NCBI RefSeq assembly: GCF_042242105.1 | Contig: NC_092016.1 | Location: 9,190,501-9,254,500, forward strand | Direction of reading: 5' to 3' | Source of the DNA: Pempheris klunzingeri | Lineage: Eukaryota; Chordata; Actinopteri; Acropomatiformes; Pempheridae | Length of the DNA stretch: 64,000 bases | Shown: one piece after another, positions 1 through 64,000 of the stretch | Layout: each line of letters begins with the position of its first letter | How positions within the stretch are numbered: the stretch's first letter is position 1 | Made by a program: the position numbers and the translations under genes | The notes under the pieces: generated by a model | Databases searched by the model: none | Seen by the model: the letters and a program-made list of their open reading frames with translations, nothing else | What the model was told of the DNA's origin: nothing

Positions 1-3000
1 CATGCATCTGTAACTGATTTGTCTCATCGGGGCCAGCTCTCCCTTTTGTGGCCTGTTGGTGGGATCAAAGCTGGTGCAGCACCTCTTCCTCTCTACCTCT
101 CCATGCTCGCTCTGTTCTACTGAAAATAGAGACTCGTCATTGTCTTACTGACGGCCGAGTGCTGCCCTGAACACTCACCAGACACTGCTCATGAATATTC
201 ATATGGATGCTTGCAGCAAATCAACTGTAACAAGAAGAAAAGAGCTGAGACAAAGAAACAATTCTGGCTTTCTGCTGGCTTCGTCTAACTGCCTGGCACA
301 AATGTGAAATGTAGACTTGCAAATAATAGTTCTGTGTGCCTTCTGTCAAATGTCTACATCATTTTCATTTAAGTATTTTACAGCAAGCTATCAAATGTAA
401 CCTTTAACTAGAGGTGCAGATACATAAGGATTGTTGGGAAATGTATTTACATTCTCTTTTTTGCCAGATTAGAGGATACTAGTCTCCTGTCTGTTGCTCG
501 CTTTCCACCAACGTGACCCTTCTGAGAACCCCACCACTGTATACCACCACTCTATATATGTCTGTGTTCGTCTCCTTCTCCACTAACGCTAGCACGAATT
601 TCAAGGATAACATCAGCAGTAGCAGATTACATCGTCTCATTGTTGCTCCTGGCTTTGTGAGCCATCTGCATTCAAACACAACTGCGTGAACACATTTCTG
701 CTGCTCGTCACGATTGTTATCAATGGCTATTTCTTTCTAGTCTGTATGAATTAAACCATCACATGGTATGCGTTTTTAATGTCGGTACACAACCAGGCGA
801 GCTGTTTCCTGCTATTTCCAATTTCTTCCAATTTCTTCACATCCTAGCTTTAGCTGCACAGGAACACAGAGACATGAGAGTGGCATTAACCCTCTTATCT
901 AACTCTTGGCAAAAAAGTAAAGAGCTAATGGAGCCTATTTCCCAAAATGTTGAACTGTTCAAGGCAAATGATTGCTGGCATTAAAGCAACTGTTAGGCCA
1001 TGCTGCTCTCTTAATAGTTCAAATGTAAACACTCAGTAGCAAGAAATAAAACCTGATAACTACAATATGAGCTACAGCATATAGACAGCCTGCAGCTGCA
1101 CAGCCAATGAGAATGCACTTTTTTTTTTACATTCGTACATCAGCTGCAGCTTGTTAAGAAACATATTTACTAAACCGGACACTTGGTCTGGGTATATATG
1201 ATCTGATAGGGATTAAGCTGGGTGTTGCTGGCTCCAGCTGCAAAGTAGAAAAAAGGCTCCTCATCGTTTCAGCAGATATGAGAGAGACTATTAAAATGAT
1301 GCAGGTTTCTGGCTTATTTAGTGAAAAACCCATTGGATATATAATGTGTTAATACAGTGATGAGGGGAAAGAATACATAAATTTCATTCTTAGGTATTGA
1401 CTAATATTGGTGGCATGGATTTATGAACTTATAATAAAGTGATTGAGGGTAACTAGGTGACCTATTTAGTGTGATTAATGGATACATTTCTGGAGAAAAC
1501 AGTATCTAGTGCTGGTAAGTCCACATTAGATTACATTTGAGTCTTTGCGTCTTGAGTGTTTTTGAAGCCAACTAGGATTTAGTCAGAGAATTCCTCCAGT
1601 GGTCCACTGAAGGCTATAGTCTAATAAGACATTACTGCTCGGTTTGCGAGACAAAAGTTAAAAGCCTTCCACTAAAAGCCCCATAATTACATCAATTACA
1701 TGGTCCTCTTTTGTGTCTTTATTCATGCCAGCATTGTGTACACACCATGTGCTATTTGTATATTGTCTGGTTTTGTAATTACTGGTTCGATGATGGCGTC
1801 TTTACAGAGTGATTGTTCATGTTTTAATCAGACATCAGAGGAGTCAGAGGAAAGCATTATGTTCTATTCAAGAGTGTTTATAATGCATGATTTACATTTG
1901 GTCTGGCTCGTTACAGTAGACCTCACATCTTAAATCGGGAAATGTTCAGGAAAGACATGCAGGCAGCAGCATATTCTGCCATCAGTTTACTGCTAACCAA
2001 GCAGCCATTTTACTTGCTTGTTTTATCTAATACTGTACATCCTTTCACCTTTGAAGTTATACTGGATCGTTGTGATGTTGGTATATGGAGAATTAAAAGA
2101 GATCCGTTTGTTGCTGTCATTGTAATTTGCTTTGAACAACAACATCAGCTAAACATACAAAATATACATGTATGTCCTCAGATAGGACATGAAAAAATAT
2201 AGCTTCAAATCAGACAAGGTTCTTGTTAAAAGATAATTAAAGTGCTTCAACACACTTATAGAATAAACAGGTGCCAGAGAGGCGTTTGCAATCAATCAAG
2301 AAGCCGCAGCTCTTAACTCCACATGACCAAACATGGTCACATATGAAAAAGTCCCTGACCAGGACACAAATTCCACAGTTTACAAGCCACAACATACTGT
2401 AATGGTGACCTTTTCTGCTGCTCATTAAAATGTTTGTGTACAGTTCAGTTGAAAAGGAGTGTGTGTTGTTTTGTAGCTGATAACCATCGACTGGTAAAGT
2501 GGAGATTTCCAAGAATCTTTTTATCTCCGTGCAGAGTAAACAAGCTCAACAGGACAGAGGCTCTTCAGCGCTCCACTCAGGTTGCTCTGCAGCTCAGCTT
2601 TGTTTAAATAAGCAAGAGGACACAATTAATCTATCATCAGCTGACAGCTGTACCTAAAATGTGGAAATTGTTGCTTGCTTTGTGCATTTTGTCCATGGCA
2701 ACATAACTTAGAGTCTGAGTGATCATTGAAACCACAGCAAAATAAAATATGAGTTATAGTTTCCTACTAACTGAGTAGTCAATGGAAATAGATTCTGCTA
2801 TGTGCACTCACTGTTCTGCATCCCATCAGCTGAGATGGTGTACTCGGCCTCCTTTTAAGGAAGTACACAGGCAGTGTTGGTTGTAGTGTCCCAGCTTGGC
2901 AAGGTGGAGGGCCATGGACAGTGAGCATGGTTTACTCTAGGAAATACCTGCTGCTATACAAAGTGGCAATCCAAGAATAACTTATTTCCATTGTGATTAC

Positions 3001-5100
3001 TAATAATCAGCTTTCCATAATGCTGCTTGGAGACCGAAAGTACGACTGGAAGGCTGATTGTTATCATTATTGTCAATAAAAGGAAACAGACGCCCGCTTT
3101 TAGAAGCAGTTTTTATGATATTAGAAGTCTTAAATAGCAGAATAGGAACAACTGGACATTAAAACAAGTAAATCCTACTTCTACATCACCGTAGTATTGA
3201 TGTGAGGAATCTTATTTCTCCTTACGTCTAAGTAGACTTGATGGCACACTGGTTGCTGATGAGTGACTCCATTAATGTCAGAGCCATTAACACTCACCTC
3301 TAGCCCTCCTCTAATTTGCTCATGTGGAAAACCATTTCCTCTCTCACGTAGAGTGTCCCACCTGCACAACTGGAATGCAGACAGCCTCCCTCTTGGTCAA
3401 ATCACACTTTAAAGCCACAAAGACGCATTTGTGCTCAGACCACAACATTAGCAGCTGAATCTCCCTTTTGGCAAATTTGATTTACAAGCTCTTTTTAACG
3501 ACAAATGTTTAAAAAGTCCTTTGTGCTCTTATCCCAGCCTCTGTTGTCACAGGCACCACTGATTGTGGTCTGCATCAGGCTAATTTGATGCCGCTTTTAT
3601 AAGGAACACAAGTTATCGTCATTAAATACAAGTCTGTTATCTCCTCTGTGCTCTATTGATGTTGTAAGACTGTGTGTTCTCATGCATGTATGTATACTGA
3701 GTGTTGATGTACAGCATGAAGTCAAATCTCTTATAAATAACCTTTACACTGCATGCAAAGTGTGCACAAACATTTTACTGTAGACACACAGCTGTTTTCA
3801 TTTTCATGACGATTTCGGTAATCAAGACGAGGAGAGGATGCTCTTGAAACCCAAACACATTCCCAGTCCCCAAAAAGATGAGTCTCTGGTCATAAACTCA
3901 CACTCTCCAACCCCATGTGGTTGTAGGCTTTATCTTCAATACCATCTAAGGAATAGGAGTCTGACTTGGCATGTCAACCACAGCAAACAGTTTTTCCACA
4001 GCCAGACATCTGCTCAATGTATGAGTGGCAGAAACTAAATTCAAATTATAGTCTTCACTGCTGTGTTGGACAGAGCAGATGCAAGTGCTAAACCTCAAGG
4101 AGAGTGGAAAAAAAAGAGGAATTTATGTGTTTGTAGCCACAGATTTATGGAGGCATACACCAACAAAATGCACATATACAATTACTTCATGAAAGGGGGA
4201 TGAGAGATTTGTCACTTTTTTGTCATCCCCTGTTTGAACAATGTAGGTCCTGCCCTCCTAATACTATTTTGTAGATGCAACTGCAGAAATATTCTTGATG
4301 AATATACTTGACATGATATGAGCTTTACACTTTCAGCTTTCCAAGAATCTCTTGAGGAGTTGACTGGATGAGCCTCCGCTGAAGAGAATTGAGATTTATT
4401 GACTTAATTGCATAAAGTCAAGTTCAGTAGCATTTTATGCATTACAGAATCTTTGGATAAACAAATCTGACCCAAAGTGCACCGTTTTTGGTAAAATATA
4501 CAACATGTACAGTACAAATGATTGCTTAGTTCTCAGTATTTATAGCTTTTGTTTAGAGAATAAACAATAAATCAAGTCATGCTGTCCAGCTTTTACTCTG
4601 CCTGAGGATGTCAGTCCTCCCTAAGCCAGTGCACAAAATTGTACTATAAGGGGAAACATCAATTCAACATCATCTCCAGTCTAGTTTTGCTTGTTCTCTG
4701 CTTAAGTTTCCTGATTCAATGAGACTCATGAGAGATACATGAATTATTCATTTGCAACTTTGGAATAGCACCTTTGAAACAGGTGCAGTCACAGTAAACC
4801 TGATGTAAAATATTTATCCTAGAGATCCATATCCATATAAATTCATTTTTGTCAACAGGTGAGTCAAAGGTTTTTCCATTTAGAGCATCTGCTCCTAATC
4901 TAGTCACAAATTAAGTTTAAATCTTGTTAATGAGCCACGCATCTACCTGTCATGACATCACATGATGTTTGGAGACCAGCACAACTTTAGCAGTCATTAG
5001 TACCGGTGATTATCTGCTCAGCTCTGATTTAAAAATATCTAAACCTCTAAACACACACAGAAAAATAACACCCACCTCATTTGCATTAAGTTTTAAGATA
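1..5100. other. Gene-free region, no supported coding exon
   Basis: No open reading frame here resembles a known protein or is framed by convincing splice sites; the longest frames are under 95 codons and lack family features. The composition is ordinary, AT-rich vertebrate intergenic or intronic sequence. A group of CAGCTG E-boxes with a CCAAT word lies at 1092-1240. Because bpgm is transcribed towards this side, and CALD1 follows BPGM in humans, the region may be the spacer or a first intron of a cald1-like gene. That is inference from synteny only. Confidence 0.5.
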
Positions 5101-5129
5101 GCATCACACATGATCATCATCAGACTTAC

Positions 5130-5200
5130 CAGGCCGACAGACCAAAGGGACTGTTCTTGCTGGAAATCAGCAGAGGGAGAGGAACCAGTGGTTTATAAGC
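5130..5200 (-). promoter_or_regulatory. Candidate TATA promoter and short untranslated first exon
   Basis: On the minus strand a TATAAA box at 5192-5197 is followed by a good splice donor (CTG|GTAAGT) at 5130/5129. A start site about 25-30 bases below the TATA box would give a noncoding first exon of roughly 35 bases. Immediately upstream lies GC-rich, E-box-like sequence and then a GT microsatellite. No ATG-led coding sequence precedes the donor. The next exon would lie left of this window. By synteny the gene could be cald1, downstream of bpgm in humans, but nothing in the window proves it. Confidence 0.35.
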
Positions 5201-5263
5201 AGAGCATGCAGCGTACAGCCCCGCCTGCTCAAGCTGCAGCTCAGTGATGTTCACACAGGGCTG

Positions 5264-5272
5264 TGTGTGTGT

Positions 5273-5303
<31 letters not shown>

Positions 5304-5304
5304 G
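5264..5304. repeat. GT dinucleotide microsatellite
   Basis: A run of alternating GT with one A interruption lies just upstream of the candidate minus-strand promoter. Confidence 0.9.
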
Positions 5305-5816
5305 GTGCATGCACAGTTTAACTACAGGAATGTGTTTGTGTGTGAGAGTGTTGAATCCTAAGTTTTCTGAATGATTAATAAAATGTCCTAATATATTTCA
5401 TTTATATTTCAAAGCAATTTACAAACAAGTTTAAATTCTCTCACGGTCATTCTCTTGTTGTGAATGCAGATTTGGTAAGAAATGTAAAATGACAGGTGTG
5501 CTTCATATGCCTGACTGAGATACGACAAGTTTTGCCTTTTGGCTACATGTGAACACGGCGGACCATTTAGTATAACATCTACCAAGATAGATAGATAGTA
5601 TCATTGCTGCCACATAGATGGGAATAAGTATCATGTTGATCATCTTGTCCATTTAAGAACATTTCCATCCAATTAGAGGGTTTCTCCGTGGCTCTGCCCC
5701 TTGGTTTGGCCAAATTACAGAAATGGTTGAGAAATGAGGGGCCACTCCTCTGGATCCATTTGTGGTAGCCAAACAGAACAGTTGTTTATTATTTCCAGTG
5801 GGCTCAAGGCAACCAG

Positions 5817-6620
5817 AATCCAAATTGCAGGCATTTCTGTGCTTCCCAAACAACATTCTTGTTTGTTTCCTAATTTGTTTCTATTGCTCCACCACAAAAT
5901 TTATAGCTAATTTAATGCCAGTGTGACATCTGACACGCCTTCCAAATATGAAATGATGGACTATCTGATAAAATGAAGCTTAGAAATTAACAAAGAAATC
6001 CAAAATAATCTTTTAGGAGACATTGAATTCCCTTTTATTTAATCATGCAGACTCTTATATGATTCGGTGTGTCCAGCAGGGAAGACATTAAATCATCTTA
6101 CAAGAACACTATGAATTTATCAGTGTTTTCTACTCTTCGGTATCTATAAATGCATGTTCTTAACTTATCTCTTTCCCCATGTTGACCGAACAGACCAGTG
6201 CACAAAACAACAGTTGCAGAGAAAACACAACAAACAAACTAAGAGGCACAAATGATGCGCACCACTGTTTAGGAACAAGAGACACAATATGACATACAAT
6301 GAATTAGCCTGTGCCATACACGGTAGTAACATAAGGTGACAAGTAAGACAGTGCTTCCATGAGACATAATGTGCAGACTCACGAGTGGTTTGTAACATTT
6401 AATTTATGCTATTAACATGACATCAGGAACATCAAGTAATAATAATTTAGAATTTAAAATAAAAACCAAAATAGTGCTTGTACTTTAAAATCAAACTTTT
6501 TCATTCTTATCCAAAACAATGGCATTTACTAGTTCATTAAAATCACAGTTATTTTTTCCTAATAACGACGGGAATACATTTAAAAATCTTTGTAATATCG
6601 CCATAAAAGTGCAAAGCATA
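5817..6620. repeat. Tandem duplication, first unit (about 804 bp)
   Basis: This unit is repeated directly at 6621-7388. By eye the two copies differ by about seven substitutions over the first roughly 695 bases, so the duplication is recent. Towards the right end this unit has about 50 bases (near 6514-6564) where the second copy has a different, shorter G- and A-rich stretch. Both units then share the same closing roughly 45 bases. The minus-strand frame present in both copies encodes a low-complexity cysteine/leucine-rich peptide without family features and is not called. Confidence 0.9.
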
Positions 6621-7388
6621 AATCCAAATTGCAGGCATTTCTGTGCTTCCCAAACAACATTCTTGTTTGTTTCCCAATTTGTTTCTATTGCTCCACCACA
6701 AAATTTATAACTAATTTAATGCCAGTGTGACATCTGACACGCCTTCCAAATATGAAATGATGGATTATCTGATAAAATGAAGCTTAGAAATTAACAAAGA
6801 AATCCAAAATAATCTTTTAGGAGACATTGAATTCCCTTTTATTTAATCATGCAGACTCTTATATGATTCGGTGTGTCCAGCAGGGAAGACATTAAATCAT
6901 CTTACAAGAACACTATGAATTTATCAGTGTTTTCTACTCTTCGGTATCTATAAATGCATGTTCTTAACTTATCTCTTTCCTCATGTTGACCGAACAGACC
7001 AGTGCACAAAACAACAGTTGCAGAGAAAACACAACAAACAAACTAAGAGACACAAATGATGCGCACCACTGTTTAGGAACAAGAGACACAATAGGACATA
7101 CAATGAATTAGCCTGTGCCATACACGGTAGTAACATAAGGTGACAAGTAAGACAGTGCTTCCATGAGACATAATGTGCAGACTCACGAGTGGTTTGTAAC
7201 ATTTAACTTATGCTATTAACATGACATCAGGAACATCAAGTAATAATAATTTAGAATTTAAAATAAAAACCAAAATAGTGCTTGTACTTTAAAATCAAAC
7301 TTTTTCATTCTTATCCAAAACGGGACGGGACAAGACAGGAGTACATTTAAAAATCTTTGTAATATCGCCATAAAAGTGCAAAGCATAA
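6621..7388. repeat. Tandem duplication, second unit (about 768 bp)
   Basis: Direct copy of 5817-6620, beginning at the shared word AATCCAAATTGC and ending at GCAAAGCATAA. It is about 37 bases shorter because the segment around 7322-7340 differs (GGGACGGGACAAGACAGG instead of the longer AT-rich piece). The junction shows no inverted repeats or target duplication, so unequal exchange or replication slippage is more likely than transposition. Confidence 0.9.
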
Positions 7389-8290
7389 ACCAGTTATCAT
7401 AGCCATGGTTGTTAGCCACAGTGTTTTAAGCTCAGCCCATTTGGTGTCAGAGTTAATGTGCTGTATAAACCTCATAGGAGAACAACTCCTGCTGTCTTAC
7501 TCTCACTGACTAGGCCATTTAAAAGTATGAGTAAAACATAAATGTGGGACAGCAGGGGATTTCAGTGGTTTTGTATATTTTCAGCATTTCTGTGGCTCAT
7601 AATTACCCCGTTCTTGGAATGAACAGCTGGGCTATCAATTTATATGAGGTAAGATTTGTTAGTGGAGTGCTTCTATTCTCAAATAAAATCACCACAAGAC
7701 CAGTTTGACGCTCTGCTTTTAAAAGGTAACAGAATTTGAGCACTACGTTAATACTGAAGGCACATGTATAAAAGTGAAGGAACACTCCTTGTAACTTATC
7801 AATGTAACAGAAAATCATCTTTTAGGTAGCGAGAGAGAGTTTTCTCCTTTCTGGATATGACATATTTCAGGATTTTCCAGCTCCTCCACATTAATAAGTA
7901 GAGTCAATGAGTAAATAAATAAATCCACGTTAGAATCACCATCCAGGCATAAGTAGGGACGATTAGCTTTGCTTCCTCAGTGCTTAAACACAGTACAGTA
8001 CAACTCAACACAGTGCTGAAACATTTACAGTACATCTCTGAGCTTTCTCCTGCTCCTGTCGGACCAGGCTGACCTGAATCCAGATCAGACTATTATTACA
8101 CATACAGGGCCTTCACCATAGGACTTACACATATCCTTTAAATCTTATTAACAACAATCAGTTGTTGTTATCACCTGGTGTTAAATAAAGAGTTATTTGA
8201 GTCTTTTCAAGGGTTTTCAGTATACCAAATAAAAGCGGACACAGGAAACCAGAAACTGAGCTATGTTAAGTCTTACAGCCGGTTTAGTGC
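7389..8290. other. Spacer and likely 3' untranslated region of bpgm
   Basis: No coding sequence is supported. The right part directly follows the bpgm stop codon on the minus strand and should include its 3' untranslated region. I did not find a clear canonical polyadenylation hexamer close to the stop. Confidence 0.4.
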
Positions 8291-8292
8291 AT

Positions 8293-9533
8293 TCAAGTCG
8301 ATGGTTTGGCTTTTCCCTGGTCCTCCACCTTTTTAATTGCTGCCTGAATCTTCGTCTGGTCTCCCAAGAGCTGTCGAGGTTTCACAGGCTTAAGGTTTTC
8401 ATCCAGCTCAAGCAGCACAGGTATCCCTGTAGGTAAAGTCACGTTGGCAATATCCCCATTCGATATACCTGTTGAAATAAGAACAGTAATATTAGGGTCA
8501 CACCAGACACACTCTCCACAACCACGCTCTTATTTTGCATTAGTCCTATATGCATGGTTGTGTATTGGCAAAAGTGTGGTGATAACACAATCCCAGCCTG
8601 TATGTGGATGTTTCGTGTTGCGTAACATTATGTAAAAATCAAGATGTGTTAAGCTACTGAGTGCCCCGGGGCACCTGGAGCCTCCCCAGCTTATGAGTGC
8701 GATGAAATGTCAGTGTGGAGTTCACAGCCACAGCCAAATGTAACATAAACTCAGTGGCCTTTTTGCATAAGTTCAACCTTCCATTTCTGGAGCTGAATTC
8801 GTCCTTCCCAATTTGGTGACTAGAGGCAGCAGCCAGAATCTGTTGCTGAATTCAACTGAACGAATTTGCCGCACAAAGACAAAAGCTGAGAGAGCACAGT
8901 TTACAATAGCTTGGGTCAGTTCAGTAGCATACCTTCCAGGTGTTTCAGCAGAGCCCTGCAGCTGTTTCCATGAGCTGAAATGAGCACAGTCCTTCCTTTC
9001 TTTATCTCTGGCACCACAGTGCTGTCCCAGTATGGCAGCAGCCTGTCCAACACCTCCTTCAGGCTCTCTGCTCGGGGAAGGTTCTCCTTTGGCACGTCAC
9101 AAGTGGTGTATCTGCGATCATTGTAGATTTCAAGGAAGTAAGGATGGGATTCATCAATCGCAGGCGGAGTGATGTCATAGCTCCTTCGCCACAACTTCAC
9201 CTTTTCCTCTCCATGTTGCTGAGCCATCTCTGCTCGGTTCAAGCCAATCAGGGCACCGTAGTGGCGCTCGTTCAGTCTCCAGGACTTGACCACCGGTACC
9301 CACTCCTGACCCATAGCCTCCAGCACCAGCCACGCTGTCTGGATGGAGCGGGTGAGTATGGAGGTGAACACTAAGTCGAAGTTGTAGCCCTGCTCCTTCA
9401 GGAGCCTGCCACAGTCCTGGGCCTCCTTCACCCCATCCTCGCTCAGCCTCTGGTCAACCCAGCTGCAGAAGCGGTTCTCTTTGTTCCAGGCCCCCTCCCC
9501 ATGCCTCAGCAGAAACAGTTTGTACTTGGACAT
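8293..9533 (-). CDS. bpgm: Bisphosphoglycerate mutase
   Basis: Two coding exons on the minus strand, 9533-8933 and 8468-8293, join in phase to a 258-residue protein; human BPGM has 259. The enzyme makes and breaks 2,3-bisphosphoglycerate and has weaker mutase activity, in the cytosol. The start matches the family N-terminus MSKYKL. The phospho-histidine motif is RHGEGAWN (H11). Residue 14 is glycine, as in BPGM, where glycolytic phosphoglycerate mutases have serine, so bpgm rather than pgam fits. The second active-site histidine lies in ISAHGNS near residue 188, just before the splice (GGAAG|GTATGC). The C-terminal exon carries the family's [15 protein letters not shown]. An acceptor at 9557/9556 shows that an untranslated exon precedes the start. 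Call is secure. Confidence 0.97.
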
Positions 9534-10056
9534 CCGAAGAACCAGCAGCTCAAACCTGCACACATTCAGCAGAAATAAACAAAAGAGTTTGGCAGTGCTA
9601 ACAGAAGTGAAAGTCTTACACAGAGTCGAACAGAATACCACAAATATCAAGCTTACAATGTACAGCCTTAGTCACAGGTCTGTGTCTGAACTGAGTACAG
9701 GAGCAGGCTCTTGGAGGCATGGCCAGCAAAAGGTTAGAGGTTATCTTAAAAAAGTGACAGGCTAAAGGCAGACAGCTACGCCAGTCACTCTAATTAACTA
9801 GCCTTAACCATAGGCAGGCCACACAACAACGACAGATAACGTTAGCTAACCACTCTGTGCAAATATTTCATGGGATGCTTGGAGGTTTTTAGCAAACCTG
9901 AGAGGATGGAGGGAGGTGTTGCTATGTAAATGACCGCTGATATACAGCGTTTATAACACTATGGCCGCTCGGACCACCATACAAAAAAAACAGAACAAAA
10001 GACATGAAGCAAACTAACCTCAAAAAGATCAGAATATTGTTAAAATGTCGTCTTAC

Positions 10057-10260
10057 CCTGTGCGGGTTTTTAATCCGGCTTAAACGTTGCAAGCACAGTC
10101 GTGAGTGTTGATAGTTTTTGGCAAGCCATGTACAGCGGTGCCTGTTCCTGTGAACGCTGATGATGGACAGGTCGTTCATCCAATCGGAGGGGCGTATTTC
10201 ATTGAGGGGGCGGTGCCTGTGTCGAATGTTGTGCCCATATAAGGAGTGGTGGTAACGGCC
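10057..10260 (-). promoter_or_regulatory. bpgm untranslated first exon and promoter
   Basis: A donor (CAGG|GTAAGA) ends a candidate noncoding first exon at 10057. Upstream on the same strand lie an inverted CCAAT word near 10179 and a perfect CArG box (CCATATAAGG, 10235-10244), the SRF-binding consensus CC(A/T)6GG, which can also act as a TATA-like element. The exon start near 10205-10215 is estimated from this spacing. The region is GC-rich compared with its surroundings, as expected of a promoter. Confidence 0.55.
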
Positions 10261-10309
10261 GGGAGGAGGTGGAGGAGGGAAACCGTCGGCTGTAAACAAT
10301 GGCGGCAGA

Positions 10310-11940
10310 GCAGAGGTACAGAGGGCTAGCTTAACTGTGGATGCTTTGTTGATAGGATTGATGTGGTAGTTTACAGTTTTTAGAGGATTTATGTTGTTTA
10401 CAAGAGAAGAACATCAGTTTAAGACAACTTTGCTTACAGACAGAGTGAAGAGGCACTTTATATAAGACTGTATACCGGCCTAAACTAAAGCTGGTGTGTG
10501 AGGAAAACAGTGGGGAAAATGTAAATATGACTAAATCAAACCTATGTTACTGTTGTACTTACTTAAAGAACAAAAGTAGGTAGATAGAAAGTAGAACACT
10601 AGTGTAGGTAAATGCTGCCATATTGTTGATAATAATGCAAGGTACAGTAAAACCTGAGGCGATAGTTAACAGGTTTCATGTTAAGCTGAAGTTTAAACCT
10701 GGCTTCCACACATTTGATTTCTGCATTATTTCCTTAACAAACACTTGTTGTTGCCACTTTAAATGATGATTATCGATGTACATTAATTCCCTTGACACTT
10801 AGTCCAACTTTAAACTGACTCTAAACTATAACTATTAAACAACACAGAGGTGGGAAATATGGATGTAATCATAGTATATGCACTTTTTATACATGTATAT
10901 GTGGGTGTTGCTTTTGATTACTCCAGTAAAGTAAATACCTGACAAGTGAAAGGTCTTTGTCAGAGTTATGCTAAAATCATAAAAAATTGCTATTTTTAAA
11001 CCATATGTAAAAAAAAAAAAAAAAACATCCCTTGATAATCCAACACTCCAGAGATGTTAAAGGGAGAGCTACCATAGTACAAATAGTATGGCTAAATCTC
11101 ACATTTATAATGTGTATCAGCAAATATAGAATAAAAATACTAAAACAATAAGCTGTAAGGAGAGCAACATCATTCCTTCTTGAAACACAAAGGAGCATTT
11201 TTCTCTGAATATAATATACATTTTATTATTTGATATACAATCAATACAATACTTTTTTTTTTATCATAATGGCTAAATTGAATACCCTATTAATTTTCAA
11301 GGATGCTCACCTTATATGACTCCGTGAACAGTTCACCCCTACATTAGCTGCCCCTGGAATGTGTACTCATTCTCTTTATGTCTTTATGTCTCAAAAGAGA
11401 CATTTTTTGTCAAGAATATGTTGTTCTCCATGTTTTATTTTGTTATATATGGCCACGATTCAAAGGACTTTTGTTGGCAATATGGGTAAAGTATGAATTG
11501 GACAAATTCAGATCCATAATTGTAGACAAATACTCCCATCTGCATTTTCTCTGATTCTTTCTTGTTTATTGTTGTATATAGCAGAGGTCAAAAAGGAAGT
11601 CAGTAACATTACCACAGGTGATTTGGACAGCCAGTAGTGGTGCTGTGATCATGAATTCATATGGAGGCTAAAAACTACAAAAACAATACAGTGCTCTAAT
11701 ATGTTAAATACATATGTTTTTCATAATACATTATACATTACGTAAAATCAATATGTATTATAATGTTAAACATGTTCACTACTACCAGTTACACAATCAC
11801 GTGAAACATGACCTGCTCCACAACCTGCTTGTTAACCTGGTCCTCATGTTTACTGTCATAAAGTGAATCACAGTCACATGATTCAGCGGTTCCACCTGTT
11901 TTAGAGCAGCCAGCACCTTCACGAAGAAATTCACCACAGA
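10310..11940. other. Spacer between bpgm promoter and troponin I array
   Basis: AT-rich DNA with a poly-A run near 11010-11025 and no supported gene. A plus-strand ATGGCGGCAGAGCAG at 10299 followed by a GT was considered as a divergent first exon but has no partner exon that I could find. The rightmost part is the 3' untranslated region of the first troponin I gene. Confidence 0.45.
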
Positions 11941-11942
11941 AT

Positions 11943-14900
11943 CTACTGTCCTGCATCAAACAGCTTCTTCCTGCCCTCCATACCAGACATGGCGTCCACG
12001 TTCTTACGCCAGTCAGTCACCTCCTCTTTCTGTGGGGTGAAAAGATGAGTCTGAGTCAGCTCACTGATTAAAACAAGGCTGTTGTGGCCATTTGTCGACC
12101 ATGACTAGGCATGCAATGTTGGGGAATATCGCAATCAAATCAGGTTTATTGCCAAGTAAGTTTTCACATTAACAGGAATTTGCCTTGATGTATTAGTACA
12201 TTATCAAGAAACATCAATATTAGGAATAAAGTAGAGATATTTACAATACAGAATATGAGAAAAATATAATAATGCATGCAATAAAGGGGTGTAGAGAGTG
12301 CAGACAAAGCAAAAAAAAAGGTGGCTATACAATCAATAGTACAATATGATAGAGATGAGTCAAATTGGTAGGCTATAGATAATAGTTAGCCATATTGGTA
12401 TGCTTGTTAATATTAAAAGAAGAATTAGACTCCTGCACTGAACTTGGACAACTAGAGTCTACTTTCTAGTTCTGTGAAAAGGATTTTAACAGTTCAGGTT
12501 TCACATCAGGGTTTCATCTGAAGCTGCTTTAATTAACATGTCACCTTTCTTATCTGTATATACTTGAGAAATGTTTTTGTATTACTGTTAAATATCCTGG
12601 ATTTGGTTGGTAGTTGTTAAATGTGTTTATCTTTTGATAAGTTGGGTGTTTTTAAGGTATGTACCCAGGACTCCAAGCACTGTTACTGAGTGGACTATCC
12701 TCAGTGAATAATCGACTATATAATATAATAATCGAAGTGACAGCACCTAATATTTTGTATAATAAAAAGAAGTTAATGACAGCAGCCCTTACCTTCTCCT
12801 CCTCTTTCTTCACAGTCTTCAGGTTGGCCTTGAAGTCCACAGACTCTTTGACCTTAGCGCCCAGCAGAGCTCCCAGCATGGCGTCAGCAGACACCCTCAC
12901 CCTCCTCAGGTTCGGTCTCTTCATCTTGCCCTTCAGCTCAAAGATCTTCTGACTCAGGTCCTGTATCTTTTTCCCACACAAATGACAAACCCACCTTCAA
13001 CATTACCGTTAAGTTTCCATATATTCAGAACCACTCTTAGAGCACACTTCTTAGACCAAAACAAATGTACGCGATAACTGAGACTACTGATGAGTTTAAA
13101 CAGCGTAATACAGTTGACTTTTTGTGAACAATGGCAAGTGACGAGGTAAGTAGACTGTGCAAAAGCAAGAGGATGTGCATCTTGGCCTTTATTTTAATTA
13201 GTTGAAATATTAATTTTTACAATTATAATGCCACCACTGGGGCCAGTGGCAGACATCTTGGGGGTGGGGGAGAAGGGGATGAGGTGGCAGAAGCAGCTAC
13301 AGGCACTAAGTACACAGATGGAGCAGCTCGAGTGGAGGCAGTGGCGACCGAAGAACAAGGTTTCTTCGGATGTGAAAATTCTAGACGGTCGCCTTCAGCC
13401 AAAAGCTTCAAACTCTTACACGAACTAACAAGCATGCATGGCCACACCGGTGACCAAAGCAAAGGACACACACAGAGGCTGTTTGACTAGATTCTTTGTT
13501 CAGGATGCCATCACTTATCTTTACCTATCAAACAGCTGTTTGCTGCTGTATTATTATTCTGAATGTTATATGTTGGACCTTTAAGATTCACAGTGAATAC
13601 TGGTTATATACACAGTGCATCAGTTTAATTTTTTTATTTGTTTATGCTTAATTTCATGTGAAAAAGGATAAAACTCAAACAGTTATTCACAAATATCACT
13701 TACCTCTGTATTATTTTTCGTCACTTTAGCAGAAATGTCATACCGCTCCTCATCAACCACATCAATTTTCTGGTGTAGCTCTTTGCAAAGATTCTGTGGA
13801 CAGAAACCTTTGGTGTATTAGATGTTTTCTGAATTTGTTTGAATGCAACTGGTCTGGATCACATAATGGAATTCTGATGCTGAAGGGAACAATGCACGGA
13901 GACAGTTTAACGTGTGTACGATGTGTACATTTGTTGTTTCATTTGTATGATTATTCCAATGACTTGGCTGTGTATAGTTTTCATTGGAGGTTCTTTCTAA
14001 TGGGCACTAGTTAAACTGTGAAGTATGAGATTTTGTTTATGACAAGAGGCATTGCTGTTGAGGTTTTCAAATGTCATTTTTTAATGCTTTGAACACCACA
14101 CATTTAAATTACATTCACTTTGATTGTATTTGCGCGACAGCAGAAGAGCTAGGGCTGGGCGATAAGACAATCTCGATACGGGATCATGATCAAATTTATG
14201 TTAATGAGGATGATAAACTCTGGACATTTTTTTTACTCAGCGTTGTTAGATCTAACAGCATGCCGCACAGCAGAAATAAACACGACAACAACCAGTCAGT
14301 CTGAGCGACTGTGAAAGTGAATTATCCTCCAAAGCTGAGGAAACTGTTGACATTAAAGGTAACGCAGCGTCAACTGTGTGAAAATTGTTTGGATATCTCA
14401 AAGATGGTCTGCAAAATTTGCTGTCAGTTGGCACCAACCAAGACAGGAAACAACTTTCACACTGAGAGTACACATTACTATTCTCTGGTTTCTTCAGGCT
14501 GCAGTCATTATTAGGATACTCTTTTAACTGCAGCAAAAATGATTATGATCATATTTTTGCCATATCACCCAGTCCCAGTGAGCGATATCCCCAAACCTCT
14601 GAAAATAAAACCAGAACTAATTGCTTGTGGCTAGATACCACTAAGAGTAGCTGGGAGAAAGTGATTTGGCTTTGACTTTTAAAGTGATTAGACATGTGAT
14701 TTAATTTGGACTTTCTTTAGACCTAAAACTAAAAAAAGTCCTTATGTGGATGAAAAATGCTCCAGTGATAAATGTACCTGTAGATCCTGCAAAGACATGC
14801 CTGACATCTGGAGTGCTGGGACTCTGTCAGCGAGGGTCCTCTCTCGTTCATCTTTTCTGATTTGCTTTTCACTCTCCAGCATCGTCATGGCCTTCTTTAG

Positions 14901-15996
14901 TAGTTTGGTCTGGTACGCACAACAAAATAACACCTCAGTCAGACAGACAATGTATGGTTTACAGCTGTTAAACAATGTATATTCCTACAGCATGAATTAA
15001 TTAGATTATTATAGCATTAATGCAAAACTAGCACAGAGTTACACATCAAATACCTTCAAGAACAGTCTGCGAGATGCAGAGATTTTTGGCTTCGGTTTCT
15101 GGGAAAGAAGATGGTACACATGTCAGATTAATGGCAAAACATTTAAAGTGTGCAGTACAAAAGTACAATTTCCCAGTGGTCATTTTTATGTACATGCAGT
15201 CATTTTAGTCATTATATGATTCAACAAGCACAATGAAAGTCAACATGTATAGTGCTGACTATAGTCTGTGTAGAATTTGACTTCTGTACTTTTTTGTATT
15301 GTAACTTTCTGTTCATTTTTTTTTAGATTATATTGTATCCATCCCATCCATCCATCCATTATCTATACCGCTTATCTTTAAGAGTCACAGGGGAACTGGA
15401 GCCAATCCCAGCTGACATTGGGTGAGAGGTGGTATACACCCTGGAGTGGTCGCCAGTCAATCACCGGTTCAATACACGGAGACAGACAGCCGTTCATGCT
15501 CACATTCACACCTCTGGGCAATTTAGTCACCAATAATCTAATCTGCATGGCTTTGGACTGTGGGGGGGGCGCAGTACCTGGCGAGAACCCATGCAAGTGA
15601 GCACGGGGATAACATGCAAACTCCACACAGAAAGGCCCCAGGTTCAAAGTGCAAACCGCATTTTTACTGGTCAGAAACTGGAGCCTTCTTGCGCTGAGGC
15701 AACAATGCAGACCCCAGCACTGATGTGCTGCCCATGATATTATATACATGAGTTAAAGTACAGTCTTGAAGATCTCTGTTTTGTTCTCTTTGGCGGAACC
15801 TATGGCCACAGCCATATTTAGCCACATTTAGACACAGTACAATCAACTCACCGAAGGACTGTTCAGTTTGGAGGTGATGCCCATAATTCAAGAAGAGAAA
15901 GAGAAAAGTTGTAATTTGTTACAGTTTTTGAATTTCACACTTTGGTCATGGTTTACTTTAGTTTTAGTTTAGTTAAGGTACTTACGCTTCAGACAT
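11943..15996 (-). CDS. tnni1-like: Troponin I, slow skeletal type, copy A
   Basis: Seven coding exons on the minus strand: 15996-15986 (11 bases, MSEA start), 15858-15852 (a 7-base microexon), 15098-15054, 14909-14778, 13793-13704, 12966-12793 and 12029-11943. Joined they keep frame and give about 181 residues, the usual TnI length. TnI is the inhibitory subunit of the thin-filament troponin complex. The N-terminus [13 protein letters not shown] matches slow rather than fast TnI. The TnT-binding segment has [18 protein letters not shown]. The inhibitory and switch region reads [19 protein letters not shown] followed by GALLGAKVK. The C-terminus is [20 protein letters not shown]. The sixth exon may instead start at 12960, which would drop two residues (IQ); homology with the other copies favours 12966. 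An acceptor at 16021/16020 precedes the ATG, so an untranslated exon lies upstream. Confidence 0.93.
12125..12420. repeat. Degenerate interspersed repeat (LINE-tail-like) in intron
   Basis: The words ATCAGGTTTATTGCCAAGTA and CACATTAACAGGAATTTGCC followed by AT-rich tract match, from memory, a very common fish repeat that often forms the 3' end of LINE copies. It lies in the last intron of troponin I copy A. Confidence 0.5.
14151..14576 (+). mobile_element. Degenerate hAT-like element with BED-finger remnant
   Basis: The termini are inverted: GGGCTGGGCGATA at the left and TATCACCCAGTCCC at the right. Between them the plus strand encodes a broken BED-type zinc finger: one frame reads KLFGYLKDG after an in-frame stop at a normally tryptophan position, and after a frame change [17 protein letters not shown]. 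In ZBED1-like hAT proteins these segments form one finger. No catalytic part of the transposase remains. The element sits in an intron of troponin I copy A and does not touch coding exons. Family assignment is from memory of the motif, not a search. Confidence 0.55.
15337..15740. repeat. Abundant teleost interspersed repeat copy
   Basis: A CATC-rich start (CATCCATCCATCCATTATCT) leads into phrases typical of a very common fish repeat: GCTGACATTGGGTGAGAGG, TGGTCGCCAGTCAATCAC, CACATTCACACCTCTGGGC, GCATGGCTTTGGACTGTGG and AACTCCACACAGAAAGGCCC. It lies in the intron between the microexon and the third coding exon of copy A. I recognise the repeat but not its formal class. Confidence 0.7.
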
Positions 15997-16805
15997 GGTT
16001 GCAATTCTGTGTGTCTGCCCTAAAAAAGAAAGAAAGGAACATTTTTAATGTAATATACAAATATCTCAGCTCATTTACTGTGACAAGAAAAAAACAAATT
16101 AAGGAAAACTGACTTCTTCTCACACAGTATATCCTACATACTGTAGGTTGCAGCTCCATAGCAGGGGACACAAACAATGTATGACTTTGTCTAAAGGTCA
16201 AACCGATGGCTGAAAAAATACTCTTTAAAACAGAGTCTAAAATAGTTTTATCTAACAAATAATTACCCGGCAAGTCATCACTCAAGACCATGGAGGTTTT
16301 TTATATACATTTTTTAATAACTTTCAACTTAATAAGCCAAAATTCTTCAATTGCAGATCATTACATTGAAACGACGCAACAACATTAGAAGTAATGGGAA
16401 TAGGTTGCAGAGAAGAACGCATAAATCAAAACAAAACTGGGATGTGTTATTTATATCCTCAATTTAGGCAGATCAGAGGAAGACAGCTGATCTCAAACCT
16501 GAAGTGAAAAAAAACCTTTCCTCCTTCACTCACATGTAAGATGATTCCTTTTTAGAAAGCTTTGATTTGATTGAAAACATGACATACATTTGTAAGAAAG
16601 CACAACCTGCATTAACATGAATGTTGTTTCCGAGGAAAATTAAAACACATTATTTGAATACTGTTTAATCTGTAGTAGAACCAGTTTTCTCAACTCCCAA
16701 CAGCATTTTTAATAGAAAACATTAATTTAGTGTTTCATCCCTTCATATTCTGTGAAATTTCAAAATAAAACTCCTTACCTTATACAGTAGGTGACAAATA
16801 CTCAC

Positions 16806-16900
16806 AGGCGTCTTTTCCTGAGACGAGAAGGGCAGAAAGACGGTAGATATATAGATTCTAGCGCTCATGTGAGTGGCTCACTAAAATAGCCCCTCTGTCC
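16806..16900 (-). promoter_or_regulatory. Promoter and first exon of troponin I copy A
   Basis: On the minus strand the order is GGACAG (16900-16895), CTATTTTAG (16889-16881), an inverted repeat GTGAGCCACTCAC, an E-box CACATG, and then a TATATA box (16852-16847). A splice donor (CGCCT|GTGAGT) ends a short untranslated exon at 16806. CTATTTTAG is one base short of the MEF2 consensus. The same block with the same spacing precedes the other three copies. Confidence 0.75.
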
Positions 16901-17727
16901 TCACCATTCTTGCACTGCTTCTTTGACATCCCATATGTATGAGGTGTGAAAGTTCCTACTTGGACTTCCCACCTGTGATGCTTTCTTAGTGACTCCATGT
17001 CCTCACTAAGGAGGAGAGGGTGAAGTTTGAAGGTGCTTTTATCCAATGTTACAGTATGTGTGTGAAATTAAAGTTGATCCCACATACAATCCAAATCGAT
17101 TAAGAGATCACACACTGGAGGAGAACAGTGGCAGGATTGTTATCTTTTCACTTAGAGAACATCGTCTCATGTTTGTATCAAGTGCATGAACCAAATGTGA
17201 AGATAACGCACTCCCACTGCAATAACTTAAACAAAGACTGCAATCATACTATTTCATTATATTTTTAATAGCCAATAAATTTGAACTTTCTGACAAACAA
17301 AATGGCAAGACATCAGATAACACACTAGCAGATAATTTAACAATATTTCTCTACTATCAACATATTATACTGTGGGTTGTCAAGTGTTTAAGAGTATCCT
17401 GTGATGGTTTGAAAGAGTCATGCTGCCATCGTGAGGCTGCAGAGGAGAATTACTGCTAAAAGTCACTGCGTCATGAGTACAAAGCAAAAGAAAAATAAAT
17501 TCCCTGATGTGAAATACTGACGTGAATGTAATTATCAGTAAAATTAAGCCTTCAGTTGCTCTTCAGATAAACAGCTTTTGCATTATTTCTGTAAAATCAC
17601 AACAAAGAAGACTATTTTAAGGGTGTTACCTCCTGCGGTTCACAAATAGATACGTAAGTACAGACGGTAAGTAATGTTAAGAATTCAATGTAAGAAGAAG
17701 ATCTCTCAAACAAAAGGAAATGTGTCT

Positions 17728-20179
17728 TTAGTTGCCGGAGGCATCAAACAGCTTCTTCCTGCCCTCCATACCAGACATGGCCTCCACGTTCTTACGCCAG
17801 TCAGTCACCTCCTCCTTCTGTTGGAAACATTACCCAACATGGATGCATGTCCATGTCCAAGATAACAACGATAATTTGACCAAAAATACCTGAAAGTTTC
17901 TGAGACACTAAAGTAAACGCCAGGCTTACCTTTTCTTCCTCCTTCTTGACCGTTTTGAGGTTGGCCTTGAAGTCGATGGACTCCTTGTGTTTGGAGCCCA
18001 GCAGGACGCTCAGCATGGCCTCGGCTGAGATCTTCACTTTCTTCAGCGTCGGTTTCTTGAACTTACTCTGGATCTCAATGATTTTCAGGTTCATTTCGTC
18101 AATCTGGCCAGGGGATCATGGGATAGAAAGGATTGTGCTGTTGCCAAATCAAGTAGATTAAATTACCCACATTGCTATTTATTCATTTGATGAATACAAT
18201 GTAGGAGGAAGCTTCCAAGATTGTTATGGATTTTTGTACATTGGGATTTATCATTAGATCCACTTGTAAGAGAGCTGAAAGGTCACTGTTAACTCCAGAA
18301 ACAGTAATTTAATGAAATTTGTTGACTTCCAAGTTTTTAAAGTTCTCCCTTGCAGATGGAGTTTACTCAAATGAAGCCAGATGTTGTTAAAATCTCCAGA
18401 GAAAAACAATAAGTGGATCTTGATTTAAAATGTTTATGTCAAACTAATCCTAAATTATTTAGATTTTGTAATGAACACCTATATACAGTATACTGTGCTT
18501 TTCCTTTTAGGTGTAGGGAGCAACACAAATGTTCAAGTGATCAGATTCCCCTAAAGTTAACAGCTTTTACAGGCTGAGAATAGCCAGTACAAAGTGACAG
18601 AAACTATAAATGAATAAAATATGCAGAGAAAACAATTTTTACTTGCTGTTGTTGCATGTTTATTAACCTGTGGTCAGAAGGTAATATTTGTTTCATTGGT
18701 ACTGAACGCCATATTTGATGTATAGCCAATCTTGGCCCAGTGTATCATTGTTCTAACCCTAATATAGACGGTAAATGTCACCGCGTGGGTGTTAATCGGC
18801 TCTAAACAAATTAGAAGTCCATCATTTACGGCTGTGTTGAATCTTGGTCTAAGTCGTCATAATAACGTGACTCTTCGCTCGTGAGTGATTACAGTGGCGC
18901 AGGTTGTGTTCACAGCCAACTCACAGCATACTCCTCCCAGCATACTGCTGATGCTGTAAAACACAACTGTGAACTGTGTTGACTCCCACAGTATTTGGAG
19001 GCTCTATTTGGTGCTGTAGTAAAGTCAGAGTGTCTCCTCAAAGAAGAAGGTCAGACTTTTATGTCTGTTATGTCGTGTTATTCTCAGTGTTGCCACTTGG
19101 AGGCAATGTCTTTTCATTTTTAGCTGTTATGTGTTGCAAACCTATCTTGCTTTAAGAAACGTCCATATGCATAATTTTATCTTCCCACTCACTCTTTACA
19201 AGCTCACCTCCTTCTGGTTTTTGGATACCTTCAGACCAATATCATACCGCTCCTCATCTACAACATCAATCTTGTGGTGCAAGTCTTTGCAAATTTCCTG
19301 TAAAAAAGTAAAAGACACCCTCTAGTGGTACTAGAATATAACAGTAACTCAAATGATTGTAAAACAGATTATACTGATATGAAATACCATCAGATCTTGC
19401 AAAGACAGACCAGACAGATTGAGAGGAGGAACTCTTTCTGCCAGAGTAGCTTCTTTTTCCTGCTTCAGCTGCTCCTTCTCCTCCTGCAGCATCTGTGCAG
19501 CAGTTGTCAACAGTCTAATCTGAGGAAAAAATCAAAATGAATAGATGAAAAACACCTTTTTCTCTTTCACTTTCTTTTTTCACTCTTTTTTCACCCATGA
19601 ATGTGACACATTCCTCTAAAAACATGAATTCTCAACACGCATCACAGCCATTTCTAATGTTACAGGATACTTTACACAACACTTCATGCTGGTTAATGAC
19701 CTTGAAATGCACAATGATGTGCCTTCTGACATCTTATATGAAAATGCAATTGATCATTATAAATAAATTGAAGACAAATACACAGATAGAAAAAAATACA
19801 TCAAAACATCCTAAATATAGACAAAACCTACCTTTAACCCCAGCCTTCGAGAGGAGGAAATCTTGGATTTTTTCTAGAATTTACACATTAAAATATTAAT
19901 TGTAAAAATATTAATAAACCATTACAATATTCATCTATCTCTGTATATATACTATATATACCATCACATTTGCAAGCATGATTTTATGGCCTTAATAGAC
20001 AAATGGAGGATTGAAAAAAAGATGTATGATAGACACTTACAGGTCTGCAGGAGCATTAAGAAGAGGGAGAAAAGAATATTTGCTCAATGAATATAAATAC
20101 ATAGTTTACAGTATACTTTGGAGCTATCAATGAACACATTCAAATAAACCAAAAGTGATTATACTCACGCATCAGCCAT
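17728..20179 (-). CDS. tnni1-like: Troponin I, slow skeletal type, copy B
   Basis: Seven coding exons on the minus strand: 20179-20169 (start MADA), 20044-20041 (4-base microexon ACCT), 19873-19832, 19519-19388, 19297-19208, 18103-17930 and 17817-17728. They join in phase to 180 residues. The N-terminal segment is MADAPKKSKISSSRRLGLK. The inhibitory region is unusual: SKFKKPTLKKVKISAEAML, with serine where most TnIs have glycine and lysines where they have arginines, followed by the classical LLGSKHK. The C-terminus ends RKKLFDASGN, unlike FDAGQ in copies A and C. The TnT-binding exon has [18 protein letters not shown]. The acceptor at 20201/20200 shows an untranslated exon before the ATG. 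All splice sites are GT-AG. Confidence 0.93.
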
Positions 20180-20764
20180 GATTGTCTTAGATTCCCAAAC
20201 TAGAATTGGAAAAGTAAAAGAAAATGTAAACTGTGATCTTCTCAAATTTAAACCACTATGCGTTAAATTGCAAACAGAATTTCCTTCACCTTTAACACCT
20301 GTGTGCTGAAAATTGATGATGTCGTTAACCTCAAAGTATGCCACCCACTCCAAACATTCATTGGCTAATTAAAGCTGGTTGCACAAAGTTATTTACTGCT
20401 CACTCAATTGCATTTCGCAATTTAAGGCGGGTTGGACTATTTTATGTACAAAACAAGTAGTCATAATTAGTGATTGTCTTTTGTCAGTTACAGAACATGT
20501 AATCAAAGATAGATATAGGTTATAGAACAGATATAGATATTGGACTTTTATTTTTCTCCTCATTCATGAGGGATTCAAATGAAAATTCACAAGAATTGAA
20601 TAAACTGTTATTGCAGTTTCAAATACATCTAAATGACTTAATTGCTGTTTCACACGCATGCATTTCCACAGGATAGAATACTATAAACACAATAACTTCA
20701 AAAGCACATCTGTCATATACAAAGTTTCAAATAGCTGAGTTAGTGCATGTGGTAACAACTGACA

Positions 20765-20840
20765 ATTCAATTCAATACAACTTCATTAATCCATGAAGGG
20801 AATTGGTTTTGCGCATAAGTAAAAACAAACAGGAAACAGA
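20765..20840. repeat. Short fragment of an interspersed repeat
   Basis: AATTCAATACAACTTCATT and AATCCATGAAGGGAATTG resemble the common fish LINE-tail sequence 'TTTATTAATCCCTGAAGGGAAATTG'. It lies between the first two exons of troponin I copy B. Confidence 0.4.
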
Positions 20841-21232
20841 CATAAATACAGACAGACAATAACAAGCCAAAGAGCTGTTTGGGACTTTAAATGAACTGGA
20901 AAAACAAACAAATAAGGCGGACAGGCATTTACTTATTTCAGTTCAACTTTGAAAGCATGTGTGTCACATGTTAAGTTTCACAGTGCTCAGTCAGTGCATG
21001 TGTTAACATAACTGACAAGAGTCTCCGCATAGGTGGCAAAAAAGGTGAGTGGCCAGATAATCCAAAGGCATGCAAAATGACAGTGATCAATTTGCTGTTA
21101 ATCTTAATCACAAGATTATCCAAATTAACAAAGGAATGATAAAATACTACAGACTGAATTAGAGATTTTAGTCATTGCATTAAACTCACAGCATGCTGAC
21201 ATATAAGATGTAGAATATTAAAAACTCTGTAC

Positions 21233-21388
21233 CTTCTTGAAGCTGAACAACTCCTTGAGCTGCACCTCAAAACTGATGAGGGAGGGAGGCAGCAATCGAC
21301 TTTCTGAGAGACGATGATGGAGAATAATCAATCAAATTTATAGTGTCTGTGCCAAATGTGAATGTCTCACTAAAATAGACTCCTGTCC
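21233..21388 (-). promoter_or_regulatory. Promoter and first exon of troponin I copy B
   Basis: Minus-strand order: GGACAG (21388-21383), CTATTTTAG (21378-21370), near-inverted repeat GTGAGACATTCAC, then a TATAAA box (21342-21337) at the same spacing as in copy A. A donor (AAGAAG|GTACAG) closes an untranslated first exon at 21233. A start site near 21310 is estimated from the TATA box. Confidence 0.75.
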
Positions 21389-24060
21389 GTGCTACTGCTA
21401 CCGTCTCTCCACCAACAAGTGACATTGACTGTTGCACATACGTCACCACAATATTCAGACAAGAAAGGAGGTAATAAAACTTCATTCATGAGCATTTGGC
21501 CATCTTGGTTGTGGTTTTGACAACACCTGTTGGTGGAAGTGACAGTGAGCATTTAAAGAGGTGAACACATTAATGCTGGGTCAGTGTCACACATTCACAT
21601 TTGACCAGGGCCAGCTTGTTGGAGTTTGGATCAAGTTGTCAAGAAGGACAGAAAGGAGAAATCAGCATAGTATTCACTTGTCCTGCACCTCTATTTATAG
21701 AACAGGAAGCACTGTCCAAGAGCGGACCTGGGCCGTCTCAAGATGTCCATCTATAGACATCGAACAGTGTCGCTAACTGTGACTGAAGAGGTTTAATTAT
21801 CCATTCCCATATTGTCGTGGCCACATCAGTTGTATGTCTTTAATCTGAACATGATAGTCATTGCTTTGTTCATAGCAATTTGCAAATTCACCCATACTCA
21901 CACTTTTAAAACAAAGTGCAGAAAATGAATGAGAAAGAAAGCATGTTTTCTATTTAAATAAAGACAGCAGTGTTGTAGTGATCTATTTGCTTGGACCACT
22001 TGCTGCTGTTTTAAAAACTGTTGCTTATTGCTTATCACCTTCCATCAATTCAAATGGAGCCATTTTCTTCACATTCGCCTCATTATTGCAAAAAAATCAG
22101 AAGTATAATGTTCAGTGCTCGTCTTCCATCCACCTTACTGAATGTACATCACTGTTCCTTTGCATGTGTGTGGTCACTTTTGTCGCCTTATAACTCATTA
22201 CAGGACCACCTTGAAGGAAAGAACAAAGCCAAATGTTGGTTAGGTTTTATTTCGGGGAGTAGAGGAACGAGGACAGGTGCTGGTCAGGGCTTGTTGGTTT
22301 GTAAACTGAGCTGGCCAGAGTTCAATCTGCGTCATTGTTGTAACGGGGAGTCAAATGATCAGTCCCTCAAAGGGCTGCGACCCATGCCCTCATATAAGAA
22401 TAGCTAATAATTAAACAAGAATAGTAGAGAGCAAACCTTGGGTCAAATACTGTCTTTAGATCTAGTGTTCTTCTTCTACTAGTTGCGTTAATGGATCGAT
22501 TTAGAATCGGACGTCCATAAAGATGGGATACTCCAAAGAGACAGATTAAAGAAAAATGGTCAAAGCAGATGCAGAAGAGGCTGAGATATCCCAGCCGCTG
22601 GTCTCTCTTATCATTCTGGAGAGTTGAATCACTATTTTTGTCATCTTGGGTATTTGGAGCAGTTCGTTATCAAGTGAAACATATGGATAGCTTCCTTTGA
22701 ATTTGCAGAGATGGCGGCTTCACAGCAATTTTGCCAACATTTTATTTTCCACATTTTTTTTTATTGTCATCAAAGGGGAGAAATTCCTGAAAACTCGAGG
22801 TTTGAGAATCAAGGCTGACAAACATTAGCATGGCATTAGAGCCCTGTCTGGTAAACTCCCACATCTTTCAAACTTCACTCCTCCAGTTTATAACACACAC
22901 TTTGTGTTCCAGCAGTTAACTAGTTAACTGACTTTTATGTGTAAATCAATGGTGTTCCCTCATAACATGGAATGATTTTCCAAATGAGAAGTAGTGTTGA
23001 GAAGCAGAAACTCACGACATCACCCAAGGCTCATGGTACTCAAAGGAGGTTTGAATTAAAGCATTTACTAAATTGCATTGCTGTTTTAACACACTGGAAG
23101 GAGGTTATTATCATGACTAGGACTGCAGGGAATGATTTCTTTTCATTACTGATTTATCTGATGATTATTTTATGGTTTAATTGATTAATCATTTGATTTA
23201 GGAAACTGAATTTAAATGTTTTGGAAATAATCTATTTACTATCATATTAGACAAATAAAATGAGCTAATCTGGAACTATCAGGGTTTTTTGCTTTAAAGA
23301 TGATTAAACAATTAATTGCTAATCACAATTGCTGCCAATGAATTTATTCAGTCTTCTAATTTATTCAGTTGTTGTTCTGTTTTTTAAGCGTAATAATAGT
23401 GTTAATTGGCTCTGTGTGCTCCTGCTGCTCCCTTGTTGTCTCACTGAGGGGTTTACTGCAGCCCTGAACCTGCGACCTCTCTTATTTTTGGACGTTTGCA
23501 GTTCTCTAAGTGAACTTTATGTCTGATTTGATTTACAAAGATGATTTAACAAGTTTGTTCTCTGCTGCTGCTGTTGACAACTGCAAAGTCCTGGAAGTGT
23601 CACTACCATCAGACTGATATTGTGTCCCAATCTAGTGTCAAGAAGCAACTCAGATGAAAAAGTAGATATTTAAAAAGAAAAGTACAGCATCGGTTTTCTG
23701 CATTAATCACAAGTATTTATTATCATGACGTAAACCAACCTTTTCCAGGCTTTTTAAGATCAAGACTCAGCAAATTTCACTATATTTTTTATCTGTTATG
23801 AAAGTGTAGACAAGTAAACATTTAAAGTTTTCCAAGCACCAACATCACAAAACGACAACAGAATGCAGCTCATTTACATTCAAAATATTCACAATTCCCC
23901 ACAAGTCCTTTGAATCAGAATATTTTTGGATAATGTAAAAGTCTATATGCACACTTACACATACCCACAGACTATTGACTTATTATTGTGAGCAGTGACA
24001 TTATCTTTATTTTTCTCTCTATTCTTGTCAGCATTCATATTTAAAATGTCCATTAATATA
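21389..24060. other. Spacer between troponin I copies B and C
   Basis: No coding exon is supported. A fragment around 23125-23320, with ATTGATTAATCATTTGATT, resembles the common fish repeat that begins GGGCTGCAACTAACGATTA. The rest is ordinary AT-rich sequence. The left end carries DNA upstream of copy B's promoter, the right end the 3' untranslated region of copy C. Confidence 0.45.
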
Positions 24061-24064
24061 CAGT

Positions 24065-25882
24065 CTACTGTCCTGCATCAAACAGCTTCTTCCTGCCCTC
24101 CATACCAGACATGGCCTCCACGTTCTTACGCCAGTCAGTCACCTCCTCTTTCTGTTCATAAGAAGAAAATAATTCTTAGTGATGCAGTATTTATCACAGA
24201 TGAACCCCAAAATAATATAATATGACAGATTTGAGCCACATTTCAAACCTAATCTGATTTTAAAACCAAATAAATCAATCTGCTGTTATAGTTACAACCC
24301 TTACCTTCTCCTCCTCCTTCTTCACAGTCTTCAGGTTGGCCTTGAAGTCCACAGACTCTTTGACCTTAGCGCCCAGCAAAGCTCCCAGCATGGCGTCAGC
24401 TGAGATCTTCACCCTCTTAAGAGCAGGACGCTTCATTTTACCCTTCAGCTCAAAGATCTTCATCGACAGATTTTCAATCTGCAGAAAACGTTTTAAAATG
24501 TATGTGAGATCTATGCTGTTGTGCACCACCAGTGTTAACTAATCCTAATAGATCACAATGTAAATACACTGAACAAATAAAGCTATTGGCTAAATCGTAA
24601 ATAAAAATCCATGGGATAAAAGTAAACATGATTTCTATTAATGCTTCTGCTGCTTTTTGCAAAGCATCCAGTAAGATGACCATTAAAACACATTCATAAC
24701 GTAAACATGGAATTACATCCACATGTAAATCAAATGAATATGAATAAACTGTCACCTCCTTGTTATTTTTGACCACTTTGGCCTCAATGTCGTAGCGCTC
24801 ATCATCTACACTATCGATCTTCAGGTGCAGTTCTTTGCACAGAGTCTGCAGACAGACAGAGAATCAAGAGAAGAGAATCAAATGGATTTAACAAACTAAT
24901 GAAAACTATGTAAGTCCTCTGGTTTGTTGCAGCTCTCAAACTCAAAGTTTATATTTTTCAGTGTGTTGATGCAGCACTCTATTGTTGCATTTTATGTTAT
25001 TTATGAAACATTACACCATGGAGTGTGGTGTCTATTTATTCTTTTACTATATTGATTGTTACACGTAATATTAGTGGTTACTGGTTATGTGTTTTAATAT
25101 GTGAAATAGTACTATAAGTTATTAATGATTTAAAGGTTCTTCTAAATAACAGCATCAGCTAAATGACCAAAATATAAAATGTAGACGACAAGGCAGCTCT
25201 CCCCTGATGCACCTACTGTATATGAATATGCTGAATGCATGGCATCTTTATGCATCAGAGGGATGCTTGCATGCCGAGCATTTGAACCATGCTGTTTCGT
25301 TGTGGTGCGATGGGTGGCTCATGCAGTGATCTGCACATACCTGAAGGTCCTGCACAGACAAACCAGACAGCTGAAGAGGAGGCAGTCTCTCATTCAAAGT
25401 AGCTTGTCTCTCCTGCTTCTTTTCCTCCTTCTCCTTCTCCAACATCACAGTTGCCATTTTCAGCAGCTTGGTCTAAATTGAATGAAAAATTAGAATGATT
25501 ATGTTTTTGGCACACATCGCTATTATTTTGTGAACTAGAATTTTGATTTGCATTGAATTATTATCAGTTGTAAAGATAAAGACGTCAGTACCTTGAGAGC
25601 CAGTCTGCGAGATGCAGAGATCTTTGATTTTCTCTACAAAAAAGCAGCCGACAAAGATGTAATGAAGCAACAGTTGTAAAAAAAAAATACACATTCTATG
25701 TAAATTTAGATTTTCTTTGAGAAGTTGAGTAACTTACCGGTCTACAGTGGACATTATGATGTGGGAAAGGGAAAAAAGAAAAAAAAATCATAGTTAGTAT
25801 CGACATGATAAAGGTCCAAAGAATTTTGATTTTACAAATTGTGATTTACATAATAAAAAATGATAACTTACGCCTCAGACAT
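24065..25882 (-). CDS. tnni1-like: Troponin I, slow skeletal type, copy C
   Basis: Seven coding exons on the minus strand: 25882-25872 (start MSEA), 25741-25738 (4-base microexon ACCG), 25633-25592, 25472-25341, 24845-24756, 24478-24305 and 24151-24065. They give 179 residues in one frame. The N-terminus [19 protein letters not shown] is very close to vertebrate slow skeletal TnI. The TnT-binding exon has [18 protein letters not shown]. The inhibitory and switch region is [19 protein letters not shown] plus GALLGAKVK. The C-terminus is [20 protein letters not shown] then AGQ. The last exon differs from that of copy A at about one base in 90, including silent sites. The acceptor at 25891/25890 places an untranslated exon upstream. 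Confidence 0.94.
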
Positions 25883-26635
25883 GATTGCCCTGGGAAAATG
25901 AAGTAATACACACCAAAGTCAGAAAATTGCATTATTCAGATACAGTAATAGTTGTAGCTGTGTATACATGCAGTATTATGAACATGTTCAGCTTTTATAA
26001 ATGATCTAACATTTAGTTATTTTTTGATTCATATTCTGTTAATTCACCTCTTGCTGACTGAGCTGAGTTCGAGTCATGCAGACCCTGGTATGGTAACATG
26101 CCAGCATTAAGCCTTTAAATTAGCAGCACTGCATGCGTGAGTGCTGCACATAGTCTGAATTATATTCTTTTTTTAATCTCACTTGGAGTCGATCCATTTT
26201 GAAAGCAGCCAGATCAGAAGCAAAATCAGAATTTGTCCTTGCCAAATACCACAAATATATGTAATAAAACATAAATGAGAAGTAATGAGAAGTAACTAAA
26301 TTAACTAAGTAACTAATTTTAAAGTAGCATTTGTTAAGATTATGAAAAATTATAAGATTTGCTGCTACTGTAAATGGCTAAAGTGCACATTTGACTTACT
26401 TGAGTGAATTTGAACATGCATAATCTAGATGTGTCATTTAACTATTAAATACATAGATTTTATAACAAAGTAAGTAGATATAATTTTAATAATCAAACAA
26501 CATTTTCAGTGAATTTGCATGTTCATGTTTTTCCATCGGTTTGATTACGCTCCTGCTGTTCCAGATACATGCAACAGGTGAAACTTTCTTATATGTTCTT
26601 AAACCATACAATCATCATCAGAAAAATCAACATAC

Positions 26636-26768
26636 CTTATTTATTGCTGCAGAAAGACTGTTGAGGTGACCAGTGGCTGTCTTTAAGTGTCAAGAAGAAA
26701 ACCCAAGTCAAATTTAATGGCCCCTATTGCCTTCTGTGAGTGGCCAACTAAAATAGCCTCCACTGTCC
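26636..26768 (-). promoter_or_regulatory. Promoter and first exon of troponin I copy C
   Basis: Minus-strand order: GGACAG (26768-26763), CTATTTTAG (26756-26748), a weaker version of the inverted repeat (GTTGGCCACTCAC), and a TATA-like TTAAAT (26717-26712). A donor (AATAAG|GTATGT) ends the untranslated first exon at 26636. The element-to-TATA distance of about 31 bases matches the other copies. Confidence 0.7.
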
Positions 26769-27463
26769 CGACAGCCAGTGTACTGTATATCACTACACCT
26801 CTACATGGCATCGCCAGTGCCAGTTTAACCACTATACTCACATTGATCAGCACAAGGAGTACAGGGTGTTAGGACAGCCTTGATCCCAGTGTACATTTAT
26901 TTTCTCTGTCAACTGAATCTCTGTTATTGGATTGATTAAAAACTGATTCTGATAATCTGAACAAACCAAAGAAACCAAGCAGAAATTGTCATCATGGTTA
27001 TTTAATCGGCATCACATGTATTACAGAAAGTGTGGCAGTGCCACCATCTGTATAACACAAATACTGCACTTTAAAAGACACACTTGTGACTCTAGTCAGC
27101 CTTTTCTTTGGCGCAACTTTAATATGCGAAGAGTACTGCATACTACACACTTTATATTATTACATTCACTGCATACAATTGTATTTTTTTGCATACATGT
27201 TTATATTAAATCAAGATTAAAACTATTTTTAAATAGTATAGTGCCTTTATGTAATCTTGTTTAAAAGTGCCTGTGGTTGACATCTTTTGTTTGTTTTATT
27301 TCATCCTCTAATGGAAACCTTCTTGAATTTGGACGATGACTCTGAAATAAACATGAACAAAAAGGGATTTAATAAAAAAAAAACTTGAACTTTGCAAACT
27401 TGAAGTTTACCTCAGTAAAGATGATTTGTTGCTAATATAACTTTGTTTCACACAAGCACCTTC

Positions 27464-28595
27464 TTATTGTCCAGCGTTAAACAGCTTCTTTCTGCCCTCC
27501 ATACCAGATTTTTCCTCCACGTTCTTACGCCAGTCAGTCACTTCTTCCCTCTGCAAAATACAGTTAGATTATGATATTATTTTTATGCAGTTTCTTATTT
27601 TGTGAACGACTGTTTCAGACACCAGCTTCACCTTGTCGTCCTCTTTCTTCACTGTCTTAAGGTTGGCCTTGAAATCTGCCTTCATGAGTTTAGACGTGTC
27701 GCTGTATGCATTCAGCATGTCGTCTGCAGTTTTCTTCACCCTCTTCAAGTTGGGCCTCTTTACTCCCTTCAGCTCAATGATTTTGTGGTTCAGCGACTCA
27801 ATCTGTGCAACAGACATCACAGTTTAAGATAAACCAATAACCACTCAACATCCTGATTGATCAGCAAATGTATGGCCTGTTATTTGTGAGGTCGTGATTC
27901 AGTTATACTGTACCTCTTTCTCATTTTTGTCTACTTTAATCTCCATATCATACCGCACTTCATCTACAACACCAATTTTACGATGTAGGTCTTTGCAAAG
28001 GTCCTGTAGAGAAAAAGAAAAAACTGTCAACGTGATGTGAAGTAGTAATGACTGACTCAGCATAATGTTCTGTGTCAATACCTGGAGCTCCTGGACTGAC
28101 AGACCTGACAGCTTCAGCGGAGGGAAGGACTCATTCACAACTCTTTCTTTCTCTTGTTTCCTCTCTTCACTTTCAGCCACCAGCATAGAAGCTGCCTTCT
28201 TTAGCAGTTTGGACTGTAAGATAGAAAAGCATTAATGAGCCTGGATAAAAACCTAAAGCAGCCTCAACTTATGTGGCACACCCTCACCACCACGTACCTT
28301 CAAGTGCAGTCGGCGTGTCGCTGAATATTTTGGTTTTCTCTGCGAGAAAGATGTGAATACTTAATACATCGAATGGAGTCATTCATATAGGCTTTCACAT
28401 ATCTTGCATGCATAATTCTGACCCAATACTGATTATTCATTAATGATTGTGGAAGAACTCATCTTGACTCACCGGTCTTCATCAGCACATGACAAGAAAA
28501 GCAGAGGAAAGATACATATCTCTCATTATTTGATATACAAATAGTGTACAGAGACTGTGGCTATATTTAGAGGCCAATACTCACCCCTCAGACAT
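27464..28595 (-). CDS. tnni1-like: Troponin I, slow skeletal type, copy D (divergent switch region)
   Basis: Seven coding exons on the minus strand: 28595-28585 (start MSEG), 28476-28473 (4-base microexon ACCG), 28339-28298, 28213-28082, 28003-27914, 27802-27632 and 27550-27464. They give 178 residues. The N-terminus reads MSEGPRKPKYSATRRLHLK. The TnT-binding exon has LCKDLHRKIGVVDEVRYD. The sixth exon is one codon shorter than in the other copies. There the inhibitory segment is GVKRPNLKRVKKTADDML, and the classical switch and TnC-binding stretch (ALLGSKHK in the family) is replaced by NAYSDTSKLMKADFKANL. The C-terminus [20 protein letters not shown] is retained. The gene is compact (about 1.1 kb of coding span) and intact, so it is probably functional rather than a pseudogene. 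Confidence 0.93.
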
Positions 28596-30035
28596 GTCTG
28601 CAGCTTACAGTACCTTTGGAGCAGAAACAAAGTTTTTTTCTCATTTTAACTGCAGTTTTACATAGCTTCACAGACTGGACATATTATTGATTAGTTTTAG
28701 TCTAGTCTAATTACTTTTTATGTCTTTCTCCAGTTAATGTGATTGCTAATGATAATGATGATTAACACTTTCTTTTATTTAATCTAATTGCTTACAGATA
28801 CATTTCACTATTTTTCCAGGACCACATAATCTTTGCTATTGTTATGAAGGCCTGATGAGGAGCTGGTTGCATGGCTATATTTGGCCACATTGCCCCCATG
28901 TTTTGCTGTGTCCCAGCAGCTGCTGTTGCCCCGATGATGCCAGATAAAGCCAAGCAGCAGAAAAGTTTGGCAGCCAAGAGGGGAACAACATCAAACCTGT
29001 GAAGAGAGTAATTTAAAAAAGCCAGATACTTTAACTCTTCAGAGTCTCGGACCGCCCGTCGGCGTCAAAGACACAAACACAAAGAAAGCTAAGCAGTTTT
29101 AATGGGAAACACAAAGGTAAAATGAAAAGTAGTAAAAAAAAACGTCCATTTTACCCCAAGACTCTGGAGGGTTAAGATCCACAACACTGCTTCTTTTCTA
29201 CTTGGTTGGTTATTGCTGGTGTTTATCGTCTAAGCATAAAGTTCCAGATTATCTCCTCCTCCTCCCCGTGGCGATGTCTCCATTGTCTTTGACCTTCTCT
29301 TTGTGGCATTGACTTTACAAATACTTTTTACTTTTAATTAATTTAACTATGGCATTATATATTGATAAATGGATGTAGGTGTTGGAGAAGGATCAGAGCA
29401 TGTCAATACTTCTGAGTCATCACAGTGATACATCCAATTTAAATTAAGCCAGCCACACATGGTGCGAAAGTCAAGGTAAACAAGCAAGGCAGGAGGCGAT
29501 TTTAAGAAGCCTGCAGCCTTGCCCTTCCACCCAGAAGGCTGCCAGTTCATACGAGTGAGCCATCATCACTTATCACACCAGCTTTTCAGCCGCAACGATG
29601 GGTCAAGCGTGCTGTTACCAGCCGCCAATTTGTTGGCAGGCAGTTTAAGCCTCAGGTTACATTTCCTCATTGAGAGGATCAAGAGATCATAAAGAAGCTT
29701 GAGGTGTCGTAGAAGTCAAAGAGCCGTGTTCGAAAACTTGTTTTAAGACCTTGACAAAAGTTGTGACATAGCAGAGATTCCCTCACATAAATACCAGCCG
29801 TGTCAGGGGCATGCAGATATGCAGTCTTCATTACTTCCTTCATATGAAGACTTTACTCGACTTTTGCCAACATTTAACTGTAGCGATGGATACTTAGATA
29901 GCCTGGCTGCTCTCACAGCAAGACAAGAGGTCTCCTAATCTTGCAGTCTCAAGTTTAAGAGCCAGTTTCAATGTCTAATACATCTGACTATCTCCAGATA
30001 AATAGAACTGGTTGATTACTTGATATGAATCTTAC
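28596..30035. other. First intron of troponin I copy D
   Basis: Between the untranslated first exon and the ATG exon. No second gene is supported. Short frames on the minus strand near 28792-28977 and 29347-29550 lack family features. Confidence 0.5.
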
Positions 30036-30172
30036 CTTGAAAGTGAGAGGAAGTCAGCAAGGGCAGCAGCAGTGGTGAGTCAGGAAAACAAAAAGCACTT
30101 TATGGTTATTAGTCAAAGATTTATGTGTTCAAAGTCTCATGTGAATGGCTCACTAAAATAGACCCTCTGTCC
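30036..30172 (-). promoter_or_regulatory. Promoter and first exon of troponin I copy D
   Basis: Minus-strand order: GGACAG (30172-30167), CTATTTTAG (30161-30153), GTGAGCCATTCAC, an E-box CACATG, then a TATA-like CATAAATC (30125-30118). A donor (TTCAAG|GTAAGA) ends the untranslated exon at 30036. This copy and copy A match base for base over most of the upstream block. Confidence 0.75.
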
Positions 30173-30489
30173 ACCTGACAATTCCTGCATCACAATGCAA
30201 CCCGTTTTGATTTGTCCTCAACCCGTGACCCATTTATTTCATGTGATTACATTGCCCAAGGGCGCACCTCACGCGTCCCTCACCTAACTGACAGCTGAGT
30301 TATCCTCTGCACTGATATCAGGTGCCCTGAGCATGTTTGCTTTTTAAATTTGTGTCATGGGGTGTCCTGGCAAAGGCAAACATCAAAGACTAGATGTTTT
30401 AAAGGTGCCTTTCAAGTCAATTTAAAAAAAAAAAAAAAAGTTGATGGGTTTAAATTCTTTTGATAAAATATTTGTTTTATTCTCCACAA

Positions 30490-30800
30490 CTGGGAGTATA
30501 ACGCTAACATGCTGATGTTGAGCAGGTTTACTGTTTACCATGTTCACTGTTCAAGCATGCTAGCATGCTAATCATTGCTAAACACAAGTAGAGATGAGGA
30601 TCATGAAAATGTTTTGCAGGTATTTGGTCAAAAAATTGTTGGTTAAGTTTAAATCTTAACAAGATTAAAGGCTAGATTAAAAGATCACCAAAGCAGTAGG
30701 ATTCATCTTCTGGGGACCATGAATGTCTGAACAGAACTTTATGTTGATTCAATCAGTTGTTTAGGTTTTTCAATCTGGACCAAAATGGCTGACAGACAGA
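30490..30800 (+). repeat. Interspersed repeat, ATGCTAGCATGCTAA family, copy 1
   Basis: Contains ACGCTAACATGCTGATGTTG, CATGCTAGCATGCTAATC, GCAGGTATTTGGTC, GATCACCAAAGCAGTAGGAT and TCATCTTCTGGGGACCATGA. These phrases recur in the same order at 56945-57680 and, reversed, at 60170-60600. I recognise it as a widespread percomorph repeat. Confidence 0.65.
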
Positions 30801-31889
30801 ACAACATTGTCATAGAGCCGCTCAACTAGCACAGCTAGAATATGTACAGTTCAAATCTAGACCTTCAATGCCATCCAGTATTGAAAATCTGGTAAAGCTA
30901 TTTTTACTCCACATAATTAGCATTTATAAGTACTATATATACACTTAATATACGGTTTAAAAGATAAAACACTATAATGTAGTTGTATGCAAATACAAGG
31001 ACATTTTTGAGTGTTTGTTATGTCAACAGTTTAAACTCATAGGCAACATTTGTAACTGGTGTGTGAACAGTTTAGGAGTGCTCAATAATACACTGTAATG
31101 ATATGATTACACACGTAAACAAGTGCTTACTGCATTGTGCAAGTGTTTACACACGTACAATAGGATAAGATTCACAGACGGCTTAAAACTCATGAAGACA
31201 ATTTGTTATATTTCATTGCAAATAAACAATTCACGCACTTATTTACACAGAAAAATAATGTACTGTAAAAATGCCAATATGACAATAAAAAAAAGTATTT
31301 ACACAATGATTAATGGCAATATCCAACACCATGAGGCATTTTATATCATAAAGTCTCAAACTGGAGTGCATTTATCTGTCTATACACAACGTAAGCTGAC
31401 CATTTATTTCTAATGGCCTCTTGGGTGCAAACTTCCATCAGTGCAGGCACTCAAAATCTGTTTCCTGGTCGCATTAGATTAATTCTATACATTAAAAGAA
31501 GCAAACAACACATTTCAAACATTTATTATCTTTATACAGAAGTTAGGGATCATTGAGAGGAGGAGTTATAAAGCACGAGTTATAATTGTCAACAAAGGCA
31601 CAAAATAAACACAGAACATGTTATTATATTTGATTACAACTTCATTACGATGCATTTATTAGTTGTTTATCTACTGCCTTTAAATGCTAAGGCCTTTTGG
31701 CCAACAAGCGCTGCATGTCACATCAAAACCGACGATGGCTGTACTGAATAAAAGAGTATTTTTATACTCGGATCAAAGTGCCACCATGGCTTTGAATCAC
31801 AATATGCCGTGACATCACTCTCACACATAGGAGAGATCAAATACGACCCATACAGTCTATTCTGGTCAGATTTCAGTGGCACAGAACCG

Positions 31890-31917
31890 TCTGTCTGTCT
31901 GTCTGTCTGTCTGTCTT
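31890..31917. repeat. TCTG tetranucleotide microsatellite
   Basis: About seven direct copies of the four-base unit TCTG, uninterrupted. Confidence 0.9.
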
Positions 31918-32205
31918 AGTGTTGAGTAAAGTGATACAGTTGAGCTCAGTGTCCAGTAGGAGACACAGAAACACTGAGACAAAGTGACGGGAATTAACAC
32001 ATAGCCACGGCCACATTTTTGTCCTATAGAACATAATCCCTGGTAGCCAAACAGTGAATAGCTGCAGGTTTAGTGGTCATAATCCTGGGCTGGCTGTTGG
32101 TTTCACGTGTTGATCCTCTGGGCTGAGATGTTCTCGTATCTGTGTATTTACGTGATGTTGCCTGGGGGTTATGGGAGGTCAGGCTGGATGCTGAAACATG
32201 GTTTA

Positions 32206-32338
32206 AGAGGTGTCCTGGTGGCCTCTAGAGGCACTGATATTATAATCCCAACATCCCAGGTTTAAATCCGACTGGGGACCTTTGTTGCAGGTCTCTGTCT
32301 TTCCGCTTTCTGCTGCCAAAAAATGCCCCATAAAAGTA
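32206..32338 (+). repeat. tRNA-derived SINE-like element
   Basis: Begins GGTGTCCTGGTGGCCTCTAG, carries a B-box-like GGTTTAAATCCGACT, then CCTTTGTTGCAGGTCTCTGT and CTTTCCGCTTTCTGCTGCC, and closes with AAAAAATGCCCC before an A-rich end. This order matches a tRNA-headed SINE common in fish. It is somewhat decayed, with the B box at about position 60. Confidence 0.6.
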
Positions 32339-32902
32339 GTTTAAGCATGTGGATTAACTATGTTTTACCTTAACTTTTTCAGACTGTGACAAATTTCTTG
32401 TACAGCACTTAACTGTAAATTTGTTCCCAGACACCCACATGCAATTTAAACTGTTTAAACAGGAAATGTATCACTGTACAAATCTGGTCACTGCTGCCTC
32501 CTAGTGACCGTTTAATGTTCTCACATATTGGTTTGCAATTGGAATTGCTTTACATAGTAAACATGCTGCAATAAGGAAAAAAAAAAGAAAAACTAACCTC
32601 TATTTCTCACATAATTCTGTAGAAAATTGCAAATCAAGAGAGCAATGCTTAGCGCCCATGCAGTGTTCTGCATGAAAACGGAAACTCCCAACCACATTTG
32701 ATGACAGGGCCCTTCCTGTGTATTGATGTCAGCGCCTGATAAACGTGAAACAAATCATGCTGGTTGAAATGAGATCACAGTGAGCCTTCTGTGTTTCCTC
32801 AAGAAAACTACTGAACCATCATCTCCAATGGATTTGATTTTTGTCCTTTTTGGCTCAGTAGTTTTTAAAGCTTTTCTACCTGTATTACGGAGCTACATCA
32901 GA

Positions 32903-35900
32903 ATGATCCATGTTCCTTTTTTCTGTGTTTGGTTGACTGCTGGACTCACAGACTCATCTTCTCTTAGGATCCTGGACAAGCGTCCTGACTGCACTCAACA
33001 GGTGAGGATTTAACTCGTAGAAAATAAATACACAACACCCACAACAAGTGAGGGAGTTAAAAGTCCGACATTGATGAAGTCACTCTTATCTTGTGTTTTT
33101 TTCTAGGGTCTTGACAACTGTAAAATTAGTAAGTATGTTTTTTATCAAATCAGTAGAATAAAGTTCAGCGAATATGTTGAGGATGTCAGTATGGTGACAA
33201 TTTCTTTGCGTGTTAGTGTTTTGATTCCAAATGTTACATAGGTTTAGTGTTATTCTTAGACAGTTGAGTGATTTGTGCATGAAGGTATTTTAATTTGACA
33301 TTTATGTGGCTCACCTGCCCCCGACACTTATATCACACTCAAGTCAAATATGTTTAAACATTATATTATATACACTCTTCCCTAAATGCTAGAAAACTGC
33401 TCAAGCAAACGCATGGTTGTACTTGTACAAAATGCTCCAACCGGCCCAGAGTGGGACTCTGAGCGTGTGGGAGTCTGGATGGACAAACACGGGCCTGTTT
33501 CTGTTCTGAATGTGACATGGAAAATAAAGTCTGATGGTAAGTGATGCTAAAGTTTGGCTTCAAAACTATGGCATTATTTATTGTCACGCATTGTCTCACA
33601 TTTTAAAATGCATCAAATACAAATTGTAAACCAACCAGACTTTCATAAAAGGTGAGTAGAAAATTAGAGGAAGCATTCATATGAGATATACACTCTTCAC
33701 TTCAATTCACAGGGAGTGTCTATGCCATTAATGGATCAGAGATAAATATTCTGGATGAAAATACAAATCAAAGTCTGTGTGTGCAGTTTTCATACAAACT
33801 CAACCAACAGCTGAATCCAAACTACAGAATGGTGAGCGGATAAGTGACACATTCATTTTTTTTAACTATCGCTGTATAAGTGGCGAGCAGTATGGACGTT
33901 ACAGATTAAACACCTATGATTTTCTTCCTTTATTAGTGGACTTTTTCCTTGGATGGAGTTGTGGTAGAACCTGGGCATTCATATATGGTGTTGGTTTATA
34001 ATTTGCCAGAGCCTGAGATTGGAGCCGAAAGGATTCAAAAGCAGATTACCATCCCGGGTGAGTTGCCTCCATACCAAGATCTCTGAAATCTGCACGACAA
34101 TGCAGGAAAACATTTATGATGCTAGACAGGTATTATGAGTTAATTATTTAGGTTTGCTGTACAAACAAGTTTTATTGATTCCAGGTTGTTGCTGTGTTCA
34201 GGTTTAGGTAGTCTGTGTGCTTATGACAGAAGATGTCTCAGGCATCATTAACACAACTAAAGCAAAGAATTAAGAATAAGCAATCTGAAAAGATCTGTGC
34301 TCTTGAATCTAGTCATGTGTATATGTATGAAAAAGATTGGTTTATATTGTGACAATGGCTCTTATACCAAACAAAAGTCGCTTTTCTTTTATATTCATCA
34401 CTTCATCACCTGTGTAACAATTGTCAGGATGCAGGTATTTTTCACTCTTATGGGCTGATAAAAACACAATTCACCAAGGCTATTATCATTAACAAAAAGT
34501 AACAAAATAATGGAAACTACATGCGAAAAAACATTTACGTTTACTGAAATAAAAATAGAAATTAGGCTTTACAAAAAACAATCAACTAGCGAACACTCTA
34601 TTGTGTGTTTAACTAACTTTTTAACTAAACTAAACTGCAGGGAACATTTGCAGTTTTTGTCTTTTTATTACACAATACTTTTTCTGTCCTAATAATAAAA
34701 AATAAAACTAATAAAGCATGTAAAATTCTGGTAACCTGGAAAGTGGCTGAGTAAATTGTTGTTTAAAGCCAAAAAAAGATAAGCATGAAAAAGCTCTAAA
34801 AAGTTCTATTTTTTAAAATATGTTTTTTGAATATTTTTCATGACCAGGATGTGATGACAGAAGAATTGAAAAGGCCCAAATGTGTCGGCAAAATGGTAAA
34901 TTTTACATCTTTACATCTCAAAAGTTTGAATAGCTGGAGTAAGAGATCCAGCACTATCATCACCATTGCACTCTGTATGTTTTGCATTTTCAGGTAGTCT
35001 ATGGGATCCTCATACGAAAGCTGATTTGTCTGTTGATTATGAGCATAAAAAGTTATCCATTGTTGTGGGTTTTGAAGCAGCAGAGTATTCAGAGAGATAC
35101 CAAGTCTCCATCCAGTGTCACGATTTCCATTACTCAAAGAATGTGTCAAAGGTAATTATGCTGAATTTGTCACTTAAATTAGCAATGATTACTACGTCAG
35201 AATGAAATTCCACAGAGTGCATGATATCAAAATGCATTTCTCACTTTGTCATTTCTTTGAACGAATAGGAAAACAGAACAGTGCTAAATGTGACATTTGA
35301 ATTTGGTTTGTGGCAGCTCTCACAGTGTGAAATGCTGTTAATGGTAAGTTCAGTTTTAATTTAATGTGCAAGCACTCGATGAAAATATCTCACCTGCAGA
35401 GATTTAACATCAAACGCTCACCTTCCTCCGCTTGTTTTAAAGATTCAGCCATTTTTTATTCGATGCAAGAATGACTGTTGGCGCCCCAAGACAAAAATTC
35501 AGTACTGCCCAAGTAAGTAATGTTGTTTACAGTGTGGTAGATTTTCAGCAGCTATATAAGTGCAGTGCATAAATCAGTAGTTCCCAACCTTTTTGGCTGG
35601 TGACCCCTTTAATATAGCAGTGCCCACTTGTGCTCCCTTGTTTCAGGGCAGGCATCCGAGTTTTGACATGGAAACTTCTCAGATTGTCTGATTTGGATAC
35701 ATGTTTGATGTCAGACTATCCTATATTTTACAAGAAGATTTGAGAAAATACAAATGTAAATTTATGCAGCAAAAGGCTTCAAAATCGTTTTATTCATCTT
35801 GCAGCTCCTCAGAGCCCCTAGAGGGGTCCCTACCCCCAGGTTGGGAAACACTGGTGTAATGACATTTGAATTAACTTTTTGTATTTGTTAAGATATTTAG

Positions 35901-36995
35901 GTAATTTTTCTTTTGGTTGATTTTTTCCCCCTTAGATTATCTCCAGCGGACTTACATTATAAAAGCAGCTGTGGCGCTGCTCGTCATCGGTGGTTGTCTT
36001 GTTTATTTACTGTGGAGAGCATCTCATAAAGGTTTGCCTTCTTATAAATGTGCTGAATAGAAAATGCAGGCTGATTTGATAATTAATCAGTGAACCACAC
36101 CCTTCTCTCAGATCCTGTGAAAACATCCTCATCAGCTGCCAAAGAACAACCACAAGGATTTCAAGTACAAGAGAGAAGAAGAGTCCTCGTTATTTACTCC
36201 CTCGACCACCCTTTATACAAAAACATTGTTCTCAGGCTTTGTGCCTTCCTGGCGAAAAATTGTGGCACTGAAGTGGTCCTGGATCTACTGGACTCTACAA
36301 GACTGGGAGTGTTGGGAAGCATCCAGTGGTTGGACTGGCACAGAGAACAAATAGAAAGCTCTCCAGATAAGATCCTAATCCTGTGCTCACGAGGAGTACA
36401 AGCCAAATGGAGAGCCATGTGTGGATTCAAACAGGTTTCTCTGAGAGAGGACGCCCGCTCACCTGTTGGTGACATGCTCAGTCCGGCCCTCAGCCTCATG
36501 GTCCCCCATCTCATCCGGTCTGCGTCGTTTGAAAAGTACATAGTGGCTTACTTTGATGGTGTTTGTTCTGAAGAAGACGTCCCTTCACCCTTTAACATTA
36601 CAGTACGATACAAGCTGATGAAACAGTTTGAAGAGCTCTTTTTCAGGATCCTGGACGCTGAGAAGCATGAACCAGGCAGAGTGAATCTCATTGAAGGGCT
36701 CTCAGAGAACGAGTACTATCACTGTCCCTCAGGCAGAGACCTGCGGGACGCCATAGAGGCTTTTCATGCATACCAGCTGGAGCATCCACAGTGGTTTGAA
36801 GATGAATTACTAGAGAGCTCAGAGTTGGAGGATGAGGAGACCTCAGATGAGATTTATGATGATACAGAAACCACCACAGACGTCATTCCATATTGTGCAC
36901 CTGAGTCGGCCCGAGTCACCAGTCATGTGCAGACAGGACTTTACATGGCGGGAGACTTTCAGTTGAGCTCAACCCTCTTAGTTTCGAGAACCTGA
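32903..36995 (+). CDS. il17ra: Interleukin-17 receptor A-like protein
   Basis: Eleven coding exons: 32903-33001, 33107-33128, 33393-33536, 33713-33831, 33937-34057, 34848-34895, 34994-35151, 35269-35343, 35443-35512, 35936-36031 and 36112-36995. All join in phase to about 611 residues. It is a single-pass cytokine receptor. The chosen start gives a signal peptide (MIHVPFFCVWLTAGLT); an in-frame ATG lies upstream at 32780. The ectodomain follows human IL17RA in order, including GSLWDP and SQCEMLLMIQPFF. The membrane helix (residues about 292-312) is in exon 10. The last exon starts the cytoplasmic SEFIR domain at about residue 340: RRVLVIYSLDHPLYKNIVL, LCSRGVQAKWRAMCG, then YIVAYFDGV. The chain ends soon after the SEFIR region and lacks the long tail of human IL17RA (866 residues). 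AATAAA at 37234 is a likely polyadenylation signal. Confidence 0.93.
35575..35853. mobile_element. hAT-like MITE in il17ra intron
   Basis: Ends are inverted: CAGTAGTTCCCAACCTTTTT at the left and GGTTGGGAAACACTG at the right, each starting CAGT on its own strand. Inside are phrases of a widespread vertebrate element: TGGTGACCCCTTTAATATAG and TAGAGGGGTCCCTACCCCCA. No protein is encoded. The flanking eight bases do not form a clean target duplication. It lies between exons 9 and 10. Confidence 0.65.
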
Positions 36996-36999
36996 AGCC

Positions 37000-38660
37000 A
37001 GTTTGATATAATTGCATCATTTTTTTGAGACATCTATGAAAATTTTAACTGTTTCATGAAGCTTTCAAAAAGCTGTTTGATACAAATCATGTCTTACAAT
37101 TTTACTACAAAATCAGGGCAGTAACAGGAATATGCAGAGAAGAATCACCGGTGGATACAAATAGATAAACATTTGGATCAATGTGTGTGACGTCTCTCCA
37201 GCCAGTCACCAGATTTCAATATGAGTTTTTAAAAATAAATATGTGGATGTTTTGTACACATTCATGGTTTGTTCAGTGGTTTAGTTTCTGTTTTTTGTTT
37301 TACTATGTATCTGGTTGCCTTCATGCCTGTTCTGCAGTATTTTGCATGTTGCTTTAATGTTAAATATCACTTGTTTTCATTCAGGAGACGATTCCAGAGT
37401 AGTTCAGACCACAGAGATCTGTGGTTGATGCTTATGGGCTGTGTAAACATGGTGTGGGTCAAAGTTCAGCCTTCTGGGCAAAGTTTCTAGCATTTTTGTT
37501 GCACTGGAGAAGGTAAGCATTAAACTCTGTTAGTGGGAGAGAGGTTTTCTTTATAATGAACTGTATTGAATGAAATGTGCTATGTACTTTTTAATGTTTG
37601 ATTAAATAGTCAATATTCCAATGACAGGTAAATGGGCCTTTGAGCATGTGTTTCTAGAAATTAGTTGATGTAACTCCTTTAGACAGATGCAGCTTTTCCG
37701 AAGCGTTTTAATTGTACATTTGGTCTGTTTGTTGATGTGTCTCTGATCCTCTGTGTTAAGCTTGCAGTGTTGGCACAAAGTCAGCTGTAAAATATTTTGT
37801 CTCAGTTAAGTCTATCAGCTAGCAACCTATAGTGCATAAATGCAGAGAAGCTGAAGGAAAAAAGATACACAGATACAGACCTCGGCTCTACAGGCTATGG
37901 AATTTGGGTGTCGGTCTCTGAAAGTGGCCCCAAAAGGGGAAAGGGGGGAGGGTGGTGGGAATTTGTCCCAACTAAGTGGAGCAAAGAAAATTCCCACAAT
38001 GGCTGAATTGGACTTGTGTCTTGCAGTGACAGAAAACACACTGCAGGGTGTGATGCAACTGAGGAGCCTATTTGATTTTTCCTCCGAGGAGCTGAGGTAA
38101 TGTTGTATTGATTTTTACAGCCACATCATGTGTGACCTGTACAGTACTATCTTAAACATTGCTCTTCATAAAATTTAAGTTAGATGCCCTGTATATTGTC
38201 AAATAAAGGAACTTATGTTAGTCATCAAATTAATCCTATAGTCTCTTAAGTGCAGTCTTGTTGGTGATTCATTCTGATGAATATTGAAAACTGAGCTTTG
38301 ATTGAGGGATTGTGGCGCTATTTTTGTAAGTTAATGTTGTGGGACTGTAGAAAGTATATTTTCATTTCTCTTAAATATCCATTCTCTTTCTTAGTCATTT
38401 TGAACTATCAAATTTCTACAAAACTGTTTTTTAAACATCAAAAACTATCTACAATCCCAAATTATTACCAGTGCTTGCCTGAGGAGGAGGAACACTTGAG
38501 GAGAGACTACAGCCTTTGGCAGATCAATTTGCAGGCATCAGGCAGCGACAGTGAAATAAACTGGAATGGCTCCAAGTTGATTAGAAGAAAAGCATCAGCT
38601 GACATTGTTTCTCACAGTTTGCTCTTCATATTTTCAGGGTTTCTCTCTAAATCTGAACAG
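37000..38660 (+). other. Il17ra 3' end and spacer, with one coding-like exon
   Basis: The left part is the il17ra 3' untranslated region. At 37998-38098 an ATG in good context (CCACAATGG) opens a frame of about 33 residues (MAELDLCLAVTENTLQGVMQ at its start) that ends at a donor-like GAG|GTAATG. A frame at about 38490-38640 could follow. I recognise neither. They may be an untranslated leader or a small unknown gene. Donor-like GAGAAG|GTAAGC at 37511 is similar in kind. Confidence 0.3.
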
Positions 38661-38661
38661 A

Positions 38662-41600
38662 ATGAGGATCCTGAAAAGAGCCTCTGCACTCATCCTGAGA
38701 AGAGGAATTACAATTTATCAGAGTAGATTGTGCAAAAATGGTAAATAACCACTCATTATATCTCCAACACTTTAAAAGGATAATACTTGATAAGAAATTG
38801 GTAATAATAATGCTAATTTATGAATCACCTCTTCTCTCAGACATCCTCTTCAGACTTCATCCATCCGTATCACAAGCGCTGGCAGAAAACAAACCAGTGG
38901 TTGCACTTGAAAGCACTATTATCACCCATGGCATGCCCTATCCACACAACCTGAGGTACCATGTTTAAAGCACCAGTAACCTCTGATACCAGCATAATTT
39001 TTTTTTATAATCATAGTTAAAGAGCTGATGTTAATGTACTAATACAGCACAGCAAAGGAGGTGGAGGCCATTGTGAGAGCTGAAGGAGCCACTCCAGCTA
39101 CGGTTGGAGTGATTGAGGGTGAAGTCCATGTCGGTCTGTCGTCACAGGAGCTCGACTACCTCGCCCGCTGCAAGGGCTCCCTGAAGGTGTCCCGTCGTGA
39201 TCTGCCCTACGCCATCAGCAAAGTGAGACAACACACTCATCTCAAGTACAAATCTCAAAATAGTCTTTTAAAATGTGACAGTGTCCCATTTGTGTTTTGA
39301 ATGCTGTCCCGTATTTGTATGTTATTTTTTCAGGGGCTCTCCGGGGGAACCACTGTGTCAGCCACTATGATAGCAGCGCATCGAGCTGGCATCTGTGTCT
39401 TTGTCACGGGGGGCATTGGAGGAGTTCACAGAGATGGAGAGAACAGTGAGCACACCTAGATGGGAAATGTTCTTTACACATACGGATTCTTACTTGTCAT
39501 TCTCAATAAATCATGAAAACAGGCTCACTGACTGGACCGTTTTGGCCTCCTTTTGCAATCCTGTCATGGGATGTATCAGCTATTTTACAATTTACTGACA
39601 AAGAGAATGAACAGAGATGAGGGTGTTTATGGAGTCACAAATATAATCCAGAGGATGTTTGGTGTAAGAACACCAAAATTGTTAGTTTGTCTCATCAGTA
39701 TGTTAAAAGGAATGTGTTGGTATCATTTAAACTCCTTATCTGGAGACTGTAATAGTTATATGAGGCCTTAACATCACCACTGACTGAATGATTATTCTTC
39801 CAGGTCTGGACATTAGTGCAGATCTGACAGAGCTCGGCAGGACTCCCATCGCAGTGGTCTCTGCTGGTGTCAAGTCCATTCTGGACATCGGTCGCACCCT
39901 CGAGTTCCTTGTAAGACTATTGAGTGTAATTTTGTCACTGTATAATGGCCAATCTGACACTGTCTGATGTATCAGCTTTAGTGTGTCATGTTGGTTTGTG
40001 AGGGACTTTAGTTAAAATTATTATTACTTTTGTTTTTTCTTCTTCTGTTCTGTACTTACAAAATGAACTAGTTAATTGAACCAAAGAAGCGGACCGATGT
40101 TGTGCAGAGCTGTGTTTAAAGAGTGGGGTCCACTGTGTGTTTCTGTTATGTTGTTGGTTTTTTTATCAGGAAACTCAGGGTGTCTGTGTAGCCACTTATG
40201 GAGATTTGAAGAATTTCCCAGCTTTCTTCTCACCACAAAGCGGATTCACTTCCCCATACCAAGTCTGCAACCCTGAGGAGGCGGCAAAACTCATTGGTAT
40301 TTCAGCATTTTATATCACAGTTGTGTCCTTTTCCCCCTTTTTCACTCACATTAGTGTTTGTACCTCTTATGAATATGGATCTGTATTTTTTTTCAGAGAG
40401 TGCACTGTCGCTAGGTCTCCAAAGCGGCGTCCTGTTAGCGGTGCCCATCCCTGAGGAGCATGCAGCAGCCGGCCAGCAAATAGAGGAAGCCATACAGGCT
40501 GCAGTAACAGAGGCAAGGTACAGAGAGTATCTGTGGTTTGTAATCTATAATCTGTGAATCAAGAGTACTGTTGCTCTCAGCTGAAAGAATTATCATTCTC
40601 TGTTCTCATTTTGATTTACTCAGTGCTAGAGGGATAACAGGAAGAGATGTGACACCATTCATTCTTCAAAAGGTCAATGACATGACTAAAGGAAAGTCCC
40701 TTCAGGCCAGTATCCTTCTGAAAGAGAACATGATCATATCAACTTCTTTGAAAAAAAATGCACATAGAAGAGAAGGTAACTTTGCTCCTGTAGGCCAGAC
40801 AATGTTACATTAAGGTGCATTACAACTGAAAGGCCTTAACCTGTTATGTTTATAGACATTGCTCTCATTCATAACAATGCTAAAGTTGGCAGTCAGATAG
40901 CCTGTGCACTGTCAAAACAAATGAATGAGAGACAGTTAAGAGGCAAGACTCATCCTCATGGAAAACACTCATCAGAATCAGATATTGTAAGTATAAACAA
41001 GTATGGTGGAGTTCTTTCCAGATGCTTCAGTGTTTAGTCATATTTTTGCACATTAAAGCACCCGCAATGCTGTTTTTTTTCCAGGTTGTCATAGGAGGAA
41101 TAAATGTTGATTTTATTGCTAAAGGAAAAACGAAAACACTTCTTGTAAGTTGAATTTATAACATGTATTCATCCAAATGATGTCAAACCATAGCATGTAG
41201 GTTATAATGACTTCTGAGGAACCTTGTTATCTCTTTCAGTTTGGACAGACCAACCCAGGAAGTGTATGTCAGTCATTTGGTGGTGTAGGAAGGAACATTG
41301 CTGGTAGGTTTTTGTCTGATTATGTTTTCATCAGTAGTTTAAATCTGATTGTCTCACACTTTCTTTGGTGCTTTCCTTCTAGACTCTCTGAGCCGATTAG
41401 GCCATAGACCCTTGTTCATCTCAGCTACTGGAGCTGATTCAAACAGCGATGCTGTGTTAAACTACTGTAAACATATGGTACGTCAACACCAGCAGCTGTT
41501 TATTACTGAGCATGATTAGAATCCCTTTTACTTAGATATGTAAATGTTAACTCCTTGACTTTTTTTCTGATTCCTGTCAGAACACAAGTGGCGTGGCCAG

Positions 41601-43488
41601 GCTAGAGGAGCAGAGCACAGCTACGTACTGTGCTGTTATCACTGAGAGTGGAGAGCTGAGTCTTGGGTTGGGAGACATGGATGTTCATCAGCAAATCACA
41701 GAGCGATATGTAAGTTCTACTGACAAAGTTACTAATTTTTAGTAAGACCACTGGCCCTGTGTCCCAATAACACAGTCAGAACTATATTCACAATTTAAAG
41801 TTGTAATTTTCATCATATCAAGCTCAGATTTAGGCACTGTTTATGGTTTGCATGTATTTAGCCATAGCCCATAAATGCAGTTACCTCTGTTTATAGTAAT
41901 TGGCAGCGTCATTCACACTGGAATGGATGGGAAACGACACATGCCCGTACTGAACGAATTTCAAAAGACAAGAGCTGGCACATGTCGACATTACAAATAA
42001 TTTATGCTCACATAATGACGTAAACAAACACTTTCATGAGGCTTTTTTTCTTTTTACAGTTCTGACATTTATAGACCAGAAATAATCAATCAATAATTTA
42101 ATCAACAGATTAATAAAAGACAATGAATAGTTTGTGTGTTATGTTATTGTTTTTTCTTTCTGTATTTGACCATTCCTTGAATTCTTGGTGTTTCATGGTA
42201 TTATGTTTTATGTGCACATCAACAATCCCTCTTTTTTGAATGTTTATTCAATTAATTTCTATTTCTATTTTCTTCATATCTTTTCATAGGTGTCACAGTT
42301 TGAGCAGCAGCTTTCATCAGCCACTCTTGTGTGCCTCGATGGAAACATTCCTGTCTCCACCATCGACTATGTTTGCTCTGTCGCCGCTAAACACGACATC
42401 AACGGTAAACACAGGGAGATGGTTACTAAATGAGTGGCCGCAACCTGCAGCTTTCATTGATTTTAATCCAATACGGTCAATGTGTGTCACAGTTTGGTAT
42501 GAGCCCACGGATTCAGAAAAGGCTTGTAAGCCTTTCCTTTCAGACGCATGGAAGTCTCTGTCCTACTCGTCCCCAAACCTGGCAGAGTTGTGCACCATGA
42601 ACAAAGCACTGGGCATCCCTACACCTGAAGGTAAACTGTATTCCTTAGTTAAATTTCCCTGTTGTTGTTGTTGTTTGTTTTACTTCCTCATGTCCACCTA
42701 CAGTCGTTACAGCTAGGGGTCATATTAAAAAAGTCAGTAGCTGAGGATGTGGTTTTTGTGTTGTGGGGGCGGCAGTGCTGCCGAGCTCTCTTGATGAGCT
42801 GCTGAGCGTTGCTGTGGCTCTCTCACGCCCTCTTCTGGAGCATCTTCACTGTCTGGTGGTGACTCTGGGAGCTCATGGAGTGCTGCTGTGCGGAGAGCAT
42901 GTTGCCGGCTCGGTCAACCTGCAGCCAAGAAAACAGAAGAGGGTAAGTGTGACCTATATTTAAACAGGTAATGATGACGATGGTTACTGTTACAGTGAGA
43001 GCGAAGATGTTTACTGTGCCTGTGTTTGCAGAGGAAGCAGCTTTGTGCTCTTCACTACCCAGCACTGACTGTGACAGCAGAGGAGACAATGAATGTGTCT
43101 GGAGCAGGAGATAGGTTTTAAAAATTTACTCAGAATACTTTCTTTTGCCTATTCTTTTTTCCTTTTATCCAAACTTCCTCTGCTTCAGTTTCATCCATCT
43201 CTCTCTCCCTGTCCCTGAAATACTTTCTCTCACTTACAAAATCACGCCTAAATGTTAAACAACAAAAAGCACTCATTCTTCTCTGTCTCCAGTCTTGCAG
43301 GTTCCTTAATAGCTGGGATTCTCCAGCGGAGAGACACAGACAGCTGTGTCCAGATGGGGCTCCTGGCTGCACGGCTGTCCTTGGCGTCACCGCACCCCAT
43401 CAATCCCATGCTCACCTTAGCCTCTGTGGATCCCAACACAGTCCAGACTCAGTGCTGGCCCAAACCCAGATTCATGTGGATTGATTAA
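38662..43488 (+). CDS. Fused pseudouridine-5'-phosphate glycosidase / pseudouridine kinase (PfkB)
   Basis: Eighteen coding exons: 38662-38740, 38841-38955, 39048-39222, 39334-39445, 39804-39910, 40170-40296, 40397-40517, 40624-40709, 40856-40986, 41085-41144, 41240-41303, 41383-41477, 41581-41709, 42290-42404, 42493-42630, 42776-42942, 43032-43114, 43293-43488. The phases fit throughout, giving 699 residues. Residues about 27-350 match PsuG, which splits pseudouridine 5'-phosphate to uracil and ribose 5-phosphate: [14 protein letters not shown] (E50), [21 protein letters not shown], and AGVKSILD (K184, the likely Schiff-base lysine). Residues 352-699 form a PfkB sugar kinase: [14 protein letters not shown] at the start and the signature NVSGAGDSLAGS, with catalytic D634. 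The kinase would make the phosphate that the glycosidase consumes. The first 26 residues ([15 protein letters not shown] onward) are basic and free of acids, suggesting mitochondrial import. Polyadenylation signal at 43768. Confidence 0.93.
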
Positions 43489-43844
43489 AAATGTATTTTT
43501 AATTTTGTGCAAATGTGCCAAGATTCTATTATGCATTTCTTTGTTTGATATAATTCTCAGTGTTTTATCATTTTTGGCCCTAAAATTTGTGATTGGATTC
43601 TTGTGAATCCTGCATGTAACAAAATGACTGACGACATTAAAGTGAGAGGAAGACACATTTTACAAAAAACATTCAATCCAAATATTAGTTGAGATTTTAT
43701 ATTGTACTGTACTATTTCATTGGCTGTTGCAAAAATGAATTAAATTTCATGAGTGCACACGTTTGTAAATAAAATCTAAAACATTATAACAGGGTACTCT
43801 GATGTTCTGAGTTCTCATGATAAATAAAGGTACATATCTAACAT

Positions 43845-44161
43845 CAGTGGTGGAGGAAGTACTTGGGTTCCTTTAAATGCTCCTTATATAGCAAAGGTTC
43901 TGCAATGTTGTATTTGCAGTTTAAAGTGAAGGTTAATTTTAACTACTTCATTTACTGGTGTTAAGATGCAGCTGATAATGATCTGGAATATTGTAGAAGC
44001 TGATCCTGTGTTTTGATTTGTTTTAATCTAGTTACTAAGCAACTAATAACTAAATATGTCAGAGTAAAATAAAATGTACAATATTTCCCTCTGAATCGCA
44101 GTGGGTTTGAAATATAAAGTATTGTAAAATGTACGTATTTAAATCAAGTACAAGTGCCAAG
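43845..44161. repeat. Degenerate copy of the AGTGGTGGAAGAAGTACT repeat
   Basis: Starts CAGTGGTGGAGGAAGTACTT and contains TTAATTTTAACTACTTCATT, AGTTACTAAGCAACTAATAA, TACAATATTTCCCTCTGAAT and AAATCAAGTACAAGTGCCAA. I recognise these as a ubiquitous percomorph element. The right terminus is lost. Confidence 0.65.
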
Positions 44162-44224
44162 TCACATGGGCCATATATTGTGGTATTTTGTTTGAAATGC
44201 TACCGTCATAGCTTAAAATAGCCG

Positions 44225-44535
44225 AAAACTCCATTTCCCATAAACCATCTGTCGGTCTGCGCAGACTCAGTGGTAGTGAACACTTGCCCCACTCCCTCCT
44301 CCCTACTTTAATGCTAGCTAAGATGGTGGTTAGAGCGTAAATTGTCTCTACAATACCAAGAAAAGAAAGGGGCAAAACATCTTTATAGCCTTTTAATTAC
44401 AACAGAACAACACATCTACGGTTATCTTATGTGACCGTTTGTAGAAATTTTGACATTTCAGATATATTGGCTCGCAGTCCCCGCCCAATTTGGTGTGACT
44501 CCCTTGGAGTGGATCGTAAGCTAAATACGGACAGG
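44225..44535 (+). promoter_or_regulatory. cnot4 promoter and untranslated first exon
   Basis: A strong donor (ACAGG|GTAAGTAAC) ends a candidate first exon at 44535. Upstream are CTCCATTTCCCATAA near 44228, similar to the ZNF143-type promoter motif, and CTAAGATGGTGG near 44318, similar to YY1 initiator sites of housekeeping genes. No TATA box is evident. The next exon begins at 46393 with the start codon 49 bases later, so this exon is noncoding. Confidence 0.5.
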
Positions 44536-46392
44536 GTAAGTAACGCTAACGTTAGCCAGACTGCTAACTGGGCTAACCAGCTTCCCTTCTCCCTCAATAA
44601 ACAGAGGACAGTTGTCTGTTACGATCTTACAGACTGATATCAGACTTTCCTCAAGCTTCTTGGAGCACTGTCCAGGTAATCTTGACGTCCTGAGGGCAAT
44701 GTCAGTTGTTTACAGTGCCAAAAACTTGCTTCCAGTCCAACGTTAGCTTGCGTAGGCCGCGTCGGCAGCTTGGCTTCAGATCCCCGTACATTTTGATGAT
44801 AATGTAGCATGCTAGCTACGTCGATGCTAGCGGTTAGCAAAAAGCAAGCTGTCAGTTAACGGTAACATGTAGGCGAAAACGTAACGTTGTGGTACACGAT
44901 TTTCTAAACGTCTCACTCCAATATCAAGTAAATATTCACCCCTGTATGTTTTCGTTGTGTGTTTTAACTTGAAATTGCTCCTGGATACTTGCTATTAGTT
45001 AGACCGGCTTCTTTTACCAATTCGCGGCTAATGTTAGCTTAGCCTAACGTTAGTCGAATAACATCTGTCATAATGTACGATCCAGAAGAAGAGAAGCTAA
45101 AGTTACCAGCCTGGCTAACTAGGTGTTGTGGCTTCTGACACGATTTTAATAATCAGCTGATGTCTGCGAGTAAAGCAGCAAACTTGTGATATCCCCGTTC
45201 ACGTTGATTAATTAGCCAAAAGCTGCCAAGTATGTGAAATGTTGGCATTTCTCTGTCATCCTTTAATTCAACTCTACCCTGTCGGGTTTTTGCCAATCTG
45301 GGTTTGTCACTGAGCTCGCCTGCTGGCAGCAGTGTTGTCACGTAGAAAGCAGGCTGGTGTTTAACTGCTAACAACAGTCGTCTCATCTGTAAATAAACGC
45401 ACTTCGTTGTATTTCCCTTTAATGTCGATCATGAGTTAGTGTCTAGTACTGTCAACCACTGAAAGATGCCACAACATCCGCATTACCATTTAAACGTGAT
45501 GACTGTTGTTTCTTGTTGTCTAAGACACACAGTCAGTTTCCTTTTAATAAGTCACACCTAGCTGGAACTAGCAATTAAGTCCTGCAATAGCTCAAACCTT
45601 CATGGAGGCTATAATGTCCAGCTTTTGATAAAACTGTTGCAGAGAGGCGTGACCTTATGACCTAATTTTTCAACATAATGAATGTAGTTTGGGACATCAC
45701 AGTTTCCCAAAGCACAGGGTGACATCTTCAGATTGCTTGTTTAGTACGGGCAACAACCAATAACTCAAAGATATTAAGTTTACTGTCACCCAGGACTATG
45801 AAAGCCACCAAATATTAATATTTAAAAATGTAGACACCAGCAATTTTTTGACACGTTTTTTATAAAATAATTTAAGAGATCACCTGCCCTTCTCTGAAAT
45901 TCATTGAGAACTGTTTGTGATATTTAATCTTTTTTCTCTGGTGTTAACAGAGTAGAAGAAACATTAGAAGCATCTTTGCATATGCCACAATGTGATTCAG
46001 CAGCACCACAAACTAGTCCCTAAGAGCACCGTAAACTTGAATAAACAGCTCTCTAAAAACGAAACATTATATCAGTGATTAAAGTGAGATGTGTTGTATT
46101 AGACTCCAGTAGTTTAACTTGGTGGTCCTAATAAGTCCTCTGTTTTCTTTGCTGCTGAACACGTAAAACTCTGCATGAAAGATATTTATGTAAATACATT
46201 ATGGTGCACTGTTGGTGATATTGTGACCTTGACGATCAAAGTCAATTACAAAGGCTACACCATCCCGTCGTTAAGTATGTGTGCGGACAACAAGATAAGT
46301 TAGAAGAAAGAATTGTTTCTATATTTTCCAATCATTATTTTCAATCATGTCATGATGGAGCTCTAATACTTAGCCTTTGTTTGCTGTCTTAG
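44536..46392 (+). other. First intron of cnot4
   Basis: No coding sequence is supported. The first 550 bases are rich in GCTAACGTTAGC-like words. A fragment near 45690-45820 (GACATCTTCAGATTGCTTGT, AACTCAAAGATATTAAGTTT) is a piece of the common fish repeat whose full copies end with TAATCGTTTCAGCTCTA. Confidence 0.5.
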
Positions 46393-46441
46393 CCTTGTGC
46401 TCTGTGACCAGCTTCAACACTCACCCTCGCCGTGCCGTAGG

Positions 46442-49400
46442 ATGTCCCACAGCCCTGAAATGAAGGACGACCCCATGGAGTGTCCTCTGTGCATGGAGCC
46501 GCTGGAGATTGATGACGTCAACTTCTTCCCCTGCACCTGCGGCTATCAGATCTGCCGCTTCTGTTGGCACCGCATCCGCACAGACGAGAACGGCCTCTGC
46601 CCCGCCTGCAGAAAGGTGAGGAAATGATGAACACGATAACAGAGAAACTAATCACAACTCACAACAGAGGGGATGTGTGTGGGAAAACGGAGATGATTAT
46701 GTTCAGTGTCCAAATGCTAATATAAGGTGGAGATACAACTTTGATCTCCCTTCTAATGTAGCTTATTAGTTAAAACATCAGTTCATCATCGTCATCATAG
46801 TTCACAGCCTCATCAGTTTGACTTGTGATGCCTGTCAAACTACCCTACTGACAGATAAAGGCCCCAGTGGTTTTTTTTTTACTGTCCTCTACAAAACCAC
46901 ATGATTAAAATAGAAGGATAGTGGTGGATATCAGAATGTAACTTGTGTGTTTGTTTAGCCGTACCCAGAGGACCCCGCTGTGTACAAGCCGCTGTCACAG
47001 GAGGAGATCCAAAGGATAAAGAACGAGAAGAAGCAGAAACAGAATGAGAAGAAGCAGAAGGTGACAGAAAACCGGAAGCATCTGGCCAGCGTCAGAGTGG
47101 TCCAGAGAAACCTGGTGTTTGTGGTGGGGCTCTCACAGCGACTCGCCGACCCGGAGGTGAGTATAGCGCCACCGCCAAAAAGCTCTGCGACTTTATTATT
47201 TTAGCTTGATGTAAACGAGGCTTTGACAGACTGAGGGCACCAGCAGCCAGATTTATCTTGGATTTTACTGCAGTGAAAATCATAAATACTTTGATAGGTA
47301 ATGATTTTAATGCCCATTTAAAGGTCTCTCAGTGAAAGCTCCCCCTTAAGGCTCAAGTGTAAAGCTTGTGTATTATGTTTGTCACAGTTCACCAAAACTT
47401 TTCTTTTCTTTCCTGATGTGCTGACAGGTCCTAAAACGACCAGAGTATTTTGGGAGGTTTGGGAAAATCCATAAAGTGGTCATCAACAATAGCACATCTT
47501 ACGCTGGTTCACAGGTGAGATGGATCAAATTTACAGGCTGTACTAACAGTTGACAAGTTTATACACATTAACAGAACTTCATCAAATGAGTGTTTCTAAT
47601 AGAAGAACCACCTGTGTTTTAGTATTAGATTAGATATCTTGCTTTTTTAGTTGCATATTATTAATTTTTTTTTTTAACTTAACTTTTTCATCCCTCAAAT
47701 TGACATAAATTAGATCCCAGGCATGAAAAGTTGACCGATTACACACACAAGCCATCAGTAATGGAGCAAATGGTTCATTGCAGCCCTGGAAAGACAGTGT
47801 AAATATAATTAAACTGCTACCAAAGATCTGTTTGACTTGTTATGTTTACTTTTATCTTCTGGTTTTTCAGGGGCCCAGTGCCAGCGCTTATGTCACTTAC
47901 ATCCGTTCTGAAGATGCTTTAAGAGCAATACAATGTGTAAACAATGTGGTTGTTGATGGCAGAACACTCAAGGTAAGAAATTAACAACAGTAATTTATTT
48001 AATCTATAATCTTATCGCTTTTACTTATATTTTAAGCGCTGCTCTTTTTCTGTCTCTCTCTTATAGGCTTCTTTAGGCACAACAAAGTACTGCAGTTACT
48101 TCCTTAAAAGTATGCAGTGTCCCAAACCTGATTGTATGTATCTACACGAGCTGGGGGATGAAGCGGCTAGCTTTACAAAAGAGGAGATGCAGGTAAAATA
48201 GCTGCTTCTCTTTCTGAAATGTGAACTGAATTTTTTTCCTCTTTGCTGCTTGTGTTGCTCGTGATGTATGTTTTGCATGTAGCGATTAAAAAGATTAACG
48301 TTGACTCATGCTGTGACATTTGTTTTTAGGCGGGTAAACATCAAGAGTATGAGCAGAAACTCCTTCAAGACCTCTATAAAATTAACCCTAGCTTTCTACA
48401 ACCTCCAGCATGTGGAACAGAGAAGTCAAAGAGTAAATCCAACTCCACACAAAGGTTGTTTTTTTGTTTTTTTTAATATTCTTCCTCTTAATACTTCCAC
48501 AGTGGGGTTTAATTATCATACTAAACTTGATTTTTCTCCTGCTTTGTAACAGAACCAATGGTAGCAATGGTAAGGATGGGTGGCCGACACTGTCAGGACA
48601 CAACAAACTGGCCAACGGGCTTTCAGAGGACCGCAAGTCTCCTCCATTGCTAGACTATCTAGACCAAGAAGTTATTGCTTCAGATGGGCTAGAAACAGAG
48701 CTGGGTCCTGGTCAGCGTACTACCCTGTCCCCCTTCTCCTCTAATTGTGACAGTAACAGGTAATATAAATAACGTCTCGACAAAAGCACAAACGATTTCC
48801 TTTATATGCATGTGAAATTGTCACCTATGTGTCCACAGTCCCAGCGACAAACCTCCAGAGTCAATCGGAATGGTGAACGGCGAGACTTTACAACAGGTAG
48901 AACGACCTCAACTCGGTTTTACATCAGTTACATATAAATGCAGGTCAGTCAGGACTGAGAGGGACAATCTCACAACCGTCTGCGCCTCTCTCCTCTCTCT
49001 ACTTCCAGATACCCACCAGTGACTCCCCCTCTCCTCCCCCGGGTTTAACCAAGCCCAGCCTGGTGGTGCCCATCAGCGTGTCAGACCTCACAGCCCGCTC
49101 ACCCTTCGAGGGTGCGGCAGCTGAGTCGCAGTCGCTCTTTTCAGACAACAGTAACTTCAGACATCCTAACCCTCTCCCCGCTGGCCTGCCCCCCTTCCCC
49201 AGCTCCCCACGCGGCAGTTCTGACTGGCCCATGACCCCTGAACCACAGAGCCTCTTCACATCAGGTACAAAGGAGATTTAATCCAACATTTTCTAAGTCT
49301 TGATTGGTTGTGATTTTTGGCTCATTTTCAAACAGTGGGTTGATCTGCAGCTGCTTCATTTTAACTATTTGTTTCCATAATACTCCAGACATTAGCATTT

Positions 49401-52400
49401 TACCAGGTACATAATATTGACTGTACTAATGGTGTCTCATTAATTTAGGTATTTCTGCTGTTGCACTGGATAATGAACCTAAAAGCAAAAAGTTTTGAAT
49501 TGTTGTGGACTAATCTATTAAGAGGACTGCCCTAGTCAACATAAAGCTGGATAGTCTTTTTTTTTTAATTTTCTTATGGCAAATTGTCACTGAATGGGTC
49601 ATCTGTCATCATTGTGTTGACAAAGTGGGGTCCAAGAGTGATCACACTGAAAATCTCTAATTATAAAGTTACAAAGTACTTTACAGTGAAAGAAAAAACA
49701 AGCAATAAAAGCAAAGTTGATACAAGATAAGTTAAGTTAAAAGTAGGGGAAAATATGAAGTGTTTAAAGTCTGGAGGCTTTAGCTGCAAGCCAGCCGATC
49801 GACTCCTGACTTGAAACGGTCAAAGAAATTTTATGACTGGTCAACTAAACACTTTCTCACACCGAGGACCGCCCCAGTAACTCGTCTCTCCTCTTTCCTT
49901 GCAGACACAATACCAGTGTCCTCTTCCACAGACTGGCAGGCGGCCTTTGGCTTCGGCTCGTCCAGCAAACAGCAGGACGACGATCTGGGCTTCGATCCTT
50001 TCGACGTCACCCGCAAGGCCTTGGCCGACCTGATAGAGAAGGAGCTGTCGGTGCAGGATCAGAGCCCCTTGTCCCCAGGGCCCTTCTCCCTTGGGAGCAA
50101 CCATGGCCCCAGCCTGCCCCCCAACCCCAACCCTGGCGCCTCTCACCACTTCCCCAGCGGCCTGCCACGCCTCCCCCAGCTCCACCACAGAGCCATCTAC
50201 AGCTCGTTCAGTTTCCCCGGCAGCCAGAACAGCCAGGCCAGTCAGCAGCAGTCAGCCGCCAGACACCCCTGGATGGGCGTCCCCACACGAAATAACCTCA
50301 CACACTTGAACCACTCAGCCAGTGCTGCCTCACACAGTAATTTCCTGGACCTGAATCTGCCCCCTCAGCACAACACAGGGCTGGGAGGGATCCCCATCTC
50401 AGGTACCAGACTCCTGGGTCACTGTGGCACCTATCTGTGTCCTGTGGGAGCAGTGCATGTTAAAATAGAGCTCAGATGTGTTACGTAATCATGTTATTTA
50501 ATATCACATGATATGTGCGCTGCCACGTAGCATTGTGATGCTTGTTTTGATTAGCATTTATTGACCTTGCAGAGGAAGCAGAAGCTCTGGTGGATGCAGT
50601 TCTGCAGCCGACCTCTAGTCTGTGATCTGAGGAGCTGACACGTCTGTTTTCCTCTCCTCTCCCGCAGAAAACAGTGGCTCTATAGACGGCTTAAATGTGA
50701 AAGAGTGGCAGGACGGCCTGAGAGCTCTCCTGCCCAACATCAACATCAACTTCGGGGGCCTCCCAAACTCCTCTTCCTCTTCATCCTCCTCGTCCTCCAA
50801 CAGTGTTAACCACATCGGTGGGCCGGCGGGGCCAGCAGGCATCTCACACAGCCTGAGCTGGGACGGCACAGCCAGTTGGATGGACCCTGCTATCATCACA
50901 GGTAGAAAGTAACTGAAATGATTTCACAGTTAGTGAGTAAACAAAAAATCAATCAACTGTTGGAGTCATTTAATAAGAGAAAATGCCATCTGCTGGTTGC
51001 AGCTGCTATTTTTTTATTATTATTGTAAACTGAATTATGGCTGCAACTACTTTCTTTTTCCTTTAATCTGCTGCTAAATTTCTTGATTAATCGCTTTGTC
51101 TATACACATGCAAGAAAATACTAAAATATGTCCATCACAATTTCCTGAAGCCCTTCAGGTTGTTTAATTTGGTCATTCAGCCCACTATAATACAACAAAT
51201 TCTCACTGCGGAGAAACTGGAACCATCAAATGTTTGACATTTGTGAAAAATTACTTTTACAGTTATTCGGTTATTTAAAGTAATTTTCAGTTCATCAGCT
51301 TTCATCCGAATTTAATTTTGTGTTTTGGACGTCATCAGAACAAAATGTCGCTTTGGTCACTGGGCACAATTTTCTGAACATTATATTGACTTTTATAGAA
51401 TAATTTCTAAAAGTCAACAAGTCAAAGAAACATTGTTAATAACTGCTGAATTATTTGTTCACAAGGATATTAAGAAGCTCGCAGAGTACGTTTTCTAGTA
51501 GTCAACAAAATACCAGAAATATGTTACAATAGAAAAAAAAGAATAATTTTTGATGCTCTTCTTCCTGCTGCATTACATAATGCTGAAAATGATTTAATTA
51601 TTGATCAATCTGCCAATTATTTTCTCAATTAATTAATTAATCGCTTTGACAAGAAAGTGTCAGAAAATATAAAGATGTTCATCAAATTGTATTATTATTA
51701 TTATTATTAGGTATTTTTCTTTTATATATTGGTTAAATAGTTTTTTCAACCAACAGTACAAAATACTAAAGATGTTAAATTGACAAAAATTAGACCAAAA
51801 AAACAGCAAATGCTCACATTTGAAAAGCTGGAATATTTACTTGAAAAATAGTTAAGACGTTTATGATTCAGTCACTTCAGCGTCAGTTATGACGATCTGA
51901 TCAAGTTACATATTGATCACTGATCAGCTTTAATAGAGTTCTGACAATCACAGTTTAATAAGTCAACACACAAAGTAACTCCTGTACAGGACGGCCTGAT
52001 GTGTTTGTATTTACTGCAGCATCGTCATATTGTAACGTTTCTCACTGGTCTCCCCTCTCGGCCCCGTCGCTCCTCAGGCATCCCGGCCTCAGCAGGAAAC
52101 AGTTTAGACTGTCTCCAGGACGACAACCCGCCACACTGGCTCAAGTCCCTGCAGGCGCTCACAGAGATGGACGGCCCGGCCGGCTCAGCGGTGCCCACTC
52201 CCCAGCCCCTCCACAGCAGCCTCCTCGACACCCACCTCCCCCTCCACCACAGAGCCGCCGGCGGCTGGGCTCCCTACCTGCCCCCTCCCACAGCCAACCC
52301 CGCCAGCCAGTTCCACTCCCCTCCCCCAGGCTTCCAGACCGCCTTCAGACCCCCGGGACAGCCCGCCACAGAGCTGCTACAGAGTGCCGCTGTGGACCGT

Positions 52401-52406
52401 CACTGA
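46442..52406 (+). CDS. cnot4: CCR4-NOT complex subunit 4, RING-type E3 ubiquitin ligase
   Basis: Twelve coding exons: 46442-46615, 46959-47156, 47428-47514, 47871-47972, 48067-48192, 48330-48454, 48553-48759, 48839-48896, 49009-49264, 49905-50402, 50668-50901, 52078-52406. Phases agree, giving 797 residues, in the range of long vertebrate isoforms. CNOT4 ubiquitinates substrates in translation quality control and works with CCR4-NOT. The RING is the C4C4 type, opening CPLCMEPLEIDDVNFFPCTC (residues about 14-57). A basic coiled-coil stretch (RIKNEKKQKQNEKKQK) follows. The RRM runs from about 108 to 188 (RNLVFVVGLSQRLADPEVL). A CCCH finger follows (YCSYFLKSMQCPKPDCMYLH). The rest is disordered, rich in Ser, Pro and Gly, with conserved islands SDWPMTPEPQSLFTS and DLGFDPFDVTRKALADLIEK. 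Exon 11 encodes a run of about ten serines. An alternative upstream ATG at 46397 is in frame, but the chosen one matches the family. Confidence 0.97.
51025..51890 (+). repeat. Two decayed copies of a common fish repeat in cnot4 intron
   Basis: Copies at about 51025-51280 (GGCTGCAACTACTTTC, CCATCACAATTTCCTGAAGC, AACTGGAACCATCAAATGTT) and about 51585-51870 (TTCTCAATTAATTAATTAAT, CAGCAAATGCTCACATTTGA) carry ordered parts of the 'GGGCTGCAACTAACGATTA' repeat. Both lie in the last intron, which is otherwise empty. Confidence 0.6.
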
Positions 52407-54020
52407 ACACAGACTACAGCAGACACCCATCCATTCCCCCACTACCACTTTATACCCACTCATCCTGTACCCGCTCCCCCCCCTCCCCCCTCCTCCCCCA
52501 ACGCAATACACACGAATCTGCAGAGTATGAAAAATTATTAACAAAGTAACAAACATGCTTTCTTCTTTTTCTCTTCCTCCTTCCTTTTTGTCTATTCTGA
52601 AAGGCCTATTTGTTTTTGTTTTTGTTTGTGGCACACAAGTTACCATTACCCTTTGTCTGCTACCATCACCACTCCTTACATCTAGTTCTGGGCGTCATGC
52701 GGGATTCGTCGTGTAGCTCACTGTTACCGGAGATCACGAGGAGCAGTATAGCATCGAGCGCCCAGTGGTGACACAAGAGTTGACTCCACAAACTGGCGAA
52801 GAAACAAATAAGCTGAAGTGAGGTCTTTTTTAAAAGTAACTAATGATTAAGCATGAACAGCATTTGTGTTTTTGGAAGTTGAAGTCACGATTAGTTTTCG
52901 AGGAATGAAGCAAGCTGTGAATCTGCTCTTGAAGCTTTGCCCCAAAGACCCTCATCCTCCCCACTTTAACAGGAGACTGTGAAACGGTTAACCCTTACAG
53001 CTACGTCGAGAATAAGAGAGGCAGAAAGGGGGCTGACACTTAGCTTTTGTTTTTGAGAGTGGTTTTTAAAAAATGTTTAAAAAAAAAAAGAAGCTGAGAT
53101 TTGGTTAGTAGAGAGTGAATGCAGATGACACAGGGGAGTTGAGGGCACAGGCTATGCATGGGCTCCCTGTTAGGTAGGGACACAGACGGCCTGCGTGAGA
53201 GGCCACTTGGCCCACATTCCCTTTAGCGGAGGGCAGCCGCTGGCCCCGTCCTGCTGGAGGGAAGTTTTTGCTGAACCTCTGTATCAGAGGATAGAGCACT
53301 GCCTAACCGTGGGGAGCCAGGGCTTTGGGAGACCGTGGCACACATCCTGAGCACTAGGGTTAGACTCTTACTCACAGTGCCACTGTGTGGTACCTACAGT
53401 AGCTAGCCCTAACATGGACAGCCACCGAGTAGATAGGACAATGACTAGACGGATGAGGAAATGTCAAAAATACTAACGAGGGTAGCAATAGGGTTAACGG
53501 GTCCCTTTGTTCGACCCACGAGGGCTTAAACGAGGCCTTAAAACGGACAGATGAGAGAAAGGAGTGATTGGGAGGGGAGTCTGCTGAAAAATATGCAATA
53601 TTGTATGTGACTTCGGCAACTGTATGTGAGTGTGTGTCACAAAGGAAGGTGCTGCAAGACAAAACCAAGTACTGTAGTAGTGATTTTAAGGAGCTCTCAG
53701 CCTTTAGGATTTGAGATCGACCTCTCCGACCACCGCCTTTTTTCTTTTTGAAGTCTTAATTCTGATCCGTGATTTGCTCTCTCCTCTCTCTCTCTTTCTC
53801 CCTCTCTTACCCTCCTCACCCCCATCCCCACCCCTCCCTCCGTTTCCCTATTTAACAGTATTCACAAAAATGAACAAACTCATCCAGGAGAAACCAACAC
53901 AGAGTCATACAATGGGTTTTAACATGATGTTGCGAGAAAAAAACAAAGCAAAAGTGAGGCGCTTAAGGAAGTGAACTGTCCTCTGCAGGTCTGGAAAAAT
54001 GAACCTTAAATAAAACTGAA
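52407..54020 (+). other. cnot4 3' untranslated region
   Basis: Follows the TGA at 52404-52406. Pyrimidine-rich blocks and a short A-run occur, with no further coding frame of note. The hexamer AATAAA at 54009-54014 is the best polyadenylation signal and would give a 3' untranslated region of about 1.6 kb. Confidence 0.6.
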
Positions 54021-54025
54021 AACTC

Positions 54026-56940
54026 AGAGCTGGTGTTTGTCTGCTGTTGTGTTCTCAGCACCCTGATTCAAATAAGTGCACCGATAAATATTTAAACTTT
54101 CAAGTACTCAACACGACACTGCATGTAACTCCTCAGGAAGGTCACTAGTCTCTTGTTTGTCGTTCCAATGTCTTCCAGTAGGGGGCAGATCGCTTTCTGT
54201 CAGTGATGAAGCTCTGCAGTCAAACTTACACACAAGGTGACACAGGAGGACTCTGATACCACACTTTGTCACACACACCATGTTTTATCCCACTAAATAA
54301 GATTTTCAACGGATCAAAGTATTTGTTAGATATATCCAGTGGTTAAAAACAACTATGATGGAGATAAAGATTGAAGTACTAACACATATTTCAGAGCCTT
54401 ATGTTTGTCTTTGTCAGTATAGTTGCACTGCTGGGAGCAGAGCATGCGTATATATTGCAGCCTCTCAGTTTGCACCTCTGCACTCAGCCAGTGCAGCAGC
54501 AGATACCTGCAGCAGAGACATTTTTCTTTTTGTCCTGTAGGACTCCTGACAGACACAAGGAGGAGCACAGTCGATACTCATAAACTGGCTTCATTATTTC
54601 TACACTTAGATATCTCAATCAGGTGCTTTTTATAATGTAGCAGACGTGGGACTGACACCAGACACATTATTTAACATTTTGGTCCATAGTTAGTTCTGGT
54701 TATGGCTGCAATTAAAGATTACTTTCATTATCAATTAATCTGCAAGTCATTTATTTTGATTAATCTGTGAATTATTTAGGCTGGGGATTTTCAAAGTCAA
54801 AGGGTTTTAGGGGACGTAAACAGGAAGTTTAATGTTGCCATGGAGTCAGATGGTTTGCAGTTTTAACAAGATGAGATCTGATTTATTTTATTGGCACCAT
54901 TAAAAGCAAACCTAATTAGCTACAGGCAAGTCCTGTTAATGTAGAGGTACAAACGACTACCACTAGATTACTGTGATAATGAAGAAAATTGAAAAAAAGT
55001 CCTGCATCTTCTTATGTTAACTGACCAAAGCGATTATCCGATTATCAAAGTAGTCTGCGGTCATTTTTCTGTCGACCGACTAATCAGTTGTTGATAGTTT
55101 CAGCTCTAGTCGGGGTGTAACTGGACCCGTGGGTGCAGCAGCACCCTCTGGTCTCATAGTCCAGGTGCTGAGGAGGCACCAGCAGAGGAAGGTGAGTGTG
55201 TGGTTAACACAGTGACAGTGAGTCAGCAGCAACGCGGAGAGGGAGAAAGCTCTGCTGAGAGTGTTACCGGACCAACACACGCTCATGCGAACACAACGCT
55301 GAAACACAGTGGAGGGATCTTTGTGATGATGCATATCTGACATATTCCAGAACAGCTTGTTTTTTTTACTCCCCACAGCCACAGAAAAATAACCAGTTTG
55401 AGCCTTTTTTCTGCTCCAGAGGGGAAAAAACTGGCACAGAATTTGCCTGAAAGCATGACGGACTTAATTATTAAGTGCTCTGTGACAGACAGTGTTGCCT
55501 AAAACGAATGATTAGTTTATTGATTTGCTTGCTGTGCTGAAACTGCATATTCATGCTCATTATCATGAGGGGAAGGGGAGGACTGGGGAGTGAATGATGA
55601 AGCAAAAGAGGTTAGAGGTATTTCTTAGAGATGAATCACCTTTTAGTTGCATATTTCAAAACCTGAGTCAAACACTGGCAGTAAATTATTCAATTTTAAA
55701 GCACCAGAATTGGGATTTTTTTTTTTTTTTTTTCACAGCGAATAGGTGAATCTGTGACTTTAATTCCTGGCTGTAAATGTCTTAACTGAAGTATGCTGAG
55801 TGTTTGGATTTAATGTCGACAAACAGCATTTAAGTATGGTCAGGTGTTCCTTCAGGACAAGCAGAAAAAGCCCTGATTTTTCACTCTCTTTTCCTCAGAG
55901 CTGTCCTCTGCGGGGGTTCAGGCTGTTAAACTGCTGAAATCTCGCTTTCCTTAAGCACTGCAGCTATGAGGGCATGTGGAGAGGGCACAGTAGCTGCAGT
56001 GGCTGCCGTCAGGAGGAAGCTGTAAACTGTACTGAGAGGTGTGTATAGATTATGAGAGCACACACACAAGGACGCAGGCGCAAGGCCCCTAGAGACACAA
56101 AACATCCAAAACCATTCATTTATAGCCATTTTGTCTCTTTCAGTGACATTTGGTACGTGAGCCTGAACCCCCAGGTGCTGCACCTAAATGTCATTATACT
56201 AAATACTGCAGCAAATGACACAAAATATTGTACATATTATCTTGAAAGCTTGAGATGCTTTCCTAGAGAAAAGTTTATATTTTCTGACAGACTGATCAGG
56301 ATCAGGACCAACGAGTCGAAAACAGGCACACAGACTGAAAAGCTGAGACGCCGATAGGCTGCTCACTGTTAAAGGCCCAGCGCCGCCCATCGGCTACTGA
56401 GACGCCAAAGTGGAAAGTTGGGAAATGCTCAACCTCGTGCAAATCATGATCTCTTTGCAACAGACCCACAGAGCTACACGTTTATGAGGCCAGAGAGTTT
56501 CTACTAGCTGGTACCAGTGTGGGTGAACTGTGGGTGAAAAGGGGGCATGGGTGGGTGTGTGTTAGAGCGGGACTCCCTTGTGATTGGCTAGTTGCCTCCA
56601 CAGTGACCTGTCAATCAGTTAGAAATTAAAAAGACAAATATATCTGATTGACAGGAGCTGTAACACTGTTTACAGAAAAAAGTTGGTATTTTGTTTTCAG
56701 CTCATAAAGTTGAGGTGTAACGCCTGGTGTCGCCTAAAACTGTTTTAAAATTGTATTTTAAAATTGTTCAGCGTTCTGTTTTAGTAAAAGACACTCCAAG
56801 GAGTTGGCTGTTCATTTTTTGCTAAGTACATTTTGTTTTGAGCCTATTTTTAACCAGACAAAATTAAAAAGTGAATTACGGATGCAGCTAGCCAACCAAG
56901 CTAGCTCCACCCTCTCATCCCATAATGATCACTAGTGGGT
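54026..56940. other. Gene-free region after cnot4
   Basis: No coding exon is supported. A repeat copy at about 54700-55115 is listed separately. A poly-T run lies at 55718-55732. Small frames near 54353-54635 and 55080-55382 overlap one another on both strands and show no family features. Confidence 0.45.
54700..55115 (+). repeat. Long copy of the GGCTGCAACTAACGATTA repeat
   Basis: Left end TTATGGCTGCAATTAAAGAT with CATTATCAATTAATCTGCAA. Right end CGATTATCCGATTATCAAAG, CTGTCGACCGACTAATCAGT and AGTTTCAGCTCTA. The two ends are roughly inverted. The middle is altered. Confidence 0.65.
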
Positions 56941-56944
56941 TCAA

Positions 56945-57680
56945 AAAACCAAGATGGTAAACTCAGGCATGCTAACATGCTCACAGTGACAATGCTAACT
57001 TGGTGATTGTGAGCTGGTACAATGATAACCTGCTTATTTTAGAGTTTTCTAATTAGCACAAAACACAAAGTTCAGCTGAGCCTAATGGGAATGTCATCAG
57101 TGTTTCAGGTGTTTGGTCAAAAACTGAAGTAGAGAAGTGACGGGATGATCAAAATTATTAGAGTTTATCCTGAGATGAACAGAAAATGTCTCCACCAAGT
57201 GTTAGGAAACACATCCAGTAGCTGTCAAGACGTTTCACTTAAAACCACAGATGGCAACCTCATGGTGGCGCTAGACGGAAAAGTCAGAGGATCGCAAAAT
57301 TCGATAGGATTCATCTTCTGGTGACCTTGAATCTCTATGAAAAAGAGGTAACGTCTGCTCACTTGCTAAATGTCACAAAAACGTTTTTTTTATTACTGAT
57401 AGTCCTATTTGGATCTTCATCTGGTCGACATCCACGTAGGATCAAATCACTGGCAGAAACAAAAAAACATTTTTGCAGCATAGAGCGAGTGCGCAGGTGT
57501 TTTTCATTGACGCGGCCTTCCACCTACGTCATGTGTGTATATTTACTCTCCTTCAAACCATGACTGTCTACAAATTTAGTCCATCCAGTAATTGTTGATA
57601 TGTTTTATCTGGACCAAAGTGGTAGTAGACCCACTGTGATCTGTACGTCTGTTTTTCTGTATTTTACCCAAACTGACAGA
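56945..57680 (+). repeat. ATGCTAACATGCTC repeat copy 2, interrupted by another insertion
   Basis: The left part (56950-57335) contains GGCATGCTAACATGCTCACA, AAGTTCAGCTGAGCCTAATG, GTGGCGCTAGACGGAAAAGT and GATTCATCTTCTGGTGACCT. The family's next phrase (CCATCCAGTAATTGTTGATA) resumes only at 57580. The 57340-57570 block between them is foreign and has a relative near 59590-59640 (both carry a CCTACGT ... ACTCTC block), so this looks like one element inside another. Confidence 0.55.
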
Positions 57681-57699
57681 CGGTTTTCAGGCGTATCCG

Positions 57700-58990
57700 C
57701 CATCCAACTTCAAACCCTCATGTGTGACACTGGGGCTATGTGGTTTTCATATGACAACATTATGGCAGTCGATGATATATATACATATAATATCCTGGCC
57801 CTGGTCTGGCTGCCTGCCTGCATGGGAAACCTGCAGGGACGGCTCTCAGCAGAAAGCACTCTCTCCATTTGTCAGCCTTTGACAGGCTCTCTCACCAGTG
57901 GAGCCGCCTGCGCTGCAAAAAATGACTATTTTGACAAGTTATGTGGCCTCATACTAAGAAATTAAAACTACAGCTGAGACAATTAGTCAATGAAGTCATT
58001 AGCTGCAACTATTTGGGTAATTATTTAAGTAATTTCTCAAGCAAAAAAATGCAATTATTCTGTGGTCTCAGCTTCAATGGTGTGAGAATGTATCGCTGTC
58101 CTCTGTTTTATTCCCTGTAAATTGAATATCTTTGGATTTTGGGCTGTTTACGACATCTGAAGACATCAACCTGAGTCCTGGGATATTGCGAGGGACATTT
58201 TTCAGTCCTCTAAAGTTTTATAGACCAAATTATTGATCAATAAAATCAAGAAAATAATTATCAGGTGAATCAATAATGAAAAAAAACATATAAGTGAAGA
58301 TGGTTGTAGCTTTAATTAACACATTTAAAATCATAATTGAGAATTGCCAGTAGAACCAAATAATTCAACTTCAGGGCTTTTCATTTACATTTTCATGAGA
58401 CAAGAAGTAGAAAGTAGAAAAAAGAAACACAGAAAAAGGCAAACACTGTCAAACTGACACTCCACCTTATTGGCACCTTCTTCTTCTTCCTTCCCATAAA
58501 GTAATATTTAGAGACTCAGGCTGAATGACGCAGTAAGATGGATATTTTTTGCAGTGGGCTCAACTCTCGACTGACCCACATGAGCCTTTACTGTAAATTC
58601 CACCAGCAGTCCAGTTAATGTGTCCTGGCCAGGAAAACTGACATGCTTCTCCATCATCATACAAAATGTAATGGCCCTGTTGTATGTATGGGGTCTGTAT
58701 GTAGTGCAGCGTGGACCGTGCTTTTTGTTCAACAACAACATCGTCTCCGTGCTTAACCCCAAGAAAAAGACACACAAGGCGCATGCATGCTTTATTTTCC
58801 TCTGGATGACACAGCAGCTACTTATGAGTCATCAATACTCAACCCGAACATCAAAATGCAACAACGCAAGTTTTCAAAAGACCAAGAGTGTAGTAGTATG
58901 AAGTAGGTAGGTGAGATGTCCAGTTAAATAAATGAGCCTGGGCTATGAGGGTAGGGATGATAGTGGAGGAACCTTGGCCTAGTGACTGGA
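57700..58990. other. Gene-free region
   Basis: No supported exon. Around 57970-58340 are fragments of the GGCTGCAACTAACGATTA repeat. Overlapping minus-strand frames at 58508-58784 code for protein-like sequence in two frames, but I recognise neither and found no good splice context. Confidence 0.4.
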
Positions 58991-58997
58991 TATATTT

Positions 58998-59706
58998 AAA
59001 GGGCTAGTTTGACATTTTGGGAAGCATGTTTTGCTGAGAGATCATAAGATCCATACCACTCTCACATCTGTATGGTAAATATAATCCTTGGACTCAGCCG
59101 CTGGTTAGCTTAGTTTAGCTTGATCGGAGAGCTCACAGAGAGCTCGCAGCTGCCCCGCCAACCCCTGAAAGATATGAAGCAGGATGAATATCTGGTCGGT
59201 CCAGGGAAGAGTCACTGCAGGTCATCGCAACTACTTGGACTGCTTGTCCACTTTGGAATTAAAGAAACCCTGTCCAGCTCGTGGCATCGCACCATGTCCT
59301 GTGCCACTTCTCACACGTGTTTTTGGTTTGGTGACCAGACAGAGTCGTCGCGGATTCTTCCTGGTGAAAGATTTTGTAAAATGTGACCTCATGTCGCTGA
59401 TCAGTCATTTGGTGTGAACAACTTCAAGATTCCTGATACAAGACCGAAAGTTGTGTAGTGTGAACAATACAGTGATCTGTGTATGTGTGTACGTGCGAAG
59501 CCATAAGGTGTAAAAATGTATTATTTCTAACAACATTTCGATCCTAATTTAATCCAATTAAGATCGAAACATTGACAGAAATAATACATTTTTGTGGCCT
59601 TGAACCTACGTTACGTGCGTATAATTACTCTCTTTAAACATCAGGGTGTCATAAGCTAACCAGCTGCACACATGAGAGCAGTATATCTCTCAAAGTATTC
59701 CTTTAA
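58998..59706. mobile_element. Likely MITE with inverted ends TTAAAGGGCTAGTTTGACA
   Basis: The left end TTTAAAGGGCTAGTTTGACA plus TTTTGGGAAGCATG, and GGTTAGCTTAGTTTAGCTTG at about 59104, match a ubiquitous fish element. The right end near 59690-59706 (CTCAAAGTATTCCTTTAA) is the expected inverted terminus. The interior includes unrelated sequence and the hairpin at 59512-59593, probably a nested insertion. Confidence 0.45.
59512..59593. repeat. Long inverted repeat (hairpin), 32-base arms
   Basis: Arms at 59512-59543 and 59562-59593 are reverse complements at 28 of 32 positions by eye, around an 18-base AT-rich loop. The outer 17 bases and inner 8 bases of each arm pair perfectly. There is no U-run following as in a terminator; a transposon origin is likely. 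Confidence 0.75.
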
Positions 59707-60169
59707 CTACGTTTCCCACAGGTAACCCTGAAGGTATCGCCTACTCAACACCCTGTCCAGCATCACTGTGACCTAGCATGCACAGTGGTGTGTACCTCAG
59801 CACAGCCCTCGTGCTTCATGGTGATATGCTTTTGTGGTTTTGTATTTGCCAGCCTCCTTGAGCGCTGTGCGGTGATGTAATTGAAGCAGGAAGGTCACAG
59901 CAACGGTTTCGTTGATGTTAAGTTTTGAGTTTTCTCCCCCAGACAAGCACGCTGACACTGCACACTGGGCAGGAGGAGCATGTAAACTGAGATCCACATC
60001 TCCTGATACCACAAGGACATTTCCAGACCGGGAGCATTGATGACAGATTTTACCTCGGCTGGATAGATTTGATTGGAAGGAAAATGTCCATGCTAACAAA
60101 CAATTCAGTGGCAGTGCTTAAATAACTAACTCAACTAACTCAATCTACTGGTCCCCAGGGGATGAATCC

Positions 60170-60610
60170 TATAGTCTTTGTTGATCCCCTGACCTTTCCT
60201 CTGGTGCCACCAGCAGGTTGATATTTGTGTTTTTCAGTGAAGTATCTCACAATTAGAAGCCGTGACATTTGGTTGAGACATTTATGTTTCCATCGGGATA
60301 AATTGTAACAACTTTGGCGATTACCAAACCTTTAATTGAGCGCCATCATCGGTTCAAAATTTCAGTTTGTCCAATACTTTGGTTTGTGGCCAAATACCTG
60401 CAAAACTAATGGCATTTCCATCAGCGTCTTCTGTACTTTAGTGCTAATTAGCAAATGTTAGGATGCTGCTGCTCTAAACTACGACGGCAAACACAGTAAA
60501 CAATATACCTGGTAAACATCAGCATGCTGACTTTGCCTTTCTGAGCCTGCTGATGTTAGCGTTTAGCACCAATATGTTGAAGTACAGCCTCACACAGCCA
60601 CTAACATAAC
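60170..60610 (-). repeat. ATGCTAACATGCTC repeat copy 3 (reverse orientation)
   Basis: Reading the minus strand gives GGTGCTAAACGCTAACATCA, CAGCATGCTGATGTTTACCA, AACATTTGCTAATTAGCACT, GGTATTTGGCCACAAACCAA and CTGGTGGCACCAGAGGAAAG in the family's order. Confidence 0.65.
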
Positions 60611-60879
60611 TATAGACTCTTGTTACAGCACTGTTTCCTTTAATGGATGGTCGGATGAATAGACTAGAATAGGCTGATCAGTTTATAGATTGCTTTATGG
60701 AGGGATGGTGGACAAATAGACATATTGATGTTTGTTTATAGAGAATGCACTCCGTCATGCATCATCCCTAGAATAGAGGTGCTGGTAGACTCTACACTAT
60801 GCGATGCGTGAGTGTGTCATACGTCAATGGGAATTGGATAAAGTGATGAAAAAGATCAGTGGGTAATTCATGCTGAACT

Positions 60880-61960
60880 CATTCCTTCTGCTAGTACAGC
60901 CACCACCTTCACTAGACTGTATCATTTCTTCCGTATCACTAAAGTGATGTACGGCTGTCAGTGGCCCGAGGTAAAGAGGCACATTTAACTGGCCTGAGTT
61001 TCACAGAGACCATTTGTGGACTTCCACAAGGACGAGGAAATTATGGACGTGCCCTTAATTATTAAACAAGTGTGTCAGCAGCCCGGCTGATGGAGGTAAT
61101 GCAGAGAGGAAGTGGGCCAGAGAGAGGGCCTCGGGGATCGGGGGATAAGAGAGGCTGGTGGGCTTGGACCTGGGGGTGGGGTGGTGTTAGGCCCAAGGGC
61201 TTTGGCGCAAGCATGGGAGATCCAATAATGCTGTCAAAGCTATTTTGCACATTGTTAACTGTCCGAACCTACAGAAGATGAGGCTGTTAGAGGTGGACTA
61301 CTGTGCAGAGGCATCTTGGCGATTTGGTTTTACACAGCGATAAAGAGAACAGCAGAGGACAGTTGTGATTTGATATAGAGTAATCATATGATACTGTGCA
61401 TGCACAGCTGATTAGGCCATAATGAAAAGGCCCTTGAGAAACTTTTTGGATGACGTCAACAGGAACGGCATGGCATTTTTGTACAAGGGATATGGGATGA
61501 GTGTCTGTCTTCCAAGAAATCGATCGGGGACTATCAAGTGAGCCAGAGGCCTGACTCAGGCAAATCGGCTATCCGTTATGTGAGTGAGAGAGTGTGTGTG
61601 TGAGAAACAGAATGAAAGACAGAGGCAGAGAGGGGATGGGCACGTGCGGCCACAGTACATTTGCACACAAGCCAGGCTGTAAGCACTCGTTCCTCGATAA
61701 CACAGCTGACGAACAACTTTTCATTCAAGGAGATGTGCTCAGGCTATTGTAAGATAGAGCAGGGGGGCGTTAAGCATGATGAAGGCCTCCCGCACCACTG
61801 ACCGACAGCACCTCAATTAGTCCAACACACTGATCAGGGATTATCAAGACAGTGGCTTAAGTGGCACAGTTTCAATTACATCCTTCTCATTTGCATGTGG
61901 AGGCTGACACCTGAGTGCATGTGTTGACCTGATCCATGGGGAAGAAAATAAAGTCAGCTT
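60880..61960. other. Complex noncoding stretch, possible conserved enhancer DNA
   Basis: This kilobase has no recognisable repeat and no supported exon. It carries homeodomain-type cores (CCCTTAATTATTAAAC near 61052, TCAATTAGTCC near 61813, TTCAATTACATCC near 61870) and balanced composition. It resembles developmental conserved noncoding DNA by appearance only. Confidence 0.25.
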
Positions 61961-63770
61961 TCTGAATCTTTCTGGTGATATTCTGTATTTTTCTATTAGT
62001 CAACAAATCCATGACAAAATAATCAAAACCCAACAATGAAGTGATCAAAGGTGTATAAGTCCCATTCCTCTGTGCAACAGACCATCATTCATGTCCAAAA
62101 AAACAAATCAGTGAGCCGCATTGTTGCACTGGGTGATATGTGGCTTTATTATCATGAATATGGACGCTGTAGTTAATTTTGAGCTGCATACACCATGGCT
62201 ACATTGAATATATAAAATAAGATAAGATAACATAGTAACGTAACGTAACATGGTATGGTATGTTATGTAACGTAACACACCATAAGGACTGAAATGAATA
62301 CAGATGAGTCTTAAAAGTGAAAGTAAATATACATAATACGAAGGATATCAAATTAAAATAAGAACAGGATACAAAATAGGAACAAGAGCATTTGGAGACA
62401 AGAAAAGTGATTTTGGCAAGATTAATAGCAGCAGAGTCAACAGGTCAATGTAAACAGTGTTCACCAGACTAATATATGATATGATGAAGTAATTGTCCTT
62501 CATCTGTTCGTCTGTGTTCATATGATAGAATCTGATGCAAAAGTCAATATGAACATATTGTAGTATAATATTGTACATGATGATGTAGTGAGAAATGTGA
62601 GATATGAGTATAAGGTCAAATGTAATAATATAGTTCAAATAATGTAGAGCAATGTAACGTAGTATATGTAGATAGTACAGAAAATAGTCCCTGACGAAAG
62701 AACAATTTATGGTTAAAGGAACGTTTGCTAAAAATCACAGTGTCCAGCTGTTTTAGGAAATTATTCAGCCTTTTATAAAAATGAAGCTACATGTTTGTGG
62801 CTCATTTAAAGATTTACTTCTTCAGCTGGGACCAGCGGGCCTGTGGCTGGCTGCCACAGACCTACTGAGAGATGAAGTAACACATTTTTAGCCTGTGGTC
62901 CTTTTGTGGAGAAATTGTCAACAATGAGAAAAATACAGAATATCACCAAACGTACAGTGGGACAGTTCTAACATTATTCAAACACAAAAAACTTTATTTT
63001 AAATTCTTGTGGAGTTTCCAGAGACATCGAACATGTCGGGCTGAGATAATGCAGCTTTCATTATGAGCTAAAACAATCTAACACAGTTTATATGCTAGTA
63101 TCAGCCAGGGTGGAAATATGAACCTTTAAGCTTCAAAATTACGACATAATTGCAATATACTGCATAACAAAGCAGCATCAGCTGTTTTTACAGCTGCAAT
63201 GCTCTTTCTGTTTTCTGGGGGGGGGGGATTTGGCTGGCTCAGTTTTGGTGTCCAATTCCTGAGGGAAATATGTGGCTGCTTAGCTGCTAAATGTTCCACC
63301 ATGTTCACCACCAACAGCTGGCTGGTGCTGCTGCTGCTGGGCATCGGGCTGATTAGAGCGCTGAGACTTGAACCAAAATATTGAAGTTTAAACCAAAACG
63401 ACGAGCTGAAAGATGCTAAAATGCTTCCGCATAGTGAGGTGATAATTCTCTGTGACTTTCTTACTGCAAGCAACATCTTTCACATTACACATAATCAATT
63501 CTTCCATTGCTGACATGAAAATATTGATTAGTGTAGCTTTAAAAAAAGATCTGCACTCACTTCAATCGTGATCATGGGAAAAGTAAACATGACCAGGTAG
63601 GCCGTTTTGTGACCATCATGGTGGGATCTTTGAAGCACTGTGTGTGTGCTTGTTCGTAAGTCACAACAAGAGAGAGAAAACTAAGAAAAGCAGGTGTGAT
63701 ATCCTCTGCTATGACTGAGCTCCTCTTCTGCATGATGCTCTGTGTTATTACAGTCCAGTGGAGCCTCACA
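61961..63770. other. Gene-free region with low-complexity DNA
   Basis: 62210-62290 is built from drifting five- and six-base units such as GTAACGTAACGTAACATGGT. 62330-62640 is AT-rich and may be a decayed LINE tail. 63060-63480 has the feel of a dispersed repeat (GAGCTAAAACAATCTAACAC, CAACGAGCTGAAAGATGC-like words) but I cannot name it. A G-run lies at 63220-63229. Confidence 0.4.
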
Positions 63771-63778
63771 GCACTCAG

Positions 63779-63830
63779 GAGAGAGAGAGAGAGAGAGAGA
63801 GAGACAAAGACAGACAGGCAGAGAGAGAGA
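63779..63830. repeat. GA-rich microsatellite
   Basis: An uninterrupted GA tract at 63780-63803 followed by an imperfect GA/CA stretch. Confidence 0.85.
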
Positions 63831-64000
63831 GTACGTGTGTGTGCAGGAAGAGTGGGACCGGCGCCAGCTCACCCCACCCTTACTGCTGCTGCCTGCAGAG
63901 TGAGGAGTGCTGCATTTCCTGAGGGCAATGCAGAGGACAAGGAAGAGGAGGCTCACTTCTGTTAAGGTCACCATACAGCAAACACATAGCCGGGCTGCAG

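Follow-up and report, generated by a model that had tools for sequence, protein, structure and literature searches.

Do neighbouring copies of one gene keep a common promoter signal long after the DNA around them has changed, and what might read such a signal? The question is raised by four troponin I genes of Pempheris klunzingeri, which lie in tandem within a stretch of 64,000 nucleotides (hereafter the window, meaning the whole stretch analysed). A sequence-only reading of this DNA proposed that the four promoters share one block near the TATA box, and described the block as a composite muscle element kept by selection. Here, we examine the block, its surroundings, its distribution in the genome and its resemblance to known factor sites.

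The genes are assigned to TNNI4 by their neighbourhood

All four genes are encoded on the minus strand. Exons 2-8 span positions 11943..16019 in gene A, where the 4-base exon 3 was not located, 17728..20199 in gene B, 24065..25889 in gene C and 27464..28613 in gene D. The Pfam Troponin family was matched in exons of all four copies, and copy C matches solved troponin I chains with a best E of 1e-59. The copies are old, with protein identities of 58-81% and synonymous divergence (dS) of 0.78-1.49.

The genes had been named tnni1-like. However, a BPGM (bisphosphoglycerate mutase) exon at 8916..9671, also on the minus strand, adjoins the cluster. In PMC9825255, the TNNI4 locus is defined by BPGM, CALD1 and TNNT4. 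Hence, with BPGM next door, we provisionally assign genes A-D to TNNI4 and abandon the earlier name. In a tree built from 58 columns and confined to genes of this genome, one branch (94/97) separates A-D from the others, D itself being a long branch. According to PMC9825255, TNNI4 is absent from all amniotes surveyed and was first formally described in 2022 or later. Zebrafish tnni4a is listed among ventricular muscle genes in PMC11170199.

Each gene is preceded by a block of 32-34 bp

A block of 32-34 bp lies ahead of each of the four neighbouring genes and follows the pattern GGACAG-N4-6-CTATTTTAGTKRGMCAYTCACA on the minus strand. The blocks are found at 16868..16900 for copy A (GGACAG-5-CTATTTTAGTGAGCCACTCACA), 21357..21388 for copy B (GGACAG-4-CTATTTTAGTGAGACATTCACA), 26735..26768 for copy C (GGACAG-6-CTATTTTAGTTGGCCACTCACA) and 30140..30172 for copy D (GGACAG-5-CTATTTTAGTGAGCCATTCACA). 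GGACAG and the nine-mer CTATTTTAG are separated by 5 bases in A, 4 in B, 6 in C and 5 in D. The nine-mer occurs five times in the window, every time on the minus strand, against a shuffle expectation of 0.85. Four of these occurrences are within the blocks. We left out of account the fifth, which falls within the first intron of gene A (16237-16245).

The ten-mer CTATTTTAGT is invariant across the four blocks and TCACA is likewise identical in all of them. A GTGA-N5-TCAC inverted repeat is complete in A, B and D. In copy C the left arm reads GTTG; the repeat is indeed weaker there, as first described. Because copy C has lost this arm, we rejected the inverted repeat as a conserved unit and retain only its right arm, TCAC(A), as invariant.

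Below each block is an AT-rich box, again on the minus strand. The TATA-like box of A, TATATATC (16846..16853), and the TATA box of B, TATAAATT (21335..21342), are both 27 bases below CTATTTTAG. The boxes of C, TTAAATTT (26710..26717), and D, ATAAATCT (30117..30124), are weak, and are 30 and 28 bases below it. Whilst A has TATATA and B has TATAAA, C has merely TTAAAT and D merely ATAAAT. Measured from start to start, the nine-mer and the box are 36-39 bases apart. The near-constant spacing reported previously therefore stands, with a gap of 27-30 bases by the present anchors in place of 28-31.

Further downstream, an AAG/gt splice donor would end an untranslated exon 1 at 16777..16778 (A), 21231..21232 (B), 26634..26635 (C) and 30034..30035 (D), all on the minus strand. 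Counted from where the box starts, these AAG/gta donors are 75 (A), 110 (B), 82 (C) and 89 (D) bases downstream, which fits a transcription start just below each box. Judged from the box and the leader-exon donor, the block would be about 60-100 bases above the transcription start.

The weakness of boxes C and D could instead mean that the true start is higher, and that the block is no promoter element but works in RNA or serves as a splice signal (TTTTAG). We consider this very improbable. Donors follow the boxes in four of four copies, the DNA before CTATTTTAG is purine-rich with no pyrimidine tract, and a search of the window against Rfam at gathering scores gave 0 matches.

The block is conserved amid diverged DNA

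In the core of the block, 18 of 22 columns are invariant among the four copies. With bases simply modelled as independent, such a core would turn up about 4e-14 times in four stretches of 1,750 bp, which excludes chance. Together with the four nine-mers placed in ordered blocks, this bears out the claim of one common block. We also scanned four-way identity across 1.5 kb above and 0.4 kb below. The best value for 33 bp was 0.78, at the block, and segments starting more than 60 bases away reached at most 0.34. The surrounding DNA has diverged, just as the sequence-only reading held, and more than 60 bases from the block the four promoters resemble random sequence.

The introns and flanks of the four genes no longer align. 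Once coding exons are masked, no non-coding stretch other than the block recurs in all six gene pairs. The block ranks first among non-coding alignments in five pairs and second in B-C, two trivial self-overlaps having been left out of the ranking. Core identity in the six pairs is 18-21 of 22, against 52-68% at fourfold sites, and two pairs are weak when set against the fourfold null (A-C, P 0.012; B-C, P 0.05). For unmasked promoters, the C-D alignment score was barely higher than that of shuffles (20 versus 19). Some control pairs also beat shuffles at low scores (C5s-D, 35 versus 21; C1-A, 23 versus 19; C22-A, 20 versus 18). Promoters A and D resemble each other over 73 bp.

Could the block be a functionless residue of recent duplication, or of short gene conversion? 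In favour are the tandem arrangement of the paralogs, the 73-bp likeness of A and D, and the slight excess of two pairs over the fourfold null. Conversely, introns and flanks cannot be aligned and dS is 0.78-1.49. It is the same 32-34 bp that stand out in each of the four copies, and conversion tracts confined to so few, identical positions in four genes are unlikely. We give a residue very little credence. Among these paralogs of one genome, the block holds a fixed place above the TATA box between diverged flanks, as a proximal promoter element should, and the best reading of the comparison is that purifying selection has kept it.

The whole block was found at this cluster alone

Searches of the 646-Mb genome found the whole block only at this cluster. 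Exact matches to the 22-base core were A, B and D. Copy C and two unrelated-looking places were added at up to two mismatches, and at up to three mismatches there were 36 places, compared with 38 for the reversed control. The pattern GGACAG-N3-7-CTATTTTAGT was found at eight places, four of them the cluster, compared with two for the reversed control. The four extra places all lack YTCACA.

Several places were considered as carriers and rejected. Place C6 lacks YTCACA and has TTAAA at 42. Places C8 and C24 lack YTCACA and have no box within 60 bases. Place C13, also without YTCACA, has TAAATA at 25 but falls within an open frame of 198 aa on the opposite strand. Place L005 falls at the close of a frame containing GHGSFGAVYF, from a kinase exon that we take to be TAOK, and the 60 bases below place L007 have no TATA-like box. 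The extra carriers look like chance matches.

Five stretches of 3.6 kb at other troponin I loci, together with exon loci L032-L061, were scanned with a matrix; matches to the block were confined to loci overlapping the window's own cluster. Exon 2 was located by pattern in three of the five stretches (C11, C5s and C2) and not in C22 or C1, so the promoters of these two may fall outside the scanned stretch. The genome-wide core search found nothing block-like near C22 or C1. The C5s stretch has two copies of the bare nine-mer CTATTTTAG and the examined part of a tnni2-like cluster has one, each without the rest of the block. An exact search of IMG/VR for the block gave 0 matches, and the block is undescribed in titles and abstract openings of the open-licence literature, among the matches listed.

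The tnni2-like cluster (C5:57-107 kb) consists of tandem troponin I copies. In five of six copies, an AT-rich CCATAA[A/T]GAG is 38-46 bases above a TATA-like box. The layout is similar to that at TNNI4, with tandem copies and an AT-rich element above a TATA-like box. However, the sequence is different (TATTTC and an inverted CCAAT-like ATTGG) and the spacing is looser. A search for pieces of the tnni2-like module in the A-D proximal promoters gave no match.

These observations bear on whether we are dealing with a general striated-muscle promoter element, first noticed at this cluster. The excess of GGACAG-N3-7-CTATTTTAGT over its reversed control is in favour. Yet half of those places are the cluster itself, the others are without YTCACA and only at C13 does an AT-rich box follow at roughly the expected spacing. 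Furthermore, the core shows no excess at up to three mismatches and the block is absent from the other troponin I loci examined. We disfavour a general element and think it improbable. Since the whole block was found only here, and the tnni2-like cluster has a different module, we do not regard the block as a general muscle element. What survives of the original description is a composite of fixed order and near-fixed distance under selection; the wide use that the term muscle element suggests does not, the whole block being found only at these genes.

Comparison with known sites and elements

We compared 29 consensuses with 40 bp per copy and with 300 column permutations, without correction for the 29 trials. 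None of the consensuses is exact in all four copies. The MEF2 consensus is YTAWWWWTAR and that of the SRF CArG box is CCWWWWWWGG. CTATTTTAG equals CTATTTTTAG minus one base, so the sequence was rightly said to be one base short of a MEF2 site. Conversely, the half-site spacing is wrong, A-D have 3, 2, 3 and 2 mismatches to the consensus, and 63 of 300 permutations were as good. CTATTTTAGT has the C, six A/T and G of a CArG box correctly placed, but there are two mismatches in each copy and 17 of 300 permutations did as well. For AP-1 the figure was 6 of 300, and for NKX2-5, which has a single mismatch in A, B and D and a second one in C, it was 14 of 300. The E-box CANNTG (15 of 300) is exact in A, B and D, at differing positions, and not in C. 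The MITF sequence TCACATGA (0 of 300) matches exactly in A and D, but not in B or C.

It is almost an even chance, in our estimation, that the module is functional and that CTATTTTAGTGAG is read by a non-MADS factor. Candidates are an NKX2-5-like homeodomain protein on TTTAGTG, a member of the bHLH or bZIP families, or a hitherto undescribed factor whose one long site would extend to TCACA. The MEF2 fit, no better than that of permuted columns, speaks for such a factor, as do the somewhat better fits of AP-1, NKX2-5, E-box and MITF. Against this, none of the 29 consensuses, tried without correction, is exact in four copies and the ten invariant bases of CTATTTTAGT are AT-rich, as MADS sites are.

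SURE, from the rat slow troponin I gene, and FIRE, from the quail fast one, are fibre-type elements. PMC3170710 and PMC3157005 describe SURE as 128 bp and upstream, FIRE as 144 bp and intronic, and MEF2 sites as needed. SURE has full E-box, MEF2 and CACC motifs plus a bicoid-like motif. Like SURE and FIRE as described there, the present block would be a compact composite control element of troponin I genes. Unlike them, it is about 33 bp, is just above a TATA-like box and lacks a complete site for MEF2. The combination of E-box, MEF2 and CACC was not seen: the 40 bp contain no full MEF2 or CACC motif, and the E-box is limited to A, B and D.

Discussion

A block of some 33 letters kept at the same place while its surroundings diverged suggests that it helps to switch the genes on. 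We think it probable that the block is a TNNI4-specific proximal promoter module of 32-34 bp, held by purifying selection in four old tandem copies, which docks a small complex and co-activates the genes. We infer that it drives transcription and does so in muscle; any factor named here is a candidate. Most likely, the block would be the docking site for a small protein complex, which would sit at a near-fixed distance of ~3.5 helical turns above the TATA-like box and would switch the four genes on together. Our tentative first guess for the central factor, though less likely than not, is that a MADS-box protein of the MEF2 or SRF type binds weakly to the imperfect site CTATTTTAGT and gains stability from partners bound at GGACAG and TCACA; MEF2 itself is statistically unsupported.

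A broader and rather doubtful proposal is that each tandem troponin I class of fish keeps a private promoter code. That of TNNI4 would be a nine-base relative of the MEF2 site, one base short, phased to the TATA box and read only with partners, leaving four genes co-regulated amid non-coding turnover. If this were true, the site would represent a MADS-complex specificity of its own, as yet undescribed, or that of a new factor. With ~33 bp shared by four old duplicates, the module could serve as a compact and clean test of how much promoter grammar (sites, order and TATA phase) holds muscle genes in co-regulation, and it points out which bases to mutate.

A conserved block upstream of four tandem troponin I genes

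The window spans C5:9190501-9254500. Its minus strand carries four genes for troponin I whose coding exons are open: A (11943-16019), B (17728-20199), C (24065-25889) and D (27464-28613). Solved troponin I chains match copy C. Exon 3 is a 4-base microexon in B (20041-20044, ACCT), C (25738-25741, ACCG) and D (28473-28476, ACCG), again on the minus strand. No such exon was located in gene A, in our model of which exon 7 starts two codons late.

Above each gene is a block of 32-34 bp. The minus strand reads GGACAG-5-CTATTTTAGTGAGCCACTCACA in A (16868-16900), GGACAG-4-CTATTTTAGTGAGACATTCACA in B (21357-21388), GGACAG-6-CTATTTTAGTTGGCCACTCACA in C (26735-26768) and GGACAG-5-CTATTTTAGTGAGCCATTCACA in D (30140-30172). 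GGACAG, CTATTTTAGT and TCACA are identical in all four copies. The sequence-only reading placed the block at a fixed distance from the TATA box. This is nearly so; CTATTTTAG is 27 (A), 27 (B), 30 (C) or 28 (D) bases upstream of the start of a TATA-like box, which is good in A and B and poor in C and D. An AAG/gta donor follows 75 (A), 110 (B), 82 (C) or 89 (D) bases downstream of the box start. The inverted repeat also described is indeed weaker in C, where GTGA is lost. It is not conserved as a unit; only TCACA is invariant in all four.

The block stands out from diverged flanking DNA

Four-way identity, measured over 33-bp windows in ungapped register, peaks at 0.78 at the block and averages 0.27. 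Farther than 60 bases away it reaches 0.34 at most, which bears out the claim that the surrounding DNA has diverged. The 22-base core is invariant in 18 columns. In ~1.75 kb of promoter DNA the block was the top local alignment for five of six pairs; for A-C it came second, outscored by neighbouring coding exons. The C-D alignment scored 20, barely above the best of its shuffles (19). Nine control pairs involved other troponin I loci (on contigs C11, C22, C2, C1, and C5 at 14.6 Mb, C5s); five of these pairs also exceeded their own shuffles, none of them on the block. C22-C5s and C11-C2 did so via coding exon 4, and C5s-D, C1-A and C22-A outside it. When coding exons were masked and whole gene regions compared, omitting two trivial matches of a shared stretch against itself, the block ranked first in five pairs and second in B-C. 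No other listed alignment recurred across all six.

Protein identity of 58-81% and dS of 0.78-1.49 among A-D indicate that the copies are old. Among these paralogs of one genome, block pairs are identical at 18-21 of 22 positions, whereas identity at fourfold sites is 52-68% (binomial P: A-D, 7e-5; B-D, 1e-4; A-B, 1.3e-4; C-D, 0.002; A-C, 0.012; B-C, 0.05). The fourfold null is generous to a neutral reading because the flanking promoter DNA can no longer be aligned.

At the protein level A is nearest to C (81%, the highest of all pairs; A-D, 63%), yet the promoters of A and D share 73 bp (16845-16914 and 30117-30189; 78%, E 1e-10). This mismatch might stem from exon conversion or from a common domain of expression. 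Separately, a 43-bp stretch above D (30698-30740) is near-identical to one at the C5 14.6 Mb troponin I locus (L064; score 35 versus 21 in shuffles), and is probably a dispersed repeat.

Genome-wide searches found the whole block at this cluster only

We searched the whole genome (645,938,514 bases, 439 contigs) with patterns, a procedure that passes over simple repeats and very common words. Exact CTATTTTAGTGAGMCAYTCACA occurs at A, B and D only. Allowing two mismatches adds C and two other loci (L005 and L007), neither with a TATA-like box in the 60 bases downstream. Three mismatches give 36 places, versus 38 for a reversed control. GGACAG-N3-7-CTATTTTAGT occurs at eight places, versus two in the control; four are A-D and the others lack YTCACA. 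CTATTTTAGTGAG-N19-28-TATAAA finds B alone (control 0), A being missed because its box is TATATA.

Other troponin I genes are on C11, C22, C2, C1 and C5 (14.6 Mb), with a cluster at C5:62-106 kb and a single isolated exon match at C22:5.5 Mb. None of the genome-wide core matches with up to three mismatches falls at these genes, and a matrix scan of the other troponin I loci examined found nothing resembling the block.

The four genes are named TNNI4

Bisphosphoglycerate mutase (BPGM, 8916-9671) adjoins the cluster. According to PMC9825255, TNNT4 is separated from the TNNI4-5 cluster by CALD1 and BPGM, and TNNI5 is on a separate chromosome in gar and zebrafish. On this gene neighbourhood we name A-D TNNI4. 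In an exon 7 tree of 15 troponin I genes, all of this genome, a branch (94/97) separates A-D from the others; the tree rests on 58 columns and D is a long branch. Zebrafish tnni4a is described as ventricular (PMC11170199) and listed among sarcomere genes (PMC9534849), and sole tnni4b.1 appears in a table of muscle transcripts (PMC6754371).

Elsewhere in the window, plus-strand domain matches comprise SEFIR (36087-36995), Indigoidine_A-like exons (38699-39297), presumably of pseudouridine glycosidase type, and a RING exon (46367-46624) that we take to be CNOT4-like.

Candidate factors

The block may be a docking site that helps position the transcription machinery. Such a role would fit its place just above a TATA-like box, its short invariant core and its nearly fixed spacing. 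CTATTTTAGT is as long as a MADS-box site, and contains neither a full MEF2 site (consensus in PMC3157005) nor a full SRF site. MEF2 sites are required in the troponin I elements SURE (rat) and FIRE (quail), according to PMC3170710; in contrast, the TNNI4 block has no full MEF2 site. Because of that requirement, our first guess for CTATTTTAGT is a weak MADS-box site helped by partners. In raw values from 29 consensus patterns, uncorrected, 63 of 300 column permutations fit the MEF2 pattern equally well. SRF was somewhat better (17/300), and AP-1 (6/300), NKX2-5 (14/300) and E-box (15/300) were as good or better. A full MEF2 consensus match, CTATTTATAG, is on the plus strand at 21691-21700, ~310 bases upstream of B's block; no conserved counterpart was seen in A, C or D.

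A second module in a tnni2-like cluster

By a sequence signature, we take the C5:57-107 kb cluster to be tnni2-like; the exon 7 tree does not settle its placement. Its module (G000:C5:57400-107412, outside the window; loci L040, L042, L044-L046, L048, L058 and L071-L076) has CCATAA[A/T]GAG followed 38-46 bases downstream by a TATA-like box in five of the six copies, t1-t6. TATTTC lies ~40-50 bases further up in all five module-bearing copies. Between the two is an ATTGG-like box: ATTGGTCTG in t5 and t6, ATTGGTCTC in t1, ATTGGTTTG in t2 and GTTGGTCTC in t4. A sixth CCATAAAGAG (87053) is without a TATA-like box. The promoter of t3 was not found in the cluster DNA examined, which excludes 71777-83899. 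The cluster also holds a tandem array of 28 TATAAA in ~1.2 kb, many spaced near 28 bases (C5:90500-91700, L074).

This module differs from the TNNI4 block in sequence but resembles it in layout, so that the genome has two tandem clusters of troponin I genes, each retaining a module of its own built on a similar plan.
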